From Tomocerus qinae (Eukaryota > Arthropoda > Collembola > Entomobryomorpha > Tomoceridae): a DNA stretch of 64,000 bases. Below, piece by piece: positions 1-64,000 of this stretch (the first letter of the stretch is position 1; every line of letters begins with the position of its first letter). The notes beneath the pieces were generated by a model. The model had not been told where the DNA came from, made no database searches, and saw nothing but the letters and a program-made list of their open reading frames with translations. The translations under genes and the position numbers were made by a program. The stretch lies in assembly GCA_020055645.1 (NCBI GenBank), contig CM034546.1, positions 65,472,001 to 65,536,000 on the forward strand, in the 5' to 3' direction.

Positions 1-1353
1 TTATTGAAGTTAATGGAAAAATGTGTATGTATTAAGTTAACTGAATATCTTAATGATAACGATGTACTATGTAAGCAACAATTTGGGTTTAGGTCTAAAC
101 ACTCTACAGTTCATGCACAAATAGCATTAACGGACTTTTTATATGATAACATTGATAATGGAAATGTGTGTCTTTTATTATCGCTAGATTTAAGTAAAGC
201 ATTCGATAAGGTGTGTAGAAAACTTTTATTAAATAAGTTACAATTTTATGGTATTGATCCGCACTGGTTTTCCTCTTATCTTGAAAATAGAGGACAATTT
301 GTTTTTGTAGATAATGACAACATTTCAGAGATAGGTTACACAACTTTAGGGGTCCCTCAAGGCAGTATATTAGGACCTGTTATATTCTCGTTGTATATTA
401 ATGACCTACCTTTAGTGAGAAGAAACAGCTTAAGTATTTTATTTGCTGACGACACTTCCATGGCTATTGCCGGACCTCCAAACAATATAGCAGCACTTCT
501 TCGTACAATTGAACAGGATATGCTGAGTGTATTAGATTGGATGGTCAGCAATAGGATGGAATTAAATGTAGACAAAACACAATTTATGGTTATTGGTAGA
601 CCCCATGTTGTTAGCTCATTGGGGGCTCTTAGTTTTACTGTTAATAACATAACTGTGAAATCTGTTGATAAAATTAAATGTTTAGGTTTACTAATTGACT
701 CGAGTCTACAATGGACTCTTGAAACTAGTAATATAAATCGTAGGTGTAATTCGATAATCTGGTCTATGTATCCCTTGCAGCCTTATATATCCATCGTAAA
801 CCGTAAAGCTATTGTAAACGAGAACTTAATGCCAATTATTAGATATATGTGTGCTGTATGGGGGACTGCTCCAAAATTTAATATTAATCTTTTAGAAAAG
901 CTCGTAAGACGACTAGGTCGTTTTGTACTAGGATACGGCAAGTATGATTCTGTGAAATTAGATATTACTGAACAACTAAAATGGTTATTCCCAAATAATC
1001 TATACAAGTTGGAAGTACTTAAGCTTACATATAATATGTATAACAACACATGCCCTCCCTACTTTTCTAAATACCTTGATATTGATAATGTTAACACTAT
1101 TACTACAAGGGCCAATACTTTTGCACGACCACAGTATGTAGGAAAATCCGAAATATTTAAACGAACTTTTAAATACACTAGTATTAATTTATGGTATAGC
1201 CTACCTGAAGATGTACGTAATTCCACTAGTATAGTTAGCTTTAAGAAAAATGTGAAAAGGTTCTTGCTACATAAACAATCTGAAGAGTGTATTCCAATTG
1301 AAAGTGCCCTTAACTACTCTTGTATTGAAGAGGTAGCTATGGGATTAATTTAA
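1..1353 (+). CDS. Non-LTR retrotransposon reverse transcriptase, C-terminal part
   Basis: This is the 3' part of a LINE-type polymerase ORF, open from the window edge to a TAA at 1351-1353, so its true start lies upstream. About 449 residues are visible. The reverse-transcriptase core is clear: QFGFR near the start, LDLSKAFD (palm Asp), GVPQGSILGP, and FADD as the catalytic box, followed by thumb and C-terminal sequence. The spacing and the motifs QGSILGP and FADD fit the Jockey/CR1/I-like group, though I cannot choose the clade. The endonuclease domain would be upstream, outside the window. The frame is intact over the visible part, so the copy may be fairly recent. Confidence 0.9.
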   Translation, partial: LLKLMEKCVCIKLTEYLNDNDVLCKQQFGFRSKHSTVHAQIALTDFLYDNIDNGNVCLLLSLDLSKAFDKVCRKLLLNKLQFYGIDPHWFSSYLENRGQFVFVDNDNISEIGYTTLGVPQGSILGPVIFSLYINDLPLVRRNSLSILFADDTSMAIAGPPNNIAALLRTIEQDMLSVLDWMVSNRMELNVDKTQFMVIGRPHVVSSLGALSFTVNNITVKSVDKIKCLGLLIDSSLQWTLETSNINRRCNSIIWSMYPLQPYISIVNRKAIVNENLMPIIRYMCAVWGTAPKFNINLLEKLVRRLGRFVLGYGKYDSVKLDITEQLKWLFPNNLYKLEVLKLTYNMYNNTCPPYFSKYLDIDNVNTITTRANTFARPQYVGKSEIFKRTFKYTSINLWYSLPEDVRNSTSIVSFKKNVKRFLLHKQSEECIPIESALNYSCIEEVAMGLI

Positions 1354-1511
1354 TACTATAACCAACTTTTAAAAAAAATGTGTTCTATTTGACTGTCTAC
1401 TACTAAACATTGTATTTGTAATACTATTATAGTATTTAACCTGCTTGTATCCTGGTATTATAACGACCTTCATTGAAGGGCAATATCTTGTAATGAAATA
1501 AATAAATAGCT
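1..1511 (+). mobile_element. 3' end of a LINE-like element
   Basis: The element is the RT ORF plus a short 3' UTR. The sequence from about 1354 to 1511 has no ORF and ends in a run of AAATAAATA-type repeats at about 1495-1511. Such simple A-rich tails are typical of non-LTR elements inserted by target-primed reverse transcription. The 5' end is outside the window, so the target-site duplication cannot be tested. Confidence 0.75.
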
Positions 1512-3313
1512 TCAACAAATTACATCGGAAAAGCGAATTAGATATGTATTTTGGTCATCCAATGTCTTATTTTTGCCACGTAATTATTCCATTTCCATGT
1601 TAGATATTTCCAGGTCTTTTTAAGCGGTGTGTTAAGTTTCTTCTTCTGTATTCAACTTCCATACAAAAATCCCCACTTTTTCAGTAAGTAAGCAAAAGAT
1701 AGCTAAGTATGACTTCGGAGTTCTATTTCATTCCGTTTGGTGGAATGACTAAAGTACACACTGTACAGAAATTGAAATGTAGAACTTCTTCCACAATTTA
1801 GTTCATCTAATAAAATAGAAACTCCATTAATGGTTATAGATAATAATATGTAATTAGTTCAATGGCAAAGTACGTAATATCAATTAAGCAGATTTATTAT
1901 CGTAATAATTCCGTATACAAAATATAGATACATACATTATACATACGACATAGGAACAATTAATTTTATATATATTTAGTAATGACTTATATTTCTTTTC
2001 TATTTGTGGTTCGTAAGATAGGTAACAAAATCAGAAAACATCGTTGTAAAAGGTTTTATTAATCAACTAATTATACATTACTAACTTTATTTTGTTATAA
2101 AATAGCACGATATTTCTTCTTGGCTTAACCACTTAAATACTACCAATCTGCGGCGCAGATGCCTATAAAGAAGAATTTTACAAGAATATGCTAAAAGCAT
2201 TATTATAAGAAATGGGGCTTTGCGCGACGGTTATTCCTAGCAATATGAATTAAATACTAATTTAATTTATAGTGGAGGCTGTATAATTGTATAGAAACAT
2301 GAGAAATTTATCTTTTGCTTTATACTTTATTTGATTATGTCTATTGGTTATGACATTAACTTATTCCTATCACGAAGGATATGATAGTGAAAATTTTCTA
2401 TAAACGAAGCATAACCGTAGAACCTAATACTATAACAAGGTGATACTTGGTACAAATGTAATTATTTCGTCCTGAAAAAAGCATAGTAAGACCCAAGTAG
2501 AAACTGTCATAGCCAGGAAGGATGCATGGATGGTTAGTTATGTGGTGAAGTGAACGGAAATTAATTCTCTAGGCTCTCTGGTAATTATCCTTACTGATAT
2601 TGATCTTTTGCTTAAATCATAATTAACTACATTCGCATTCGTATATCGCCTTACAAAGTTATACTATAGACTATAGTATGACTTTGTAATTAATATGGTA
2701 TATATGGCATTTATGGTAAGTATGTGTCTCCATTTTTAACTACCTCAAACAAAAGCAATGTCGTCCCTTAACGAAGAAAAAAGCCTCTGTCCACTTTCAG
2801 ATTGGTGCAGAAGATAGCCTAGTATCGGTTAACGTTAACAAACTATTTCCTAAGCATTTTGAAATGCCCTAGTTATGTAAATTCTGTTGTCTTTAATGCA
2901 AATGTTGAAATGTTGTGAATATTTGTGTATTCAATCACAACTAACAGCTTCGTGCTGAAAGGGTGTACCCTGAACATTGTAACTTTCTCCGTAGAGAAAT
3001 ATGGCCTCCGATAACATGTAGCACAAAGCACAAACCACATAAAATATCTTCATGATAATAATATTATGTAGCTGCTCTAAACTTCGCGTTTAACCCTCTC
3101 GCTAATTCGCTAATATCGCTAACTACACTTACACCCCATTCTAAATTTCCTACCGTGGTGTGTCATTTGTTTTTGTTCAAAATTATTTTTACAAATTGAA
3201 GGACGAGAAGAGTCTCCCATTATTTGAGTAGAAGATGGAAGACCACAGTCAACAAATGACATCTGCCCCATTTTTAGAAGATTTTAAACAATCCAATGAA
3301 GGTAACTCAGGAA
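1512..3313. other. Intergenic, no gene seen
   Basis: AT-rich, with no convincing exon. It holds a short hairpin at about 2654-2695 (arms around TATACTATAG/CTATAGTATG). A short phrase at about 2488-2510 (AAGACCCAAGTAGAAAC) recurs at about 31290, so part of it is interspersed repeat. Confidence 0.5.
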
Positions 3314-3513
3314 ATAAGCCCTTTTTTAATTCCCGATCCTATCCTAACTCCTATGTACTACATAAATAATTTCAAATTACTTTTAGTGGGAACAGCGTCT
3401 CGGATGTAGTCAATCCCATCCGAGACGCAGTTCCCACCAAAAATAATTTCAAATTATTCGTGTATAGTACATAGGAGATGGAATAGGATCGGAAATACAA
3501 AAGGGGGCTTATT
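3314..3513. repeat. 200-bp foldback element
   Basis: Two arms of about 95 bp are inverted around a roughly 10-bp centre near 3412. Each arm carries AAGCCC / GGGCTT at the outer end, the phrase CCTATGTACTA or its complement, a TAATTTCAAATTA core, and GTCTCGGATG / CATCCGAGAC at the centre. It has no coding capacity. It fits a foldback-type or palindromic MITE. Confidence 0.8.
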
Positions 3514-3550
3514 AAATTCAATTAATGATTGTAGGATTATGTCTTCTAGT

Positions 3551-3709
3551 CAAGGGCGTATCTAAAAACCAAAATGAGCTTAAACAAATGAGCAGATTTT
3601 TCGTATGTATAAAACTACTTTTTGTCAATTTTTGAGAATTATGTAGTGTGTTTTTAGAAATTTAAGGGGGTGCTTAAGCACCCTAGCATCCCCCCTAAAT
3701 ACGTCCTTG
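3551..3709. repeat. MITE-like element with CAAGG(G/A)CGTAT termini
   Basis: The left end CAAGGGCGTATCTA matches the complement of the right end TAAATACGTCCTTG at most positions. A GTGCTTAAGCAC palindrome and a C-rich run sit just inside the right end. Related ends are seen at 4979-5143, about 31005-31142 (right end only), about 40423-40612 and about 53705-53880. Confidence 0.6.
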
Positions 3710-3737
3710 CTTCTAGTGGATTTAGGACTCAACATTA

Positions 3738-4066
3738 GTAAGTTCTTAGTATATCTGTGCCTGATAGATGCTGCACTGAAGTAGATGTGAATGTATAATT
3801 GTTTCACTCTCATATTGATCTCTTTGTATTCGAAAGACAATAGATCGTATTATGTTGCATTACAGTGGACCTCCCACGTTGATTTGCTCGACTAGAAGTT
3901 TGCGCTGAAGTTAAGCCTTTGTATTGCAATTGCAACATAATATATTATGATCCATTGTCTTTCGAATACAAAGAGATTAACGTGAGTGAGAGTGAAACTA
4001 TGATAAAGAATCAATGTACATTTTACAGTGCAGTAGTGCATTATCTAGGGAACACAGAACTATTAA
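3738..4066. repeat. Large imperfect inverted repeat
   Basis: The stretch 3768-3868 is repeated inverted at about 3928-4032, including ATTGTCTTTCGAATACAAAG on one strand. Weaker pairing continues outward to about 3738 and 4066. The short ORFs read across it are by-products of the repeat. Confidence 0.65.
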
Positions 4067-4069
4067 GCA

Positions 4070-4212
4070 GGGCCGCAGCCAGAAAAAAATTTCGGAGGGG
4101 GCCCGACAAATAAGAAAAATTTTTGGGTTTTTTAAGGCAAAATTTCTTTTCTTTTCTTCGATTTCGGGGGGGGGGGCGGGATCCCCCTGCCCCCCCTGGA
4201 AGCGGAAGTACT
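4070..4212. repeat. G/C-run interspersed repeat
   Basis: Starts GGCCGCAGCCAGAAA, contains an 11-G run near 4168-4178 and ends in C runs. A related opening (GGACCGTAGCCAGAAA) and GGGAGGGTGTCCACCC tail occur at 47886-47980. It is non-coding, probably a transposon relic. Confidence 0.5.
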
Positions 4213-4483
4213 AAGAGTTTAGTTGTATTAAAAGTTGCATAGGGATCCCCAAATCAGCTAGGAAACTTATAATCCTTCCTACAATCGTTAATTTTCATGG
4301 AGTTCTAAGATACTATTACTAGGTCTTGTAATTTGGAATTAATTAGTCGTATGGCAATTTTCTGGGTAAGACGGTAAATGTATAGATTGTTTATTTTATT
4401 ATGGAAGTACAAATCAGAATAACCCATTTTTATCCTCTCAAATCATTTCAGAACTCGGTGTGAGTGTGAGGTCAGAAGAAACA

Positions 4484-6309
4484 ATGAGAGCATTGAGAAT
4501 GGCATTAGCCAATGCTGGATCTGAATTGAAACAAGAATTGCAAAAATCCCAGGCTGAAAATGCAATTCTGAAGGGTCAAAATCAGAAAATATTTAACTTA
4601 ATAAATGAACATTTGGAAGCCAGCCACTTAAACAATGAAGCTAAGCAACTACTGGAACATATCTTTAACATATTAGATTCGCCTAGCAGTACTGAAATAG
4701 CAACTAATTTAGAAGAAGAATTTACTATTAATGGAATGGATGCCGAAGCCAATTCGGAAAATCATATTGAAGGTATTTATAAATATATCATTGCTGAAAT
4801 TCATGAAAAAATACTAATTTATTTAACTCAGAGATTATATTCATTGTAAATTTTGCTTTTTATAAATTTTAAGACTCTGACCAACAAGAAATGCAGTTTA
4901 AATTCACCACTCCTCCAGAATGCTCGGATGCTGACATTTCAAATGGTTTTTTATTACTTTTATTATCTCTTTTCATTTCAGGCACGTATTTAGTAATTTG
5001 TTGAAAGGGGTGCATGCAAATAGTAATAGTTTCATACTATTACATTTTCTGGCAAAGCGACAAATTTTAGTCTCCTTTTTTCAAAACATCCTCTTTTTCT
5101 CCGATTTTGGATGTTGCTACGCCTCCATTTAGATACGTGCCTGGCTAACCTATTTTCATTTTTATAGTAGGTATACTTATTCCGTATTAAAATAAATATT
5201 TGATAATTCAAATTTAACGATTTATAGTTTTCAACCCAGTTGCACCTCGTGATGAAAAGGACCAACAAAATCAAATCAGAGGGGACTGTAAGAAACAAGA
5301 GGGTAAAGATCGCAGCACAGAAGTATCTATAGTTAAATCCAAGGATGGGGTCAATGGCAAAAATAAGCTGTGTAATAACAATTTAACTGACTGCAATTTT
5401 TGTGGGAAAGCGTTCAAAAATTTTGGACGGTTGGCAGAGCATATGAGAATGCACACGCAAGAAAAACCTTTTAAGTGTAACAAATGCAACATATGGCTTT
5501 CTCAACATTTAAAGCGACATTATTTAAGAATCCATAGCGAGGAGAAACCTTACCAATGTGACTTTTGTCATAGATCATTTAACCAAAGAAATCACTTAAA
5601 CGAACATCTACGTATTCACGCAGGGGAAAAGCCTTACCAATGTGACTTTTGTCATAAATCATTTAACCGAAGAAGTCACTTAACTGATCATCTACGTATT
5701 CACACAGGTGAAAAGCCTTACCAATGTGACTTTTGTCATAAATCATTTAACCGAAGAAGTGACTTAACAGATCATCTACGTATTCACACAGGAGAAAAGC
5801 CTTATAAGTGCAATCTATGTGACCAATCATTTTCCGGCCGAAATTTTTTAAAGCGTCATATAAATAGCCACACAGGTGAAAAGCCTTATAAATGTAGTCA
5901 GTGTGGTAAATCATTTTCCCAACAAGGAAATTTAAAGACTCATGCTCGACTTCATGAAGGGGAAAAGCTTTTTAAGTGTACTGTATGCAGCAAGTCATTT
6001 TCTCAACGAGGCAATTTAAACACTCATATGCGTTGTCATAGTGGAGAAAAGCCTTATCAGTGCAATCTTTGTGACAAATCATTTGTCCAGCAAACCCATT
6101 TAAACAACCACATGCATACCAACAACGGAGAGAAACCCCACAAGTGTAACTTGTGTGATAAATCATACGGCCAAAGAAGTTCGTTAGACGTTCATTTACG
6201 CAGACACAATGGTGAGAAACCTTATACTTGTAATCTTTGTAATAAATCATTCTTTACCGGAGGAAAATTAAACAATCATATACGTGCTCATAATGGAGAA
6301 AGATATTAA
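4484..6309 (+). CDS. C2H2 zinc-finger protein, about eleven fingers
   Basis: The model joins 4484-4772 to 5228-6309 (phase 1, GAAG/GTATTT donor, TTTATAG acceptor), giving about 456 residues. The 4452 acceptor (TTTCAG) lies upstream, so an earlier exon may add residues; ATG 4484 is the first in-frame start. Residues about 1-96 are acidic and helical (QELQKSQAENAILK), probably a coiled coil. Fingers start at CNFCGKAF and run to 6300 with TGEKPY-type linkers, which indicates sequence-specific DNA binding, likely as a nuclear transcription factor. Finger 2 has odd spacing. Finger 9 has Asn (HMHTN) for the last zinc His. Fingers 4 and 5 are almost identical 84-bp repeats. The TAA at 6307-6309 sits in the linker before a degenerate further finger. 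Confidence 0.85.
4979..5143. repeat. MITE inside the zinc-finger gene intron
   Basis: Terminal inverted repeats CAGGCACGTATTTA (4979 on) and TAGATACGTGCCTG (ending 5143) bound 165 bp within the 4773-5227 intron. It belongs to the same loose family as 3551-3709. Spliced-out position means no effect on the protein. Confidence 0.65.
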
Positions 6310-8212
6310 GAATGTGACATATGTGACAAATCATATTCTGAGCGAAGGATATTCTGGCAAAGCATTATAAACTTGGCCACAGTGACTTTACAGAAATGAG
6401 TAATAGATAGTGACTTACCCTATATTCTTGCGGCATTTTTTTGTTTACAAAACATGTAATAATAATATTATGATTTGATTATACTATGCATTTTGTAAAA
6501 GCTTATGTAAGTATAATTAAACTCAAGCTTCAAAGGAATTTCTTGCAAAAAGTCACTACAGCCTCAATTGTAAGTAATGAATTTCAATTAATTCTGTATT
6601 TAACCTTGTAAGTTTTAAGTAAAAATTAAAATATAACGTAATATTTATGATGTACTATAGTAATATATTTTTAAATAATTTACAACATTGTTGCGACACT
6701 AGATGATATTATAATTTAATAAAATTCGTTGATATGCCTTTCATAAGACAAAAATGACATTGATAGAAAAATTAACTAACGCATATAATGATGATACTTT
6801 TTAAAATCAAAAAACATATCCCAGTAGTGACATATTCTTTTGGGAAATGCAAATATTACTAAAATATACTTTGTCTAGACCAATAACACTCAAAAGTAAT
6901 TTTTATTTTACATTGTCTTAATTTTGCTTTCTTCAATAACCATAGTATCCCGGCATGTATTGGGTAATTGGGTACGTGAGGTCATTCATACGTCTAGGAC
7001 CTGGCTTTGAGTACAGATTTGGATGGGGTTTCACAAATGAAAAAAGTGAATTTTGTTTTTTTGCTGAAGTTAGAGCAATCGTGTTTCAGTAATAATCGAT
7101 ATAATTACCTACATCGAAATACAGATAATTCCCAGGCATGGGAATTATATAGAAGTTAAGCAGCCAGTGAAACATTATTTCTTCGGTCTAAACTAAAGGT
7201 ATTTATTGAGGTGGCAAAGAAATACAGGAGCCGGGAATCACCGGAGGTGCGGAATTACCTTCGCTTGTAGTGGTATGGCATTAAGCTTGCGTAGATTAAC
7301 TAATGCTGGAATACAAGCATGTAATACAACAATTGCTTCAATTTAATAAGTACAAATATCAATTGGTAGTATTGGTATTTGTGCATTTAGTACAGTAAGT
7401 ATATCTGTACTAAGGAAAAGTAGCAAAAGCATTATTGGCATTGAAAAATAGAATAGTTACAGTCTACAACAACTCCTAGTAAAACGAGGACCTAGTGCAT
7501 ATTATACCTCTGAAGTTAGAGGAATATACCATGTAGAGTTATCTATAAATATAGGGAGCTCTGTTGTCTCAATGTTCTGCATTTTGAATCTGATGCATAG
7601 TTTAAATAAATCCACACTCAATAATGCTGAGAATTTCAGAAATCTCACTCCAGCAGAGCTGCGCGAGTAAATGCTATTTCCCATTTTTTGCGCCCAGTTA
7701 AGTTATTTTAAAATATAGTAAGTTCTCTGTTTGCAATCATTGTTGTAATAATCACTTTATTTATATAATGTACAGAAGTATTAATATTATGAGTCAATAA
7801 GTACTGTTTTCAGTCTCACTCAGGTAATATTCAATTGCAAAGAATACATTTATAGGATGTAAGCTGTCATCAATTATTCCAACAAAATACGTTTGTTATA
7901 CTATTTATTGTATTTATATTACAAATAAGTTACAATATAGTTACAATTACAATGTTGAGTCTATATCTGTACAACTAATAAAATCAATGTTGTCGAACAA
8001 GTTTTGTATATTACAACATAAATTTTCGTTAATTTTTAATGATTAAAACAAAATACAAAAATACATACTTATACATTCTCTTTGCCTTTTCAGTTGAAGC
8101 ACAGTCAATAAATTATTATTATTATGGACATAAATTATTTAGTGTAGCAACATGTCCTTATTACAACTACCAACCAATAATTTTTGCTGACTGGAAAATA
8201 TTTTTTGATATT
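6310..8212. other. Intergenic, decayed finger then no gene
   Basis: The first 50 bases continue the zinc-finger frame past the stop (C-x2-C with DKSYSERR), a remnant finger. Beyond that the sequence is AT-rich with no supported exon. The 60-residue minus ORF at 7502-7684 shows no family motif. Confidence 0.5.
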
Positions 8213-10495
8213 TTAGAGAAATAACTTCATGTAATTCTCCAACCCGCTATATGGAATGGATTTGCCTTTCCCATCCTCAAACAAGTAACATTCAGATCTT
8301 TTGTCAACCAATTGTGAAAACTCCGAATTGCGGAAATTGTCTTGGTCAGCCCACATAATTTTCCCAATTGCAAATTGTGTATAAGATTGTTGCAAAATAC
8401 TTAGAAGGATATCAGTAGGAACGGAAGGAAGACGTCGATTGGGTCTCAGTTCCATGATAGAAATATAAAGATTGTCAGTTGCGAATTTTGTCAGAATAGT
8501 TTGAATTGACTGCCAAGAATAATTTAGTAAATGTAGCGAGGTTAATTGCCTCTCTAATCTATCCCCGATAATTCTAATGCCATCCAATTTCACTTTTTGT
8601 ACAAATTGTGGTAGATTGTCTAAGTCAAACTCTAAATTACGGCCTAAAACATTTTGTAGACTAATAGCAACCAAATTGGGACAATTTTTAAATACGGGCA
8701 ATAAAGGGAGCAAAGTTCCGTTGGAAGTGGGACAAGTAATACACTTTAAGTTGGGTAAGAAAATGTTCTGCTGATCTGTTTCTGATAGTAAAGTGAAATT
8801 AAGACTTTCTACTTGTTCGGACAGAAAATTGACTTTCATTTCAGCAGAACTCATTTTGATATTTTTTATTTTGGGTTTGTCGTTCAATTTCCAATAGTAG
8901 CTAATGGCAGAAAGATGTACACTTTCTAATTCGATGCCTGGGGGAAAGAATAAGGAGGTTCTCTCGTTATATTTATTGAAATTGTATGACCCATCAAAAT
9001 GAATTTTTTTTGCATTTCGGAAATCAATAAAATCGTTCAGTCTCACATCGCCCATTTGATCTCCATTTGGACGAGAGAAAGAAACCGAGTCCAAGCTAAT
9101 TATTTCAGGTTGAATTCTAATGCATTGCTCAGGAATGACCAAAACGCAGGAATTCAAATCCAGATATCTAACACGTCTCAGACTGTTCACGGATAAAATT
9201 ATTTGGGTGTAGGTACCGTAGAACAAAGAACCTCTGATCTTCAAGCGCATGATATTTGTACCAATAAAATTGTCAATATTGCAACTGTGCACTTTACCAT
9301 CTTCGTCCACAAGATCTACATACGATAATTCCAATGACGTCATCATTCCAGAATTTAAACGAAAGAAATTTGTAAAATTTGACAAGGAACAAGTAATCAT
9401 TGTCTCGAACACGAAATTGTGGCATGGCACACTGTTCATTGGAAAATCTGACGAAAACTTGTCTAGTGACCGCTTTTCTGGATACATTTTAAATTCTATT
9501 TTAACTCGCTTCCTCAATAGTGGATCAGTCAGCTCTTCCCAATACTTGCACACTTGGCGACAACTTTTTAAAGAAGACAAGTCCAGCATCTCAAAAATTA
9601 ATCTCAGTATCTGTAATAACAAAAATACATTAATGTATAAGATTTTAAAGGTAATTAAGGTAAGTACTAGACTAGACGAAGTTATTATATAGATTACAAA
9701 TGTCATTAAAAATGTTTTAAAATATTATTTTTAGCCTGGCATTTGTTCCAATTACAATTGATTAGACTAATAGTAGAATTACTTGATTGAAATAATTCAT
9801 CTATATAGTATTTATGTAAATACATTAAGATTATTTGAAAATTAAAAATTAGTTAATCATTCAGATGAAACATTTCAATACATAAAGCCTTATACAGTAA
9901 TATTTAGTTCATATATTGCAACATTGCAAGAGATAAATGATAATATTATCCACTCGTTTTAATCATTCGTTGGAATTTGATAACATTCCTTACGTTTGCA
10001 TAACGCATCTAAATTAACATTAGATAATAATTGGAACAAATAGAAAAATGAAACATACCAAATGATTTCTTGCAAGAGGATGACAATGTGCTTGTTCCAC
10101 ATCGTTGGAAAGACAATCCCCGAAATATGTAAATAGTTTTCCTTCCATTTGTGTTATTCTAGACTCCAACACTTGTATCTCTTTGCTATATTCACAAATA
10201 ATAACAAATAAGTGATAAGAATATAGAATAGAATATTAATTTATTATCTAACTATATGATAAGATTATCTATATTATTCTATATCGAGTTTTAACTAAAC
10301 AATTAAATCAAAAAAATTTATGATAATAACTTAGTAAAAATATTACCAATTTGGCTGTGAACTTCCATTTCCGTGAGAAGAAGGGGTATCAGCATTTTCA
10401 ATTGATTTCTTTGCGTTGGATGTTAACCCTTTAAATTCTTCAATTGAGTCTCTCAACTCATTCACTAATTCCGCAAGTGTATTGCTGAATTTCAT
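8213..10495 (-). CDS. F-box protein, copy 1
   Basis: Exons on the minus strand are 10347-10495, 10059-10185 and 8213-9610, joined in phase (2 then 0), giving about 557 residues. Exon 1 encodes an acidic helical leader (MKFSNTLAELVNEL), exon 2 a short coiled coil ending LARNHL. Exon 3 starts ILRLIFEMLDLSSLK and CRQVCKYWEEL, the classic F-box; the box spans the exon 2/3 junction. The remaining 420 residues have spaced Leu/Val/Ile-rich segments that look like degenerate leucine-rich repeats. The family normally recruits substrates to SCF ubiquitin ligases through Skp1. The substrate is unknown. Start chosen as the only in-frame ATG of exon 1. A paralogue at 14547-16692 has the same exon plan. 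Confidence 0.85.
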
Positions 10496-12068
10496 TTTCT
10501 TCAAGCAACTTAATTATACTTTATTAGAAAACACAAAGTAGTAGTAAACCTTGAGTGGTTAAATAAATGCAGCAGGAGAAGATGAAACTTCACACGCACG
10601 GTGAATGACTGAACCAATACTACATACTACAACTACGAAAAGGTCCGACTCCATGCTAAATTTATTTTTAAAAGGGTCAACAGAATTCTAACAATAGATA
10701 TTTTTCTTTATTTCTACGACGCTCGTTTCTTAAGCCCTATTCTATGTAGCTGTGGGTTCTTTATTTAGATCAGGAAAGCCAAAGTACTAAATGTGAGGTA
10801 CTAGCACGTAGTCCTACTGGAGTTAAAAGCATTATGAGTACAATTACCAAAAGTAGTACCTTTCTTTCTACAAATTTCTTGTAAGCATAAATATATTTAT
10901 TTAGTATTTATTATATAATAGTAAGTTATGTATCTACCTATAAATATATTTCTAAATATATACTTTCCACAATTTATTTCTTGGTTACTACGTAAATCAT
11001 TTTACTCATGATACTACGGATGCTATTTTACGAAATGTAATTTTACCCAACATAAGTAAGGCACTTCCATGCTACACTAATCGTATTGTTCTAAAAACCG
11101 GTACATGTAATTCAACTTGAAACTTGTACTATAAAGGAATAACACGTATTTTAACGGTCATGTTTCATCTCGGTCTTGGAAAAACAAAATACTTTGTACA
11201 CTACGGGGAAATAGTGTCCAAAAAGGTTTGCCGAGCTTAAAAATAGTAGAGATGTTAATTATCGAATGCAGACCAGTTAACTACAACTGTAGTTGTAGTT
11301 GTTCCTTCCTAGAAATTATTACCTATATTTATTTGTCCGTTAATATTGGTTTGGTTGTTTTGCTTAACAAATAAAGCTACATAAGCTTATGAAAAGTTAC
11401 TTCCATGAAGTCGACTTAAGGGGAATTTCCAAGAATACTTTATGCCTGTTGCAAGATCTGAAATACATACAGGCCTGATCGAAAATTCCAGAAAAATTAC
11501 GCTTCCTATTTGCTCTTAATCAGCTTTAGTAAAAAATTAGTAAATATTGAAAATGAGGATACTTTTATTTGACAATGATTGTGTACACGTTTCGTTTGAA
11601 ACCCATAATCGAGTTTTAATACAATTAATTATTGTTGACCTGGAAAATATCATTTGGGACTCCGACTCCAAATTTTGCCTGTTAACTTAATACGGTTTTA
11701 CACTATAGTGGCGAAATGTAATGTTTTAAACTGCTTCAAAAAATATTTAATTCAGATAGTCATGTATTTTAATGACTTGATTGTTAAGTTATTAAGAGTT
11801 CAATTTTCTGCCATTTATGTTCTTGCTTGAAATATATAGTAGAACCACAACGATTTCCAGAAGTAGAAAATATGGTTTTACATTACAAGGTGAGGAATTA
11901 GAATCAATTATTGTTTATTTGGAAGTCATTTGTCTGTGTATGTGTGTTCATTATTTAATGCAAAAGACAGTGGAGTTTGTTTCATAATTAAAATAATTTC
12001 GAAAATTTAAAACGCTTGAAATTTAGAAAATATTTGGAGGTATCGAAATAAGTACATAAAAGTTTTAT
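10496..12068. other. Intergenic, upstream of F-box copy 1
   Basis: AT-rich with no convincing exon on either strand. It should contain the promoter of F-box copy 1 near 10500-10700, but I see no clear TATA box. Confidence 0.5.
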
Positions 12069-12422
12069 GTGCTTATTCCGGCAAAGGATATTATACAACA
12101 ACTAATTATTTTGTATTTCCTGCAGCAAACAAAAAATGAATATATTGCGCTATTTATTTCCTTTATTTATACAAATTTCAAGATAATCAAGAACGAAGAT
12201 TTGTTCCGTGACAACAATGACGCGGCGTATCCAAGAACAATAAATCATCAATATAATGAGGAATTCCTTCCGCCATGCGCCACTATGAAATATGCATGTC
12301 ATGTTGCATGCCAGTGTGAGTTTCCAAAGAATCATAAGCAGATAAAATTGAACTTGGATATTAGTGAATGGGACTATGAGCCACTGCGTCCCGTGATCAA
12401 ATATAATTACTTTTATAGATAA
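12069..12422 (+). CDS. Unassigned short ORF
   Basis: An ORF of up to 117 residues. The part after about 12190 is less AT-rich than the surroundings and has a protein-like composition with a small Cys cluster (PCATMKYACHVACQC), ending FYR and TAA at 12420-12422. A TTTCCTGCAG acceptor at about 12115-12124 would make it a terminal exon. I find no partner exon and no known family. It could be a secreted-peptide exon or chance; it lies directly upstream of the CARD gene on the same strand but is closed by its own stop. Confidence 0.25.
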   Translation: MLIPAKDIIQQLIILYFLQQTKNEYIALFISFIYTNFKIIKNEDLFRDNNDAAYPRTINHQYNEEFLPPCATMKYACHVACQCEFPKNHKQIKLNLDISEWDYEPLRPVIKYNYFYR

Positions 12423-12689
12423 CGTTTACATAACTACCGTATGTATGTATAACTTCCGAAGAATTGTTAATGATTTGCTTTTGCTTGCATCATTGATTGA
12501 CTTGTAACTTGCATATAATATGACGCATGTTCTTATCACTTCTGATTTGTGAGTACTATATATACAGATCACCATCATATGCACATTTCATTCTCCTTTC
12601 AGAACTGTTTTGTAAAATTACAAAATATTTTTATACTTTTATATTTATACATTCATTCTATTATTCTGATTTTGAATATTAATTATAGA

Positions 12690-13783
12690 ATGGAGCAGTG
12701 TCAGAAAGACCACATACGACGAAACCTGATTAAACTCATAAACAGAACGTCTAATCTCCCTGTTCTGCTTGCTTCATTATACTCTAGAGAAATAATTTCT
12801 AAGTCTACCAAACAAATCATCGTAAGTTTCGTTCAATTTCCTCTTTGTACGTTTATTTACTATTTGGTATCATTTCTGGACCATAAGATTTAATAATCTT
12901 CAAACATTTTTATCGCAAAATATATCGTATTTATGCCATTTGTTCCCTGGGTAGCCATATACCTACTTATTTAGCTATTAGCTTATTATTTTCTGATGTT
13001 GAACCATTAGACTGCTGAGAGCTTATTCTGGCGTGGTTGTAACTTTAGTTGTCGTACTATAGTTTGTTATTTTTACTGGATAACTTTTTGCTTAACAGGT
13101 TATCTGGAACGGTTGCCCCTACAGGTCAAATGTAGTACACTGTAATCAGCATTGTAAACCATGATAACCAAAATACTTTCCATTTTTAGCCAGAACCTAA
13201 AAAGCTTCTCAGATATAAATCAGACTATAATGGGTTAAAAATCTAAGGTGATATTCTGAGACACTTGGTTGCAAGCTTGCAAGTACCAACTTACAATAAG
13301 TGGTTAGTGTAACATTAAACTGTGTGTTACGCGTTATACGTTAACTTGGTATACGTTAATTCGATAACCATGGTAAAAAGCTTACAACCAAATTTGCATC
13401 CAAATTAGAAGAAATATTCAGAATAACAGTTTTATTTAGGTTATGCAATTGCAAAGCCAGCAGAACTTTGATTGTAATTTTAATCCTACAACCAAAATTT
13501 AAGTGGAAGACGTAATAATCATAGATCCCTGTAAATCACTGACTGACACCTAAATCTCATGACTGACTTGAGATATCATTTTATGATTTATTTCACTGCC
13601 ATAATATTAATATACTTGTCGTATTTATAGGAAAGCTATCCAGACGAGTGTTCAAAAGGTTTCGAGCTTTACACTGAACTGATGAAAACAACTAAATACA
13701 ATGAGATTATCGAATCCTTGATCGAAACAGAGAATCCTAAGGCTGCAGCTATTCTTCTGACGCCTGTACCTATAACTGCCTAG
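12690..13783 (+). CDS. CARD-only protein
   Basis: Two coding exons, 12690-12821 and 13631-13783 (phase 0, ATC/GTAAGT donor, TTTATAG acceptor), give 94 residues. The first begins MEQCQKDHIRRNLIKLI, then a PVLLASLYS helix and STKQII; the second carries FELYTELMKT and IIESLIETENPKAAAIL. This hydrophobic pattern, with the start Met a few residues before helix 1 and a helix-1 Arg-Arg-Asn, fits a caspase-recruitment domain of usual size (about 90 residues) and nothing else. CARD-only proteins normally regulate apoptosome or inflammatory assemblies by homotypic binding in the cytosol; this role is inferred. A TTATAG acceptor two bases before the ATG implies an upstream non-coding exon. It lies between two F-box genes on the other strand. 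Confidence 0.65.
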
Positions 13784-14546
13784 AACATACAGCTGTAGTG
13801 AAAACTGGAAGATATTTATTAATTTGCTAACTGACTCACTCAACTGCCTTAAATTATTGATATATGTAATATAATATGTAATGAAGTAATAATATATGAT
13901 GTAATAGCAATGAAATATGTAACGAACTCAAATTAGTAACTTAGATTTATAACAACAATTTATAATAAATTGACACGATATTGAGACAGTTGTCTCACTT
14001 GCCTCGAAAGTCGAAACCTAAATTATATTTATTGACAGTACCTGCTGATCTCCAGTCAAACTAATTCTATCTGTAAACTGACACATAAATGTTAAGTACA
14101 TTTACCTAAGTTTAAAGAGTAAAAGTTAAAATAAACAGCTTCAAAATTAGTCGTTGAAAATAAAACTTAATAATATTGATGGTTGACTTCGATGCATTAC
14201 ATCGAAGTCAACGACGCGAATACATAATGAAATAAATCTCAATTTGTAATAATAATTTCGAATCATTGAATTTGTTATTTACAAAATCGTTTGCTTAAAA
14301 AATATTTTGTATATACAACTCCTTAAATACACATTACCTACATAATTGTATTTACTAAAACTTCTACATTAAAACAGTCATAAGATTTATAAATTACAAT
14401 AAAAGTGCCCAATTATTAAAGTAACGATTCATTGTTGAAATACATCTACACGGACATTGAAAACCACGTTGTATTTGCAATCCAAGAGTTTTTTTAGGCA
14501 CACCAGTAAGAAAAATATAATCTTTAATTATATGAAGAGAGTTATT
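13784..14546. other. 3' flanks of the CARD and F-box genes
   Basis: Convergent gene ends with no further exon seen. A perfect 13-bp stem-loop lies at 14182-14212 (GTTGACTTCGATG, 5-base loop, complement); its role is unknown. Confidence 0.5.
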
Positions 14547-16692
14547 TTAAGGAAATAATTTCATGAAATCCTCCAATTCGTTATCTGGAATGGATTTTCC
14601 TTTTCTGTCCTCAAACAAGTAACATTCAGATCTTTTATCGACTAGTTGTGAAAATTCGGAATTGAGGAAATTGTCTTGATGAAGCCACATAATTTTGCCA
14701 ATAGCAAACTTTTTATACGGTTGTTGTAAAATACTCGAAAGAATGTCGGTAGGCACAGGGAGAAGTCGTCGATTGGGTCTCAACTGCATCAACGATACGT
14801 AAAGATTGTCAGTGGTGAGTTTGGTCAGAATAGTTTGGATTGATTGTAAAGAATAATTTAGCAAATGCACCGAGGTCAATTGTCTATCAAAATTATTCCC
14901 AATAATTCTAATACCGTCCAATTTAACTTTTTCTACATACTGCGGGAGCAGATTTAAATCACATTCTAACATACCGTCTAATACATCACGTAGACTTACA
15001 GCTACCAAATTTGGACAGTCTTTAAACAGTGGCAACGTTGTGAGTAAATTTTGAATGTCACGAGAAAGAATCAAACATTTCAAGTTAGGCAGAAAAATGT
15101 TTTGTTGGTTTATCTCAGCCACAGTTGTGAAATCCAGAGATTCAACTTCTTCTGATAAAAAGTCGATATTCAATTCGGCCGAGCTCATTTTGATGGTTTT
15201 TATTTTGGGTTTGTTAGTCAATGTGTAAGTATAGTTGATAGCGGTTAGATTGACTCTTTCTATTTCAACATCTGGAGGGAATTCAATAGAAGCTCTCTCA
15301 TTATAGGCACCAAAATTGTAGGATCCATCAAAATCTATATTCTTTATTCTGTGGAAATCAATGAAATCGTTCAGCTGCAAATTTTCGATATGATCTCCAT
15401 TTTCACGTGTAAAAGAGACGGAGTCAAAATTAATTTCTTTAGGCTCAATTCTAATGCAATCTTCAGGTACTACTAAAATGCATGATTTCAAATGCAATGT
15501 TTCAATACTTCTCAATCCATTCACTGATACAATAAATTGAGTATCATGACTAGAATAACATGAACCGCTGATCTTCAAACTCACGATATTAGGACCGAAA
15601 AGACTTCCAATGTTATAACTGTGTACTGTACCATCTTCATCTTTAAGTTGAGTATGTGACATTTCTAGCGACGTCATCATTTCGGAATTAAACCGAAGAA
15701 AATTAGTAAATGATTTCGAAGAACATTTACAGAATGATTCGAATACAAAATTATTGCACGACACAGCGTTCACAGAAAAATCCGATGAAAACTTTTCAAA
15801 GGATTTGATTTCAGAGTATCCGATGAATGCAATTTTTACTCGCTTTCTGAATATTGGATCACTAAGTTCTTCCCAGTATTTGCACACTTGGCGACAGCCT
15901 TTCAAAGTTGGTAAGTCCATCATTTCAAAAATATATTTCAACAACTGTAATAGAAATAATTATTTCGTTTTAAACATAAATATTATCCATTATCTCTGTA
16001 CTTTGCCATTTCTGGCTATTACATATACGATTTATTATAAACTGCTCATCATCAATTAATAATAAATATAAGGGTTAAAAATTGGACTGTTACACAACTG
16101 CATGAAGAACTTATTAGGGCACAACTAGCTTTATGTAGAAATTTTTAGTTAAAATATCGCTTTCCAATTTTTTGCTCTCTGATGTAATGAGTAGGGAAAC
16201 ATTCTTAGCCCTCCATTCTGACGCAGTAAATAATTAAATTGATGTTTCATTATTATGAACATACCAAATGATTTCTGGCTAAATGATGAGAATCTGTTTG
16301 GTCCACCTCTTTGCTAATATTTTCTCCGAAATGTGTATATAATTTTTCTTCCAGTATTTTCAGTTTTGCTTCTAACGCTTCAATATTGCTACTTATTTAA
16401 TAAAAATAATTATTATTAATCATTATACTTTTTATTGCATTCAATTAACCAAATCTTGACCTAATGCAAAACTCATATAATTAGTAAACGCAAAATAAGT
16501 AAATACAAAAATTACTTACCACCCTGCCTGCTGTTCTCGCTCATTTTCAGCTCCGTTTTCCTGCAGGGATTTTCCCGTATCATGTTCAACAGAGGATTTC
16601 TTTACTTCATTTGTTATCCCTTTAAACTCTTCTATCAAGTCCTTGAGCTCATTTACTAATTCCGTGACTGTGTTCTTGTATTTCCTTTTCAT
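14547..16692 (-). CDS. F-box protein, copy 2
   Basis: Exons 16520-16692, 16265-16388 and 14547-15944 on the minus strand splice in the same phases as copy 1 and give about 564 residues. The last exon is exactly as long (1398 nt) as in copy 1. Exon 1 encodes MKRKYKNTVTELVNELK and a polar linker, exon 2 a coiled coil ending LARNHL, and exon 3 starts LLKYIFEMMDLPTLK then CRQVCKYWEEL, the F-box. The C-terminal region is strongly similar to copy 1, with the ends FYKLFP-like and RSECYLFED shared. Expected to be an SCF substrate adaptor; the substrate is unknown. The two genes are tandem duplicates that have diverged throughout, not a recent copy. Confidence 0.85.
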
Positions 16693-18133
16693 TCTTTACC
16701 AGACAACACGATTTTACCGTTGAAATTTGGGAGTTTTGAATACTAAAAAAATAATTACCAAAAATTAACTACCACACAGTGGTTATAAGTAAATTAACAG
16801 AATATAAGGTACCAAACCGAACTATAAACTAATCCAGCCTGCGTCAAATAATATTTCATTAATTTTGAAATTGAATATGAATAAAATATATTTTGTATTT
16901 TGACTTTGTACTTATTTGTTGATGATGGAGGCAAATGACGGTTTCAATTTTCTCCTTGTTACCGAAATTTTCTGAAGTATGTTACACAGCAGGTGACAGG
17001 TAAGTCTCTTTGTCATTTGTATAACTTTCACTTTTTAACAAGGAAATTTTGTCAATAATTCTGTCACTCTTCTTTGTTTCTTTTGTTCTTCTTAACTTTG
17101 CAAATGTAAAGATTTTCAAAGGATCAACTTTGGCGGTAGGGCCGCACAACAACTCAACGCAGTTGAGACTTATCATGGAAAGATGTGAAAGTGAGACTGA
17201 ACTAACAATGCCCCATGGCGATGCCGAGCGAAAATATAATTATAATATAAAGTTATAATTATATTATAATTATATTATTATAATATAATATATATTATAA
17301 GTTTGAAATTTGATAACCCTTTTTTTACAATTTAATGACGAATAAAATTAAGGTGCACGACATGACCATGTAAATAAATATTGCACAAACTTTTTATTAA
17401 AATATAATAAGAAGGAAAGCATCTTGGCACTAATAGGGCAATAAAAGAATTCAAAAATCAAAAAAAGTCACTTGCTAGTTATGAAAAATATTCTTTCGCT
17501 TATGAAGGTGAAGACATAACGGTGTCTTGTCTTGGTTAGACGTTGCACTAGTCACTAGATAGTAGTGTAAAGCCTTGAATGCAATTGGAAATATGCGAAA
17601 CTGAAATAATGACTGAGTTTTGATTACTCAACGAAAAACTGTGTCCAGCATGTCCTGAGTTTCAAAATGTACTAAAAATATTCATCAGTCATTAAATTTA
17701 CAACGCACAACTAGTAGAGCAGAATTCAATACATTTGTGATTTCCTGGTCTGATCCGTTACTCCACCCACTTGGCTTCAAGAAATAGAAATAACAAATTG
17801 TTATAGTCAAAAATAGTAGGTCATCAGATTCAAATCAGCAGCAGAGGTTATGTTAGTAAGACTAACTTATAGCTTTCGAACCCATGACTACGAATTGTGC
17901 ATTAGAAAACTTTTGTCCGGAAATAAAAGCTATATATCATCAGTTAATCAATATTAAATGAAATTCACACACAATTACAACTTTTTTGTTTTGAAATTGC
18001 GGTTTTAATTTTTCTTCTTAGCATCAAATGATATATTTTTCGGTTAATAACCTAAACTATTTTATAGTATTAAATAAAAATGGCCATTGAACGCCAATGG
18101 TAGTGGGACAAGTGAGATGATCGGATCGTTACT
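16693..18133. other. Intergenic, with AT palindromes
   Basis: No supported exon. About 17228-17305 is a run of nested TATAATTATATTATAA palindromes. About 17490-17700 is similar in sequence to about 45700-46200, so this 3' flank of the first profilin-like gene was part of the duplicated block. Confidence 0.5.
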
Positions 18134-19582
18134 CTAGTATCCCGCTTCGATTAGATAATCTCCAAGTTTCTCAACTACCCTTGCTGCATTTCCAGGTTGT
18201 TGCTGTCCGTTGTAAACTCCAATAATAACGGCTACGAATGAAATCAAATTTGTGTGGTTAGAATTGGAAGTTGATTAACAGGGGTACTACGTATAATTAA
18301 ATTTGACCCCATGCTTAAAAAATATTTAAAGTATTTTAATATACTTAAATTAGATTACATATATATACTCAAAAATCCAATGTATCTAACTATCATTTAA
18401 CTAAAGTCGAAACGATGAAATTTTCTCGTTTTTCTTACAAATGCCCATTAAGTATAACTGAATCATACGAAGATAATTAGCAACCATGGCAATTTCAACT
18501 AATAATGGCATAATATAGGCGTATAGCTATGAATTAACTAGGTCTCAAAAATTCCACACTTACTGCAATTTAAGGCTATATTTCAAAACATTCTTTTGAT
18601 CAAATTAGATGCGGCTGGATGACATCTATCAGTAGATTTTAACCCAACATCGCACTCAGGGCATTAAAAAAAGGCTCCTTCCTTTTTGCCTTTTAGGTTG
18701 CCTATTTCCCCAGCAAATTTAGCAAAAAGGTTCCTTTTTGCCCAGAAAAATTAGCAAAAAGTCTACTTTTTACCTTTTTTGCTTCTTGGTTATTTAAAAT
18801 AAAATAAATTGAAAGAATGTTATACGTCATAAAAGTTATGGAACATCTCCAAATGCAATCATAATACATCTTCACATGTAGCAAATCCCACAGCTAAAGG
18901 GAAAAAAGTCTCAAAAGGGTAAAAAATGACAAAAAGGTTCCTTTTCGCTTTTTGCTAGGCAAAAGGCAACCTAATTAATGCCCTGTTCGCATTTCATACA
19001 TCTGTTTATTAGTTACCATTTTAAGTAACCGCTCGAGCGATATCATAGCTGATCGATAGTAATGTTGACTTACTTTGTAGAGTCTTGACCAAAACAACTC
19101 CTGCACCATATTGCTTCCCATAAATAGATCGATCGTCTTGCTTAATTCCCAAATATTTGACTGAATTAACAGTAACTCCATTTGCAAACACTGCCGATGG
19201 TATCTTAAATAGTTCAACGATTCTTTTTCCTTCCCCAGCTTTGAGCTAATTGGAAATAGTAAGTCATGACATTCGCAATTTATTCCCATTGCTGTGCTTC
19301 AAAATTAATGTTTACTAATGATGATATCAGTTTTTATCTCACCGAGAAACCAGGAGTTGCAGCCCAGATGCCCCCATCCAGACCTATAATCATACCCTTT
19401 TCGATGTGGCCAGTGCCAACTAGCTGGTCGTCCACATAAGATTGCCAGCTCCATCCGGATACAGTCTATTACATTCAAATCCCATGTATTAAGCAATTCT
19501 AAAATAAAATAAAAAACAAAAACTTACCTACCTTTACCGAGACGAGACCCAGAATTGCTGCAATTGTACAAAATGTCTTCAT
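18134..19582 (-). CDS. Secreted profilin-like protein, copy 1
   Basis: Four minus-strand exons, 19532-19582, 19343-19465, 19074-19245 and 18134-18231, splice with matching phases (0, 0, 1) into 147 residues. Exon 1 is a free-standing signal peptide (MKTFCTIAAILGLVSV). The rest is a full-length profilin: [11 protein letters not shown] at the N-terminus, IIGLDGGIWA, GVTVNSVKYLGI, YGAGVVLVKT, and the C-terminal helix [10 protein letters not shown]. The aromatic residues that bind poly-proline in profilins (N-terminal Trp, Tyr, inner Trp, C-terminal Tyr) are kept. Profilins bind actin and proline-rich proteins in the cytosol; an N-terminal signal sequence predicts export, which is unusual. A TATA box lies about 90 bp upstream. 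Intron 3 carries a hAT-like MITE. Confidence 0.85.
18657..18985. mobile_element. Non-autonomous hAT-like element in profilin intron 3
   Basis: A 329-bp element with ends CAGGGCATTAA and TTAATGCCCTG, the CAGG-type terminus of hAT elements. The flanking octamers ATCGCACT (18649-18656) and TTCGCATT (18986-18993) match at 6 of 8 positions, an aged 8-bp target duplication. The matching intron of the paralogue reads straight through the same site (AACCCAACATCGC at about 38978), an empty site. Inside are repeats of AAAAAGGTTCCTTTT. Confidence 0.75.
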
Positions 19583-19670
19583 TTTTACAACTATGGTAGA
19601 AATTTTTCAACTTTGTCTTTTATTATCGCTTGTTGAACTTCGTATGGCATTAAAATTACAATAATTGTCT

Positions 19671-19682
19671 CCCCTTTATATA
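19671..19682 (-). promoter_or_regulatory. TATA box of profilin-like copy 1
   Basis: TATATAAAGGGG on the minus strand, about 90 bp before the ATG. The same box and neighbouring bases (GTACCTATATAAAGGGG) occur at the same spacing in the copies at 38320 and 47627, so it is conserved by descent and probably functional. Confidence 0.7.
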
Positions 19683-21186
19683 GGTACTAAAAGACTTGCA
19701 TAAATTTTATCAAAAACCACTACTATAGCATAACGATAGTATTGTTAATTGACTCCATTAATCGCCAGTAAACAATTAAATACAGATTAAATATAGTATT
19801 TTCCATGCACTTACAATTATATTTACCACGACTAATCATCGTTTACTTTACATAAATTATATAGCTGTTTAAATGTCTTACCTTGACATTGACATTAAAT
19901 GCGTACTCGTTGTTGACATTGAAAGGCCTTTTTTATTTACGTTTGTACTGAAAAATAAAAACTCGTCATGAGCATGCTGCTATATTTTATGGATACATCT
20001 TGTATGGGTACAACTCAAATGATGGCTCTATAGGTTCCATTAATAAAGCTCATTTCTTTGGTTTGTAACTATTTGTAAGCGAACAAGCAAAATGAATCTT
20101 AATTTATTTTATAAAGTCTGTTCTGCATCTTAATTTTTGATTTCATCAAAGCAGCTCAATGCACCAAAAAGCCATGGCATAGAAATTGTGATTTCAATTT
20201 GTATGTTAACAATACATACTTATATATTTTTTTGACAGGAATCTTGGTTTTAAATCAAAATTCACAACCGTGGTTAGTGGCTACATCGGATTATAATGAT
20301 AAGGAAATACTCTTTTGGCGACATGGATACCAATGGTATGATACCAATGGTATGATACCAATGGTATGATACCAATGGTATGCAGGTATTCCACACCCAC
20401 ATGCCCACATCCAATAATTTCCGCTGTGTTGATGTTTTGATGAATCCAAGTAAATCCTTTATTGAATTTAATGAAGTTTTTAATGAAGAAACCAATATTC
20501 TCTATTACGAGTATAATATTATTAGTATATAACATACAAGGTACAAAAATAAATCCTTTCCTTATTAGGATCGAAGCTTTGCTTAGTATCCTTATGAATT
20601 TGTCGCCGTCACTCTGCCGATCGTCTGGTCGTCCGATCGTCCACTATTGGCAAGGAGCAAGTATATCTTTGCAGTGGCATAACTTATTTCAAATCTGTTT
20701 TTTGGATATGGTAGCAAATGTATTCAGGAGCAACCAGTTATCATTAGAATTTAAATTTGATGCATCCCCTGGTTTGTGGAAGTTATATAAATACAGAAGG
20801 TGAGGCAGAGAGTAGTAGTACAGCAGGTGAGACAGACAGCGTAGTAGCATAGAGGACTGTGGATGAGCTGTGCTATCCAAGAGACTACACACCGCGCTGG
20901 TTATAACATGCTCTGTAACTGCGGGTAGACAAATGCAATATAAAATAGCTTCTCCTTAGTGCAACGATTAGTTGAATACAATTTTCGTTTCATTGCAACA
21001 ATATTGTCACTGCATTGTAACCCAAAAGTGAAAATTGGCTAAAGAAGAGGATTTTTGTCCATTGTGATTAGTTAAATACAAATTGAAACATTTTATCGTA
21101 AAAATTGTCAAAATAAAATGGAAATGGTTTTCCATCTTCACTTCATTATAAATACACATGTGGGATTCATCAGTGGTGAGTGCAGT
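19683..21186. other. Intergenic, duplicated 5' flank of profilin
   Basis: About 20000-20130 repeats in diverged form at about 40030-40140, 46740-46840 and 50085-50135, so this flank marks the duplicated block. A 14-bp tandem repeat (GATACCAATGGTAT, four copies) is at about 20326-20382. No supported gene. Confidence 0.5.
20326..20382. repeat. 14-bp tandem repeat, four copies
   Basis: Four perfect copies of GATACCAATGGTAT, each itself nearly palindromic. The flanking sequence recurs near 41460 without the tandem copies, so the array expanded after the duplication. Confidence 0.8.
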
Positions 21187-22165
21187 TAACTACAATTATC
21201 ACAAATCATTATTTAGGTATTGTTTAAATCACAATACTATATTCAATTTGCATTGCAATCCAAAAAATTATTAATCGGGTATAATCCTAATCGTGACCCT
21301 CGATTCTTTCCAGCTTTACAGTCACCTGGTGCGGAATTGATTGAATTTTGCATGCTGACACTCACATGGTGAATTTTCATTAATTGGAATAAACATTTTA
21401 CCATGGAATCTACAGTGAAATCAAGGAAGATAGATATAGTAGGTTAACCTGGAAGAATAATAGTGTGGATGGGACGAGAACAGTAGCGTAGCGGAGGTGC
21501 AACACCGACATTTCCAAATAGAATTAAAATCTTGGCAGTTGACAGGAGAATTAATTGGCCCCTCCTACTATATAATATCTATCTCATTGACTCACATTAT
21601 TGGAGTATCCATATAAGTTTGAACAATAAGATTGAAGAACAATAAAACCGATAAGAAAATGTAATAGACGAGTTCGCGTTTCAGTGAGCACGAACAATAG
21701 GCGAGTCGCGCATCAATTGTTCATGCTCACTGAAGCGCGAACTCGTCTATCATATTTTCTTATCGGTTTTATTGTTCTTCAATCTTATTGTCCAAACTTA
21801 TATGAATACTCTAATACCAATACCATTAACTCCCGCCCAGACTGTTGGACCAAAGACTCTCCTACTATAACCCTAGATTTTAGATGGCGTAGTGAGTGGA
21901 ATCTACAAAGTCAACAAGATATTACTATTTAGGTATTGTTTAAGTCACGTTACTATATTGAATTTGCATTTCCAGCTGACTTGCCGAATGCATCTCTACT
22001 CATTATTAAATGGCATATTCCACTCTTTCCAGCTTTACAGTCTACTAGGAATTGAATTGAGTTCTGCATGTTGACACATGGTGAAGAATTGAAGTTCACT
22101 ATTTGGAGTAAACATTTTATCGTGGAATCTACAAAATCGACAAGATATCACTATTTAGCTTGGTG
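21187..22165. repeat. Direct repeat pair around a foldback element
   Basis: About 21190-21430 and about 21918-22165 are diverged direct repeats (shared ATTTAGGTATTGTTTAA, CTTTCCAGCTTTACAGTC, AATAAACATTTTA-type phrases). They bracket the inverted repeat at 21604-21812. The arrangement suggests a composite or an LTR-like pair of an unidentified element; no ORF between them is meaningful. Confidence 0.5.
21604..21812. repeat. Foldback element with about 95-bp arms
   Basis: The left arm 21604-21700 (AGTATCCATATAAGTTTG start, CGCGTTTCAGTGAGC near the inner end) pairs with the right arm 21716-21812. A loop of about 15 bp lies between. It has no coding capacity. Confidence 0.8.
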
Positions 22166-23091
22166 TTAATTGACTCCTGAAGGTCGGATATTCATGACTA
22201 CCAGCAGTTTGATCTGGGACAGGAATGGGATTCCGGAATGGGACTAATTCAAAAGAAAGTCCCATATAAAAGTTCAAACTCTTTTATTTCTTATAGACTT
22301 ATAGATAAACTTCTTATAGACTTTCTCTACAGAACCCTGCTGATACGGGCAGGGGAAGGGGCGGGAATCTGTCTATTTGCCTTGATTCTAATGATAACTG
22401 ATTTTGGCTGAATACATGTGCTATCATATGCAAAAAGCAGATTTGAAACAAGTTATGTCGTTCCAATAATATGCGTGCATTTTATTATCGAAGGACAACC
22501 AGAAGACCACCAGAATTTATTTTTAAATCTCCCACTTCGATCCTGCGTATACGCCTGTTGCCAACAGTTTATTAAACATTAATTTCCGATAGCTTTATCA
22601 ATGCACCCCTGCACCTTTTTGTAAGTGAGTGAGTGTATGGTCACAATAATTTTCGAATAGATTAAGATAACTCAATGAAACTTTCAGAATATGCTCTAAA
22701 GGACAATAAAAACCAACGAGTTCGAGAATGGGGTGGATATGACCTTTCACCTGGGAGTAATCAATTGTTTTCTTCCTCGTCATTAGTATTAGAAGTTTAA
22801 AGTTAGGATACGATTATATTCTACTCTACCGATGCTATTTTACAACGTTTACCACGGTTGACTAGTATAGAATAGTTGTGTATTGTATAAGTTATAACAG
22901 AAGGCAATTAGCTAAACCAAGAATCTCCATAGTGGCGATTAAATATTGGCCCTTAAGGTATCTATATAATATATACGCAATATGGAATCTCAGGTGGTAT
23001 GATTATGAATGGTATCGAAAATTGGGCCACGCATATTTACAGCTTTGTCGAAAATAATTACATAGGATTCCATTGCTAGCAAAAGATATTT
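22166..23091. other. Intergenic, no gene seen
   Basis: AT-rich; no exon or repeat that I can support. Confidence 0.5.
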
Positions 23092-23328
23092 ATGAAATAT
23101 AAAATGCCGGAGCTATTGAATTCTAGTGTTTACGTATTTGATAAGGGAAATGAAAATGGAACCTACAGAAAAGGACTCGCTTTAATAGATCTACGGCTGA
23201 AGCTGCTAATAAATTATGAATGTCCACCTGAATCACCTGAATTGTTCGACATTGATAACATAAACTTTGTCAAGCATTTTGGTTTCGTTGTTATTATTGG
23301 CATTGGCATCTTCGGATTGAGTGTTTGA
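23092..23328 (+). pseudogene. Unassigned ORF next to the BEL insertion
   Basis: A 78-residue ORF of ordinary composition (FDKGNENGTYRKGLALIDL, then CPPESPELFDI) ending in a hydrophobic stretch VVIIGIGIFGLSV. I do not recognise a family. A possible partner is at 30163-30255 beyond the retrotransposon. It may be part of a host gene broken by the insertion, or a chance ORF. Confidence 0.25.
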
Positions 23329-23378
23329 GGCAACTGAAGAAACATAAATTGAAATACCTTTTTCACATAAGTTCTTTG

Positions 23379-23383
23379 GCGAC
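23379..23383. repeat. Target-site duplication, left (GCGAC)
   Basis: GCGAC directly precedes the 5' LTR and is repeated directly after the 3' LTR at 30158-30162. A 5-bp duplication is usual for BEL/Pao integrases. Confidence 0.9.
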
Positions 23384-23770
23384 TGTCACTCCGATTTAAA
23401 GAAAGAGCCAGAAATTGCCACGTACGATTTGAGCCAATGGAAGACGAGGAGGAGAGTGCTACGCGGCTTTCGAGAAGGGACGCAATGAGGAAGAAAGAAA
23501 AGCAAGCAGACCGCAACGAGAGAGCAGAGAGAGAGGACGTTCATTTTGATATTCCACAATAATCTTGATCAATTTTAAAGTCTAATTTGTGATTCTGATT
23601 TACTGTCGAATAAACGAGATTAATAGAGAACCCGACACTGTTATTAGTAAAGTTAGCATAGTCTGAAATATTGCAAATTCATATCGAACAGAAAACTGAA
23701 ATCCCAAGAGGGGATAGAACTGTAGTTAGTTGTCAGGCAAGGTTCAGGCATCAGCATACAGTCAGTTTCA
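23384..23770 (+). repeat. BEL 5' LTR
   Basis: Begins TGTCACTCCG and ends CAGTCAGTTTCA; matches 29771-30157 throughout by eye. It carries an untranslated copy of the gag-pol C-terminal coding sequence because the ORF runs into the 3' LTR. Confidence 0.95.
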
Positions 23771-23788
23771 TGGTCCTTCGTAGTCGAA
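23771..23788 (+). other. Probable primer-binding site
   Basis: TGGTCCTTCGTAGTCGAA starts immediately after the 5' LTR, where the tRNA primer anneals to start minus-strand synthesis. I cannot assign the tRNA from memory with confidence. Confidence 0.55.
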
Positions 23789-23871
23789 TTTTGAACAGTT
23801 CTTTGGAGCAGTGACATTTGTTTTTGTGATATCAAGACTTTGACTTCCTTTCAAAATACGGTGACAGCTAG

Positions 23872-26800
23872 ATGGCTGAAAGAGAAAGTAGACGACTTAA
23901 GGGCTTGAAGCCCGAATTTGGGTACCTGTCGACGACGGTGGAAAAGAAAACCGTCAAAGGTCAAGAATGGACAAGACATACGAAAAGAGTTGAAAGTGAA
24001 CAATCAAGTAGTTCATCATCACTCATCGACCTGAACAGTGTTACAACACACGATGCCGAAAGCTGGTTGCAGAAGCCTCCAGTCTCTCCAAAAGATCAAA
24101 GGTCAGTCCGGACCACTTCATCCATGGCTAGTCAAAAGCGGTTTGAGCTGGAAATAACGGCAAAATTACGAGAAACTCAGCGACGAATGGAAGCCGAATT
24201 TCTTCGCAATAAAATGGAACGAGAACGAGAATTGGCTCGTCAGAAAATAGAACGAGAACAAGAATTAGCTCGTCAAAATGTTGAACGTGAGCAGGAACTG
24301 TCCCGTCAACGAGCAGAACAGGAAGAAGAATTAGCGCGACTTGAATTGAAGCACAAAATGGAAGAAGCTGAATTCAATGGTGAGTTAGAATTATTACGAC
24401 TCCTGGAAGAAAAAGAAAATTCTCAGTATCTAGGAAGTGACGATGACGAGGAACGCAACGTACTATCCAAGATATTCGACAAGCCCGAAATGGATTGGAC
24501 TGAGAGGAACGGGAACGCAAAAGTCGACCCACTAAAAACTTCTGTGGTAAATCCAACAACTAAAAAATTTAATTATGAACCAAATTTTGAAGCTATTGAC
24601 TCCAAAAATGAAAATACATGCGAACCGAATATTGAACCGAAGACGGAATCGATCACAGAAATGTCAGCTTTAACAGCAGCAATTACTGGTGCCTTCAATA
24701 GTATTGCTCTCGCGAACCAGACCAAGTTACCGACGACGCTTCCCGACATGGACACTTGGATGGCTAGACAAACATCACAGCGGAAGCTTACGCCTTTCTT
24801 TGGTGAACCCGAAGAGTGGCCAAATTTCAGCATTGAATTTAATGAAGTATCATCTCGCTGCAAATGGACAAATGGTGAGAAAATGTCGAAACTTAAAGAA
24901 GCTTTGAAAGGAGAAGCAAAATCGCAAGTTCAAAGTTTATTTAGTGTTGCGGACAATGTTGACAAAATAATGGAAACCCTCGAAATGTGCTTTGGGAGAC
25001 CCGATCAAATTATTAAGAGCCTTATCTCCAAAGCAAGAAGTACTCCGAATCCAAAGGAGGACAAGCCAGACACCATAATAAAGTTTTCTACTGCGGTGAA
25101 TAATTTGGTGACTACTGTAGGTACGTTAAATAAAAACAGTCATTTATCTAATCCCCAGTTAATCGAAGAATTGGTAGATAAACTCCCGCCATCGTACAAA
25201 ATGGAATGGGGTTTGTTTATTTCCGACAAGCAAGATGAACCGAGTCTATTGGATCTGAATGAACGGCTGAGAAAGTGGGCCAAGGCGGCTAGTTTTATCA
25301 GCACACCTGTGAAGACACCAGAAAATAAGACGCGACAAAGTGAAAAGTGGGATACGGAAAGAAAGCCAAATAAGCCCAAATCAACAAATAAAGTACAGTG
25401 GAAGGATCCCGTGCTTACCACAATGGACTCAGAATTGAAGAAAGAAGAGACAGACACAGGTTGTTTATTTTGTAAAAAATTTAATCATGAATTAAAAAAC
25501 TGTAGTCTATTCAAAAAAGAAACCAACAATCAGAAGTGGGCGTGGGTGACTGAAAACAAGCTATGTTTCTCCTGCCTTAGTCCGGGGCATAGAACAGCTG
25601 ATTGTGATTCGAAAAGGATCTGTGGTATCGACGATTGCAAGAGCTACCACCATCGCCAATTGCATAAAAAGATTACTAAAAAACCACAGGAACAGACTGA
25701 AGTCAACCTCAACGGACATACAGATGAAAACAAATTAGGCGGTAAAAAGAAGATAATTTTGAAAGTACTCCCTGTTATTCTGAAAGGACCAAGAGGAGAA
25801 GTTTCAACATTTGCCTTACTGGATGATGCATCGACCGTCACCCTAGTGAACTCGAAATTAGCTAAGAGTATCGGAGCAGTCGGCCCAGAAGTACCCTTAG
25901 ATCTAAAATGGATTGTAGCTGGATCAGCTAATCACAAATCCCATCAAGTGAAAATAGCAATTAGTGACATTGACAAGAATGAGACATTTTATTTGAATGA
26001 TGTGCGAACAGTGGACAACTTGGATCTCCCAGTACAGTCATTTAATGCAAAGGAGTTTTCCAAGAAGTGGAATTACATTCGGAAGGCTACAGCTGCCAGT
26101 CTTGTGAACGCAAAACCCATGATATTAATTGGACAGAACTATCCGGATTTAATAGTGTCAAGAGAAATTATTGAAGGTCCACCGACAGCACCGATAGTGT
26201 CCAGAACGAAACTAGGTTGGGTAGCACACGGAAATAATAGTGCGACTCAAGGTGACAAGAATCCAGAAGTTAATTTCCATATATTTCAAGAGGATAGTGG
26301 ATTGAACTCTCTCCATGAAATAGTGAAGCAATCATTCAACACTGACGCCTTCGGAGTGAAAGCTCTCATGAACGAACCGAAAGGCAAAGAACATTTGAGA
26401 GCAGAAAAAATTATGCAAGATACGACACGAAGAGTTGGGACTCATTTCGAAACTGGATTGTTGTGGAAAAAGGATAATGTTAAATTTCCTTCTAGCTACG
26501 CCTACGCCTTAAACCGACTACGAAACGTTGAGAAGCAAATGAGCCGAAAGCCGGAGTTTGCAGCCCAGTACACTCAACAGATGAACGACTATATAAGCAA
26601 AGGGTATGCTAGAAAACTTTCACCTGATGAATCCAAATTGGAAACTGAACGGACGTGGTACCTACCCCACTTTGGAGTTACGAATGTGAATAAACCTGGA
26701 AAGATACGGATGGTTTTCGACGCAGCAGCGAAAGTAAGCGGTGTTTCTTTAAATGATGAACTAATGAAAGGTCCAGATTTACTTTCTCCATTAGTATCTG

Positions 26801-29800
26801 TGCTGCTAAACTTCCGTATTAAGAAGATTGGATTCTCCGCCGATATTCGGGAGATGTTCCACCAAGTTGGTATACGAAAAGAAGACAGAAACTCTCAAAG
26901 ATTTCTATGGAGAGATATGGATAGCAGTAAACCTCCAGAAGTTTTTGAGATGGAAGTAATGACGTTTGGGGCTGCATGTTCTCCATCCCTAGCGCAATAC
27001 ATTAAGAACAGGAATGCTGAGGAAAGCAAAGCAGAATTTCCGGAAGCTGCACAAGCTATTATTGAAAGACACTATGTGGATGATTACCTCGATAGTGCCA
27101 ACAGTGAAGAAGATGCTACAAAATTGATAAAAGATGTGATCACTGTGCAGAGTCGTGGCGGATTTGACCTACGAAATTGGATGTGCAGTAGTCGACAAGT
27201 GTTAGCTGAACTACCTGCCGAAATTATATGCCCTGGAGGAAGAAACCTTCAGCCTAAAGACGACATGCCCATTGAAAGAGTACTTGGCTTGTACTGGGAC
27301 CCCAATTCGGACAATTTTGCTTTCACTTGTAATTTCAAGAAAGTGAAAGGTGAAATTCTACGAGGGGAGAAACGACCGACAAAGAGAGAAGTTCTTCAAC
27401 TTGTTTCTTCAATTTACGACCCACTTGGCTTCATTGCTAATTTTACTGTGAAGTCAAGAATTCTCCTACAGCAAATCTGGCGATCCGGAATTGGCTGGGA
27501 CGACGAAGTTTCAAATGACGTATTTGAAAAATGGATGTTATGGCTAAACGAACTTCAAGGAATTACAAATGTTCAAATTCCCCGTTGTTATACTCTACTA
27601 TTAAACCAACCGGAAGAAGTACAACTTCACATCTTTGCAGACGCCAGTGAAGAAGCTTTTGCCGCCATAGCCTTCCTGAGAGTAAGCAAAATGAATAAAA
27701 TTGAAACATCATTTGTTATGTCCAAATGTCGTGTAGCTCCTTTACGACCTTTATCGATGCCGCGATTGGAGCTGCAAGCTGCAGTGATGGCCAGCAGGCT
27801 CGGAGTTACCCTGCAAGAAACTCTTGACGTCAAAATTGACATAATCCATTATTGGAGCGATTCGATGACAGTTCTGTGCTGGCTAAGATCCGATGCCAGA
27901 AACTACAAACCGTTTGTAGCCCACAGACTTGGAGAGATCGACGAAAATTCGAAGATTGAAAATTGGCATTGGGTGCCAACCAAGATGAATGTGGCAGACG
28001 ATGCCACTCGAGCCGACAAGGAGTGTGACCTTTCTGGGGAAAGTAGATGGTATTTAGGGCCGCCCTTTCTAAAATTGCAAGAGTCGGAGTGGCCACGTGA
28101 AGAAATTAAAATTAATCAAGTAGAGAAAATTGGAGAATATTTGGTTCTCGTTGTTAACAATCCCGCTGTAGTGAAAGTAATCGAAGTAGAAAATTTCTCG
28201 TCTTGGAATAGATTAACACGAGTGACTGCATGGGTGAATCGCTATATTTACAATCTGAAATGCAAAAAGCCAGATCGTAATCTTGGAGAGTGCTTATCTC
28301 CGCAAGAAATCGAAGATTCAACTTTGGATCTCGTCCGATTAGCGCAGAAAGAATCTTTCGGGGAAGAAATTGAATTGTTGAAGAAATGCAAACCAATCCC
28401 TGTAAGCAGCCGCATTTACAAACTTTCGCCGATGCTTGATGATGGAGGAATTTTAAGAATAAAAGGAAGAATCCAACGTTCAAGTGAATTATCTCACTTT
28501 ACGAAGAATCCTATTATGTTGGATGCTAAGAATGCTTTTACGTGTTTGCTAATTCAGCACTATCATGAGAAAGCTGGTCATGCTGGAATGGAAATGGTCG
28601 CCAACGAACTGCGACAGAAATTCCACATTCTGAAATTGAGAAATGCTGTAAGATCAACCTGGAGAAATTGTCAGCAATGCAAAATAAATAAAGCCCAGCC
28701 CAAACCACCTCAGATGGGATTGCTGCCAGCCTGCCGTGTGAATAAACAGACAAGACCCTTTATGGAAACGGGAGTTGACTATTTTGGCCCGATTGAAATA
28801 GTGGTTGGACGACACCACGAAAAAAGATACGGCGTTTTATTTACGTGTATGGCCACCAGAGCCATTCATTTGGAAATTGCTGCGTCGCTATCAACCGATT
28901 CTGCAATAATGGCTTTACGTCGATTTATTGCTAGACGAGGATGTCCACGGAAGCTTTTTAGCGACAATGGAACTAACTTCCGTGGTGCGGACCTGGAGTT
29001 ACGTGAAGAATTAGCCAAACTCGATCAAGAAAAAATAACTGATACGATGACGACTGCTGGAGTGGAGTGGAAATTCATACCCCCCTCTTCCCCTCACATG
29101 GGTGGGGCCTGGGAAAGGAAAGTGAAATCAGTGAAAGTTGCGTTGAAAGCAACTTTAAACTGCAGATATCCGAAGGAAGAAGTTCTTCAAACTTTGATGG
29201 CTGAAGCCGAAAATATGGTGAATAGTCATCCGTTAACCAGAGTTTCAGATGACCCATTTGATGATGAGTGCTTGACTCCCAACCATTTTCTTATTGGTAC
29301 GTCAAGCAATGCGCCAATACCTGGAATTTTTGAAGAGAAAGATCTTTGTCTCCGCAAACAATGGAAAACAGCGCAATGTCTTGCCGACATGTTTTGGAGA
29401 CGCTGGCTAAAGGAGTTCCTGCCAACTTTGACTTGCCGCAAGAAATGGCATATGAAAACAGATCCAGTAAAAGTTGGAGACCTAGTTTTTATTGCGGACG
29501 GCAATGCACCACGAAACCAGTGGCCCAGAGGACGCATAACTGAAATATTTCCTGGAGAAGATGGAATTACGCGTGCTGTTGACATACAGACAGTCTCCGG
29601 AAAGTTTCGTCGACCCGTGACAAAGATTTGTATACTTGATGTAGACCAGACTGAGACCCTAAAGGCTGTGGATTTACCGCGACAGCAACTTCCACTAAAG
29701 GGAGCTTTAAAGAAGAAATCGGAGACAGAAGTAGATGTTGGTCGAACCCGGATTCAACCACCGAGGGGAGTGTCACTCCGATTTAAAGAAAGAGCCAGAA

Positions 29801-29949
29801 ATTGCCACGTACGATTTGAGCCAATGGAAGACGAGGAGGAGAGTGCTACGCGGCTTTCGAGAAGGGACGCAATGAGGAAGAAAGAAAAGCAAGCAGACCG
29901 CAACGAGAGAGCAGAGAGAGAGGACGTTCATTTTGATATTCCACAATAA
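23872..29949 (+). CDS. BEL/Pao gag-pol polyprotein
   Basis: One uninterrupted ORF of 2,025 residues. In order: a charged coiled coil (about 80-180, repeated EREQELARQ), a DUF1759-like gag (about 300-470), two Cys-His zinc knuckles (about 530-590), an aspartic protease (LLDDAST near 648), reverse transcriptase with YVDD near 1068, the Pao-type A17 region, RNase H (FADASEEAF near 1255), an HHCC integrase zinc finger (about 1562-1605), the integrase core (GVDYFGP, SDNGTNF, GAWERKVK; about 1633-1760) and a C-terminal DUF5641-like part. This order defines BEL/Pao. The last 60 codons and the stop lie inside the 3' LTR. No frameshift or stop is seen, so it may be functional. Confidence 0.95.
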   Translation: MAERESRRLKGLKPEFGYLSTTVEKKTVKGQEWTRHTKRVESEQSSSSSSLIDLNSVTTHDAESWLQKPPVSPKDQRSVRTTSSMASQKRFELEITAKLRETQRRMEAEFLRNKMERERELARQKIEREQELARQNVEREQELSRQRAEQEEELARLELKHKMEEAEFNGELELLRLLEEKENSQYLGSDDDEERNVLSKIFDKPEMDWTERNGNAKVDPLKTSVVNPTTKKFNYEPNFEAIDSKNENTCEPNIEPKTESITEMSALTAAITGAFNSIALANQTKLPTTLPDMDTWMARQTSQRKLTPFFGEPEEWPNFSIEFNEVSSRCKWTNGEKMSKLKEALKGEAKSQVQSLFSVADNVDKIMETLEMCFGRPDQIIKSLISKARSTPNPKEDKPDTIIKFSTAVNNLVTTVGTLNKNSHLSNPQLIEELVDKLPPSYKMEWGLFISDKQDEPSLLDLNERLRKWAKAASFISTPVKTPENKTRQSEKWDTERKPNKPKSTNKVQWKDPVLTTMDSELKKEETDTGCLFCKKFNHELKNCSLFKKETNNQKWAWVTENKLCFSCLSPGHRTADCDSKRICGIDDCKSYHHRQLHKKITKKPQEQTEVNLNGHTDENKLGGKKKIILKVLPVILKGPRGEVSTFALLDDASTVTLVNSKLAKSIGAVGPEVPLDLKWIVAGSANHKSHQVKIAISDIDKNETFYLNDVRTVDNLDLPVQSFNAKEFSKKWNYIRKATAASLVNAKPMILIGQNYPDLIVSREIIEGPPTAPIVSRTKLGWVAHGNNSATQGDKNPEVNFHIFQEDSGLNSLHEIVKQSFNTDAFGVKALMNEPKGKEHLRAEKIMQDTTRRVGTHFETGLLWKKDNVKFPSSYAYALNRLRNVEKQMSRKPEFAAQYTQQMNDYISKGYARKLSPDESKLETERTWYLPHFGVTNVNKPGKIRMVFDAAAKVSGVSLNDELMKGPDLLSPLVSVLLNFRIKKIGFSADIREMFHQVGIRKEDRNSQRFLWRDMDSSKPPEVFEMEVMTFGAACSPSLAQYIKNRNAEESKAEFPEAAQAIIERHYVDDYLDSANSEEDATKLIKDVITVQSRGGFDLRNWMCSSRQVLAELPAEIICPGGRNLQPKDDMPIERVLGLYWDPNSDNFAFTCNFKKVKGEILRGEKRPTKREVLQLVSSIYDPLGFIANFTVKSRILLQQIWRSGIGWDDEVSNDVFEKWMLWLNELQGITNVQIPRCYTLLLNQPEEVQLHIFADASEEAFAAIAFLRVSKMNKIETSFVMSKCRVAPLRPLSMPRLELQAAVMASRLGVTLQETLDVKIDIIHYWSDSMTVLCWLRSDARNYKPFVAHRLGEIDENSKIENWHWVPTKMNVADDATRADKECDLSGESRWYLGPPFLKLQESEWPREEIKINQVEKIGEYLVLVVNNPAVVKVIEVENFSSWNRLTRVTAWVNRYIYNLKCKKPDRNLGECLSPQEIEDSTLDLVRLAQKESFGEEIELLKKCKPIPVSSRIYKLSPMLDDGGILRIKGRIQRSSELSHFTKNPIMLDAKNAFTCLLIQHYHEKAGHAGMEMVANELRQKFHILKLRNAVRSTWRNCQQCKINKAQPKPPQMGLLPACRVNKQTRPFMETGVDYFGPIEIVVGRHHEKRYGVLFTCMATRAIHLEIAASLSTDSAIMALRRFIARRGCPRKLFSDNGTNFRGADLELREELAKLDQEKITDTMTTAGVEWKFIPPSSPHMGGAWERKVKSVKVALKATLNCRYPKEEVLQTLMAEAENMVNSHPLTRVSDDPFDDECLTPNHFLIGTSSNAPIPGIFEEKDLCLRKQWKTAQCLADMFWRRWLKEFLPTLTCRKKWHMKTDPVKVGDLVFIADGNAPRNQWPRGRITEIFPGEDGITRAVDIQTVSGKFRRPVTKICILDVDQTETLKAVDLPRQQLPLKGALKKKSETEVDVGRTRIQPPRGVSLRFKERARNCHVRFEPMEDEEESATRLSRRDAMRKKEKQADRNERAEREDVHFDIPQ
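29763..29770 (+). other. Polypurine tract
   Basis: GAGGGGAG directly before the 3' LTR, the expected plus-strand primer. It is unusual in also being coding, since the gag-pol ORF runs through it. Confidence 0.75.
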
Positions 29950-30157
29950 TCTTGATCAATTTTAAAGTCTAATTTGTGATTCTGATTTACTGTCGAATAA
30001 ACGAGATTAATAGAGAACCCGACACTGTTATTAGTAAAGTTAGCATAGTCTGAAATATTGCAAATTCATATCGAACAGAAAACTGAAATCCCAAGAGGGG
30101 ATAGAACTGTAGTTAGTTGTCAGGCAAGGTTCAGGCATCAGCATACAGTCAGTTTCA
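29771..30157 (+). repeat. BEL 3' LTR
   Basis: 387 bp, same sequence as 23384-23770. Contains the last 179 nt of gag-pol including the TAA at 29947-29949. Confidence 0.95.
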
Positions 30158-30162
30158 GCGAC
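30158..30162. repeat. Target-site duplication, right (GCGAC)
   Basis: Second copy of the 5-bp host target. Confidence 0.9.
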
Positions 30163-30255
30163 TGTTATAGATATATCGGTTTCAAAGTATTTTCAACGAA
30201 TGATGGAGAAATGATTTTAGATAACTGGAAGGAACGTGTTTATTATCGAAAGTAA
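30163..30255 (+). pseudogene. Possible host exon cut by the BEL insertion
   Basis: If the element and one duplication copy are removed, a TTTTTCACATAAG acceptor at about 23358-23370 leads into a frame reading FFGDCYRYIGFKVFS and on to a stop at 30253-30255, about 35 residues. The family is unknown. The alternative is chance; the stretch is short. Confidence 0.25.
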
Positions 30256-31949
30256 CTACCTAACCTAACAGAATCTCCGTTGCAAACGAAAAATATCGTA
30301 AAGAAACGTCGTTCTCAACTTAGAGAATTCAGCCTCAGAATCAAAATCAAAATACATTCAAACATTTTGTGCGAATACATCCTAATTGGTGACATCATTA
30401 CTTTTTGTCGAAAATGTTTGGCCTTCTTCATGTACATTTCTAATTACATTCGACTTGGTTATATCGATTTTAAAGGAATCCCACACAACGATTATTTATG
30501 CCACACAATTATTGCTTACTATTACCGCGTGATATATTTATTCTGAAGTGGAAAATATTTTTGGAGTTGACTCTACCCTATAATACAGGTGGATTTGACG
30601 ATGCGACGGGAAACGACCCTGGGTAAGGTTATTTCTACTCATTTGACACTGAAGTAGACAGTAGAGATAGATTATTACGCATTTTAGTAGAAATAGAACT
30701 GTGGTCTCAGTCACTTCTCTTACTGTATGAAAATAGTTAACATTATATAATAACTTGCACGTTTGTAATAAATAGGACTATTTACTAGTGAGCCATTGCA
30801 TTATCTGCAGTAACTAGCCAAAATTGCATGTTCAATCAACGACACTGTACTTGCTTGTAATTCAGTTTCAATTATAATTATGACGTTGTAATAATTGGCA
30901 CCTTTTGGTACTTTAGGTACACTTTGCATAACAAATAATTTTATGCAATATAGGCTAGTCCAGTCTAGCAAATGATTCTACATAATATTATATTATTGCT
31001 TTTCTAAGGGGTGCTTGAACATGTGACAAAAATTTTTCTTATGCATAAAATACTTTTTTATTAAATTTTGAGAAAATATTTAGTTTAATTTGGGAAGGGG
31101 GTGCTTAAGCACCCTAGCACCCACCCCCCTAAATACGTTCTTGGTGACTTTTACCTAATGAATTTGTTATTTGTATGGAAACTATGTATGGTGATAGTTT
31201 TTTATAAGCATGCATAGTGTATATAATATATCACCATAACATAGGTTGGTAAATTTATTCAAGTCTAAAAATATATTGTAGAATGATAAGACCCAAGTAG
31301 AAACGGTGACTTTCTAGCAAGTGCTTGGGAATCTATAAGGGGTGCTAGAAAGTCCCCGGGGACCTTCTAGCACCTGCAGATGCTAGAAAGTCGCCTAGAT
31401 TCATTTTCCAATCTGTAAATTTCCTCTCCCCTGCATTTGTGTTTACTTTATTTTGTTAAAAATTGCTTGCATGTAAATACAACTACCATGGCCGGGACAA
31501 TTTACCTATATGTTAATTAACTTAATATTGCCATACAAAGTCATAAACCGCCATACAAAGTCACACTATCTATTTTTAGCTCCCCCATACAGAAGTCATG
31601 GGTGTGCCATACAAATTCCTATTTTCCCCTTTCTAAGTAGCTACAGCTACATAATATTATCGTTTATCGTAGACAGGAATAAATAATACAATATATAGCT
31701 GCTTTCTACCTATGACCTATGAATAATAATTTTTTGAAAATAGAGGCTAAACCCCGCATTAGTAAATCGTTAATTAAGTATGTTGCATCAATGCTGAAAT
31801 GGATATTTTTGTTAGTAAAAGTGAGAAATCGGAGATTTTGTATTCTAAAAAGTGCACTTTAGTTAAAAGTGGATAAAAATATTTCAAAATAAAGAAAATC
31901 TCAAATTATAAATCCATTGATCATTTATTGACAATTTATTAGATGCTAT
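30256..31949. other. Intergenic with repeats
   Basis: No supported gene. About 31005-31142 is a repeat ending TAAATACGTTCTTG, of the family at 3551-3709 but lacking its left end. About 31306-31394 is a nested palindrome. Confidence 0.5.
31341..31374. repeat. 34-bp near-perfect palindrome
   Basis: GGTGCTAGAAAGTCCCC followed by GGGGACCTTCTAGCACC; only one base pair mismatched on each side. Outer arms GTGACTTTCTAGCA (about 31306) and TGCTAGAAAGTCGCC (about 31380) extend the pairing. Confidence 0.8.
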
Positions 31950-33152
31950 TTACTTCTTTAAAGACTTGATTGCATCAGTATATGAATTCTTAAACAGTTG
32001 CTCAATGTCATTGGCCTGAACCATCCTCAAAGGACTAACCTTTAGCGTATTTAGCGCGTTGTCGGTCTTTATGGAAAATGTTTTTAGTAGTTTTTTGGAA
32101 GATTCATTTCCCTCCCAGTTTTTGCCGAAATTGTTGTACGGATTAGCTGGGTCCAACACCAACGGCACTTGTCCCTTTATGTCCAGAGGAATTGGGTGAC
32201 GTGTGGTTATTTCATCTTCAAACAAGATTTTCAGCCCATCAAAATTTGCGAGAAGAATGAGGAAACGTTCAAAGCATTTCAAGTATGATCGATTGCCTTC
32301 CACACGAACAGAGTGGATCATCACCAATTCAATCATAGATTTGGCTCCAGAAATGTTCCCAGGAAGTTCACCCAGAGTTTTGAACCAATACTTGGCCAGG
32401 CGAACCATTTCATTGACAAAGCCTTCTTGTTTAGTGTAAAATTGGGTTGTGGCTTCAGCCAAGCCTCCGCTGTACATGTAGCAGTTCTTATCTGGATTTT
32501 GCTTGATTATGTCCAGGGTTTTCTCCTGCTGATCGTTAGTTAACCCTTTTGGAGAAATACCTTGAGTGTTGCTGACAAAATTTTGTGCCGGCAGAAGATC
32601 AAACTTAAAAGCATCCACTTCAAACTGAATCGAAAATTTTGTCGTTTTAATGTTCTTCAAATTGATTTTGCTTTGAGTGCTTGAAAATTTTTCCAACGTC
32701 TTTTTAAAAACGTAGAGAACTTCGTCGAATGGAGGTCCTTGGCAGTTAACAAACACCACAATATCAAAATCAGAATCCTTGATGTTCGTGTTCTTTCCAT
32801 TGCTTCCAGTATGATAATGTCGTCCTATGCTGTATTCTTTACAACGCTTGAGGACATTTACCACCTGTGAAATTTCGTTTGATAATTAATAAAACTTCAA
32901 TCTCAATATATGATTACCTATTACATTTTTGTTAGTAGAAGTTCAAGATTTCTAAGACTAGTTTTCTATGGTATTTTTAACAAGGCGTAATTATTACTAC
33001 TTGAATATAGAGTGTAATATCACAGAAAACAATTAAGTTTTGATCATCTACTTTACCTCTTCAGCTATCAACGTCCCTTCTTTCAGGTATTCCTCGCTCG
33101 GTAATATATCTTCGGCTAGTTTTGCAAATGCCGTGTTCAATTGAAATTCCAT
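31950..33152 (-). CDS. OAS-like nucleotidyltransferase, copy 1
   Basis: Two minus-strand exons, 33057-33152 and 31950-32864 (phase 0), give 336 residues, close to a single-unit 2'-5'-oligoadenylate synthetase. The active site is intact: GS at 52-53 (TGSNGKNT), the metal-binding pair in DSDFD (64 and 66), and the third Asp in FDLLPA (121). The C-terminal domain has GAKSMIELVM and PLVLDPANPYNN, matching the OAS1 C-terminal signature. OAS enzymes are cytosolic double-stranded RNA sensors that make 2'-5' oligoadenylate; related cGAS-like receptors make cyclic dinucleotides. Which product is formed here is not visible. The cGAS zinc thumb is absent. A close paralogue is at 42386-43865. This family is absent from most insects as far as I know. 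Confidence 0.85.
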
Positions 33153-35732
33153 AATTTCTAGATATAGTATAAAAATAAATTATTGATCATTATTTAAACA
33201 TACAGAACTTTTAATAGCAGCAGCTATCCATTTTGAAAATCCAGACTCCAAATATTTAGAGTATTCGATTATTCAAAATGTCAGCAATAGATTCTGTGTT
33301 ATTCTCGCACACTCTTACTTCTTAAAAAGTGCATAATATAGATATGCCAAGTATTTTATTTAATTGAATTTTAGTATTTATGAAGTGTCATTTTTGTGGT
33401 TGTTTTATCTTTATATTTATCTAGGTATATAGTTTCAAATTCGACATTGTTTGCTCTATTATAGATTCCAATCCAATAAGACTAATTAATAGTTATGGGA
33501 ATAAAATATGAAATTTTCAATGATTTCACGGTTTTAAAGCATAGTACATTTTCGTCTTTTTAAGCCTAATAATTTTTGCAATTTTAAACATCTATTTCTC
33601 TTTTTGCGGCCCTGCCAATGCAATGAATATTACAAACAAACAATGTACTACTATCGGGGCATATGAAAATTAGAATGATGACTTTTATAGTAACTCCACT
33701 TATCCCGGCTCAAAATCAATAACTTAACATATTTTCACATAAAATAACAAATAACATAGCAATCGTGTACTCTATTACTCTATAGATTTGGCTCCATAGG
33801 TAAATTCAATGGGTTAAAATTATCATTGTCATATTTCGAAGTTGAAACCCAGACCTATGCAAATATTGAATGAAATGTTTTGTAAAATTTTTAAAATTTT
33901 AGTATAGACGTGTCCCACAATTCCAGAATAACACAGGCAGGTACTGTAGTCATTTCAATACCTATTCATGTTAATTTAGTGACCGGTCACCAATTGTGGG
34001 AAACGTCTATTGTTATTGTTGGCCTAGCATCATTATATTAATTGTTAGTTTGAATTTTGAATAAATGAAATTATAAAGCAACTTACCACGAAGCCGCACG
34101 AATCTAAAAGGGACAGCAAGAAGACCTTAAAACCAAAAATTTGGAATTTTTATGACGAAAGATTTAAGAAAGGTTGCACAGAAAACAAAATCTAGAACAC
34201 AATGTAGAGTAGATTGTAATGGCCCGCGCAACTGTTTACTTGCCGACGTGGGGTAGCAATGATTTTCCTTTCTGGTTGTTACGCTTAGTAATGCGTTCAT
34301 TGCATACGCGCATGCTATTAAATCTAAAAGGCTACTGCGGTGAAACTAATAGTCTACCGCAAAATCCTTGACTTCAGTTGCACACTTGCACTTGGTACTG
34401 TTGCATGTTGGTACGATAATAACCACCTTCTAATAAAAATTATACCAAAAAAATAAATAATAGGTCGCTGTGTTATCCTTATGATCGCAAAGTAAATAGC
34501 GCCTTCCCCGCTCCCTAAGTCCCAAGAAAATAATGATTTTTTTCGTCAAAAAAGGCTAAACATCGAAAAAATTGTATTTTTACAAATACTTTATGGTGAG
34601 CCCTCCTTTGAGCAAATTCCTGGATGCGTGCCTGATGCATTAGTGCACTGCATGTATTGTGCTGGAGTCTTTGATTTGAAGTAATAAAGGAGGCCGTGAT
34701 TCGTGATGCTTTTTGATCCCTTTTCCATTTCCTAATTACCCGTGTAAAATTTTGCTAATAATGATTTGAAAAGCTATTAAAAATATATTCTCATTTTGCT
34801 GCAAATCTCGCCAAATTTTTTTTGCGTTGATGTTGATGGAGCTACCCCTCAGATGTGGGGTAGCTCCATGCATGCGCAGAGAAAGCCAGCTGAGTGGGAT
34901 CAAGCCTTCTAGCCCGGAAATCCACAAGTATACCACTACTATCCCACTGTGAGAAAGCTGTCATCCAATGTGGAATCGACTGTCAACAACATCGCCAAAT
35001 GTTATGGCTTGCATTTAAACTTTAGGGAGACATTTACCCCAACCTGGTATAGTAGGAAAATGAAAAGTTGATCGACAAGAATTAATTATGACGTAAATAC
35101 GCAGTGTATGTAAAAGTTCGGCATAGATTTTTGGCCTCAAAAGAGGAAATGAAAGTTACATGTTAAATCACTATGAGTGCTCCGAAATTCCCCATGCGGT
35201 ATGTATATGTGTGGAAGCATAAAAGGGAGAATCGAGTAAAAATGAAACGAAATCGACGGCATACACCATCAACATAACAACAGACATGAATAATGCATAA
35301 AATTTAGTTGGTGCTATGCTGGGCTGGGATGCTTAAGCAGCAGGGCCTCGGGTCCCCTGGTCCCCTGGCTGCGGCACTGTAAAGCAGAGCCTAAATTTCC
35401 AAGAATTACATCAGACATTTTCATAAAATGTAATAAAATGAATTTTTGTACTTAAGAAAATTCTCGTTTTATGTTCAAGCACTCCCAATTTCTTTTCTGA
35501 ATACGCCCTTGCTGGATCTGACAAAATTCTTTTCTGTCGATATGAACCACTCGTCCACTTAGCATTCCAAGCCCATGTGGTTTATTCAACAATTTGTATC
35601 TAATGATCTGATGGACCCAGATAAATCTTTTATTGAATAACTACCCAAGTCAAGATGAACTACTTTAGTATGGAATGAATGGCCATTGAACACCAATATG
35701 GTATATTGGGATGATCGAATAGATCGTTAATT
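33153..35732. other. Intergenic, one hairpin
   Basis: No supported gene. A perfect 13-bp stem (ATGGAGCTACCCC) with an 8-base loop is at 34836-34869. The start is the promoter side of OAS-like copy 1; no clear TATA box. Confidence 0.5.
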
Positions 35733-35823
35733 CTAGAATCCATATTGGCGGAGATAATTTGCAAGTTTTTCAACTGCATATGCCGCTTTTCCAAATTGTT
35801 GTCGTTCATCGTAATAAGAATGC
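35733..35823 (-). pseudogene. Profilin last-exon remnant, copy 2
   Basis: The minus strand carries the last profilin exon (CGACAACAATTTGGAAAAGC, then EKLANYLRQYGF and stop) preceded by the same CATTCGTAG acceptor as the intact copies. It is 91 nt instead of 98: a 7-bp deletion shifts the frame at its start. Intron-3 sequence follows to about 36510, but exons 1-3 are missing from 35824 to 37000. Confidence 0.8.
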
Positions 35824-37006
35824 CTACGAATGGAAATAAATTTGTGGTTATCAGAATTGAAGGTTACTTATCAGAAAACGAGAAAAGTATGATGTAATAC
35901 AAGATGAAAGAAACAAAATTTTCTTATAAAAGACAACCCGTTTTTCTAGTTTCACTTATTGGGGCAAAAGTTGCATTTTGCAGAAAGCAAAAAGCAGCAT
36001 TGTTATTTTTTCCGTGGAAAAATGTTTCTTTAATAGTAGGAAAATTCCCTTTCGTAAGGGAAATGGGTTGTTCAAGCGCATTACTGCCGATTAACTATTA
36101 ACTAGGTTAATTCTCACCTTCCGTCAATGTGTGTAAAGCAAATCGAAGGGAATAGCAAAAGAAACAATGTAATGAAACAAGCATAGCAGTGGGTGTGGTG
36201 GCAGCAAGAGAAATGTGTCAGTATGAGTTCGATACCTGGGCAAGGCAAGACACATAATTATGCAAATTTTCAAACGAACAAAGAGCATATGATTTCATTT
36301 ATTTTAAGGGAGGATTTCCTTTTGTTGAACAATATCCATAGCTTGCATATTCTATACGGCGGAGAAAGATGTACACGCTATAAAGGGAAGATGTGTCAAA
36401 AATAATTTTCTGGGTGGTAGGGTTTCTATATGTGGTTAAACTTGACCCCATGTAAAAAATATTTCAAGTATTTTAATATACTTAAATTATTCTTAAGCAT
36501 TTAATGTTTCCTAGTAGAATGCTTTAATCAAAGTCTAACAATGAAATATTTTAGCTGTTTCCCTAACAAATCAATTAACTATAAATAATGCGAAGCTAAT
36601 TAGCAAACTTTCAATCTCGGTGGCAATTTAACTTGGAAATTAATCCCAAAACATTCGGAAATACAAATATTTATTAAGTATAGTGAAACTACCAGATTAG
36701 ATATTCTTTTCTTTTTCACGCGAGTGAATCTTATAAAAATTAGTCTAAATTTATCAAATAGCAAAAATATCAAATAAAATTGCTCAGTGAATATAGATTT
36801 TCGTTTTTAAACAATAAAATGACATATAAGCTAATACGTAAAGCAATGAATTAGGTTAAAAAATCGTCTAAATAAAAGGATACTTTTCTGACTGTGCTGG
36901 ATCTTGATATTTCATCTGCTTATTTATGGGACTAACTATTTTAAACCATGCTAATTGCTTACCTGATTTGAATATTTATTTTATGTTCTTGAAATAAACT
37001 GGTGTT
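35824..37006. other. Degenerate profilin intron and unassigned sequence
   Basis: About 36435-36500 (TTGACCCCATG, TTTTAATATACTTAAAT) matches intron 3 of the other profilin copies at 18291-18360 and 38466-38520. The rest is AT-rich without exons. Confidence 0.5.
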
Positions 37007-37500
37007 GTCAAAAAGGAGATTGGTGTTGACAAAAAGGAGATTGGTGTTGACAAAAAGGAGATTGGTGTTGACAAATAAGAAATTTGTGTTGACAAAAAGG
37101 AGATTGGTGTTGACAAAAAGGAGATTGGTGTTGACAAAAAGGAGATTGGTGTTGACAAAAAGGAGATTGGTGTTGACAAAAAGGAGATTGGTGTTGACAA
37201 AAAGGAGATTGGTGTTGACAAATAAGAAATTTGTGTTGACAAAAAGGAGATTGGTGTTGACAAAAAGGAGATTGGTGTTGACAAAAAGGAGATTGGTGTT
37301 GACAAAAAGGAGATTGGTGTTGACAAAAAGGAGATTGGTGTTGACAAAAAGGAGATTGGTGTTGACAAAAATGAGATTTGTGTTAATAAAGGAGATTGGT
37401 GTTGACAAAAAGGAGATTGGTATTGACGAAAAGGAGATTGGTGTTGACAAAAAGGAGATTGGTGTTGTCAAAAAGGTGATTGGTGTTGACAGAAAAGAAA
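37007..37500. repeat. 21-bp minisatellite, about 23 copies
   Basis: Unit TTGGTGTTGACAAAAAGGAGA, repeated in tandem with few variants. Two units have the variant AAATAAGAAATT, at about 37069-37089 and 37216-37236, exactly seven units apart, which implies a higher-order 147-bp duplication. Because 21 is a multiple of 3, one frame on the plus strand and two on the minus strand stay open for 130-184 codons; these are repeat by-products. Confidence 0.95.
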
Positions 37501-38319
37501 GTGGTGTCGACATAACGATTTTTTGATTATTATGTCTGTTGGCGATTTAGTGTTGACTAAAAGGTTGTGAACCGTGAACCTAATAAATATGTATTCTATC
37601 GACTTGTGGCAAAATCACTTAGTACTTTATTGACATTCCATAAAAATAAAAGGTTATAGAAATAGTAAATTGTCCAAATTCACTCCGATTACATTACAAT
37701 TAATTTAACGCATTTATAACAACGCTAACGTAGAGAAACTACAATATTTTAGGCCGTTATTATCAAGGCAGGTAAAATTTTAGATTGCATAAAATTACCT
37801 TATGTCACATCATCTTGTGACAATCTAAAATTTTACTTACCTTATTGGTTATTACATTAAGTAATTTATTAATAATTCGAAACATTCTTATCCCGGTGTA
37901 AATTTGTTTTATATGTACAACTAGGCCATCAGTATAACTAGTGTAGCTCATTGCTTTTTGTAATATGCATTGCATAAACGCTTGCACATTTTGTATTTGG
38001 GTTCACCCTACCACACGTATAGACATAGGTAGATTGGTAAAATGGTTTTTTCAAGTCTACGATTATAATATAGAGATATGCATAGTATAAGCGCTTTCGC
38101 ATTTAGGCTCTCCTATCAGACATACATAGTAGATAATTTATATAGATGCACAGATTGGTTGGTAAATTTATTGCTTTATCTCAGACTGTGGTTAAATATA
38201 TGAATTGTATAATACATATATGATTTTAACATTGTGATTTTAATTTGCTTCACTATTTTAGTATGAAATAAAAATGGCCATTGAACACCAAGGATATTGG
38301 GATGACCGGATCGTTAATT
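37501..38319. other. Intergenic, small inverted repeat
   Basis: Arms GTAAAATTTTAGATTG (37772-37787) and the complement (37821-37836) bound a 33-bp spacer, a tiny MITE-like unit. About 37990-38220 resembles 41350-41470 and 60180-60240, a dispersed repeat. No gene. Confidence 0.5.
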
Positions 38320-39621
38320 CTAGTATCCATTCTCGATGAGATAATCTCCAAGTTTCTCAACTACTAATGCCGCATTTCCAGGTTGTTGTCGTTCGTTATA
38401 AACTCCAATGATAATGCCTACAAAGAGAAATAAAGTGTAGTTAAATAACAGGGTTTAGATGTACTTAAATTTGACCCCATGGTTTAAATATTTCAAGTAT
38501 TTTAATATACTTAAATAAAGATACCTAAAAATCAAATGTATTCTAACTATCCTTTAATAATTAATGTCGAAACATGAAATCTTCTCGCATTTTCCCTATA
38601 TATATAACGAAATTATGCGAAGCTAATTAACAACCATGCTAATTTCGCTTTAATAACCATTCACCATTCAGATTAAATTGTAATAAAATCCGAAATACAA
38701 TTATCAATTAAAGCTGTATTTTTCGATCTTGCTTTTCAGACGCGAATATGTACCTCGTACAATATTACATTTATCAATTAAACCTAAAATGGAAAAACAT
38801 TTTTACACTCTGACTCTGAATACGCATTTTTTTAACTAATAAAATGGCACATATGCTATTGCGTGTAGCTATGAATTAACAAAGTGTCAAAAAATCCACA
38901 GATACAATTTAAAGTTAAATTTCAAAACATATTTTCATCAAATTATATGTGGCTATATGATGTCTCAAGTGCCTTTAACCCAACATCGCCCTTCAGAGAT
39001 CTGGCCAGAATTCTTAAATTCGTGAATCTGGTATCTCTGTTGATTGGTTTTTCTTTATGTAAATTCTTACCCAATACCAATATCTGTGTGATCAATATTA
39101 ATGTACACTTACATTGTGTAGTCTTGACCAAAACAACTCCTGTACCACCTTTCTTCCCATAAATAGATCGATCGTCTCCCTTAATGCCCATATATTTTAC
39201 TGCATTAACAGTAACTCCTTTTGAAAAAACATCAGTGGGTGAATCAAATAGTGTAACGATTGCTTTTCCTTCTCCAGCTTTGAGCTAATTGTAAATTATA
39301 AGTCATGACATAAACCATTTATTCCTAATTATTATGTAGCAAAATTAGTGTTTACTAATGATGATAATATTAAAGTCAATTCAGTTTTTATCTCACCAAG
39401 AAACCAGGAGTTGCAGCCCAGGGGTTCCCATCCAGACCTATAATCATACCCTTTTCGATGTGGCCAGTGCCAACTAGCTGGTCGTCCACGTAAGATTGCC
39501 ACGCGGATACAGTCTACATTTAAATTTCAATGTATTGAGCAATTCTGAAATAAAAATTAATAAGACTTACGTTTACGAAGAAGATACCCAGGATTGCTGT
39601 AATTGCACAAAATGTCTTCAT
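38320..39621 (-). CDS. Secreted profilin-like protein, copy 3
   Basis: Exons 39571-39621, 39397-39513, 39113-39284 and 38320-38417 on the minus strand have the same phases as copy 1 and give 145 residues. Exon 1 is a signal peptide ([17 protein letters not shown]). The body reads [49 protein letters not shown] and [14 protein letters not shown], a complete profilin with the usual actin and poly-proline surfaces. No stop or frameshift. All four splice pairs are GT-AG. It differs from copy 1 in many codons but the exon 2 segment is almost identical, perhaps from gene conversion. A TATA box lies about 85 bp upstream. Intron 3 lacks the MITE of copy 1. Confidence 0.88.
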
Positions 39622-39704
39622 TTTTACAACTAGAAAATTTTCAACTTTATGTCCTTTATTATCGTTTGTTGAAAGTCTTATGACATTAAAGTTGCAATTG
39701 TGTT

Positions 39705-39715
39705 CCCTTTATATA
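39705..39715 (-). promoter_or_regulatory. TATA box of profilin-like copy 3
   Basis: TATATAAAGGG on the minus strand about 85 bp before the ATG, conserved in place with copies 1 and 4. Confidence 0.7.
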
Positions 39716-40422
39716 GGTACTTGAAGACTTGTATACATTTTGTTCTGCTACGATAGCGTTAATAACGACAGTGTTGTTAATTGATCCCATTAATCACCAG
39801 AAAACAATTAAATACAAATTAAATAGTATTTTCCGTGCCACTTGAAATCATATTTATCACTACTATTCATCTTTTACATAAATTATAACTGTATTACCTT
39901 GACATTGGCATTAATGCGTATTGTTGACATTAGAAAACCTTTAATTATCTTTTCTTTACGCTTACACTGAAAAATAAAATTCATTATATAAGTATGATGC
40001 CTGTATTTTATGGATACCTTATTATGATGATTGCAATTCAAATGATCCCTCTAAGTTCTTCTATACTAAAGCTCATTTACTTTGTAAGCGAACAAGCATA
40101 ATGAATTTCAACTTATTTTACAGTCTGCTTTTGCATCTTAATGACTGTCCCAAAACAGTCCAATGCATCAAGAAGTCATGAGTATAGAAATTGTGATTTC
40201 AATTTGTTTGTTAATAATACTTCTATCTAATTTTTATTTATACAACCATGGACAGTAGCTACTAGTGAACCCAGCTAAGGGGCAAATCTACCACTCAAAA
40301 GAAATTCAGCAGGCCACCCATCACAGTAATAAAAACATCCCATTAGGTTATTATGTTAATTTTGTAAATACAAATTATATTTTAATTAATATACTTTTAT
40401 TTTCTGCAGTGGCAAGGCTGTA

Positions 40423-40612
40423 TTGAGGGGGGCATAGGGAGCAGCCACCCAAAATCCAAGAAAAGGGAAAATTTTTTCTCAAAATACCAAAATATTTCGC
40501 TTTAGGCTATTTTTGACTCATTTTAAACAAAATAAGCCAAAATTTTTCGCGCTTTGCGCGAATATGCCAAAAGCATATAAGTGTATGACGTCATTGCCCC
40601 CTCCAAAATCGA
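40423..40612. repeat. Interspersed repeat, GGGGGG to TAAATACGG
   Basis: Shares AAGAAAAGGGAAAATTTTTTCT-type and GACTCATTTT blocks with the opposite-strand copy at about 53705-53880, and a CTAAATACG right end with the family at 3551-3709. Confidence 0.55.
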
Positions 40613-41246
40613 CTTCTAAATACGGTGTTGTACAGTGGTTGGAAAAATTAGCTGCAGCCCCAACTTCCTGATAAAAAGGAATTTCCTACACCAAATTAAT
40701 AACTGTAGTTCGTAGAATCAAATACAGGGAACAATGAAAAACTCTATTTTCGAAGAAACTCCCACAAAGTTACCAAAACGTTTCCCATTCAAAATCAAAT
40801 AAATAAGATTCCCCGTGGGATTTTGGAAAACCGTACAAATCCCATGAGTACAAACTTACGAATAAATATTTTTATAGAATAAATCGTGGCTCTGGCTCCC
40901 AGTACTGTTATTTCATTCTACAAAAAGATGGTCCAACTGGCCCAATGGAATCAAGAGGGTAGTAAAAAGTATACCCAGCTCTACTAAAAAAATTGAATAA
41001 GTTTGTCGATATAGCAGAACCAATTTGAATTAGAAGTTTTGAAATTCTATTTAATAAGGCACATTACGATTATTACGAAATGTCCCCTTTCGCTAATCAT
41101 TCCCATTCCATCACCACTCACCATTCAACCTTCTTATGTAAATTTCTATTATTGTTTTGATGTTATCATAATAATATGAAACGACTCATTTTGGTGGTTT
41201 AGAGGAATTGGACTGTTGGACTTGCGCATTTTGCTTTTAAGGAGCC

Positions 41247-41356
41247 TGCATATATTACGTGCGTAGTTAATGGGAGGAGGAGGTATTCAAAAGTGTTGCA
41301 GTCAGCACTTGCGTTTCACATGGTGGGAGTGGGTTTTGCGTAACGTAATATATGCA
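41247..41356. repeat. 110-bp MITE, TGCATATATTACGT ends
   Basis: Perfect 14-bp terminal inverted repeats at 41247-41260 and 41343-41356; no coding capacity. Confidence 0.65.
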
Positions 41357-42385
41357 AGTTTCCTTGGTTCTCCCTACCACACGTACATATATATATATAT
41401 AGACAGGTAAATTTATTGCTTTATCAAGTCTGCGATTATATATAGAGATACCTAGACATCGGATTATAACAAAATACTCTTTGGGCGAAAATGCAACATG
41501 AAAACCATAGCATTCCACACCCATGTGATTTGTCCAACAATTTGTGTGTTTGTCTTGGTTCTTTTCGTATGATGATAGTTATAGGTCACGGGCTCGGTAT
41601 AGTTTGAGTAGTTCTATATAACATTAAGTTGCAACTCGATCGAGCCAAATGGTTTTCAGGATAGTGTAGTGGGACATACCAACTACCATTTTATGAAAAA
41701 ACTGCACGTTTTTGTACAATATTTTTTAAATGTTCAAAATGGGTAAAATGAAAAATCTGACGTCGACATTTTATAACAACCTTAGAAGTGTGATGCATCA
41801 CCTTAAAGCTGACATTCCAAGCTTTTTGAAAGTACTAATTTCATTTCTCTATACGTCTTTTAGTTTCCGAGTTATTATTAACCGAACATAATAACTTGTA
41901 GTGCCAGTGCATTGTGCGTTGTATTATATGGCATATTTTGGTGCACACTTTACAATACAAATAAATATGTAATGTAATAATAGACCACCCCAGTAATCCT
42001 GCAAACGATTCTAAATATTGCATTTTAAGTGGCTGCATGCTGATTTGAAGGACAATAATATATTGTTATCTTTTATCGCAGACAAGACAGGAATAAATAG
42101 TTTTGATGCTTGCTACCTAAGAATAATGTTTTGAAAATAGAAACTAAACCACGCATTAGTAAATCGTTAATCATGTTACAGAAATACTGAAATGGAAATT
42201 TTTGTAAAAGTGAAAAATCACAGATTCTATTATTATTCTAAAAAGTAGGTATTAGCTAGAATAGGAAATAAAAATGTTTTAAAATAAAGAAAATCTCAAT
42301 TTTTAATCCATTGATCATTTATTGATCCTTTATTAGATGTCATTCTCATCTTTATTCATAATCTGAAGTCAATCGCATTTGGCGT

Positions 42386-43865
42386 CTATAGAGTAGCAGA
42401 TGAATTCTTAAATAGTTGTTCAATGTCATTGGCCTGAACCATCCTCAAAGGACACACCTTAAGCGTATTTAGCGCGTTGTTGGTTCTTATGGCAAAATTT
42501 TTGAGCATATTTTTGCAAACATAATTTCCCTCCCAATTTTTGGCAAAATTGTTGTACGGATTAGCTGGCTCCAATACTAACGGCGCTTGTCTCATTATAT
42601 CCAGAGGAATTGGGTGCCCCTTGGTTATCTCATCTTCAAATACGATTTTCAGCCCATCAAAATTTGCGAGGAGATTGAGAAAACGTTGAAAGCATTTCAA
42701 AAATGACCGATTGCCTTCCACACGAACAGAGTGGACCATCACCAATTCAATCATAGATTTGGCTCCAGAAATGTTCTGAGGAAGTTTAACGCTCAGATTT
42801 TTGAACCAATGTTTGGCCAGGCGAACCATTGCATTAAAAAAGCCTTCTTGCTTAGTGTAAAATTGGATTGCGGCTTCAGCCAAGCCTCCACTGTACATAT
42901 AACAGTTCTTATCTGGATTTCGCCTGATTTTATCCAGGGTTTTCTGCTGCTGATCGTTAATTAGCCCCATTGGAGAAATACCTTGGGTGTTGATGACAAA
43001 ATTTTGTGCAGGCAGAAGATCAAACTTAAAGGCATCCACTTCAAACTGGATCGAAAATCTTGAAGTTTCAATTTTCTTCAAAAGGATTTTGCCTTGAGAG
43101 CGTGAAAATTGTTCCAACGACTTCTTAAAAACGTTGAGAACTTCTTCAAATGGAGGTCCATGGCAGTTAACAAACACCACAATATCAAAATCAGAATCCT
43201 TGATGTTCGTATTCTTGCCATTGCTTCCAGAATGATAATGTCGTCCTATGCTGTACTCCTTACAACGCTTGAGAACATTTACCACCTGTGAAATTTCGTT
43301 TGATGATTAGTAAAACTTCAATATATGATTACCTATAGCATCTTTGTTAGTAGAAGTTCAAGATTTCTAAGACTAATGTAATGCAATAGTTAAAAACATA
43401 TTAGGTAGTCTAACAGACCGTGTCTTTGCACATATCTACATAGTCAAAGGTAGCCTGCTCTAAATCAAATGTAAAAAGTATTTTTTCCAAGGAAGGTTAA
43501 AAATCGTAAAATCGTTTTTTCCAAGCGTTATTAGTTCTTATCAGTGTCATTTTGTCGCCCCTCATCCGCCGGCATTAAATTCTAATCCGTCGGCATTTAA
43601 TTCCTTTTCTATTTGTAGTATTTTATAATAAGGATATATACCTAGCTAATCACCCTCAATATTTTAGTTTTATATAGCTGATAGTATTTTTATCAAGGTG
43701 TAATTATTACTACTTGAATATAGAAGAATATCATAGAAAACAATTAAAAGTTGTGATCATATACTTTACCTCTTCAGCTATCAACGTGCCTTCTTTAAGG
43801 TCTTTCTGGCTCGGTAATATTTCTTCGGACAGTTTTGCAAATGCCGTGTTCACTTGAGATTCCAT
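42386..43865 (-). CDS. OAS-like nucleotidyltransferase, copy 2
   Basis: Exons 43770-43865 and 42386-43285 (phase 0) give 331 residues. The whole protein aligns with copy 1 and keeps TGSNGKNT-type SGSNGKNT, DSDFD, FDLLPA, GAKSMIELVM and LVLEPANPYNN, so the nucleotidyl-transfer site looks intact. Exon 1 has the same length and phase as copy 1. The C-terminus is shorter and different (NSSATL then stop) where copy 1 ends DAIKSLKK, probably from a small frameshift near the end. Expected to be a cytosolic nucleic-acid sensor making a nucleotide second messenger; ligand and product are not known. Tandem duplicate within the profilin/OAS block. Confidence 0.85.
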
Positions 43866-46800
43866 AATTCCTAGATAATAGAGTAAAAAATAATTATTGA
43901 TCATTATCCTTATTTAAACATACAAAACTAATAGTCGTTATTCAATTTGAAAATCCAGACACCAAATATTTAGATTATTCGTTCATTCAATATATCATTC
44001 CCGCACACTCTCACTTACTAAAAAGCACGTAGTATGTATTTGTCTGGTATTTTATTTAAATAAATTTTAGCATTCATGAACGTGTCATTTTTGTAATTGC
44101 ATCATTTATCTATTACAGTTTCAAATTCGACATTTTTATATACTCCATTATCAATTCTAATCCAATAAGATTAATTAACTATTAAGGGAATAAAATATTA
44201 AATTGTCAGCGATTTCAAGATTTTATAGTATAATAGGTCGCGTTTATTTTAGGGTCTCAAAGGGCATAATGCTTCATTAAGCATATAAGTAAATTCAAGT
44301 ATATTTTAATGGGATTATATTAAATTTTGAACTTACCTTATTAATTTTCGCGAAATAATTTGTAATGAATAAAACAATCAAAGTATATTTTTCTTCTTTC
44401 AACTCAATTGCTTATGCTAGAGACTTCGGAAGTAATGAAAACTAACATCAGCAATACCAAAATCCGTCAACGTCAACTCACTACTAAAACATCCTTAAAG
44501 CTTAGCCTTGTTTTATATTGTATTTATTATGTCCCGAGTATCTGAGTCACGACTTCGAGAATATTCGAGATTATTCGAGAATATTCATAAAAATAATGTT
44601 ATCATATTTATCATACTATCATAATACTAGCTGAGTCACTACACCATAATCACACTATGCTAACGGAATATGATTATGGTCAGGTCAGGCCCGGTTGTGA
44701 CGGTTGATTGAATGATTATTGAAGTAAAGGACAGAGACCGGTGGCGATAAAAGACGCAGTTTTTGGTATTAATATTTATTCAATACATTTATAGCAGTTA
44801 CAATGCAGGGAACATATCTCCTGTCTCTGAATGTCATTAAATTAGATGTACATTTTGATCGTATTTTGGAATTACCCGAATTGAAAAGCTATTCAGTCTA
44901 TATTGAAAATACCACTCTTGATGCATTTGTATAAATTTAAGTATAAAATTTTGTATTAAAATTGAGAAATGGTTTTAATAAAATTAAAATAAATATTATT
45001 AAAATTGTGTTGGTAAAATTAAAATGTAGAATTTAGGGGATACTTTAATTTTATGTAGGCCATATCAACTATAGGGCCGCCACTGATCACGTCAGGGTCA
45101 TGCAGTAATGAATTTATGATTCTGTTTACTAAATATACATTATGCTGATTTTGCAGTCTTCACTGGCTAGACTTAACAAAGTGTGAGAACATTCCTTTTG
45201 CAATGCGACACTTTTTATTTAGTCAAAGCAAAAGGATAGGATTAGTTTCAACATAAATATAGAGTAATTATTATTCACTTGAAAAATATCACTTGGAGCT
45301 TCCGACTTCATGAGGGAATATATTTTACTGGCCATGTATTCCATATGAGCCCCAATGCTGAACTTGGGAAAGTGTAATGTCACTCCAGCCCCAGCCGAAA
45401 TAATATACAAAATAGGATATGGTTTACGTTATTTTATCAGTTTATCTCTAAACATTTTTGAACGATAAGAGAATTTAAAAATTTTGTGGCAATGGTATAA
45501 ATATTTTTCAATACAGGGAAAATATTTTTTACTTTCTGAATGTATTTCTCTCACATATTCCTTACTCTTACAGAGTTATAATTTTCAATTAAAAGTAGAA
45601 TCTGAACTCTGCACTTATTAACTGAGCTGAGATAAGATGTATTTTTGTTTGAAATTAGTTAACCCTTTTTGACATACATAGTAGGGCAAGGGACGTAAAA
45701 ATGTTCTTTTGCTCATGAATTAAGCTAAAAGTAAAAAAAATAACGCAAACAGTGTCCTGTTTGGACATTGTACTAGTGTAAAGCCTTGCATGGGAATTGG
45801 AAACAAGCGAAACTAAAATGGTACGACTGCGAATTTTGATTATTGTTCTAATAAGAATAAGGTTCACGGGTTTGAGATGCTGAGTTAATTTATTTTAGTG
45901 TAGTGTACTTCTCTTGTACAAAGATCATTACAAACTGACTTAATAAAAGATGTACTTTTAGCTTAATCTAATTATGTTGTACACATATAAATGTTTACAC
46001 CATTACACCTACTTATATGACAACTTATTGCCCTACTTATTGTTTGCTGTATTACAGCTTACAGACAATTTCTCATGACCTGTCAGGTCAGCACAGCAAT
46101 ATAATGCCTATTTCATTACATTTAACATAATATTAACTAAACTTTACAATTATTCCACGATAAACTATGTCCAACATGGCCTGATTTTAAAAATGTACTA
46201 TGATTATTCTAAACGTCGGAAATGTGTTTTGTATCATTCTACTAGTACACTACAATTACTATAGTGTGATGGTATAATGGTCCAGATCCTAGACCCCGGC
46301 ATTTACAGTATCGGGGTAATCAGAGAACAAAAAAAGTACTCCTTTTTTTACACAAAAGGGAGAAGGTACTACTTTTTCTAAAAAAGCAGTATTTTTTACC
46401 TTTTTTACATTATTTACATGTAAAGTGGAAGTAATTGAGCACGCTGCTGCTACATCAAAAAAGACAAAAAAGGACTAAAATCTTACTCCTACCTATTTTA
46501 TAAAAAAGGCAACAAAGGTGAATCCTGATACTATTTTATTGCTTCTCTTCAAACAGGACAGCTTTTTTATCAATACCTTCCCTGACAGGAAATTTACTCT
46601 TTGTTATAACTTTTGTGGTAGAAATCCCCGAGAAAAGATATACCTATAGATTGTAGAGTTTATATATAATAATGTTCACGAGTATTTCTACCAGTAAGAG
46701 TAAACAAACGAAACTTGCAGTCTACTCTAAAGTTTTTGTTTAGGTACAGCTCAAATGATGGCTCTAAGTTCTTTTACTAAAGCTCATTCTTTTGTTTTGT

Positions 46801-47626
46801 AAGCGAACAAGCAAAATGAATCTCAACTTAATTTGTTAGCAACTTCAACCGTAGATCTATTAAAAGCGATTCCTTATCTAAAGGTTCAATATTGCTTATC
46901 AATTACGTAAACACTAAAATTCATTCGCTCCTGCATTTTATACAGCATAATAAATATCTGCAAATACGATTTTTTATTTACCGGCAAAATAATCCTATAA
47001 TTATTTTCGACCAGCTATAAATATTATGCATAGCCTGAAGATGCATATTGTGACGATTGAGAAATTAAACTTACGAAAAACGATATTGTGAATCATAATG
47101 GTCAAGGCTAATCTTGACGTATAAGCATAATAATATACAAAGTCAAGTAAAATGTCGCAGTTATGAAATTTACTAATCTTTACACACATTACATAAATCA
47201 TACCCCAGACTGGCCCTAGCATAATAGGGCATAATAATTGATCCTAAACGTCACAATATTACTTGCGCATTATTGATGATAGCTTACTTAGAATATTATT
47301 CTTAATTAGAATAAAAGCGTTTCATCTATATAGCTAATAGCTGGGTGGAATGTTTCAATAAAATTTATGCATGTGAACAACAATAGATAAACGCAAGTCC
47401 AATCTGAGATCAATGTTTGAAAACCTATAACATATATTTTCAAATTGGCAATACGCGATTCTGAATTTTTATTTCGGTTAGGGATGAAATGAAACTGATA
47501 TACAATTAAATAAAATTTCCATACAAGCTAATGATTTTGATATTGCAACTTTAATTTGCTAAACTATAGTAGTTAATGAACATGACCATTGAACACAATA
47601 GTAGTAGGATGATCGGATCGTTAACT
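43866..47626. other. Intergenic, relics of the duplicated block
   Basis: About 45700-46200 resembles the 3' flank of profilin copy 1 (17490-17700), and 46740-46840 resembles the profilin 5' flank, with no profilin exons between: a deleted copy is likely. About 46307-46537 may be a MITE (ends CAGTATCGGGGT and ATCCTGATACTA). One possible exon relic is at 45279-45410. Confidence 0.5.
45279..45410 (-). pseudogene. Orphan exon-like fragment, perhaps serpin
   Basis: The minus strand reads GVTLHFPKFSIGAHMEYM and on to APSDIFQ, then a CAA/GTGAAT donor. A Phe-Pro-Lys-Phe strand followed by a helix and DIF resembles serpin strand 6A and neighbours, but no other exon or reactive loop is present. It could be chance. 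Confidence 0.2.
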
Positions 47627-48117
47627 CTAGTATCCATTTTGAATGAGGTAATCTGCAAGTTTTGCAACTACATTTATCGCCTTTTTAGGTTGTCGACCTT
47701 CATCGTCTTCCCCCCAAAATGTGGCTACGAACAAAATTAATTTTGTGTGGTTAGAGGTTGCTTACCAGGATTATCAGATATTATGCTTAACTTTAACCCT
47801 ATGCTAAAAATATTGTAGGTATTTTAATAAACGTATATCAACCGAAACATGCACAAAAATCCAATTTTTCATAAGCTATCCTCAGGACCGTAGCCAGAAA
47901 AGAAACAAAATTTTTAAATACCATTTTACCTTTTTCACCATTTTTAAAATTTTTTCGGGCCGGGAGGGTGTCCACCCTCAGTCTATCCTTTAATCAGAGT
48001 CTACCCACAGAAATTTTCTAGCCCTCCCCCTTAAAAGTCAATTAACTATAATTGATGCGAAGATAATTATAAAATGTTTTACTCCTACACGGAGCCAATT
48101 TTACTTGGCAATTACAA

Positions 48118-48524
48118 TAGTAGTAATCAAAGGTAAAATCGAATCGGATTTGATTTAGATTCAGATTGAAGAAAATGGATCAAATCCAACATAGCTTTTG
48201 AGTGCTCTGATTAAAATAAGTTGACAACTATGACGATTCAATAACAAAAGTAATGATATTCTACAGCTTAGCCAAGGTGAGTGAAATTGTCATGGTAATT
48301 GTCCCTATAACAATTTCACGCTTAGCTAAAAAGTGTTAGGCCAACACTACAACCTGCGATTTTCCAACCAAAATCTTTCTAATCCGAATCTAAATCGTCT
48401 CAGGAGACGATTCGAAAAATTCCGATGAGAACGATACGATTTTCCTGTTCGCGCATGAGCAGACGCAGTTTTGATGCAAAAAAGTAAATCAAATCGGATT
48501 CGATTCTACTTTTGATTACTACTA
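48118..48524. repeat. 407-bp MITE, TAGTAGTAATCAAA ends
   Basis: Imperfect inverted ends of about 40 bp (TAGTAGTAATCAAA, then ATCGAATC and GATTTGATTTA). It contains a second pair of shorter palindromes. Lies in intron 3 of profilin copy 4. Confidence 0.7.
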
Positions 48525-48583
48525 ATGAAATGAAATCGCAAAAACATTCGGGAGAACAAATATTAAGTACAGCAAAATTACCA

Positions 48584-48801
48584 TATCGTCCCTTAAGGAA
48601 CCAAATAGCCTAAACGCCATGTAGCCTAAATGCTGCGCCATGTATGTAGAGAGTGTCTAGGCTATGGAGATAGGCTATTTCGTCCACAAAACGAAAAATG
48701 GAGATAGGCTATTTCGTCCACAAAACGAAAAATGAATTTAGGCTATTTCGTACACAAAACGAAAAGTGGAGATAGGCTATTTGGTTCCTTAAGGGACGAT
48801 A
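48584..48801. mobile_element. MITE with TA target duplication and internal tandem repeats
   Basis: Perfect 28-bp inverted pair: ATATCGTCCCTTAAGGAACC on the left (from 48583) and its complement on the right (to 48802). The outermost TA on each side could be a TA duplication, as made by Tc1/mariner-type transposases. Inside are four copies of a roughly 36-bp unit containing GGCTATTTCGT and CACAAAACGAAAAA. Confidence 0.75.
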
Positions 48802-49760
48802 TGTTCTCGCCTATTGCACGCAAGTGAGTCTTTTAAGTCTTGTATCAAATAGCTATATCAAATTTTAACTCGGTTATCGACGGATATGCAGTTTCGTTTT
48901 TAGCTAATACAATGATGGCTAATACGTAGAATTATTTTGAAAAATTGTCTAAGTTCATGTAAATATTAAAAGGTTTCATTTCTGATGATTTTTGACCTAC
49001 AGCCTTCAACTTTTCTTGATTAAATGTGTCAAAAATGCTATGCGCTTTGTTCAATCGTTCTCAATGAAAAACTAATTTCGAAAAATATTTATTCGAATTA
49101 GTATTGACTATTTGACCCTGTGAATTACATTTTCATTTTCATGGAAATATTCGCCCAATCCTTATTTCTGTGGTGATAATAATCCTGTTCACTTACTGGA
49201 ACGAGTTTTGACCAAAATAACTACTATAGTACTTTCTTTCCCCAAATAGATTGACCATCTACCTTAATGCCCATGTAATTTACTCTACCAATAGTTACTC
49301 CTTTTGCAAAACCTGTCTCTAGGTTTAAACTAATTGTAAACAATAAGTCATTGGTCATAAGCCATTTATTCCCATCAATCATTTATAAATGCAACAAAAA
49401 ATTAATGTTTACTCGAAGATGATTATTAATATCAATTCAGTTTTTATCTTACCATTTGATCTGATGCCACGGTGCCCTCATTCTCAAAAATAATAGGACC
49501 TTTTATGGGGAGCACATAACCTTCTCCCCTCGGAGGAGAATGCGAGTATCCAGATACAGCCTACTCAGATCGTAATTGTGATACATCCTCAATGAAATAA
49601 ATAATAAATAAACGTAAAACTTACGTTTAAGAAGAAGATACCCAGGATTGCTGCAATTATTATACAAAATGCCTTCATTTTTACTACTAGAAATTTTTCA
49701 ACGTAATATCCTTTATTATTGCTTGTTGAACTTCGAATGACATTAAAATTGCAATTGTTT

Positions 49761-49772
49761 CCCCTTTATATA
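49761..49772 (-). promoter_or_regulatory. TATA box of profilin-like copy 4
   Basis: TATATAAAGGGG on the minus strand about 85 bp upstream of the copy 4 ATG, preserved although the coding exons have decayed. Confidence 0.65.
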
Positions 49773-51340
49773 GGTACTAGAAGACTTTACAAATTTTATC
49801 CAAAACTACTGTGATAATTGTATTGATGTTAATTGATTCCAATAATCACCACTAAACAATTAAATACAGATTACTAAATGGTATTTTCCATGCTACTAAA
49901 AATCATGTTTTTGCCTACCAATAATCTTTTACATAAATTATAACTGTTTTACCTTGACATTGACATTAAATGTGTATTGTTGACATTGGAAAACCTTTAA
50001 TTATCTTTTCTTTAGGTTTGCACTGAAAAATAAAAACTCATTATGAGTATGCTACCTGTATTTTATGGATACCTTTTGTATGATTGCAACTCAAACGATT
50101 GTTCTAAGTTTTTCTACACTAAAGCTCATTCACTGCAGTTAGTTTTCTGAGTACTATATTCATTATCACTATGACTATTACAGCGTCAATGCTTGAGTTG
50201 GTGAATGGTGAATAATAAAGTATAGTGTTCAGAAAACTAACCGCAAGACGGCAGTTTTTGTCGCATCGAGTTCATTATTATTTTGATTCGCCTCTAACTA
50301 TTCTGATTTAGCGTAGATAGTTCACCACAGTAGTATACAAATACATAGGATAAGCACTATGTTCTTAACGAAAAATTTAATAAAGGCTTTAAACCCTATT
50401 TTTACACTGATGGAAAACAACTCCAGATAGTTTTCATATGCAAAGTATATTTTATAATTAAATTAGTAAAACGAGAGAAGAATAATGGTCTAGGAAGTTA
50501 GTGTGTCCCTATCTCCTGATACAATGGTTTTTTACATTGTCGCAGTAATGATAAAATGGTTTGTTACTTTATGCCAGCCATGGTAATTTGGTATGTTACA
50601 TTGTAATGTTAAGCAAACGATATTATGGTTCTTGACGAATTCACTAGCCTGTTATTCTTTACAAATCCTTTCTTTTCAATCTGTCAATCTTTTACAAATC
50701 AGTAAAAATGTTTTGTTAAAGGGGCACACCCCCCGTCGAGGTATCTAGCGAAATTTGGCATGAACTCGATGTATTTAAATTTGAGTTGAGCAAAATAACA
50801 TTCAAATTTTACTTTTTTAGGAAATCAAAGAAAACTCAAAAGCGCTTCGGTTTTCAATCTTGCTTTTTTACCTAATATTCGTACAGGGTCCTAGAGGGTC
50901 ACATGTTTCCGTTTTGTTCAAAAAGTCGTTTTTTATTATTTAAAAACAATTATAAACCTATCCCGCCAAAACTTTTTGGTAGAATGGCCACTATGACCTT
51001 TTTAGGTTAAAATCATAAAATAACCGGGTTTTAAGATTTTACCTACCCGTTTGATAGCCAAAAACCCAACCCAACAACCAAAAAAAGCCAAGTTTTTGGG
51101 TTTTACATGCCCTTTTCGGTTGTACTTAAATCTTACTTTGGATGCAACAGGAAACTGACATGCATACAATTGGTTTTAGGTGAAAATAACAGATGTTAAA
51201 GTTTTCGCTTCTGAATTGCCATCTAAAAGACCGGCGATTGGTTTTACCACTCCTGCTCAATTCAAATGTGGTCCTCATAAGCCCCTTGAGATTTCTGAAC
51301 TGCTGGACTGAGCTGAATTTAATTTTAATTTTATTTACAG
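49773..51340. other. Intergenic, one small MITE
   Basis: Duplicated profilin 5' flank to about 50133, then a MITE at 50134-50243. The rest to 51340 has no exon; no kinase N-lobe is present before the fragment at 51341. Confidence 0.5.
50134..50243. repeat. 110-bp MITE, GTTAGTTTTCTGA ends
   Basis: Inverted ends (TGC-GTTAGTTTTCTGA, ACTATA) of about 40 bp. It interrupts the AAAGCTCATT flank that is continuous in the other copies near 20070, 40075 and 46785. Confidence 0.65.
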
Positions 51341-51926
51341 TCCTATGCAATTAAGGGACATCACGGTAACAGCGAAAGATCTTCTCAGATGGTCTCATCA
51401 AGTCTCTAGAGCCTTGGAATATTTAGAGCTCAAAAAGGTCTAAACTTGTTGAAAATAATTAAAAGGAAAATAATTGCAATGATATACATTAAAAATACAA
51501 TTTTATTACATAATCTGCAAAAATTAAAAAATAATAATTTAAATGAAAAGGTTATTCATGGAGATTTGGCATCGAGAAATGTTTTATTATTTGAAAATGA
51601 CATAATAAAAGTTTCTGAATTTGGACTAAACAGGTAGATGCAGCAAAATTTGAAAATAATTATAATCAATTTATCTTTTGATTCATTTGATTTAAATAAG
51701 AATTCATCGACAAGGAACCCCTTCCATTTCAATGGATGACTATTGAAGCTTTAAAAGATTTGTCATTTCCCCACAAATCTGACATCTGGTCATTTGGAAT
51801 CACAATCTGGGAAATATTTTCTCTTGGCGAAACTCCGTATTCTGGGATATCGTGGACAATTGATTTTGTTGACAGGCTTTCTGATGGTTTACGAATCCAC
51901 AAACCGAAATATGCCACCACATCCCT
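51341..51926 (+). pseudogene. Tyrosine-kinase C-lobe fragment
   Basis: Three exon relics, 51341-51437, 51551-51633 and 51715-51926, match exons 11, 12 and 13 of the receptor gene at 54496 with the same or nearly the same lengths. They encode LLRWSHQVSRALEY, IHGDLASRNVLLF, and [20 protein letters not shown]. The second relic lacks the activation-loop part and would break the frame on splicing; its DFG is EFG. No N-lobe, membrane or ectodomain exons are found upstream, and the last exon is missing downstream. It is a partial tandem duplicate, most likely dead. Confidence 0.8.
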
Positions 51927-52676
51927 GTTTGTTCTATTTTAATTGTTTCTTTAAGTTTATTCGTTATGTAAGGAATTTAAAATTCCTCTTAATGCTCGAT
52001 TAGAAATGAGAACAAAAATGATATCCATAAAATGACAAGGCTTGCAATTGGAATGCAAAACCATAAATTTAAGTATAAAGCTTAAAAATAGCAGAGGTTT
52101 CGTTACTTCAACTGATAAGCTGTCCTTTAAGTTGGCTACATTAAGCAAACACGCAATTATTATTTAAACATAATACTTTATTTATATTGTACAGATACAA
52201 TATCCTTGAAAGTTGTTAACGTTTGCAGAAAATACAAAAAATATCTACAAATAAAATGTGCAGGTCTATTGTTTTCCATATTTTCAAATTCTAAAGTAAA
52301 TATAATTTTTTTAGTTCTATAGAACTATCTTACATTTCAGATGCAGTCTGAGTTTTGGGCCCAATTTCATTAAAAAATGAGAAATCCAAATGTGAATAAA
52401 TTAATAGGTGTGAAAATGTCTTTACTTAGGCGTCTTCTTCAAATTACCATAATGACTATAAGAGGAATTCATAATCAACAATCTACTAGATGAAATTCTC
52501 TATAAAGATATTAAATACTGTATTACTAAAAATTAAATTACTAATAAATGCATCCCTGTGCTATAACAAAAACCTGAGATAAAGCAATTTTACCCACCTA
52601 CTTTAATTATCTATCAAACTGGTCTCGTAGTGCATATGTCCACTTCCTTCCTCTAAATTATGTCACATACGACATT

Positions 52677-52843
52677 GAATTAATGTTTTTAATGATGTAC
52701 CCCAAAGCAGATTACCCGACTTCAACACACACGCAACATGCTTTTGTCGGGTGCCTTCCGAAGTTACCCGACAAATACACTTCTTGCTAATAGTGGACTT
52801 CCGGTAAAACTACTTTGGGGTACATTTTTAAAAACATTAATTC
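52677..52843. repeat. 167-bp MITE, GAATTAATGTTTTTAA ends
   Basis: Inverted ends of about 32 bp (GAATTAATGTTTTTAA, GTACCCCAAAG). Inside, ACCCGAC occurs twice and its complement GTCGGGT once. Confidence 0.75.
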
Positions 52844-53704
52844 CACTCTTCTGGTTAGTATTAGCATATTTCTAAAGTAGACCAAAATTTTGAAATATTT
52901 CGTCATCTTTTGCATTAAATCAAAATGACTTGACTATGTTCTTCTTTTTTGATTATTTACTTACCTTGGTATGTAAAAAATTCGATGTAGAAATCATGAC
53001 GTAATCCCATTGTGAAACCAGAAAAATGGGACAAGGTTAAAATCCTAATCCTGGACACCAAAAACACAGAATTTAATTCATACAGTCTTAATACAGAAAT
53101 TGTTTCTTTGACTTAATAATTTATTTCATGACCTACAAATATTTAATCATTTTGTTTAGACAAATGTGTAAGAGTTGTCATTTTACGTACATTAGTATTT
53201 ATTGTCTTTCGTTTCACACTGTACTGCTTATTCGAGAGTTAGGTATTTGACTCATCTGGTATATGTGGCTCATTTACTTTCATTGATTACAAATCATTTC
53301 CAAGTACGTACTTATATATGTCAATGATTCATATAATAGACATTTAATAAACGATAAACCGCTAACTAACGTAAAACATTGTTTTGATAGAATACTTAAT
53401 ATTGTGTTTCTACTTTCTGTGTCATCATAACATGTCGTATTATATGAATATGCATTTCACTAAAATAATAGTAATGATTATTAAAATAAATCTAATCTAA
53501 CCCTGTTTGTGTCTTGCCATGTATTTTAATATTTAGATGTTTATTTAGTAACATTAAAATGTACTCTTTCTGAAAGACATGACGAATTGTTGACTTTTGT
53601 GGCTTTCCGGTTGACTAATTGAAAATACGTTTCTTATACTATTATCACAAAAACATCGTCACAGTATTTATGAATATTTCATATATAATACAAGCACATC
53701 AGAA

Positions 53705-53880
53705 CTGAGTTTCGAGTGGGGGGGGGGCAAACAATGAAAAACTTTGGCTAGACGAAAATGAGTCAAAATGGCCTAGTTGCGAAATTATTTGCTATTTTGA
53801 GAAAAAATTCCCCTTTTCTTGGATTTCCGGAGGGGGGAGGGCTTCTGCCCTTAAAGCCCCCCTCAATACGTTTGATATAA
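53705..53880. repeat. Interspersed repeat, opposite copy of 40423-40612
   Basis: Opens with a run of 10 G, contains AAAATGAGTCAAAATGGCCT and AAAAATTCCCCTTTTCTTGG, and ends CCCCCCTCAATACG. Reverse-complement relative of the unit at 40423-40612. Confidence 0.6.
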
Positions 53881-54495
53881 TATATTATATATATTATATT
53901 ATATCTTATAATATTTAAGTAGAACAAAGGTATCATGATATTTTCCACTGACTTACAATTTATTTCTGAATTACTTGAAACAAATCAATGGTTTTTTGCT
54001 CAAGGGTCTGCTATAATTATTGGAAATATCATATTTAGGTATATTTATATGAGAAACCTATACATATTATAGATACATTGGTGGTTGTACCATTAGTATC
54101 TATTTACATTTTGTAACTAAATTTTCGGGAATAAAATGTTCCAGATGATGGTTCTACAAATAGAAATGTCTATTATGTAATAAGGAATAAAAAATTATTT
54201 GTTATTAGTAAACGTAAAATCAAATGAGTGTTTATTTAATTCTTACAGTTCAATATATGCGAAACCTTGTATAGTGTTGAGAGTGTTGACTTATTGTACA
54301 CTGACGATTGATTCTTAGAAAGCAAACCCACTAGCTCAGATTGCTCAACACAATACTAAGTATTTGCATGATATCACAAGTTTTCTTTATCTTCCTAAGC
54401 CTTTGGACTTTCATTATTATTATTAAGTTTAAATTCTACTACTTGTGTGTAACTCATTCAGTTTTAAATCTGAGCTGTACTTACTGTGAATAGAA

Positions 54496-57400
54496 ATGAC
54501 GAATTATTCTGCAATGAATTCAACAAGTTTTAAAATTTCGTTTATATTGGTTGCTTTTGCGGCCTGTTTTTCAAATTCAATGGAAGTGAACAATATTGAA
54601 GAATTCCAACAATTCTTTGACATCTCATCTGTTCCTATAGACAAGACAAGTAAGAAATATTTTTTTGTTCAGTCAAAATTTACATACTGTTTGATCTACT
54701 CTTATAAGTTCATTTTGCAATATTTGTATGAATTAAACCTTAAAATTGAATAGTGACCAACAAACACGGAAGCTATGTGGTTTGCATACTAAATTCTTGG
54801 GCCTACCGGCGAGAGGGTGAGGGGAAATTTGATATTGAAAGACATTATGATGGACGTCTATGCACACATCTTGTCTATCGTTCTATTTTACTGAACAAAG
54901 GGACATTGGGGCTGACGCCTAAAGACTATGATCTAGACATTAAATCTGGTATGCTAATTTATATCCAGTTCATCGATAAATAATAAATAATTTATATCCA
55001 GTCCATCGATTAAATAATAAATAGAGACTTTCCAAATGACATTGTATAATCGTATATCAATGTTTGCATTTTGTGGTGTAGGATATTTCAACAAAGTAGT
55101 CAAAATGAAGAAAAATAATCCTGACCTGAAAGTCCTACTATCTGTTGGTGGTTATGACGAAGGAACAGATAATTTTCTTCGCATGACTGGTTCAGCCGGA
55201 TACAGAAAAACATTTATACGAAATGCAACGGAAACAGTAAAGTACGAAATGATATCACTTCACAAATCTTGGAACCATTTTAATTTGAATCAATGACTTT
55301 CGTTTAGATCATTTGGATTTGACGGTCTTAATTTAGATTGGGAATATCCACCAGAAGGTAGTAAAAATCATTTCACAACCCTGGCTGAGGTAAAGATACC
55401 ACATTTAGATTTATTAATTTACTTATTATTAATACGTCATTAATAAGTTATTAATAAGTCATTAATAAGTTATTAATAAGTCATAATAAGTAATAATAAT
55501 AAGTTTTGATATGATAAGTTAGTATTACATCAGAACTGAGATTTCTAATTTCCATCCACACTTTAGTGATATTTTTTGATATGTTTATCATTTAATAATT
55601 ATAAATACGAACTTTAATAATGAAAGCATCGAAGATAATTTCTAATCTAATTTAAAATGTCATTAAAGGAATTCAAACAAGAATTCCAGAGGTCTAGACT
55701 AATTCTTACGACGACCATTTCTGGGGATTTGGATATAACAATATCTGGTTACGATGTCCCTAGGATTTCTAAGATATTTGACCTTATTCTCATTATGGGA
55801 TTTGACTACAATGGCCCCTGGGGAAGTATTACAGGACACAATGCCCCCTTATACGAAATTAAGAGTATCTCAAAAATTTTAAATTATCTTGTGAAGGAAG
55901 TTAAAGTTAACCCTCAGGTTTTAATTCTGGGCGTTCCATTGGATGGAAGACCATTCCGTCTCCAAATGCAGAAAAATGCTTTGCACGGATTGGCATCGAG
56001 GACTACAGGTGGATTTCCTGGTCCATTTGCGTCAGAGAGTGACATGTGGGGATACAATGAGGTTGGAGTCTAATTTTTTTAATTCTACATTATATACCGA
56101 TTATGTAGTTTCCAAAATGTAGACCAACGACAATGGACAACCAAAAATAGGGTTGTTATTGTCATTCAATACGAATAAAGATAAAAAATTGTATTAATTT
56201 TAATGTTAGCAAAATTAAATCAAAATTAATTAATTTGAATTACTGAAAAGATTTGCCCACTGCTTAAATCGGACAAAAAATGGAAAACTTTCTGGGACCG
56301 ATCGAATTTAGTTCCCTTTACCACAAATGGCAGTCATTGGATCAGTTTTGATAACCAGGACAGTATATTTGCAAAAGTATGGATGGCAAAGGAATATAAA
56401 TTGAGAGGAATTATGGCTTGGAGCATCGACACCGATGACTACAATGGAAAGTGTGGAAAGTACAAGTATCCTTTGTTACGGACTATTAATTACGCTCTGC
56501 AAATGGATATTCCACAAGATAGCCACTCTAAAATGCCGTCCCTATGCACACTTTACAAATCAACAGGGAGTCAACAATTATTCAATCTACTCAAACCTAA
56601 AATTATTGCCACCAACAACACGACGCCACTTCATAATCCTACCAAAACGTCAAAAGTACGATGTTCTGTGCAAGGAAACCCTCGTCCACGGATTCGATGG
56701 TTTAAATCAAAAGAGGTTAGGCTCTTTTCATCCACCATTTCGTTATTTATTGGTTTTCATACACATACAACTATAAAGTATGGCTTTCTGGTACCGGTAT
56801 ACCTATACCTTTGTGATTATACAACTTCTATTTAGCTTAATTGACATATCATTTCACTCTAAAATAGTTTATGCTGTAATGTTATATAATTTTATACAAT
56901 TTTATATAACTTTATATAAATTTATATATTTTATACATTTTTATACAATTTTATACAATTTTATATAATTTTATACAATTTTATATAATTTTATATAATT
57001 TTATACAATTTTATACAATTTTATATAATGTTATATAATTGTATGGTGAATGGTGTATTAATTACACTATAGGAGATATACAGGTATAAAATTCAATATT
57101 TTATTATTTGTGCAGGGTAAAGTCACTATGGATGTCGAGGTCTTCAACACCAACCACCATGGTAGTCCAAGTTTGGGAAGCCATTCAGAATTAAGCAGTC
57201 CTCTGTTTAATTGTGGTCCCCACAAGTCCATTATAGAAACTCAGGAGGCCAAATTCACCTTGAATGACAGTCGTCCAGGAAATTATTTTTGCCAAGCAGA
57301 TAATGTTTTTGGAATGGATAAAAAGTATTTTGTATTGTCAGTTGGAGAAACCAAACCAACTAAAAAAGGAGGCCGTGGTGTTCCTTGGGTTTGGATAGGA

Positions 57401-60037
57401 GTAGGTTTAAGTTTTATCGCAGTCGTAATCGTAAATGTATGCATTATTGTATACTGCTGGAAGAAAAGGTCACAGAAAAAACAGGTACGTGATAAAAACA
57501 TGCAATTAAAATATCGGATCACATTAAAAATTGTAAAATTGCTATAAATAATCCTTTCCCAACCAAAAATTAAATGTTTTAAAGTGAAATCGCATTTTGA
57601 ATTAACTGCTGTATAGCTACATAATACAAATTTGAACCTTAATTGATAAATTCTTTAGGAGGTTCTCACTCAACGTGAACTCAGAGTGTTTTTCAGAGGT
57701 AGTACCAAGAAAAGACCTGGAGCTCAAGATATTTATGAGAATGGACAAGTTGCAATTGAAAATATTCCTTACTATTCTTCATACGAGATTTTGAAAGATT
57801 ATGAAATTGGTATGATATTGGCATTTACAATATTTATAGTAGTAAATTATTATATAGATTATGGAAACAAGAATATCTAAACTACCATAGACGAAACAAA
57901 CTGCTATATTAGTTTATTTTATTTGCTACAGATGAAAGCAGAATTTTGGGCGATGGAGTTTTCGGCATAGTCTTCTTGGGTAAAGTAAATGGAGAGTCTG
58001 TAGCAGTAAAGTCTACAAAGGAAGGGGCTGATAAACAGTATCTTGTTGCCTTGTTATCCGAGTTAAAAATACTTATCTACATTGAAAAACACCCGAACAT
58101 TGTTAATTTAGTGGGTGCCAGTACCATCAACTTAAATAAAGGTATATATCATTATTTACTGTCATTACTGCGACAAGTCTATTTAAAAAAATACTATTAT
58201 TAATCATAATAATAACAAGACTGCAATAAATAGATATGGATATATTTCAGGAATGCTTTACATATTTGTGGAATACTGTCCTCTTGGAAACTTGCAGAAC
58301 TATTTAAAAAATAACTGCCGGGATTTGTTAATTTCACTTATAAAGGACGATCAGTGGAATCAAAACTTAAGGTAGCTGCATATTATTGTGTTTCAACTTA
58401 AGGACGTGTGTGGACTTTGGTTGCCATGTTAGCGAGTAATTTATTACGGGAAGCACAACAATAGATGCACACCACTGAGCTCTTGCATCGTGGGTGGTTT
58501 CTATTGTCTGACGTCCCGTAGTAAAATTGCAGTTGTTACCATAGTTACCAAAAAGTTCGTAAATAAAATCAGAAAAAAATGATTCCGTGGTTTTGGTAAG
58601 TCGTAAAATTATAATAAAATTCAATAAAAAAGAGGAAAGAAAATGAGGGCGAGCTTGTGTTGGGCGAGTGTTGGCAAATGTGACCAAAAATTCAAAATAA
58701 TATATTTCTTTCATGTTTTTCCCTACTCTTAATCAAAATTGAATTTTTGATGATTTAAAAAATGATTTTCGAAAATCGGGCTTTCATGCTCGTCATAAAA
58801 ATCTTGGTACATTTTGATTCTGAAAACCGCATTACTGTACGTTTAGCCGATTTGCAATTGCATTTTACATTTTCTAATTAGAAATGTGTTTTTAATTACT
58901 TTCAAAAATAAAGCCCTAAAAACGTGCCGGAAAACATGACAACAACCAAGGACCTTCTTCACTGGTGCCATCAAATAGCCAAAGCATTGGAATATTTGGC
59001 TTCGAAAAAGGTTTATTGATAATATTAATAATTCTAAAATGTTAGTTTCTTCATATCTCATGAACCCTTAAGTTAAAATTACTAAATGACGCAAATTTTG
59101 CTCACATCAAAGGTTATTCATGGGGATCTGGCAGCAAGAAATGTTTTACTTTTCGAAAAGAATATAGTAAAAGTTACTGATTTCGGACTATCACGCAAAC
59201 TGTACGATTATTCCAACTACGTAAAAAATAAGCAGGTAGAAATACGATTTGAAATTGGGGTTGTCTCATTTTTTTCTTATTTCATCTTAACATATATTAA
59301 TTGACAGGAACCCCTTCCGTGGCGATGGATGGCTATTGAAGCTTTAAAAGATTTATCATTCTCCCATAAATCTGACGTTTGGGCATTTGGAATCACAGTC
59401 TGGGAAATATTTTCTCTTGGCGAAACTCCTTACTCTGGAATATCGTGGACGACTAACTTCTTGGACAGACTTATCGAGGGTTTACGATTACACAAACCGA
59501 AATATGCAACCACGTCTTTGTTAGTTTATTTCTTTTACAATTCAACTTTTAGAATAGAGCTTTAAGCTGGCTGTGATGGTTTAAATCGAATGCCTTTTCA
59601 AACATCAAAATGGCTTTTTGTTACTTTATTTGAATTATTTAAAAAACGTAATGCTCCGAAACAATCTATACTTGCAATTAGTTGTCTTCACTGTTTACCG
59701 AATTTCATAAATAGGTAAAGCCACATGTCAAACCATCACAACGTTGTCACCAATCCTCCGTGTACTAATAGTTTTCATTTTTGTTCAGATATCATTTCCT
59801 AGCCAAGTGTTGGGAAGCAAATCCACAGGATCGTCATAACCCTGAAGATCTACCTCATTACTTCGCTAATCTACTTGAGGAGAAGTTTTCAAAGGTGGCA
59901 ATTTAATCAGACTCTTTATACTAATTTTCATTGAAATTATGTTATAAATGTCCAGGATTAAAAAATTGTTATATTTTGTATAGGACTATACTATGGTAAC
60001 GGTCCAAGAACCAGACGACCTGAACACATTGCTTTAA
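54496..60037 (+). CDS. Receptor tyrosine kinase with GH18 chitinase-like ectodomain
   Basis: Fifteen exons (54496-54649, 54754-54948, 55082-55241, 55308-55389, 55669-56061, 56251-56715, 57116-57484, 57659-57809, 57932-58141, 58251-58371, 58914-59010, 59113-59235, 59308-59519, 59789-59894, 59984-60037) keep phase throughout and give 963 residues. Signal peptide about 7-28. GH18 barrel about 52-400: [27 protein letters not shown] (175-184), [26 protein letters not shown]. Ig-like domain about 440-560 (Cys542). Membrane helix 574-597. Kinase 657-946: GDGVFG 663-668, VAVK683, HGDLAARN 802-809, DFG 822-824, CWEANPQDR. Expected to bind a chitin-like glycan or a protein and signal by tyrosine phosphorylation; ligand unknown. 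Odd: Asn178 replaces the middle Asp of the GH18 motif, Gly803 the HRD Arg. Confidence 0.88.
55430..55503. repeat. ATTAATAAGT tandem repeat in intron 4
   Basis: About six copies of TTATTAATAAGTCATTAATAAG-like units, a simple repeat in the receptor gene intron. Confidence 0.8.
56880..57040. repeat. TTTTATA(C/T)AA tandem repeat in intron 6
   Basis: More than a dozen copies of a 10-12-bp unit ATTTTATACA or ATTTTATATA in the intron between the two Ig-coding exons. Confidence 0.85.
58372..58913. other. Large receptor-gene intron, no exon
   Basis: At 542 bp this is the longest intron of the gene, between exons 10 and 11. It is less AT-rich in its first half (about 58390-58560), which looks like an inserted repeat; the 115-residue minus ORF there has no recognisable motif. 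Confidence 0.5.
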
Positions 60038-62374
60038 CTTGGTTAGTAAATCCTGAAATAATCTGAAGTCACAAAATCAGAGATCAGTGATTGTACTGGA
60101 ACTCATATTGATTGTTGGTTACTTAAGTAAGTATGCTCTCTGAAATACATTTGCTCAATTCTATATTATAATCGCAGTCTTAAATAAATTTACCAACCTA
60201 TCTATCAGTATGTCTGGTAGGAGAGCTTAGGAAACCTGCACATATTATTATTACATCAAAACAATAATAAAAATTCACATAAGATGATTTTTGGTGATTA
60301 AATGGAAATTATTAGCGATAGGCGACATGTCGTAATATGTGTACATTAATTAGCATAACATCAAATCCAAATTGGTTAAGGGCTATGTCGACAAATTTAT
60401 TTAACATTTTGTAGTAGAGCTAGTGCTACTTTTATTGCCCCTTTATTCATTTGTGCCAGTTTGCCCACCTTTTTGTACAATTAAATAAATAACCGTAGCT
60501 GTAGTGGTGGCCACAAGTAAGATTTACAAGCAATGACAAAGTTAATGCAAATCGTAATTAAAACTACAAATTCAAAACAATTAGTTAACTGTTTAATTAA
60601 ATCTCTGTATAATTTACAATGTTAACTTACAAGTCAATACCAAACATTTATGTCATAATATGAAATAAATATCGCAGCAACACTTGTTGTTCTATAAAAT
60701 AACCAGTGTACAAAATACCATTTACTACTTACCAGTGGTAAGTGGTTTTTAATGGTATTTAACGTTAAATACCACTACCTAAATAGTAGTGGTAAGTGGT
60801 ATAAATGGTAAAAATGGTAAAAAATTGTTTCATTTAAATTTCGTGTTTGAATTTTGAATAAAATTCGGTGCCAAAGTATGAAATAGCTTAGCAGATGATC
60901 ATTGTTGTCACAAATTGATAAGCGTTCATCAATCAGAGTAGGATTCAACCAATGGGGGCGATAATAATCCATGCCGATTGAAAAAATAATTGCAATTAAA
61001 TTAGCACCAATTTTAAATGGGCGATACCAAATACAATCTTTTTTTTCATTTTTTTATAACATTTGGTGTATAATTAAATAAATATGATTAATTTAATTGA
61101 TTAAAGGGCTAATTGGAAATGTTTCATAGAAAATAAAGTTTTAAAACTTATATTTTAGGAAGTCTAGTGTATCTGTACTCAGCTATCTAATCAATCGCTA
61201 AAATTTACCATTTTTACCATTAAATGCATTTTTACCATTAAGTGCATTTTTACCACTGTGATGGTAAAAAAGGCTAAAAAGTGGTAAATTTTGTACACTG
61301 AAAATAACGTCGACTAGAACTTTTACTGTTTTCCAATATTTCTTTTTAAGAAAAGATTTTTTACAGATTTTGCAATAGGTGTTATCTTATTGAAGTCAAG
61401 GGTACTTGCGTTTATATGAAACGAAAAGTGGATTGAGTGTTTTGGTCGTATACAAAACATAGTGAATTAAGGACTAACGTTAATTGGCTCCGTAAGCGAT
61501 TTTAGAATACAATTTGATCGTTCCAAAATTGCATAACAAATTGAATGTTAATGTTGAGAAGGTCTTAAAATACCGAATAGTCCAAGTTCGAATGCTGCAT
61601 GCAAGATGAATTGTATTATTAACCATCAGCACTGAAAAGGCAACTGATATTGTTAACTCAGTGAAAGAATAGCTGTGCCCATAGTCCATAATAAATTAGT
61701 CCAATAATAACTATTTTCTATTACCATTGCCCATAACAAGTTTCTATACATTCTTCTACGTCTGATATAAACAGTTTCCTTGGATTTAAAAAATAATTGG
61801 CTTCTGTGGGGGAATACACACATAAGAAGATGGCTACTAGGCTCATCAGAGCTCAAAATAAGGACGTTTCATTTCATTCATCGTTCAAAAAAGAACAACT
61901 TTTATGACTTTCCTTGCCTTTCAATCAATTCTATCAATCTTCTCATGACATTTTAGGTGCAATTTTTGTTTTCAACTTTTAATATCAATGAGTGAATTAA
62001 TGTATGAAAAATGAATTTTTATTTGTTGAACAAATTTTTATTTAATTCCATAAATGTGGACATTTATAATACCTTCATTGGGTCCAGACCTAGCCAACCA
62101 TATTTGGTGAACTCAGGTGGAAAAAAGGGTCTACAATTTTAACAAAAATCGGTCTACCCTTCAGTGATTTCATTCTAAAAACATTGCACTGTCGCAGATA
62201 AAAACACCAAGAGCGAATATAGTGTAAATTATCCAACTTAAATTATAGTTTAAGGTAAAAATAATTAATAACTTTCAAATTAGGAGTTAGGGGAAAAAAG
62301 TTTTACCATATGCACATTTCAATAAACAGCGATTAAAAAATGGTAACACTACATTAATTATCCGAAGCCGAGTT
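60038..62374. other. Intergenic, one hAT-like element
   Basis: About 60180-60250 belongs to the dispersed repeat also at 38100 and 41365. A hAT-like element fills 60704-61300. The rest has no supported exon. Confidence 0.5.
60704..61300. mobile_element. Non-autonomous hAT-like element, 597 bp
   Basis: Ends CAGTGTACAAAAT and ATTTTGTACACTG, perfect 13-bp inverted repeats, inside a perfect 8-bp duplication AAAATAAC (60696-60703 and 61301-61308). Subterminal GGTAAAAATGGTAAAA and TACCATTTTTACC repeats fit hAT transposase-binding arrays. No transposase ORF. Confidence 0.9.

Positions 62375-64000
<1,626 letters not shown>

What the first reader, a model, noticed from the sequence alone, without database searches (positions are those of the whole stretch)
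54496..60037. A receptor tyrosine kinase with a GH18 chitinase-like ectodomain
Fifteen exons with good splice sites and continuous phase join a signal peptide, a GH18 barrel, an Ig-like domain, one membrane helix and a full tyrosine kinase in one 963-residue protein. The GH18 domain lies in six exons and the kinase in seven, with the membrane helix between, so it is not two abutting genes. I know of no described receptor of this architecture. It would link glycan (chitin) sensing, or a GH18-like protein-binding fold, to tyrosine phosphorylation.
Basis: partly seen in the sequence, partly recalled or inferred. Interest (0 to 1): 0.93.

Follow-up and report, generated by a model that had tools for sequence, protein, structure and literature searches.

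The report
Springtail kinase receptors with chitinase ectodomains
This arthropod gene, most likely from a springtail, joins a largely disarmed chitin-digesting enzyme, as an outside sensor, to a growth-factor-type signalling kinase; it belongs to a large family of such receptors in its genome, and other springtails have sister receptors built on other antimicrobial proteins.

Summary
The finding is real. Fifteen exons (54496-60037) encode 961 residues: signal peptide, GH18 (Pfam 225 bits), weak Ig, one membrane helix, tyrosine kinase (250 bits). It is not two abutting genes: a copy 69 Mb away matches 14 of 15 exons in order, dN/dS 0.13 (GH18) and 0.14 (kinase). GH18 followed by a kinase recurs in 14 of 20 hand-picked stretches of this genome; in 12 of the 14, GH18 end and membrane helix share one open frame. 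Kinase motifs stay intact (12 of 15 loci); GH18 sites are lost (MxYD in 0 of 30 copies). The window copy keeps the catalytic Glu beside D-to-N and Y-to-F changes. The ectodomain probably binds rather than cuts. The kinase belongs to a springtail radiation of PVR/VEGFR-type RTKs; others carry lysozyme, GH17, antifungal-peptide, trypsin/LDLa or Sema ectodomains. A Daphnia record (Kit-like) has this layout with another kinase origin (AU p 3e-9). Plants have GH18 receptor kinases. My searches listed no paper on such animal receptors. Ligand, transcript and function are untested.

The parts
54496..54649 (+). exon 1: start codon, hydrophobic N-terminal stretch (signal peptide, by eye)
   Evidence: L046 has a matching piece of 17 residues
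54754..54948 (+). exon 2: start of GH18 domain (aa 52-116)
55082..55241 (+). exon 3: GH18 (aa 117-169)
55308..55389 (+). exon 4: GH18 catalytic motif [11 protein letters not shown] (D->N, catalytic Glu kept)
55669..56061 (+). exon 5: GH18 (MxYD motif is MGFD here)
56251..56715 (+). exon 6: end of GH18, linker and first half of Ig domain in one open frame
56877..57044 (.). 10-base tandem repeat inside intron 6 (no AATAAA/ATTAAA in this intron)
57116..57484 (+). exon 7: second half of Ig domain, membrane helix (about 57392-57460), basic stop-transfer
57659..57809 (+). exon 8: juxtamembrane segment ([12 protein letters not shown]), alike in springtail PVR-type RTKs
57932..58141 (+). exon 9: kinase N-lobe (GDGVFG, VAVK)
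58251..58371 (+). exon 10: kinase hinge and kinase insert
58914..59010 (+). exon 11: kinase
59113..59235 (+). exon 12: kinase catalytic loop HGDLAARN and DFG
59308..59513 (+). exon 13: kinase C-lobe
59789..59894 (+). exon 14: end of kinase
59984..60037 (+). exon 15: C-terminal tail and stop (no match in L046)
51018..52459 (+). decayed copy of the 3' half of an L046-like GH18-RTK (Ig part and the exon 11-14 region; exons 8-10 missing; DFG reads EFG)

Best explanation
The gene encodes a single-pass receptor tyrosine kinase whose sensor is a GH18 chitinase fold turned into a binding module. Shown by computation: the joined architecture, its repetition as a large family on chromosome C1 of this genome, purifying selection on both halves, loss of the GH18 active site in the family, intact kinase motifs in most loci, and a PVR/VEGFR-type kinase of springtail descent. 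Inferred: the GH18 cleft binds a GlcNAc polymer (chitin or chito-oligomers from fungi, or from the animal's own cuticle); a multivalent polymer brings receptors together; the kinases trans-phosphorylate; PVR-type adaptors (Ras/ERK, PI3K; general knowledge) carry the signal. I think the likeliest role is immune or barrier recognition, because sister receptors use other antimicrobial folds and because the ectodomains diverge faster than the kinases.
For: Architecture. Collinear paralogue L046: exons 1-14 matched, dN/dS GH18 0.13, Ig/TM 0.36, kinase 0.14, all 0.17 over 862 codons, dS 1.1-1.6. 14 of 20 GH18 stretches followed by kinase exons; in 12 of those 14 GH18 end and membrane helix in one open frame, in the other two the frame runs from GH18 into an Ig domain. 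The 15 own-genome GH18-RTK kinases in the tree form one group (87/77, 85% of bootstrap trees). Binding not cutting: Met, Tyr and Asp of MxYD kept in 8 of 8 rows of other GH18 genes of the genome (6 genes) and in 0 of 30 copies of the C1 stretches (18 of the 30 lie in loci with a kinase); catalytic Glu in 0 of 11 copies with a recognisable motif exon, 30 copies scanned; L046 reads DWQFP; Daphnia P0003 has Met for Glu. Four kinase motifs found in 12 of 15 loci. GH18 block less alike than kinase block in 100 of 105 pairs. Immune theme: springtail RTKs with c-lysozyme, i-lysozyme, antifungal-peptide and GH17-like ectodomains.
Against: No transcript, protein or ligand data. The window copy keeps the catalytic Glu and the Asp next to it, so weak activity is not excluded. 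Several residues that line a chitin cleft are changed (Y27I, F58S, W99Y, Y267D; human CHIT1 numbers recalled), and the 30 family copies keep no Trp at the W218 position, which speaks against chitin as the ligand of all of them; some of those alignments are weak (E up to 4.5e-4). The control is not clean: one of the six other GH18 genes (L002) has His for the catalytic Glu. Sister receptors with Sema or Kelch ectodomains do not fit an immune theme. Fast divergence can also reflect weak constraint: dN/dS is below 1 in each block measured, so no positive selection is shown.
Confidence: 0.55

Rival explanations
1. The GH18 fold is a protein-binding module, like the imaginal disc growth factors or YKL-40 type chitinase-like proteins, so the receptor senses a secreted protein (a growth factor or a self marker) and not a glycan.
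For: Loss of catalytic residues and of cleft aromatics; PVR-type kinases bind protein growth factors (general knowledge); Sema and Kelch sister ectodomains.
Against: Exon 6, with the W358 position (a sugar-binding Trp, recalled), is 67.5% identical between window and L046, more than exons 3 and 5; several sister ectodomains come from wall-degrading enzymes or antifungal peptides.
Confidence: 0.3
2. Cuticle sensor: the receptor binds the animal's own chitin and reports moulting or wounds. A variant of the best explanation that differs only in the source of the ligand.
For: GH18 nearest to arthropod proteins named chitinase 2; arthropod chitinases act on own chitin (general knowledge).
Against: A single sensor would do; here there is a large, diverging, clustered family.
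Confidence: 0.15
3. Enzyme-receptor: the window copy still cuts chitin and makes its own signal.
For: The window copy keeps D180 and E182 of the motif, D243, R291 and W385.
Against: Second motif Asp is Asn and the Tyr of MxYD is Phe; mutating these cripples chitinases (recalled); the closest paralogue L046 has Gln for Glu with the GH18 domain still constrained.
Confidence: 0.05
4. Artefact: two neighbouring genes, a chance splice model, or a dead copy.
For: No transcript proof; AT-rich DNA gives many GT/AG pairs; intron 7 has three AATAAA/ATTAAA words.
Against: Open frames join GH18 to Ig and Ig to the membrane helix; collinear paralogue under purifying selection; 14 further loci; Daphnia record.
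Confidence: 0.02

Closest known systems
PVR / PDGFR-VEGFR type receptor tyrosine kinases of arthropods
   Same: Kinase phylogeny, kinase insert, HGDLAARN loop, PLPWRWMA segment, juxtamembrane motif; best PDB kinases over the full domain are PDGFR-alpha and VEGFR2.
   Different: GH18 plus one weak Ig in place of the usual run of Ig domains.
Plant GH18 receptor-like kinases (tobacco CHRK1)
   Same: GH18 ectodomain and intracellular kinase; PMC5485988 counts 91 plant sequences (passage).
   Different: Plant Ser/Thr receptor-like kinase (recalled); the review predicts enzyme activity, whereas the family here has lost its site. Separate origin inferred from kinase type.
Daphnia pulicaria 'mast/stem cell growth factor receptor-related protein Kit-like isoform X2' (P0003)
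   Same: GH18, Ig, membrane helix, tyrosine kinase (model).
   Different: Kinase belongs with three other Daphnia proteins (100/99); one clade with the window rejected, p 3.35e-9. Catalytic Glu is Met.
Arthropod GH18 proteins named chitinase 2
   Same: GH18 tree places the window beside Orchesella cincta 'putative chitinase 2', P0006 (95/95).
   Different: No kinase. DxDxE and MxYD kept in the bee protein P0007; P0006 and the midge proteins P0011-P0013 have lost residues too.
Chitinase-like lectins and growth factors (YKL-40, IDGF)
   Same: GH18 fold with disabled catalysis (recalled).
   Different: Soluble, not receptors (recalled).

Membership tests
GH18 (PF00704) | Profile match over the whole domain | tested here: met
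   225.5 bits, positions 2-317 of 317; OfChtIV E 1.1e-78
GH18 active chitinase | DxxDxDxE and MxYD intact | tested here: not met
   DGLNLDWE and MGFD in the window; other copies lose more
GH18 active chitinase | Chitin hydrolysis | not testable with these tools
   needs an assay
PVR/VEGFR-type RTK | Kinase groups with PVR/VEGFR-type kinases | tested here: met
   rows were collected by similarity to this kinase, so other RTK classes were not sampled as outgroups
PVR/VEGFR-type RTK | Ectodomain of several Ig domains | tested here: not met
   one weak Ig beside GH18
PVR/VEGFR-type RTK | Catalytic Lys, HxD..RN, DFG | tested here: met
   12 of 15 other loci
PVR/VEGFR-type RTK | PVF/VEGF ligand | not testable with these tools
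   no binding data
Plant CHRK1-type GH18 receptor-like kinase | GH18, membrane helix, kinase in one chain | tested here: met
Plant CHRK1-type GH18 receptor-like kinase | RLK/Pelle Ser/Thr kinase | tested here: not met
   tyrosine kinase motifs [16 protein letters not shown]; best solved relatives are animal RTKs
Venus kinase receptor (atypical arthropod RTK) | Venus flytrap ectodomain | tested here: not met
   no such Pfam match

The most novel reading that the evidence does not exclude
Springtails have evolved an animal counterpart of the plant receptor-kinase repertoire: PVR-type tyrosine kinases have been coupled again and again to antimicrobial proteins, several of them disarmed (GH18 chitinase, GH17 glucanase, c- and i-type lysozyme, antifungal knottin, trypsin/LDLa), giving families that read microbial cell-wall polymers and signal by tyrosine phosphorylation; Daphnia reached the chitinase version on its own.
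Probability: 0.45. Interest if true: 0.96.

Novelty: new variant of a known kind. Interest (0 to 1): 0.9.

Why it matters
Arthropod innate immunity is thought to sense microbes mainly through PGRP and GNBP proteins and the Toll and IMD pathways; receptor kinases for wall polymers are a plant hallmark (general knowledge). A large family of RTKs with chitinase, glucanase, lysozyme and antifungal-peptide ectodomains would be a second route, close in logic to plant LysM and lectin receptor kinases, and would make pathogen sensing by tyrosine kinases directly testable. It also shows how antimicrobial enzymes can be reused as sensors by losing catalysis, with two separate kinase backgrounds for the GH18 version.

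Tried and rejected
Two abutting genes: rejected (open frames across the domain borders, collinear paralogue, repeated loci). One shared origin with Daphnia: rejected for the kinase, weakly disfavoured for GH18 (p 0.0375; only 21 domains, long branches warned of). Divergent GH18 in other database RTKs: none of the 120 listed kinases matches a GH18 profile (best E 0.9); P0003 is not among those 120. The O. dallaii clade without Pfam ectodomain: Pfam gave nothing clear, AlphaFold a poor model (mean pLDDT 56.4), but phmmer with the GH17 part of P0006 matched some members. Lysozyme domain in this genome: one match, no kinase within about 1.5 kb. Antifungal-peptide domain: 16 matches; of 15 loci read, one (L044) lies before a kinase. 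The automatic membrane-helix scan (sense 2.2-3.3 where found, antisense at most 1.7) missed L009 and L013; those two I read by eye. No fold search was run.

The binomial figure (3e-20 to 4e-15 for 14 of 20) is only an illustration: the 20 stretches were picked by hand and kinases cluster on C1.
Full report
WHAT IS THERE. The gene was rebuilt from the DNA. Fifteen exons between 54496 and 60037 join with continuous phase over 14 GT-AG introns to 961 codons and a stop. Pfam finds GH18 at residues 60-390 (225.5 bits), a sub-threshold Ig at 443-546 (24.3 bits, cut-off 30) and a tyrosine kinase at 659-928 (250.4 bits). The membrane helix lies within 571-600 with a basic tail. The closest solved GH18 is the insect chitinase OfChtIV (E 1.1e-78); the closest kinases over the full domain are PDGFR-alpha and VEGFR2 (an EGFR tandem construct heads that list because several pieces add up).

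NOT TWO GENES. Exon 6 carries the end of GH18 and the first half of the Ig domain in one open frame; exon 7 carries the rest of the Ig domain and the membrane helix. The window lies at C1:65472001-65536000 of a 334 Mb assembly. A paralogue at C1:134.197 Mb (L046) matches exons 1-14 in order; exon 1 matched over 17 residues only and exon 15 gave no hit. Over 862 codons dN/dS is 0.13 for GH18, 0.36 for Ig/TM, 0.14 for the kinase, 0.17 in all; dS is 1.1-1.6, so near saturation.

A LARGE FAMILY. PF00704 gives 143 matches in this genome (201 candidates, 125 scored). I fetched 20 stretches of 8-10 kb around GH18 matches on C1, chosen by hand from the listing. In 14 of 20, PVR-type kinase exons follow on the same strand (L009, L010, L011, L013, L014, L016-L019, L022, L024, L025, L027, L028); in 6 of 20 (L012, L015, L020, L021, L023, L026) none lies within the stretch. 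Several loci have two GH18 pieces before one kinase, which may be one long receptor or a GH18-only neighbour. In 12 of the 14, GH18 end and a membrane helix share one open frame without Ig; in L022 and L028 the frame runs from GH18 into an Ig domain, as in the window and L046. L027 has stops in its kinase stretches and looks decayed. In a tree of 65 kinases (181 columns) the 15 GH18-RTKs of this genome that could be placed form one group, 87/77, in 85% of bootstrap trees (L019 was too short). So one fusion in this lineage, then duplication, is the simplest reading.

SENSOR, NOT ENZYME. Eight rows (L001-L008) from six other GH18 genes of the genome keep Met, Tyr and Asp of MxYD; 0 of 30 GH18 copies read in L009-L028 keep all three (18 of the 30 lie in loci with a kinase, 12 in loci without one). 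The control is not perfect: one of the six, L002, has His for the catalytic Glu. Of 30 copies scanned for the motif exon, 11 had a recognisable one (score 30 or more) and none of the 11 had the catalytic Glu (A, S, S, S, S, Q, S, S, K, N, Q). The window copy is the least changed: it keeps the catalytic Glu but has D-to-N in the motif and MGFD for MxYD. L046 has Gln for Glu while its GH18 domain stays under constraint. The four kinase motifs sought (glycine loop, VAVK type, HxD..RN, DFG) are found in 12 of the 15 other loci; L019 ends early, L028 lacks a recognisable HxD, in L027 none was found. Site numbers in human CHIT1 terms are recalled.

DIVERGENCE. Among 15 loci (14 and the window) the GH18 blocks have median pairwise identities 0.30 and 0.42, the kinase blocks 0.63, 0.71 and 0.66; the second GH18 block is less alike than the exon 9 kinase block in 100 of 105 pairs. 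In two young pairs dN/dS is 0.14 and 0.12 for GH18 and 0.04 and 0.08 for kinase (L010/L011; a third kinase block had no changes, and one GH18 block was dropped for a stop), and 0.64 and 0.37 against 0.27, 0 and 0.04 (L016/L017). All are below 1.

A SPRINGTAIL RADIATION. The kinase search returned 1833 proteins, best 120 listed. By my count 53 of the 120 bear springtail names (Allacma 15, Folsomia 8, Orchesella 30). Of these 53, 10 carry a recognised domain other than Ig beside the kinase: c-type lysozyme (P0039, P0084), destabilase or i-type lysozyme (P0059), trypsin with LDLa repeats (P0041, P0044), LDLa (P0048), Sema/PSI/TIG (P0037), Kelch with Ig (P0064), and 5 or 4 antifungal-peptide repeats (P0049, P0051). 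Four more O. dallaii proteins have a GH17 glucanase-like ectodomain (66-120 bits by phmmer with residues 441-779 of P0006; P0115 30 bits, the rest of that 16-row clade no clear match); P0006 itself passes the GH17 cut-off only narrowly (32.8 against 28.2 bits). None of the 120 matches a GH18 profile. In P0039 the catalytic lysozyme Glu (position recalled) aligns with Leu; the GH17 Asn-Glu of P0006 aligns with Ser-Arg in P0147 and Ser-Asp in P0061 (that this is the acid/base is recalled). The trypsin triad seems kept (by eye). These are predicted proteins; their models were not checked. In the window's own genome an antifungal-peptide receptor lies at C1:79.19 Mb (L045): four repeats by eye, membrane helix in the same frame as the last repeat, then kinase, grouping with P0049 and P0051 (93/79, not a starred branch).

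CONVERGENCE WITH DAPHNIA. P0003 from Daphnia pulicaria, labelled Kit-like in NCBI, has GH18 (short at the N-terminus), Ig (29.6 bits, just under its cut-off) and kinase. In the tree of 83 kinases (83 of 124 rows with a kinase; multi-kinase proteins dropped, only the first 28 other rows taken) its kinase sits with three other Daphnia proteins at 100/99, while the window sits with Allacma P0037 at 97/81; in the later tree, with paralogues, L046 is the window's sister and P0037 lies outside, unresolved. One clade for window and P0003 is rejected, p 3.35e-9. In the GH18 tree the window sits with Orchesella 'putative chitinase 2' (95/95); one clade with P0003 has p 0.0375. A model of P0003 shows a confident GH18 barrel, Ig-like strands, a helix at 576-610 and the kinase (mean pLDDT 77.4, pTM 0.45).

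LITERATURE. Ten searches of an open-access library listed no paper whose title or abstract start points to an animal RTK with a chitinase ectodomain or to springtail RTKs. Three listings were cut: 25 of 55, 10 of 19, 20 of 936. Seen beyond listings: passages of PMC5485988 (GH18 receptor kinases in plants, CHRK1), PMC9894429 (a VEGF receptor gene in a Daphnia resistance region) and PMC12355970. Most subscription papers and all preprints are outside the library.

VERDICT. The architecture is certain short of cDNA (about 0.97). That the GH18 domain is a binding sensor is likely (about 0.85). That the ligand is a chitin-like polymer is a reasoned guess (about 0.5), and an immune role likewise.

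Noticed in passing
51018-52459: Decayed copy of the 3' half of an L046-like GH18-RTK, pieces 72-85% identical in DNA to L046, exons 8-10 missing, DFG changed to EFG.
   Followed up: yes
L045 (C1:79190500-79195000): Receptor kinase with four antifungal-peptide repeats (by eye) as ectodomain in the same genome, akin to Orchesella P0049 and P0051.
   Followed up: partly
P0147, P0061, P0071, P0072 (Orchesella dallaii): Receptor tyrosine kinases with a GH17 beta-1,3-glucanase-like ectodomain, Glu of the aligned Asn-Glu changed in P0147 and P0061, in a clade of 16 listed paralogues.
   Followed up: partly
G000 chromosome C1: PF07714 first look gives 1298 candidate kinase stretches in the genome, many listed ones in clusters on C1: an unusually large kinase set.
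   Followed up: no
31953-32885 (-) and 42389-43306 (-): Two related genes with 2'-5'-oligoadenylate synthetase domains (OAS1_C, NTP_transf_2), an antiviral type of enzyme.
   Followed up: no
8216-9724 (-) and 14550-15959 (-): Two related F-box-like proteins (the second below the curated cut-off).
   Followed up: no
23872-29946 (+): BEL/Pao retrotransposon polyprotein in one open frame.
   Followed up: no
37000-37512: 24.5 copies of a 21-base repeat, open in several frames.
   Followed up: no
P0006 (Orchesella cincta): 'Putative chitinase 2' record fuses a GH18 domain with altered active site to a GH17 domain preceded by its own signal-like stretch; probably two genes merged.
   Followed up: partly
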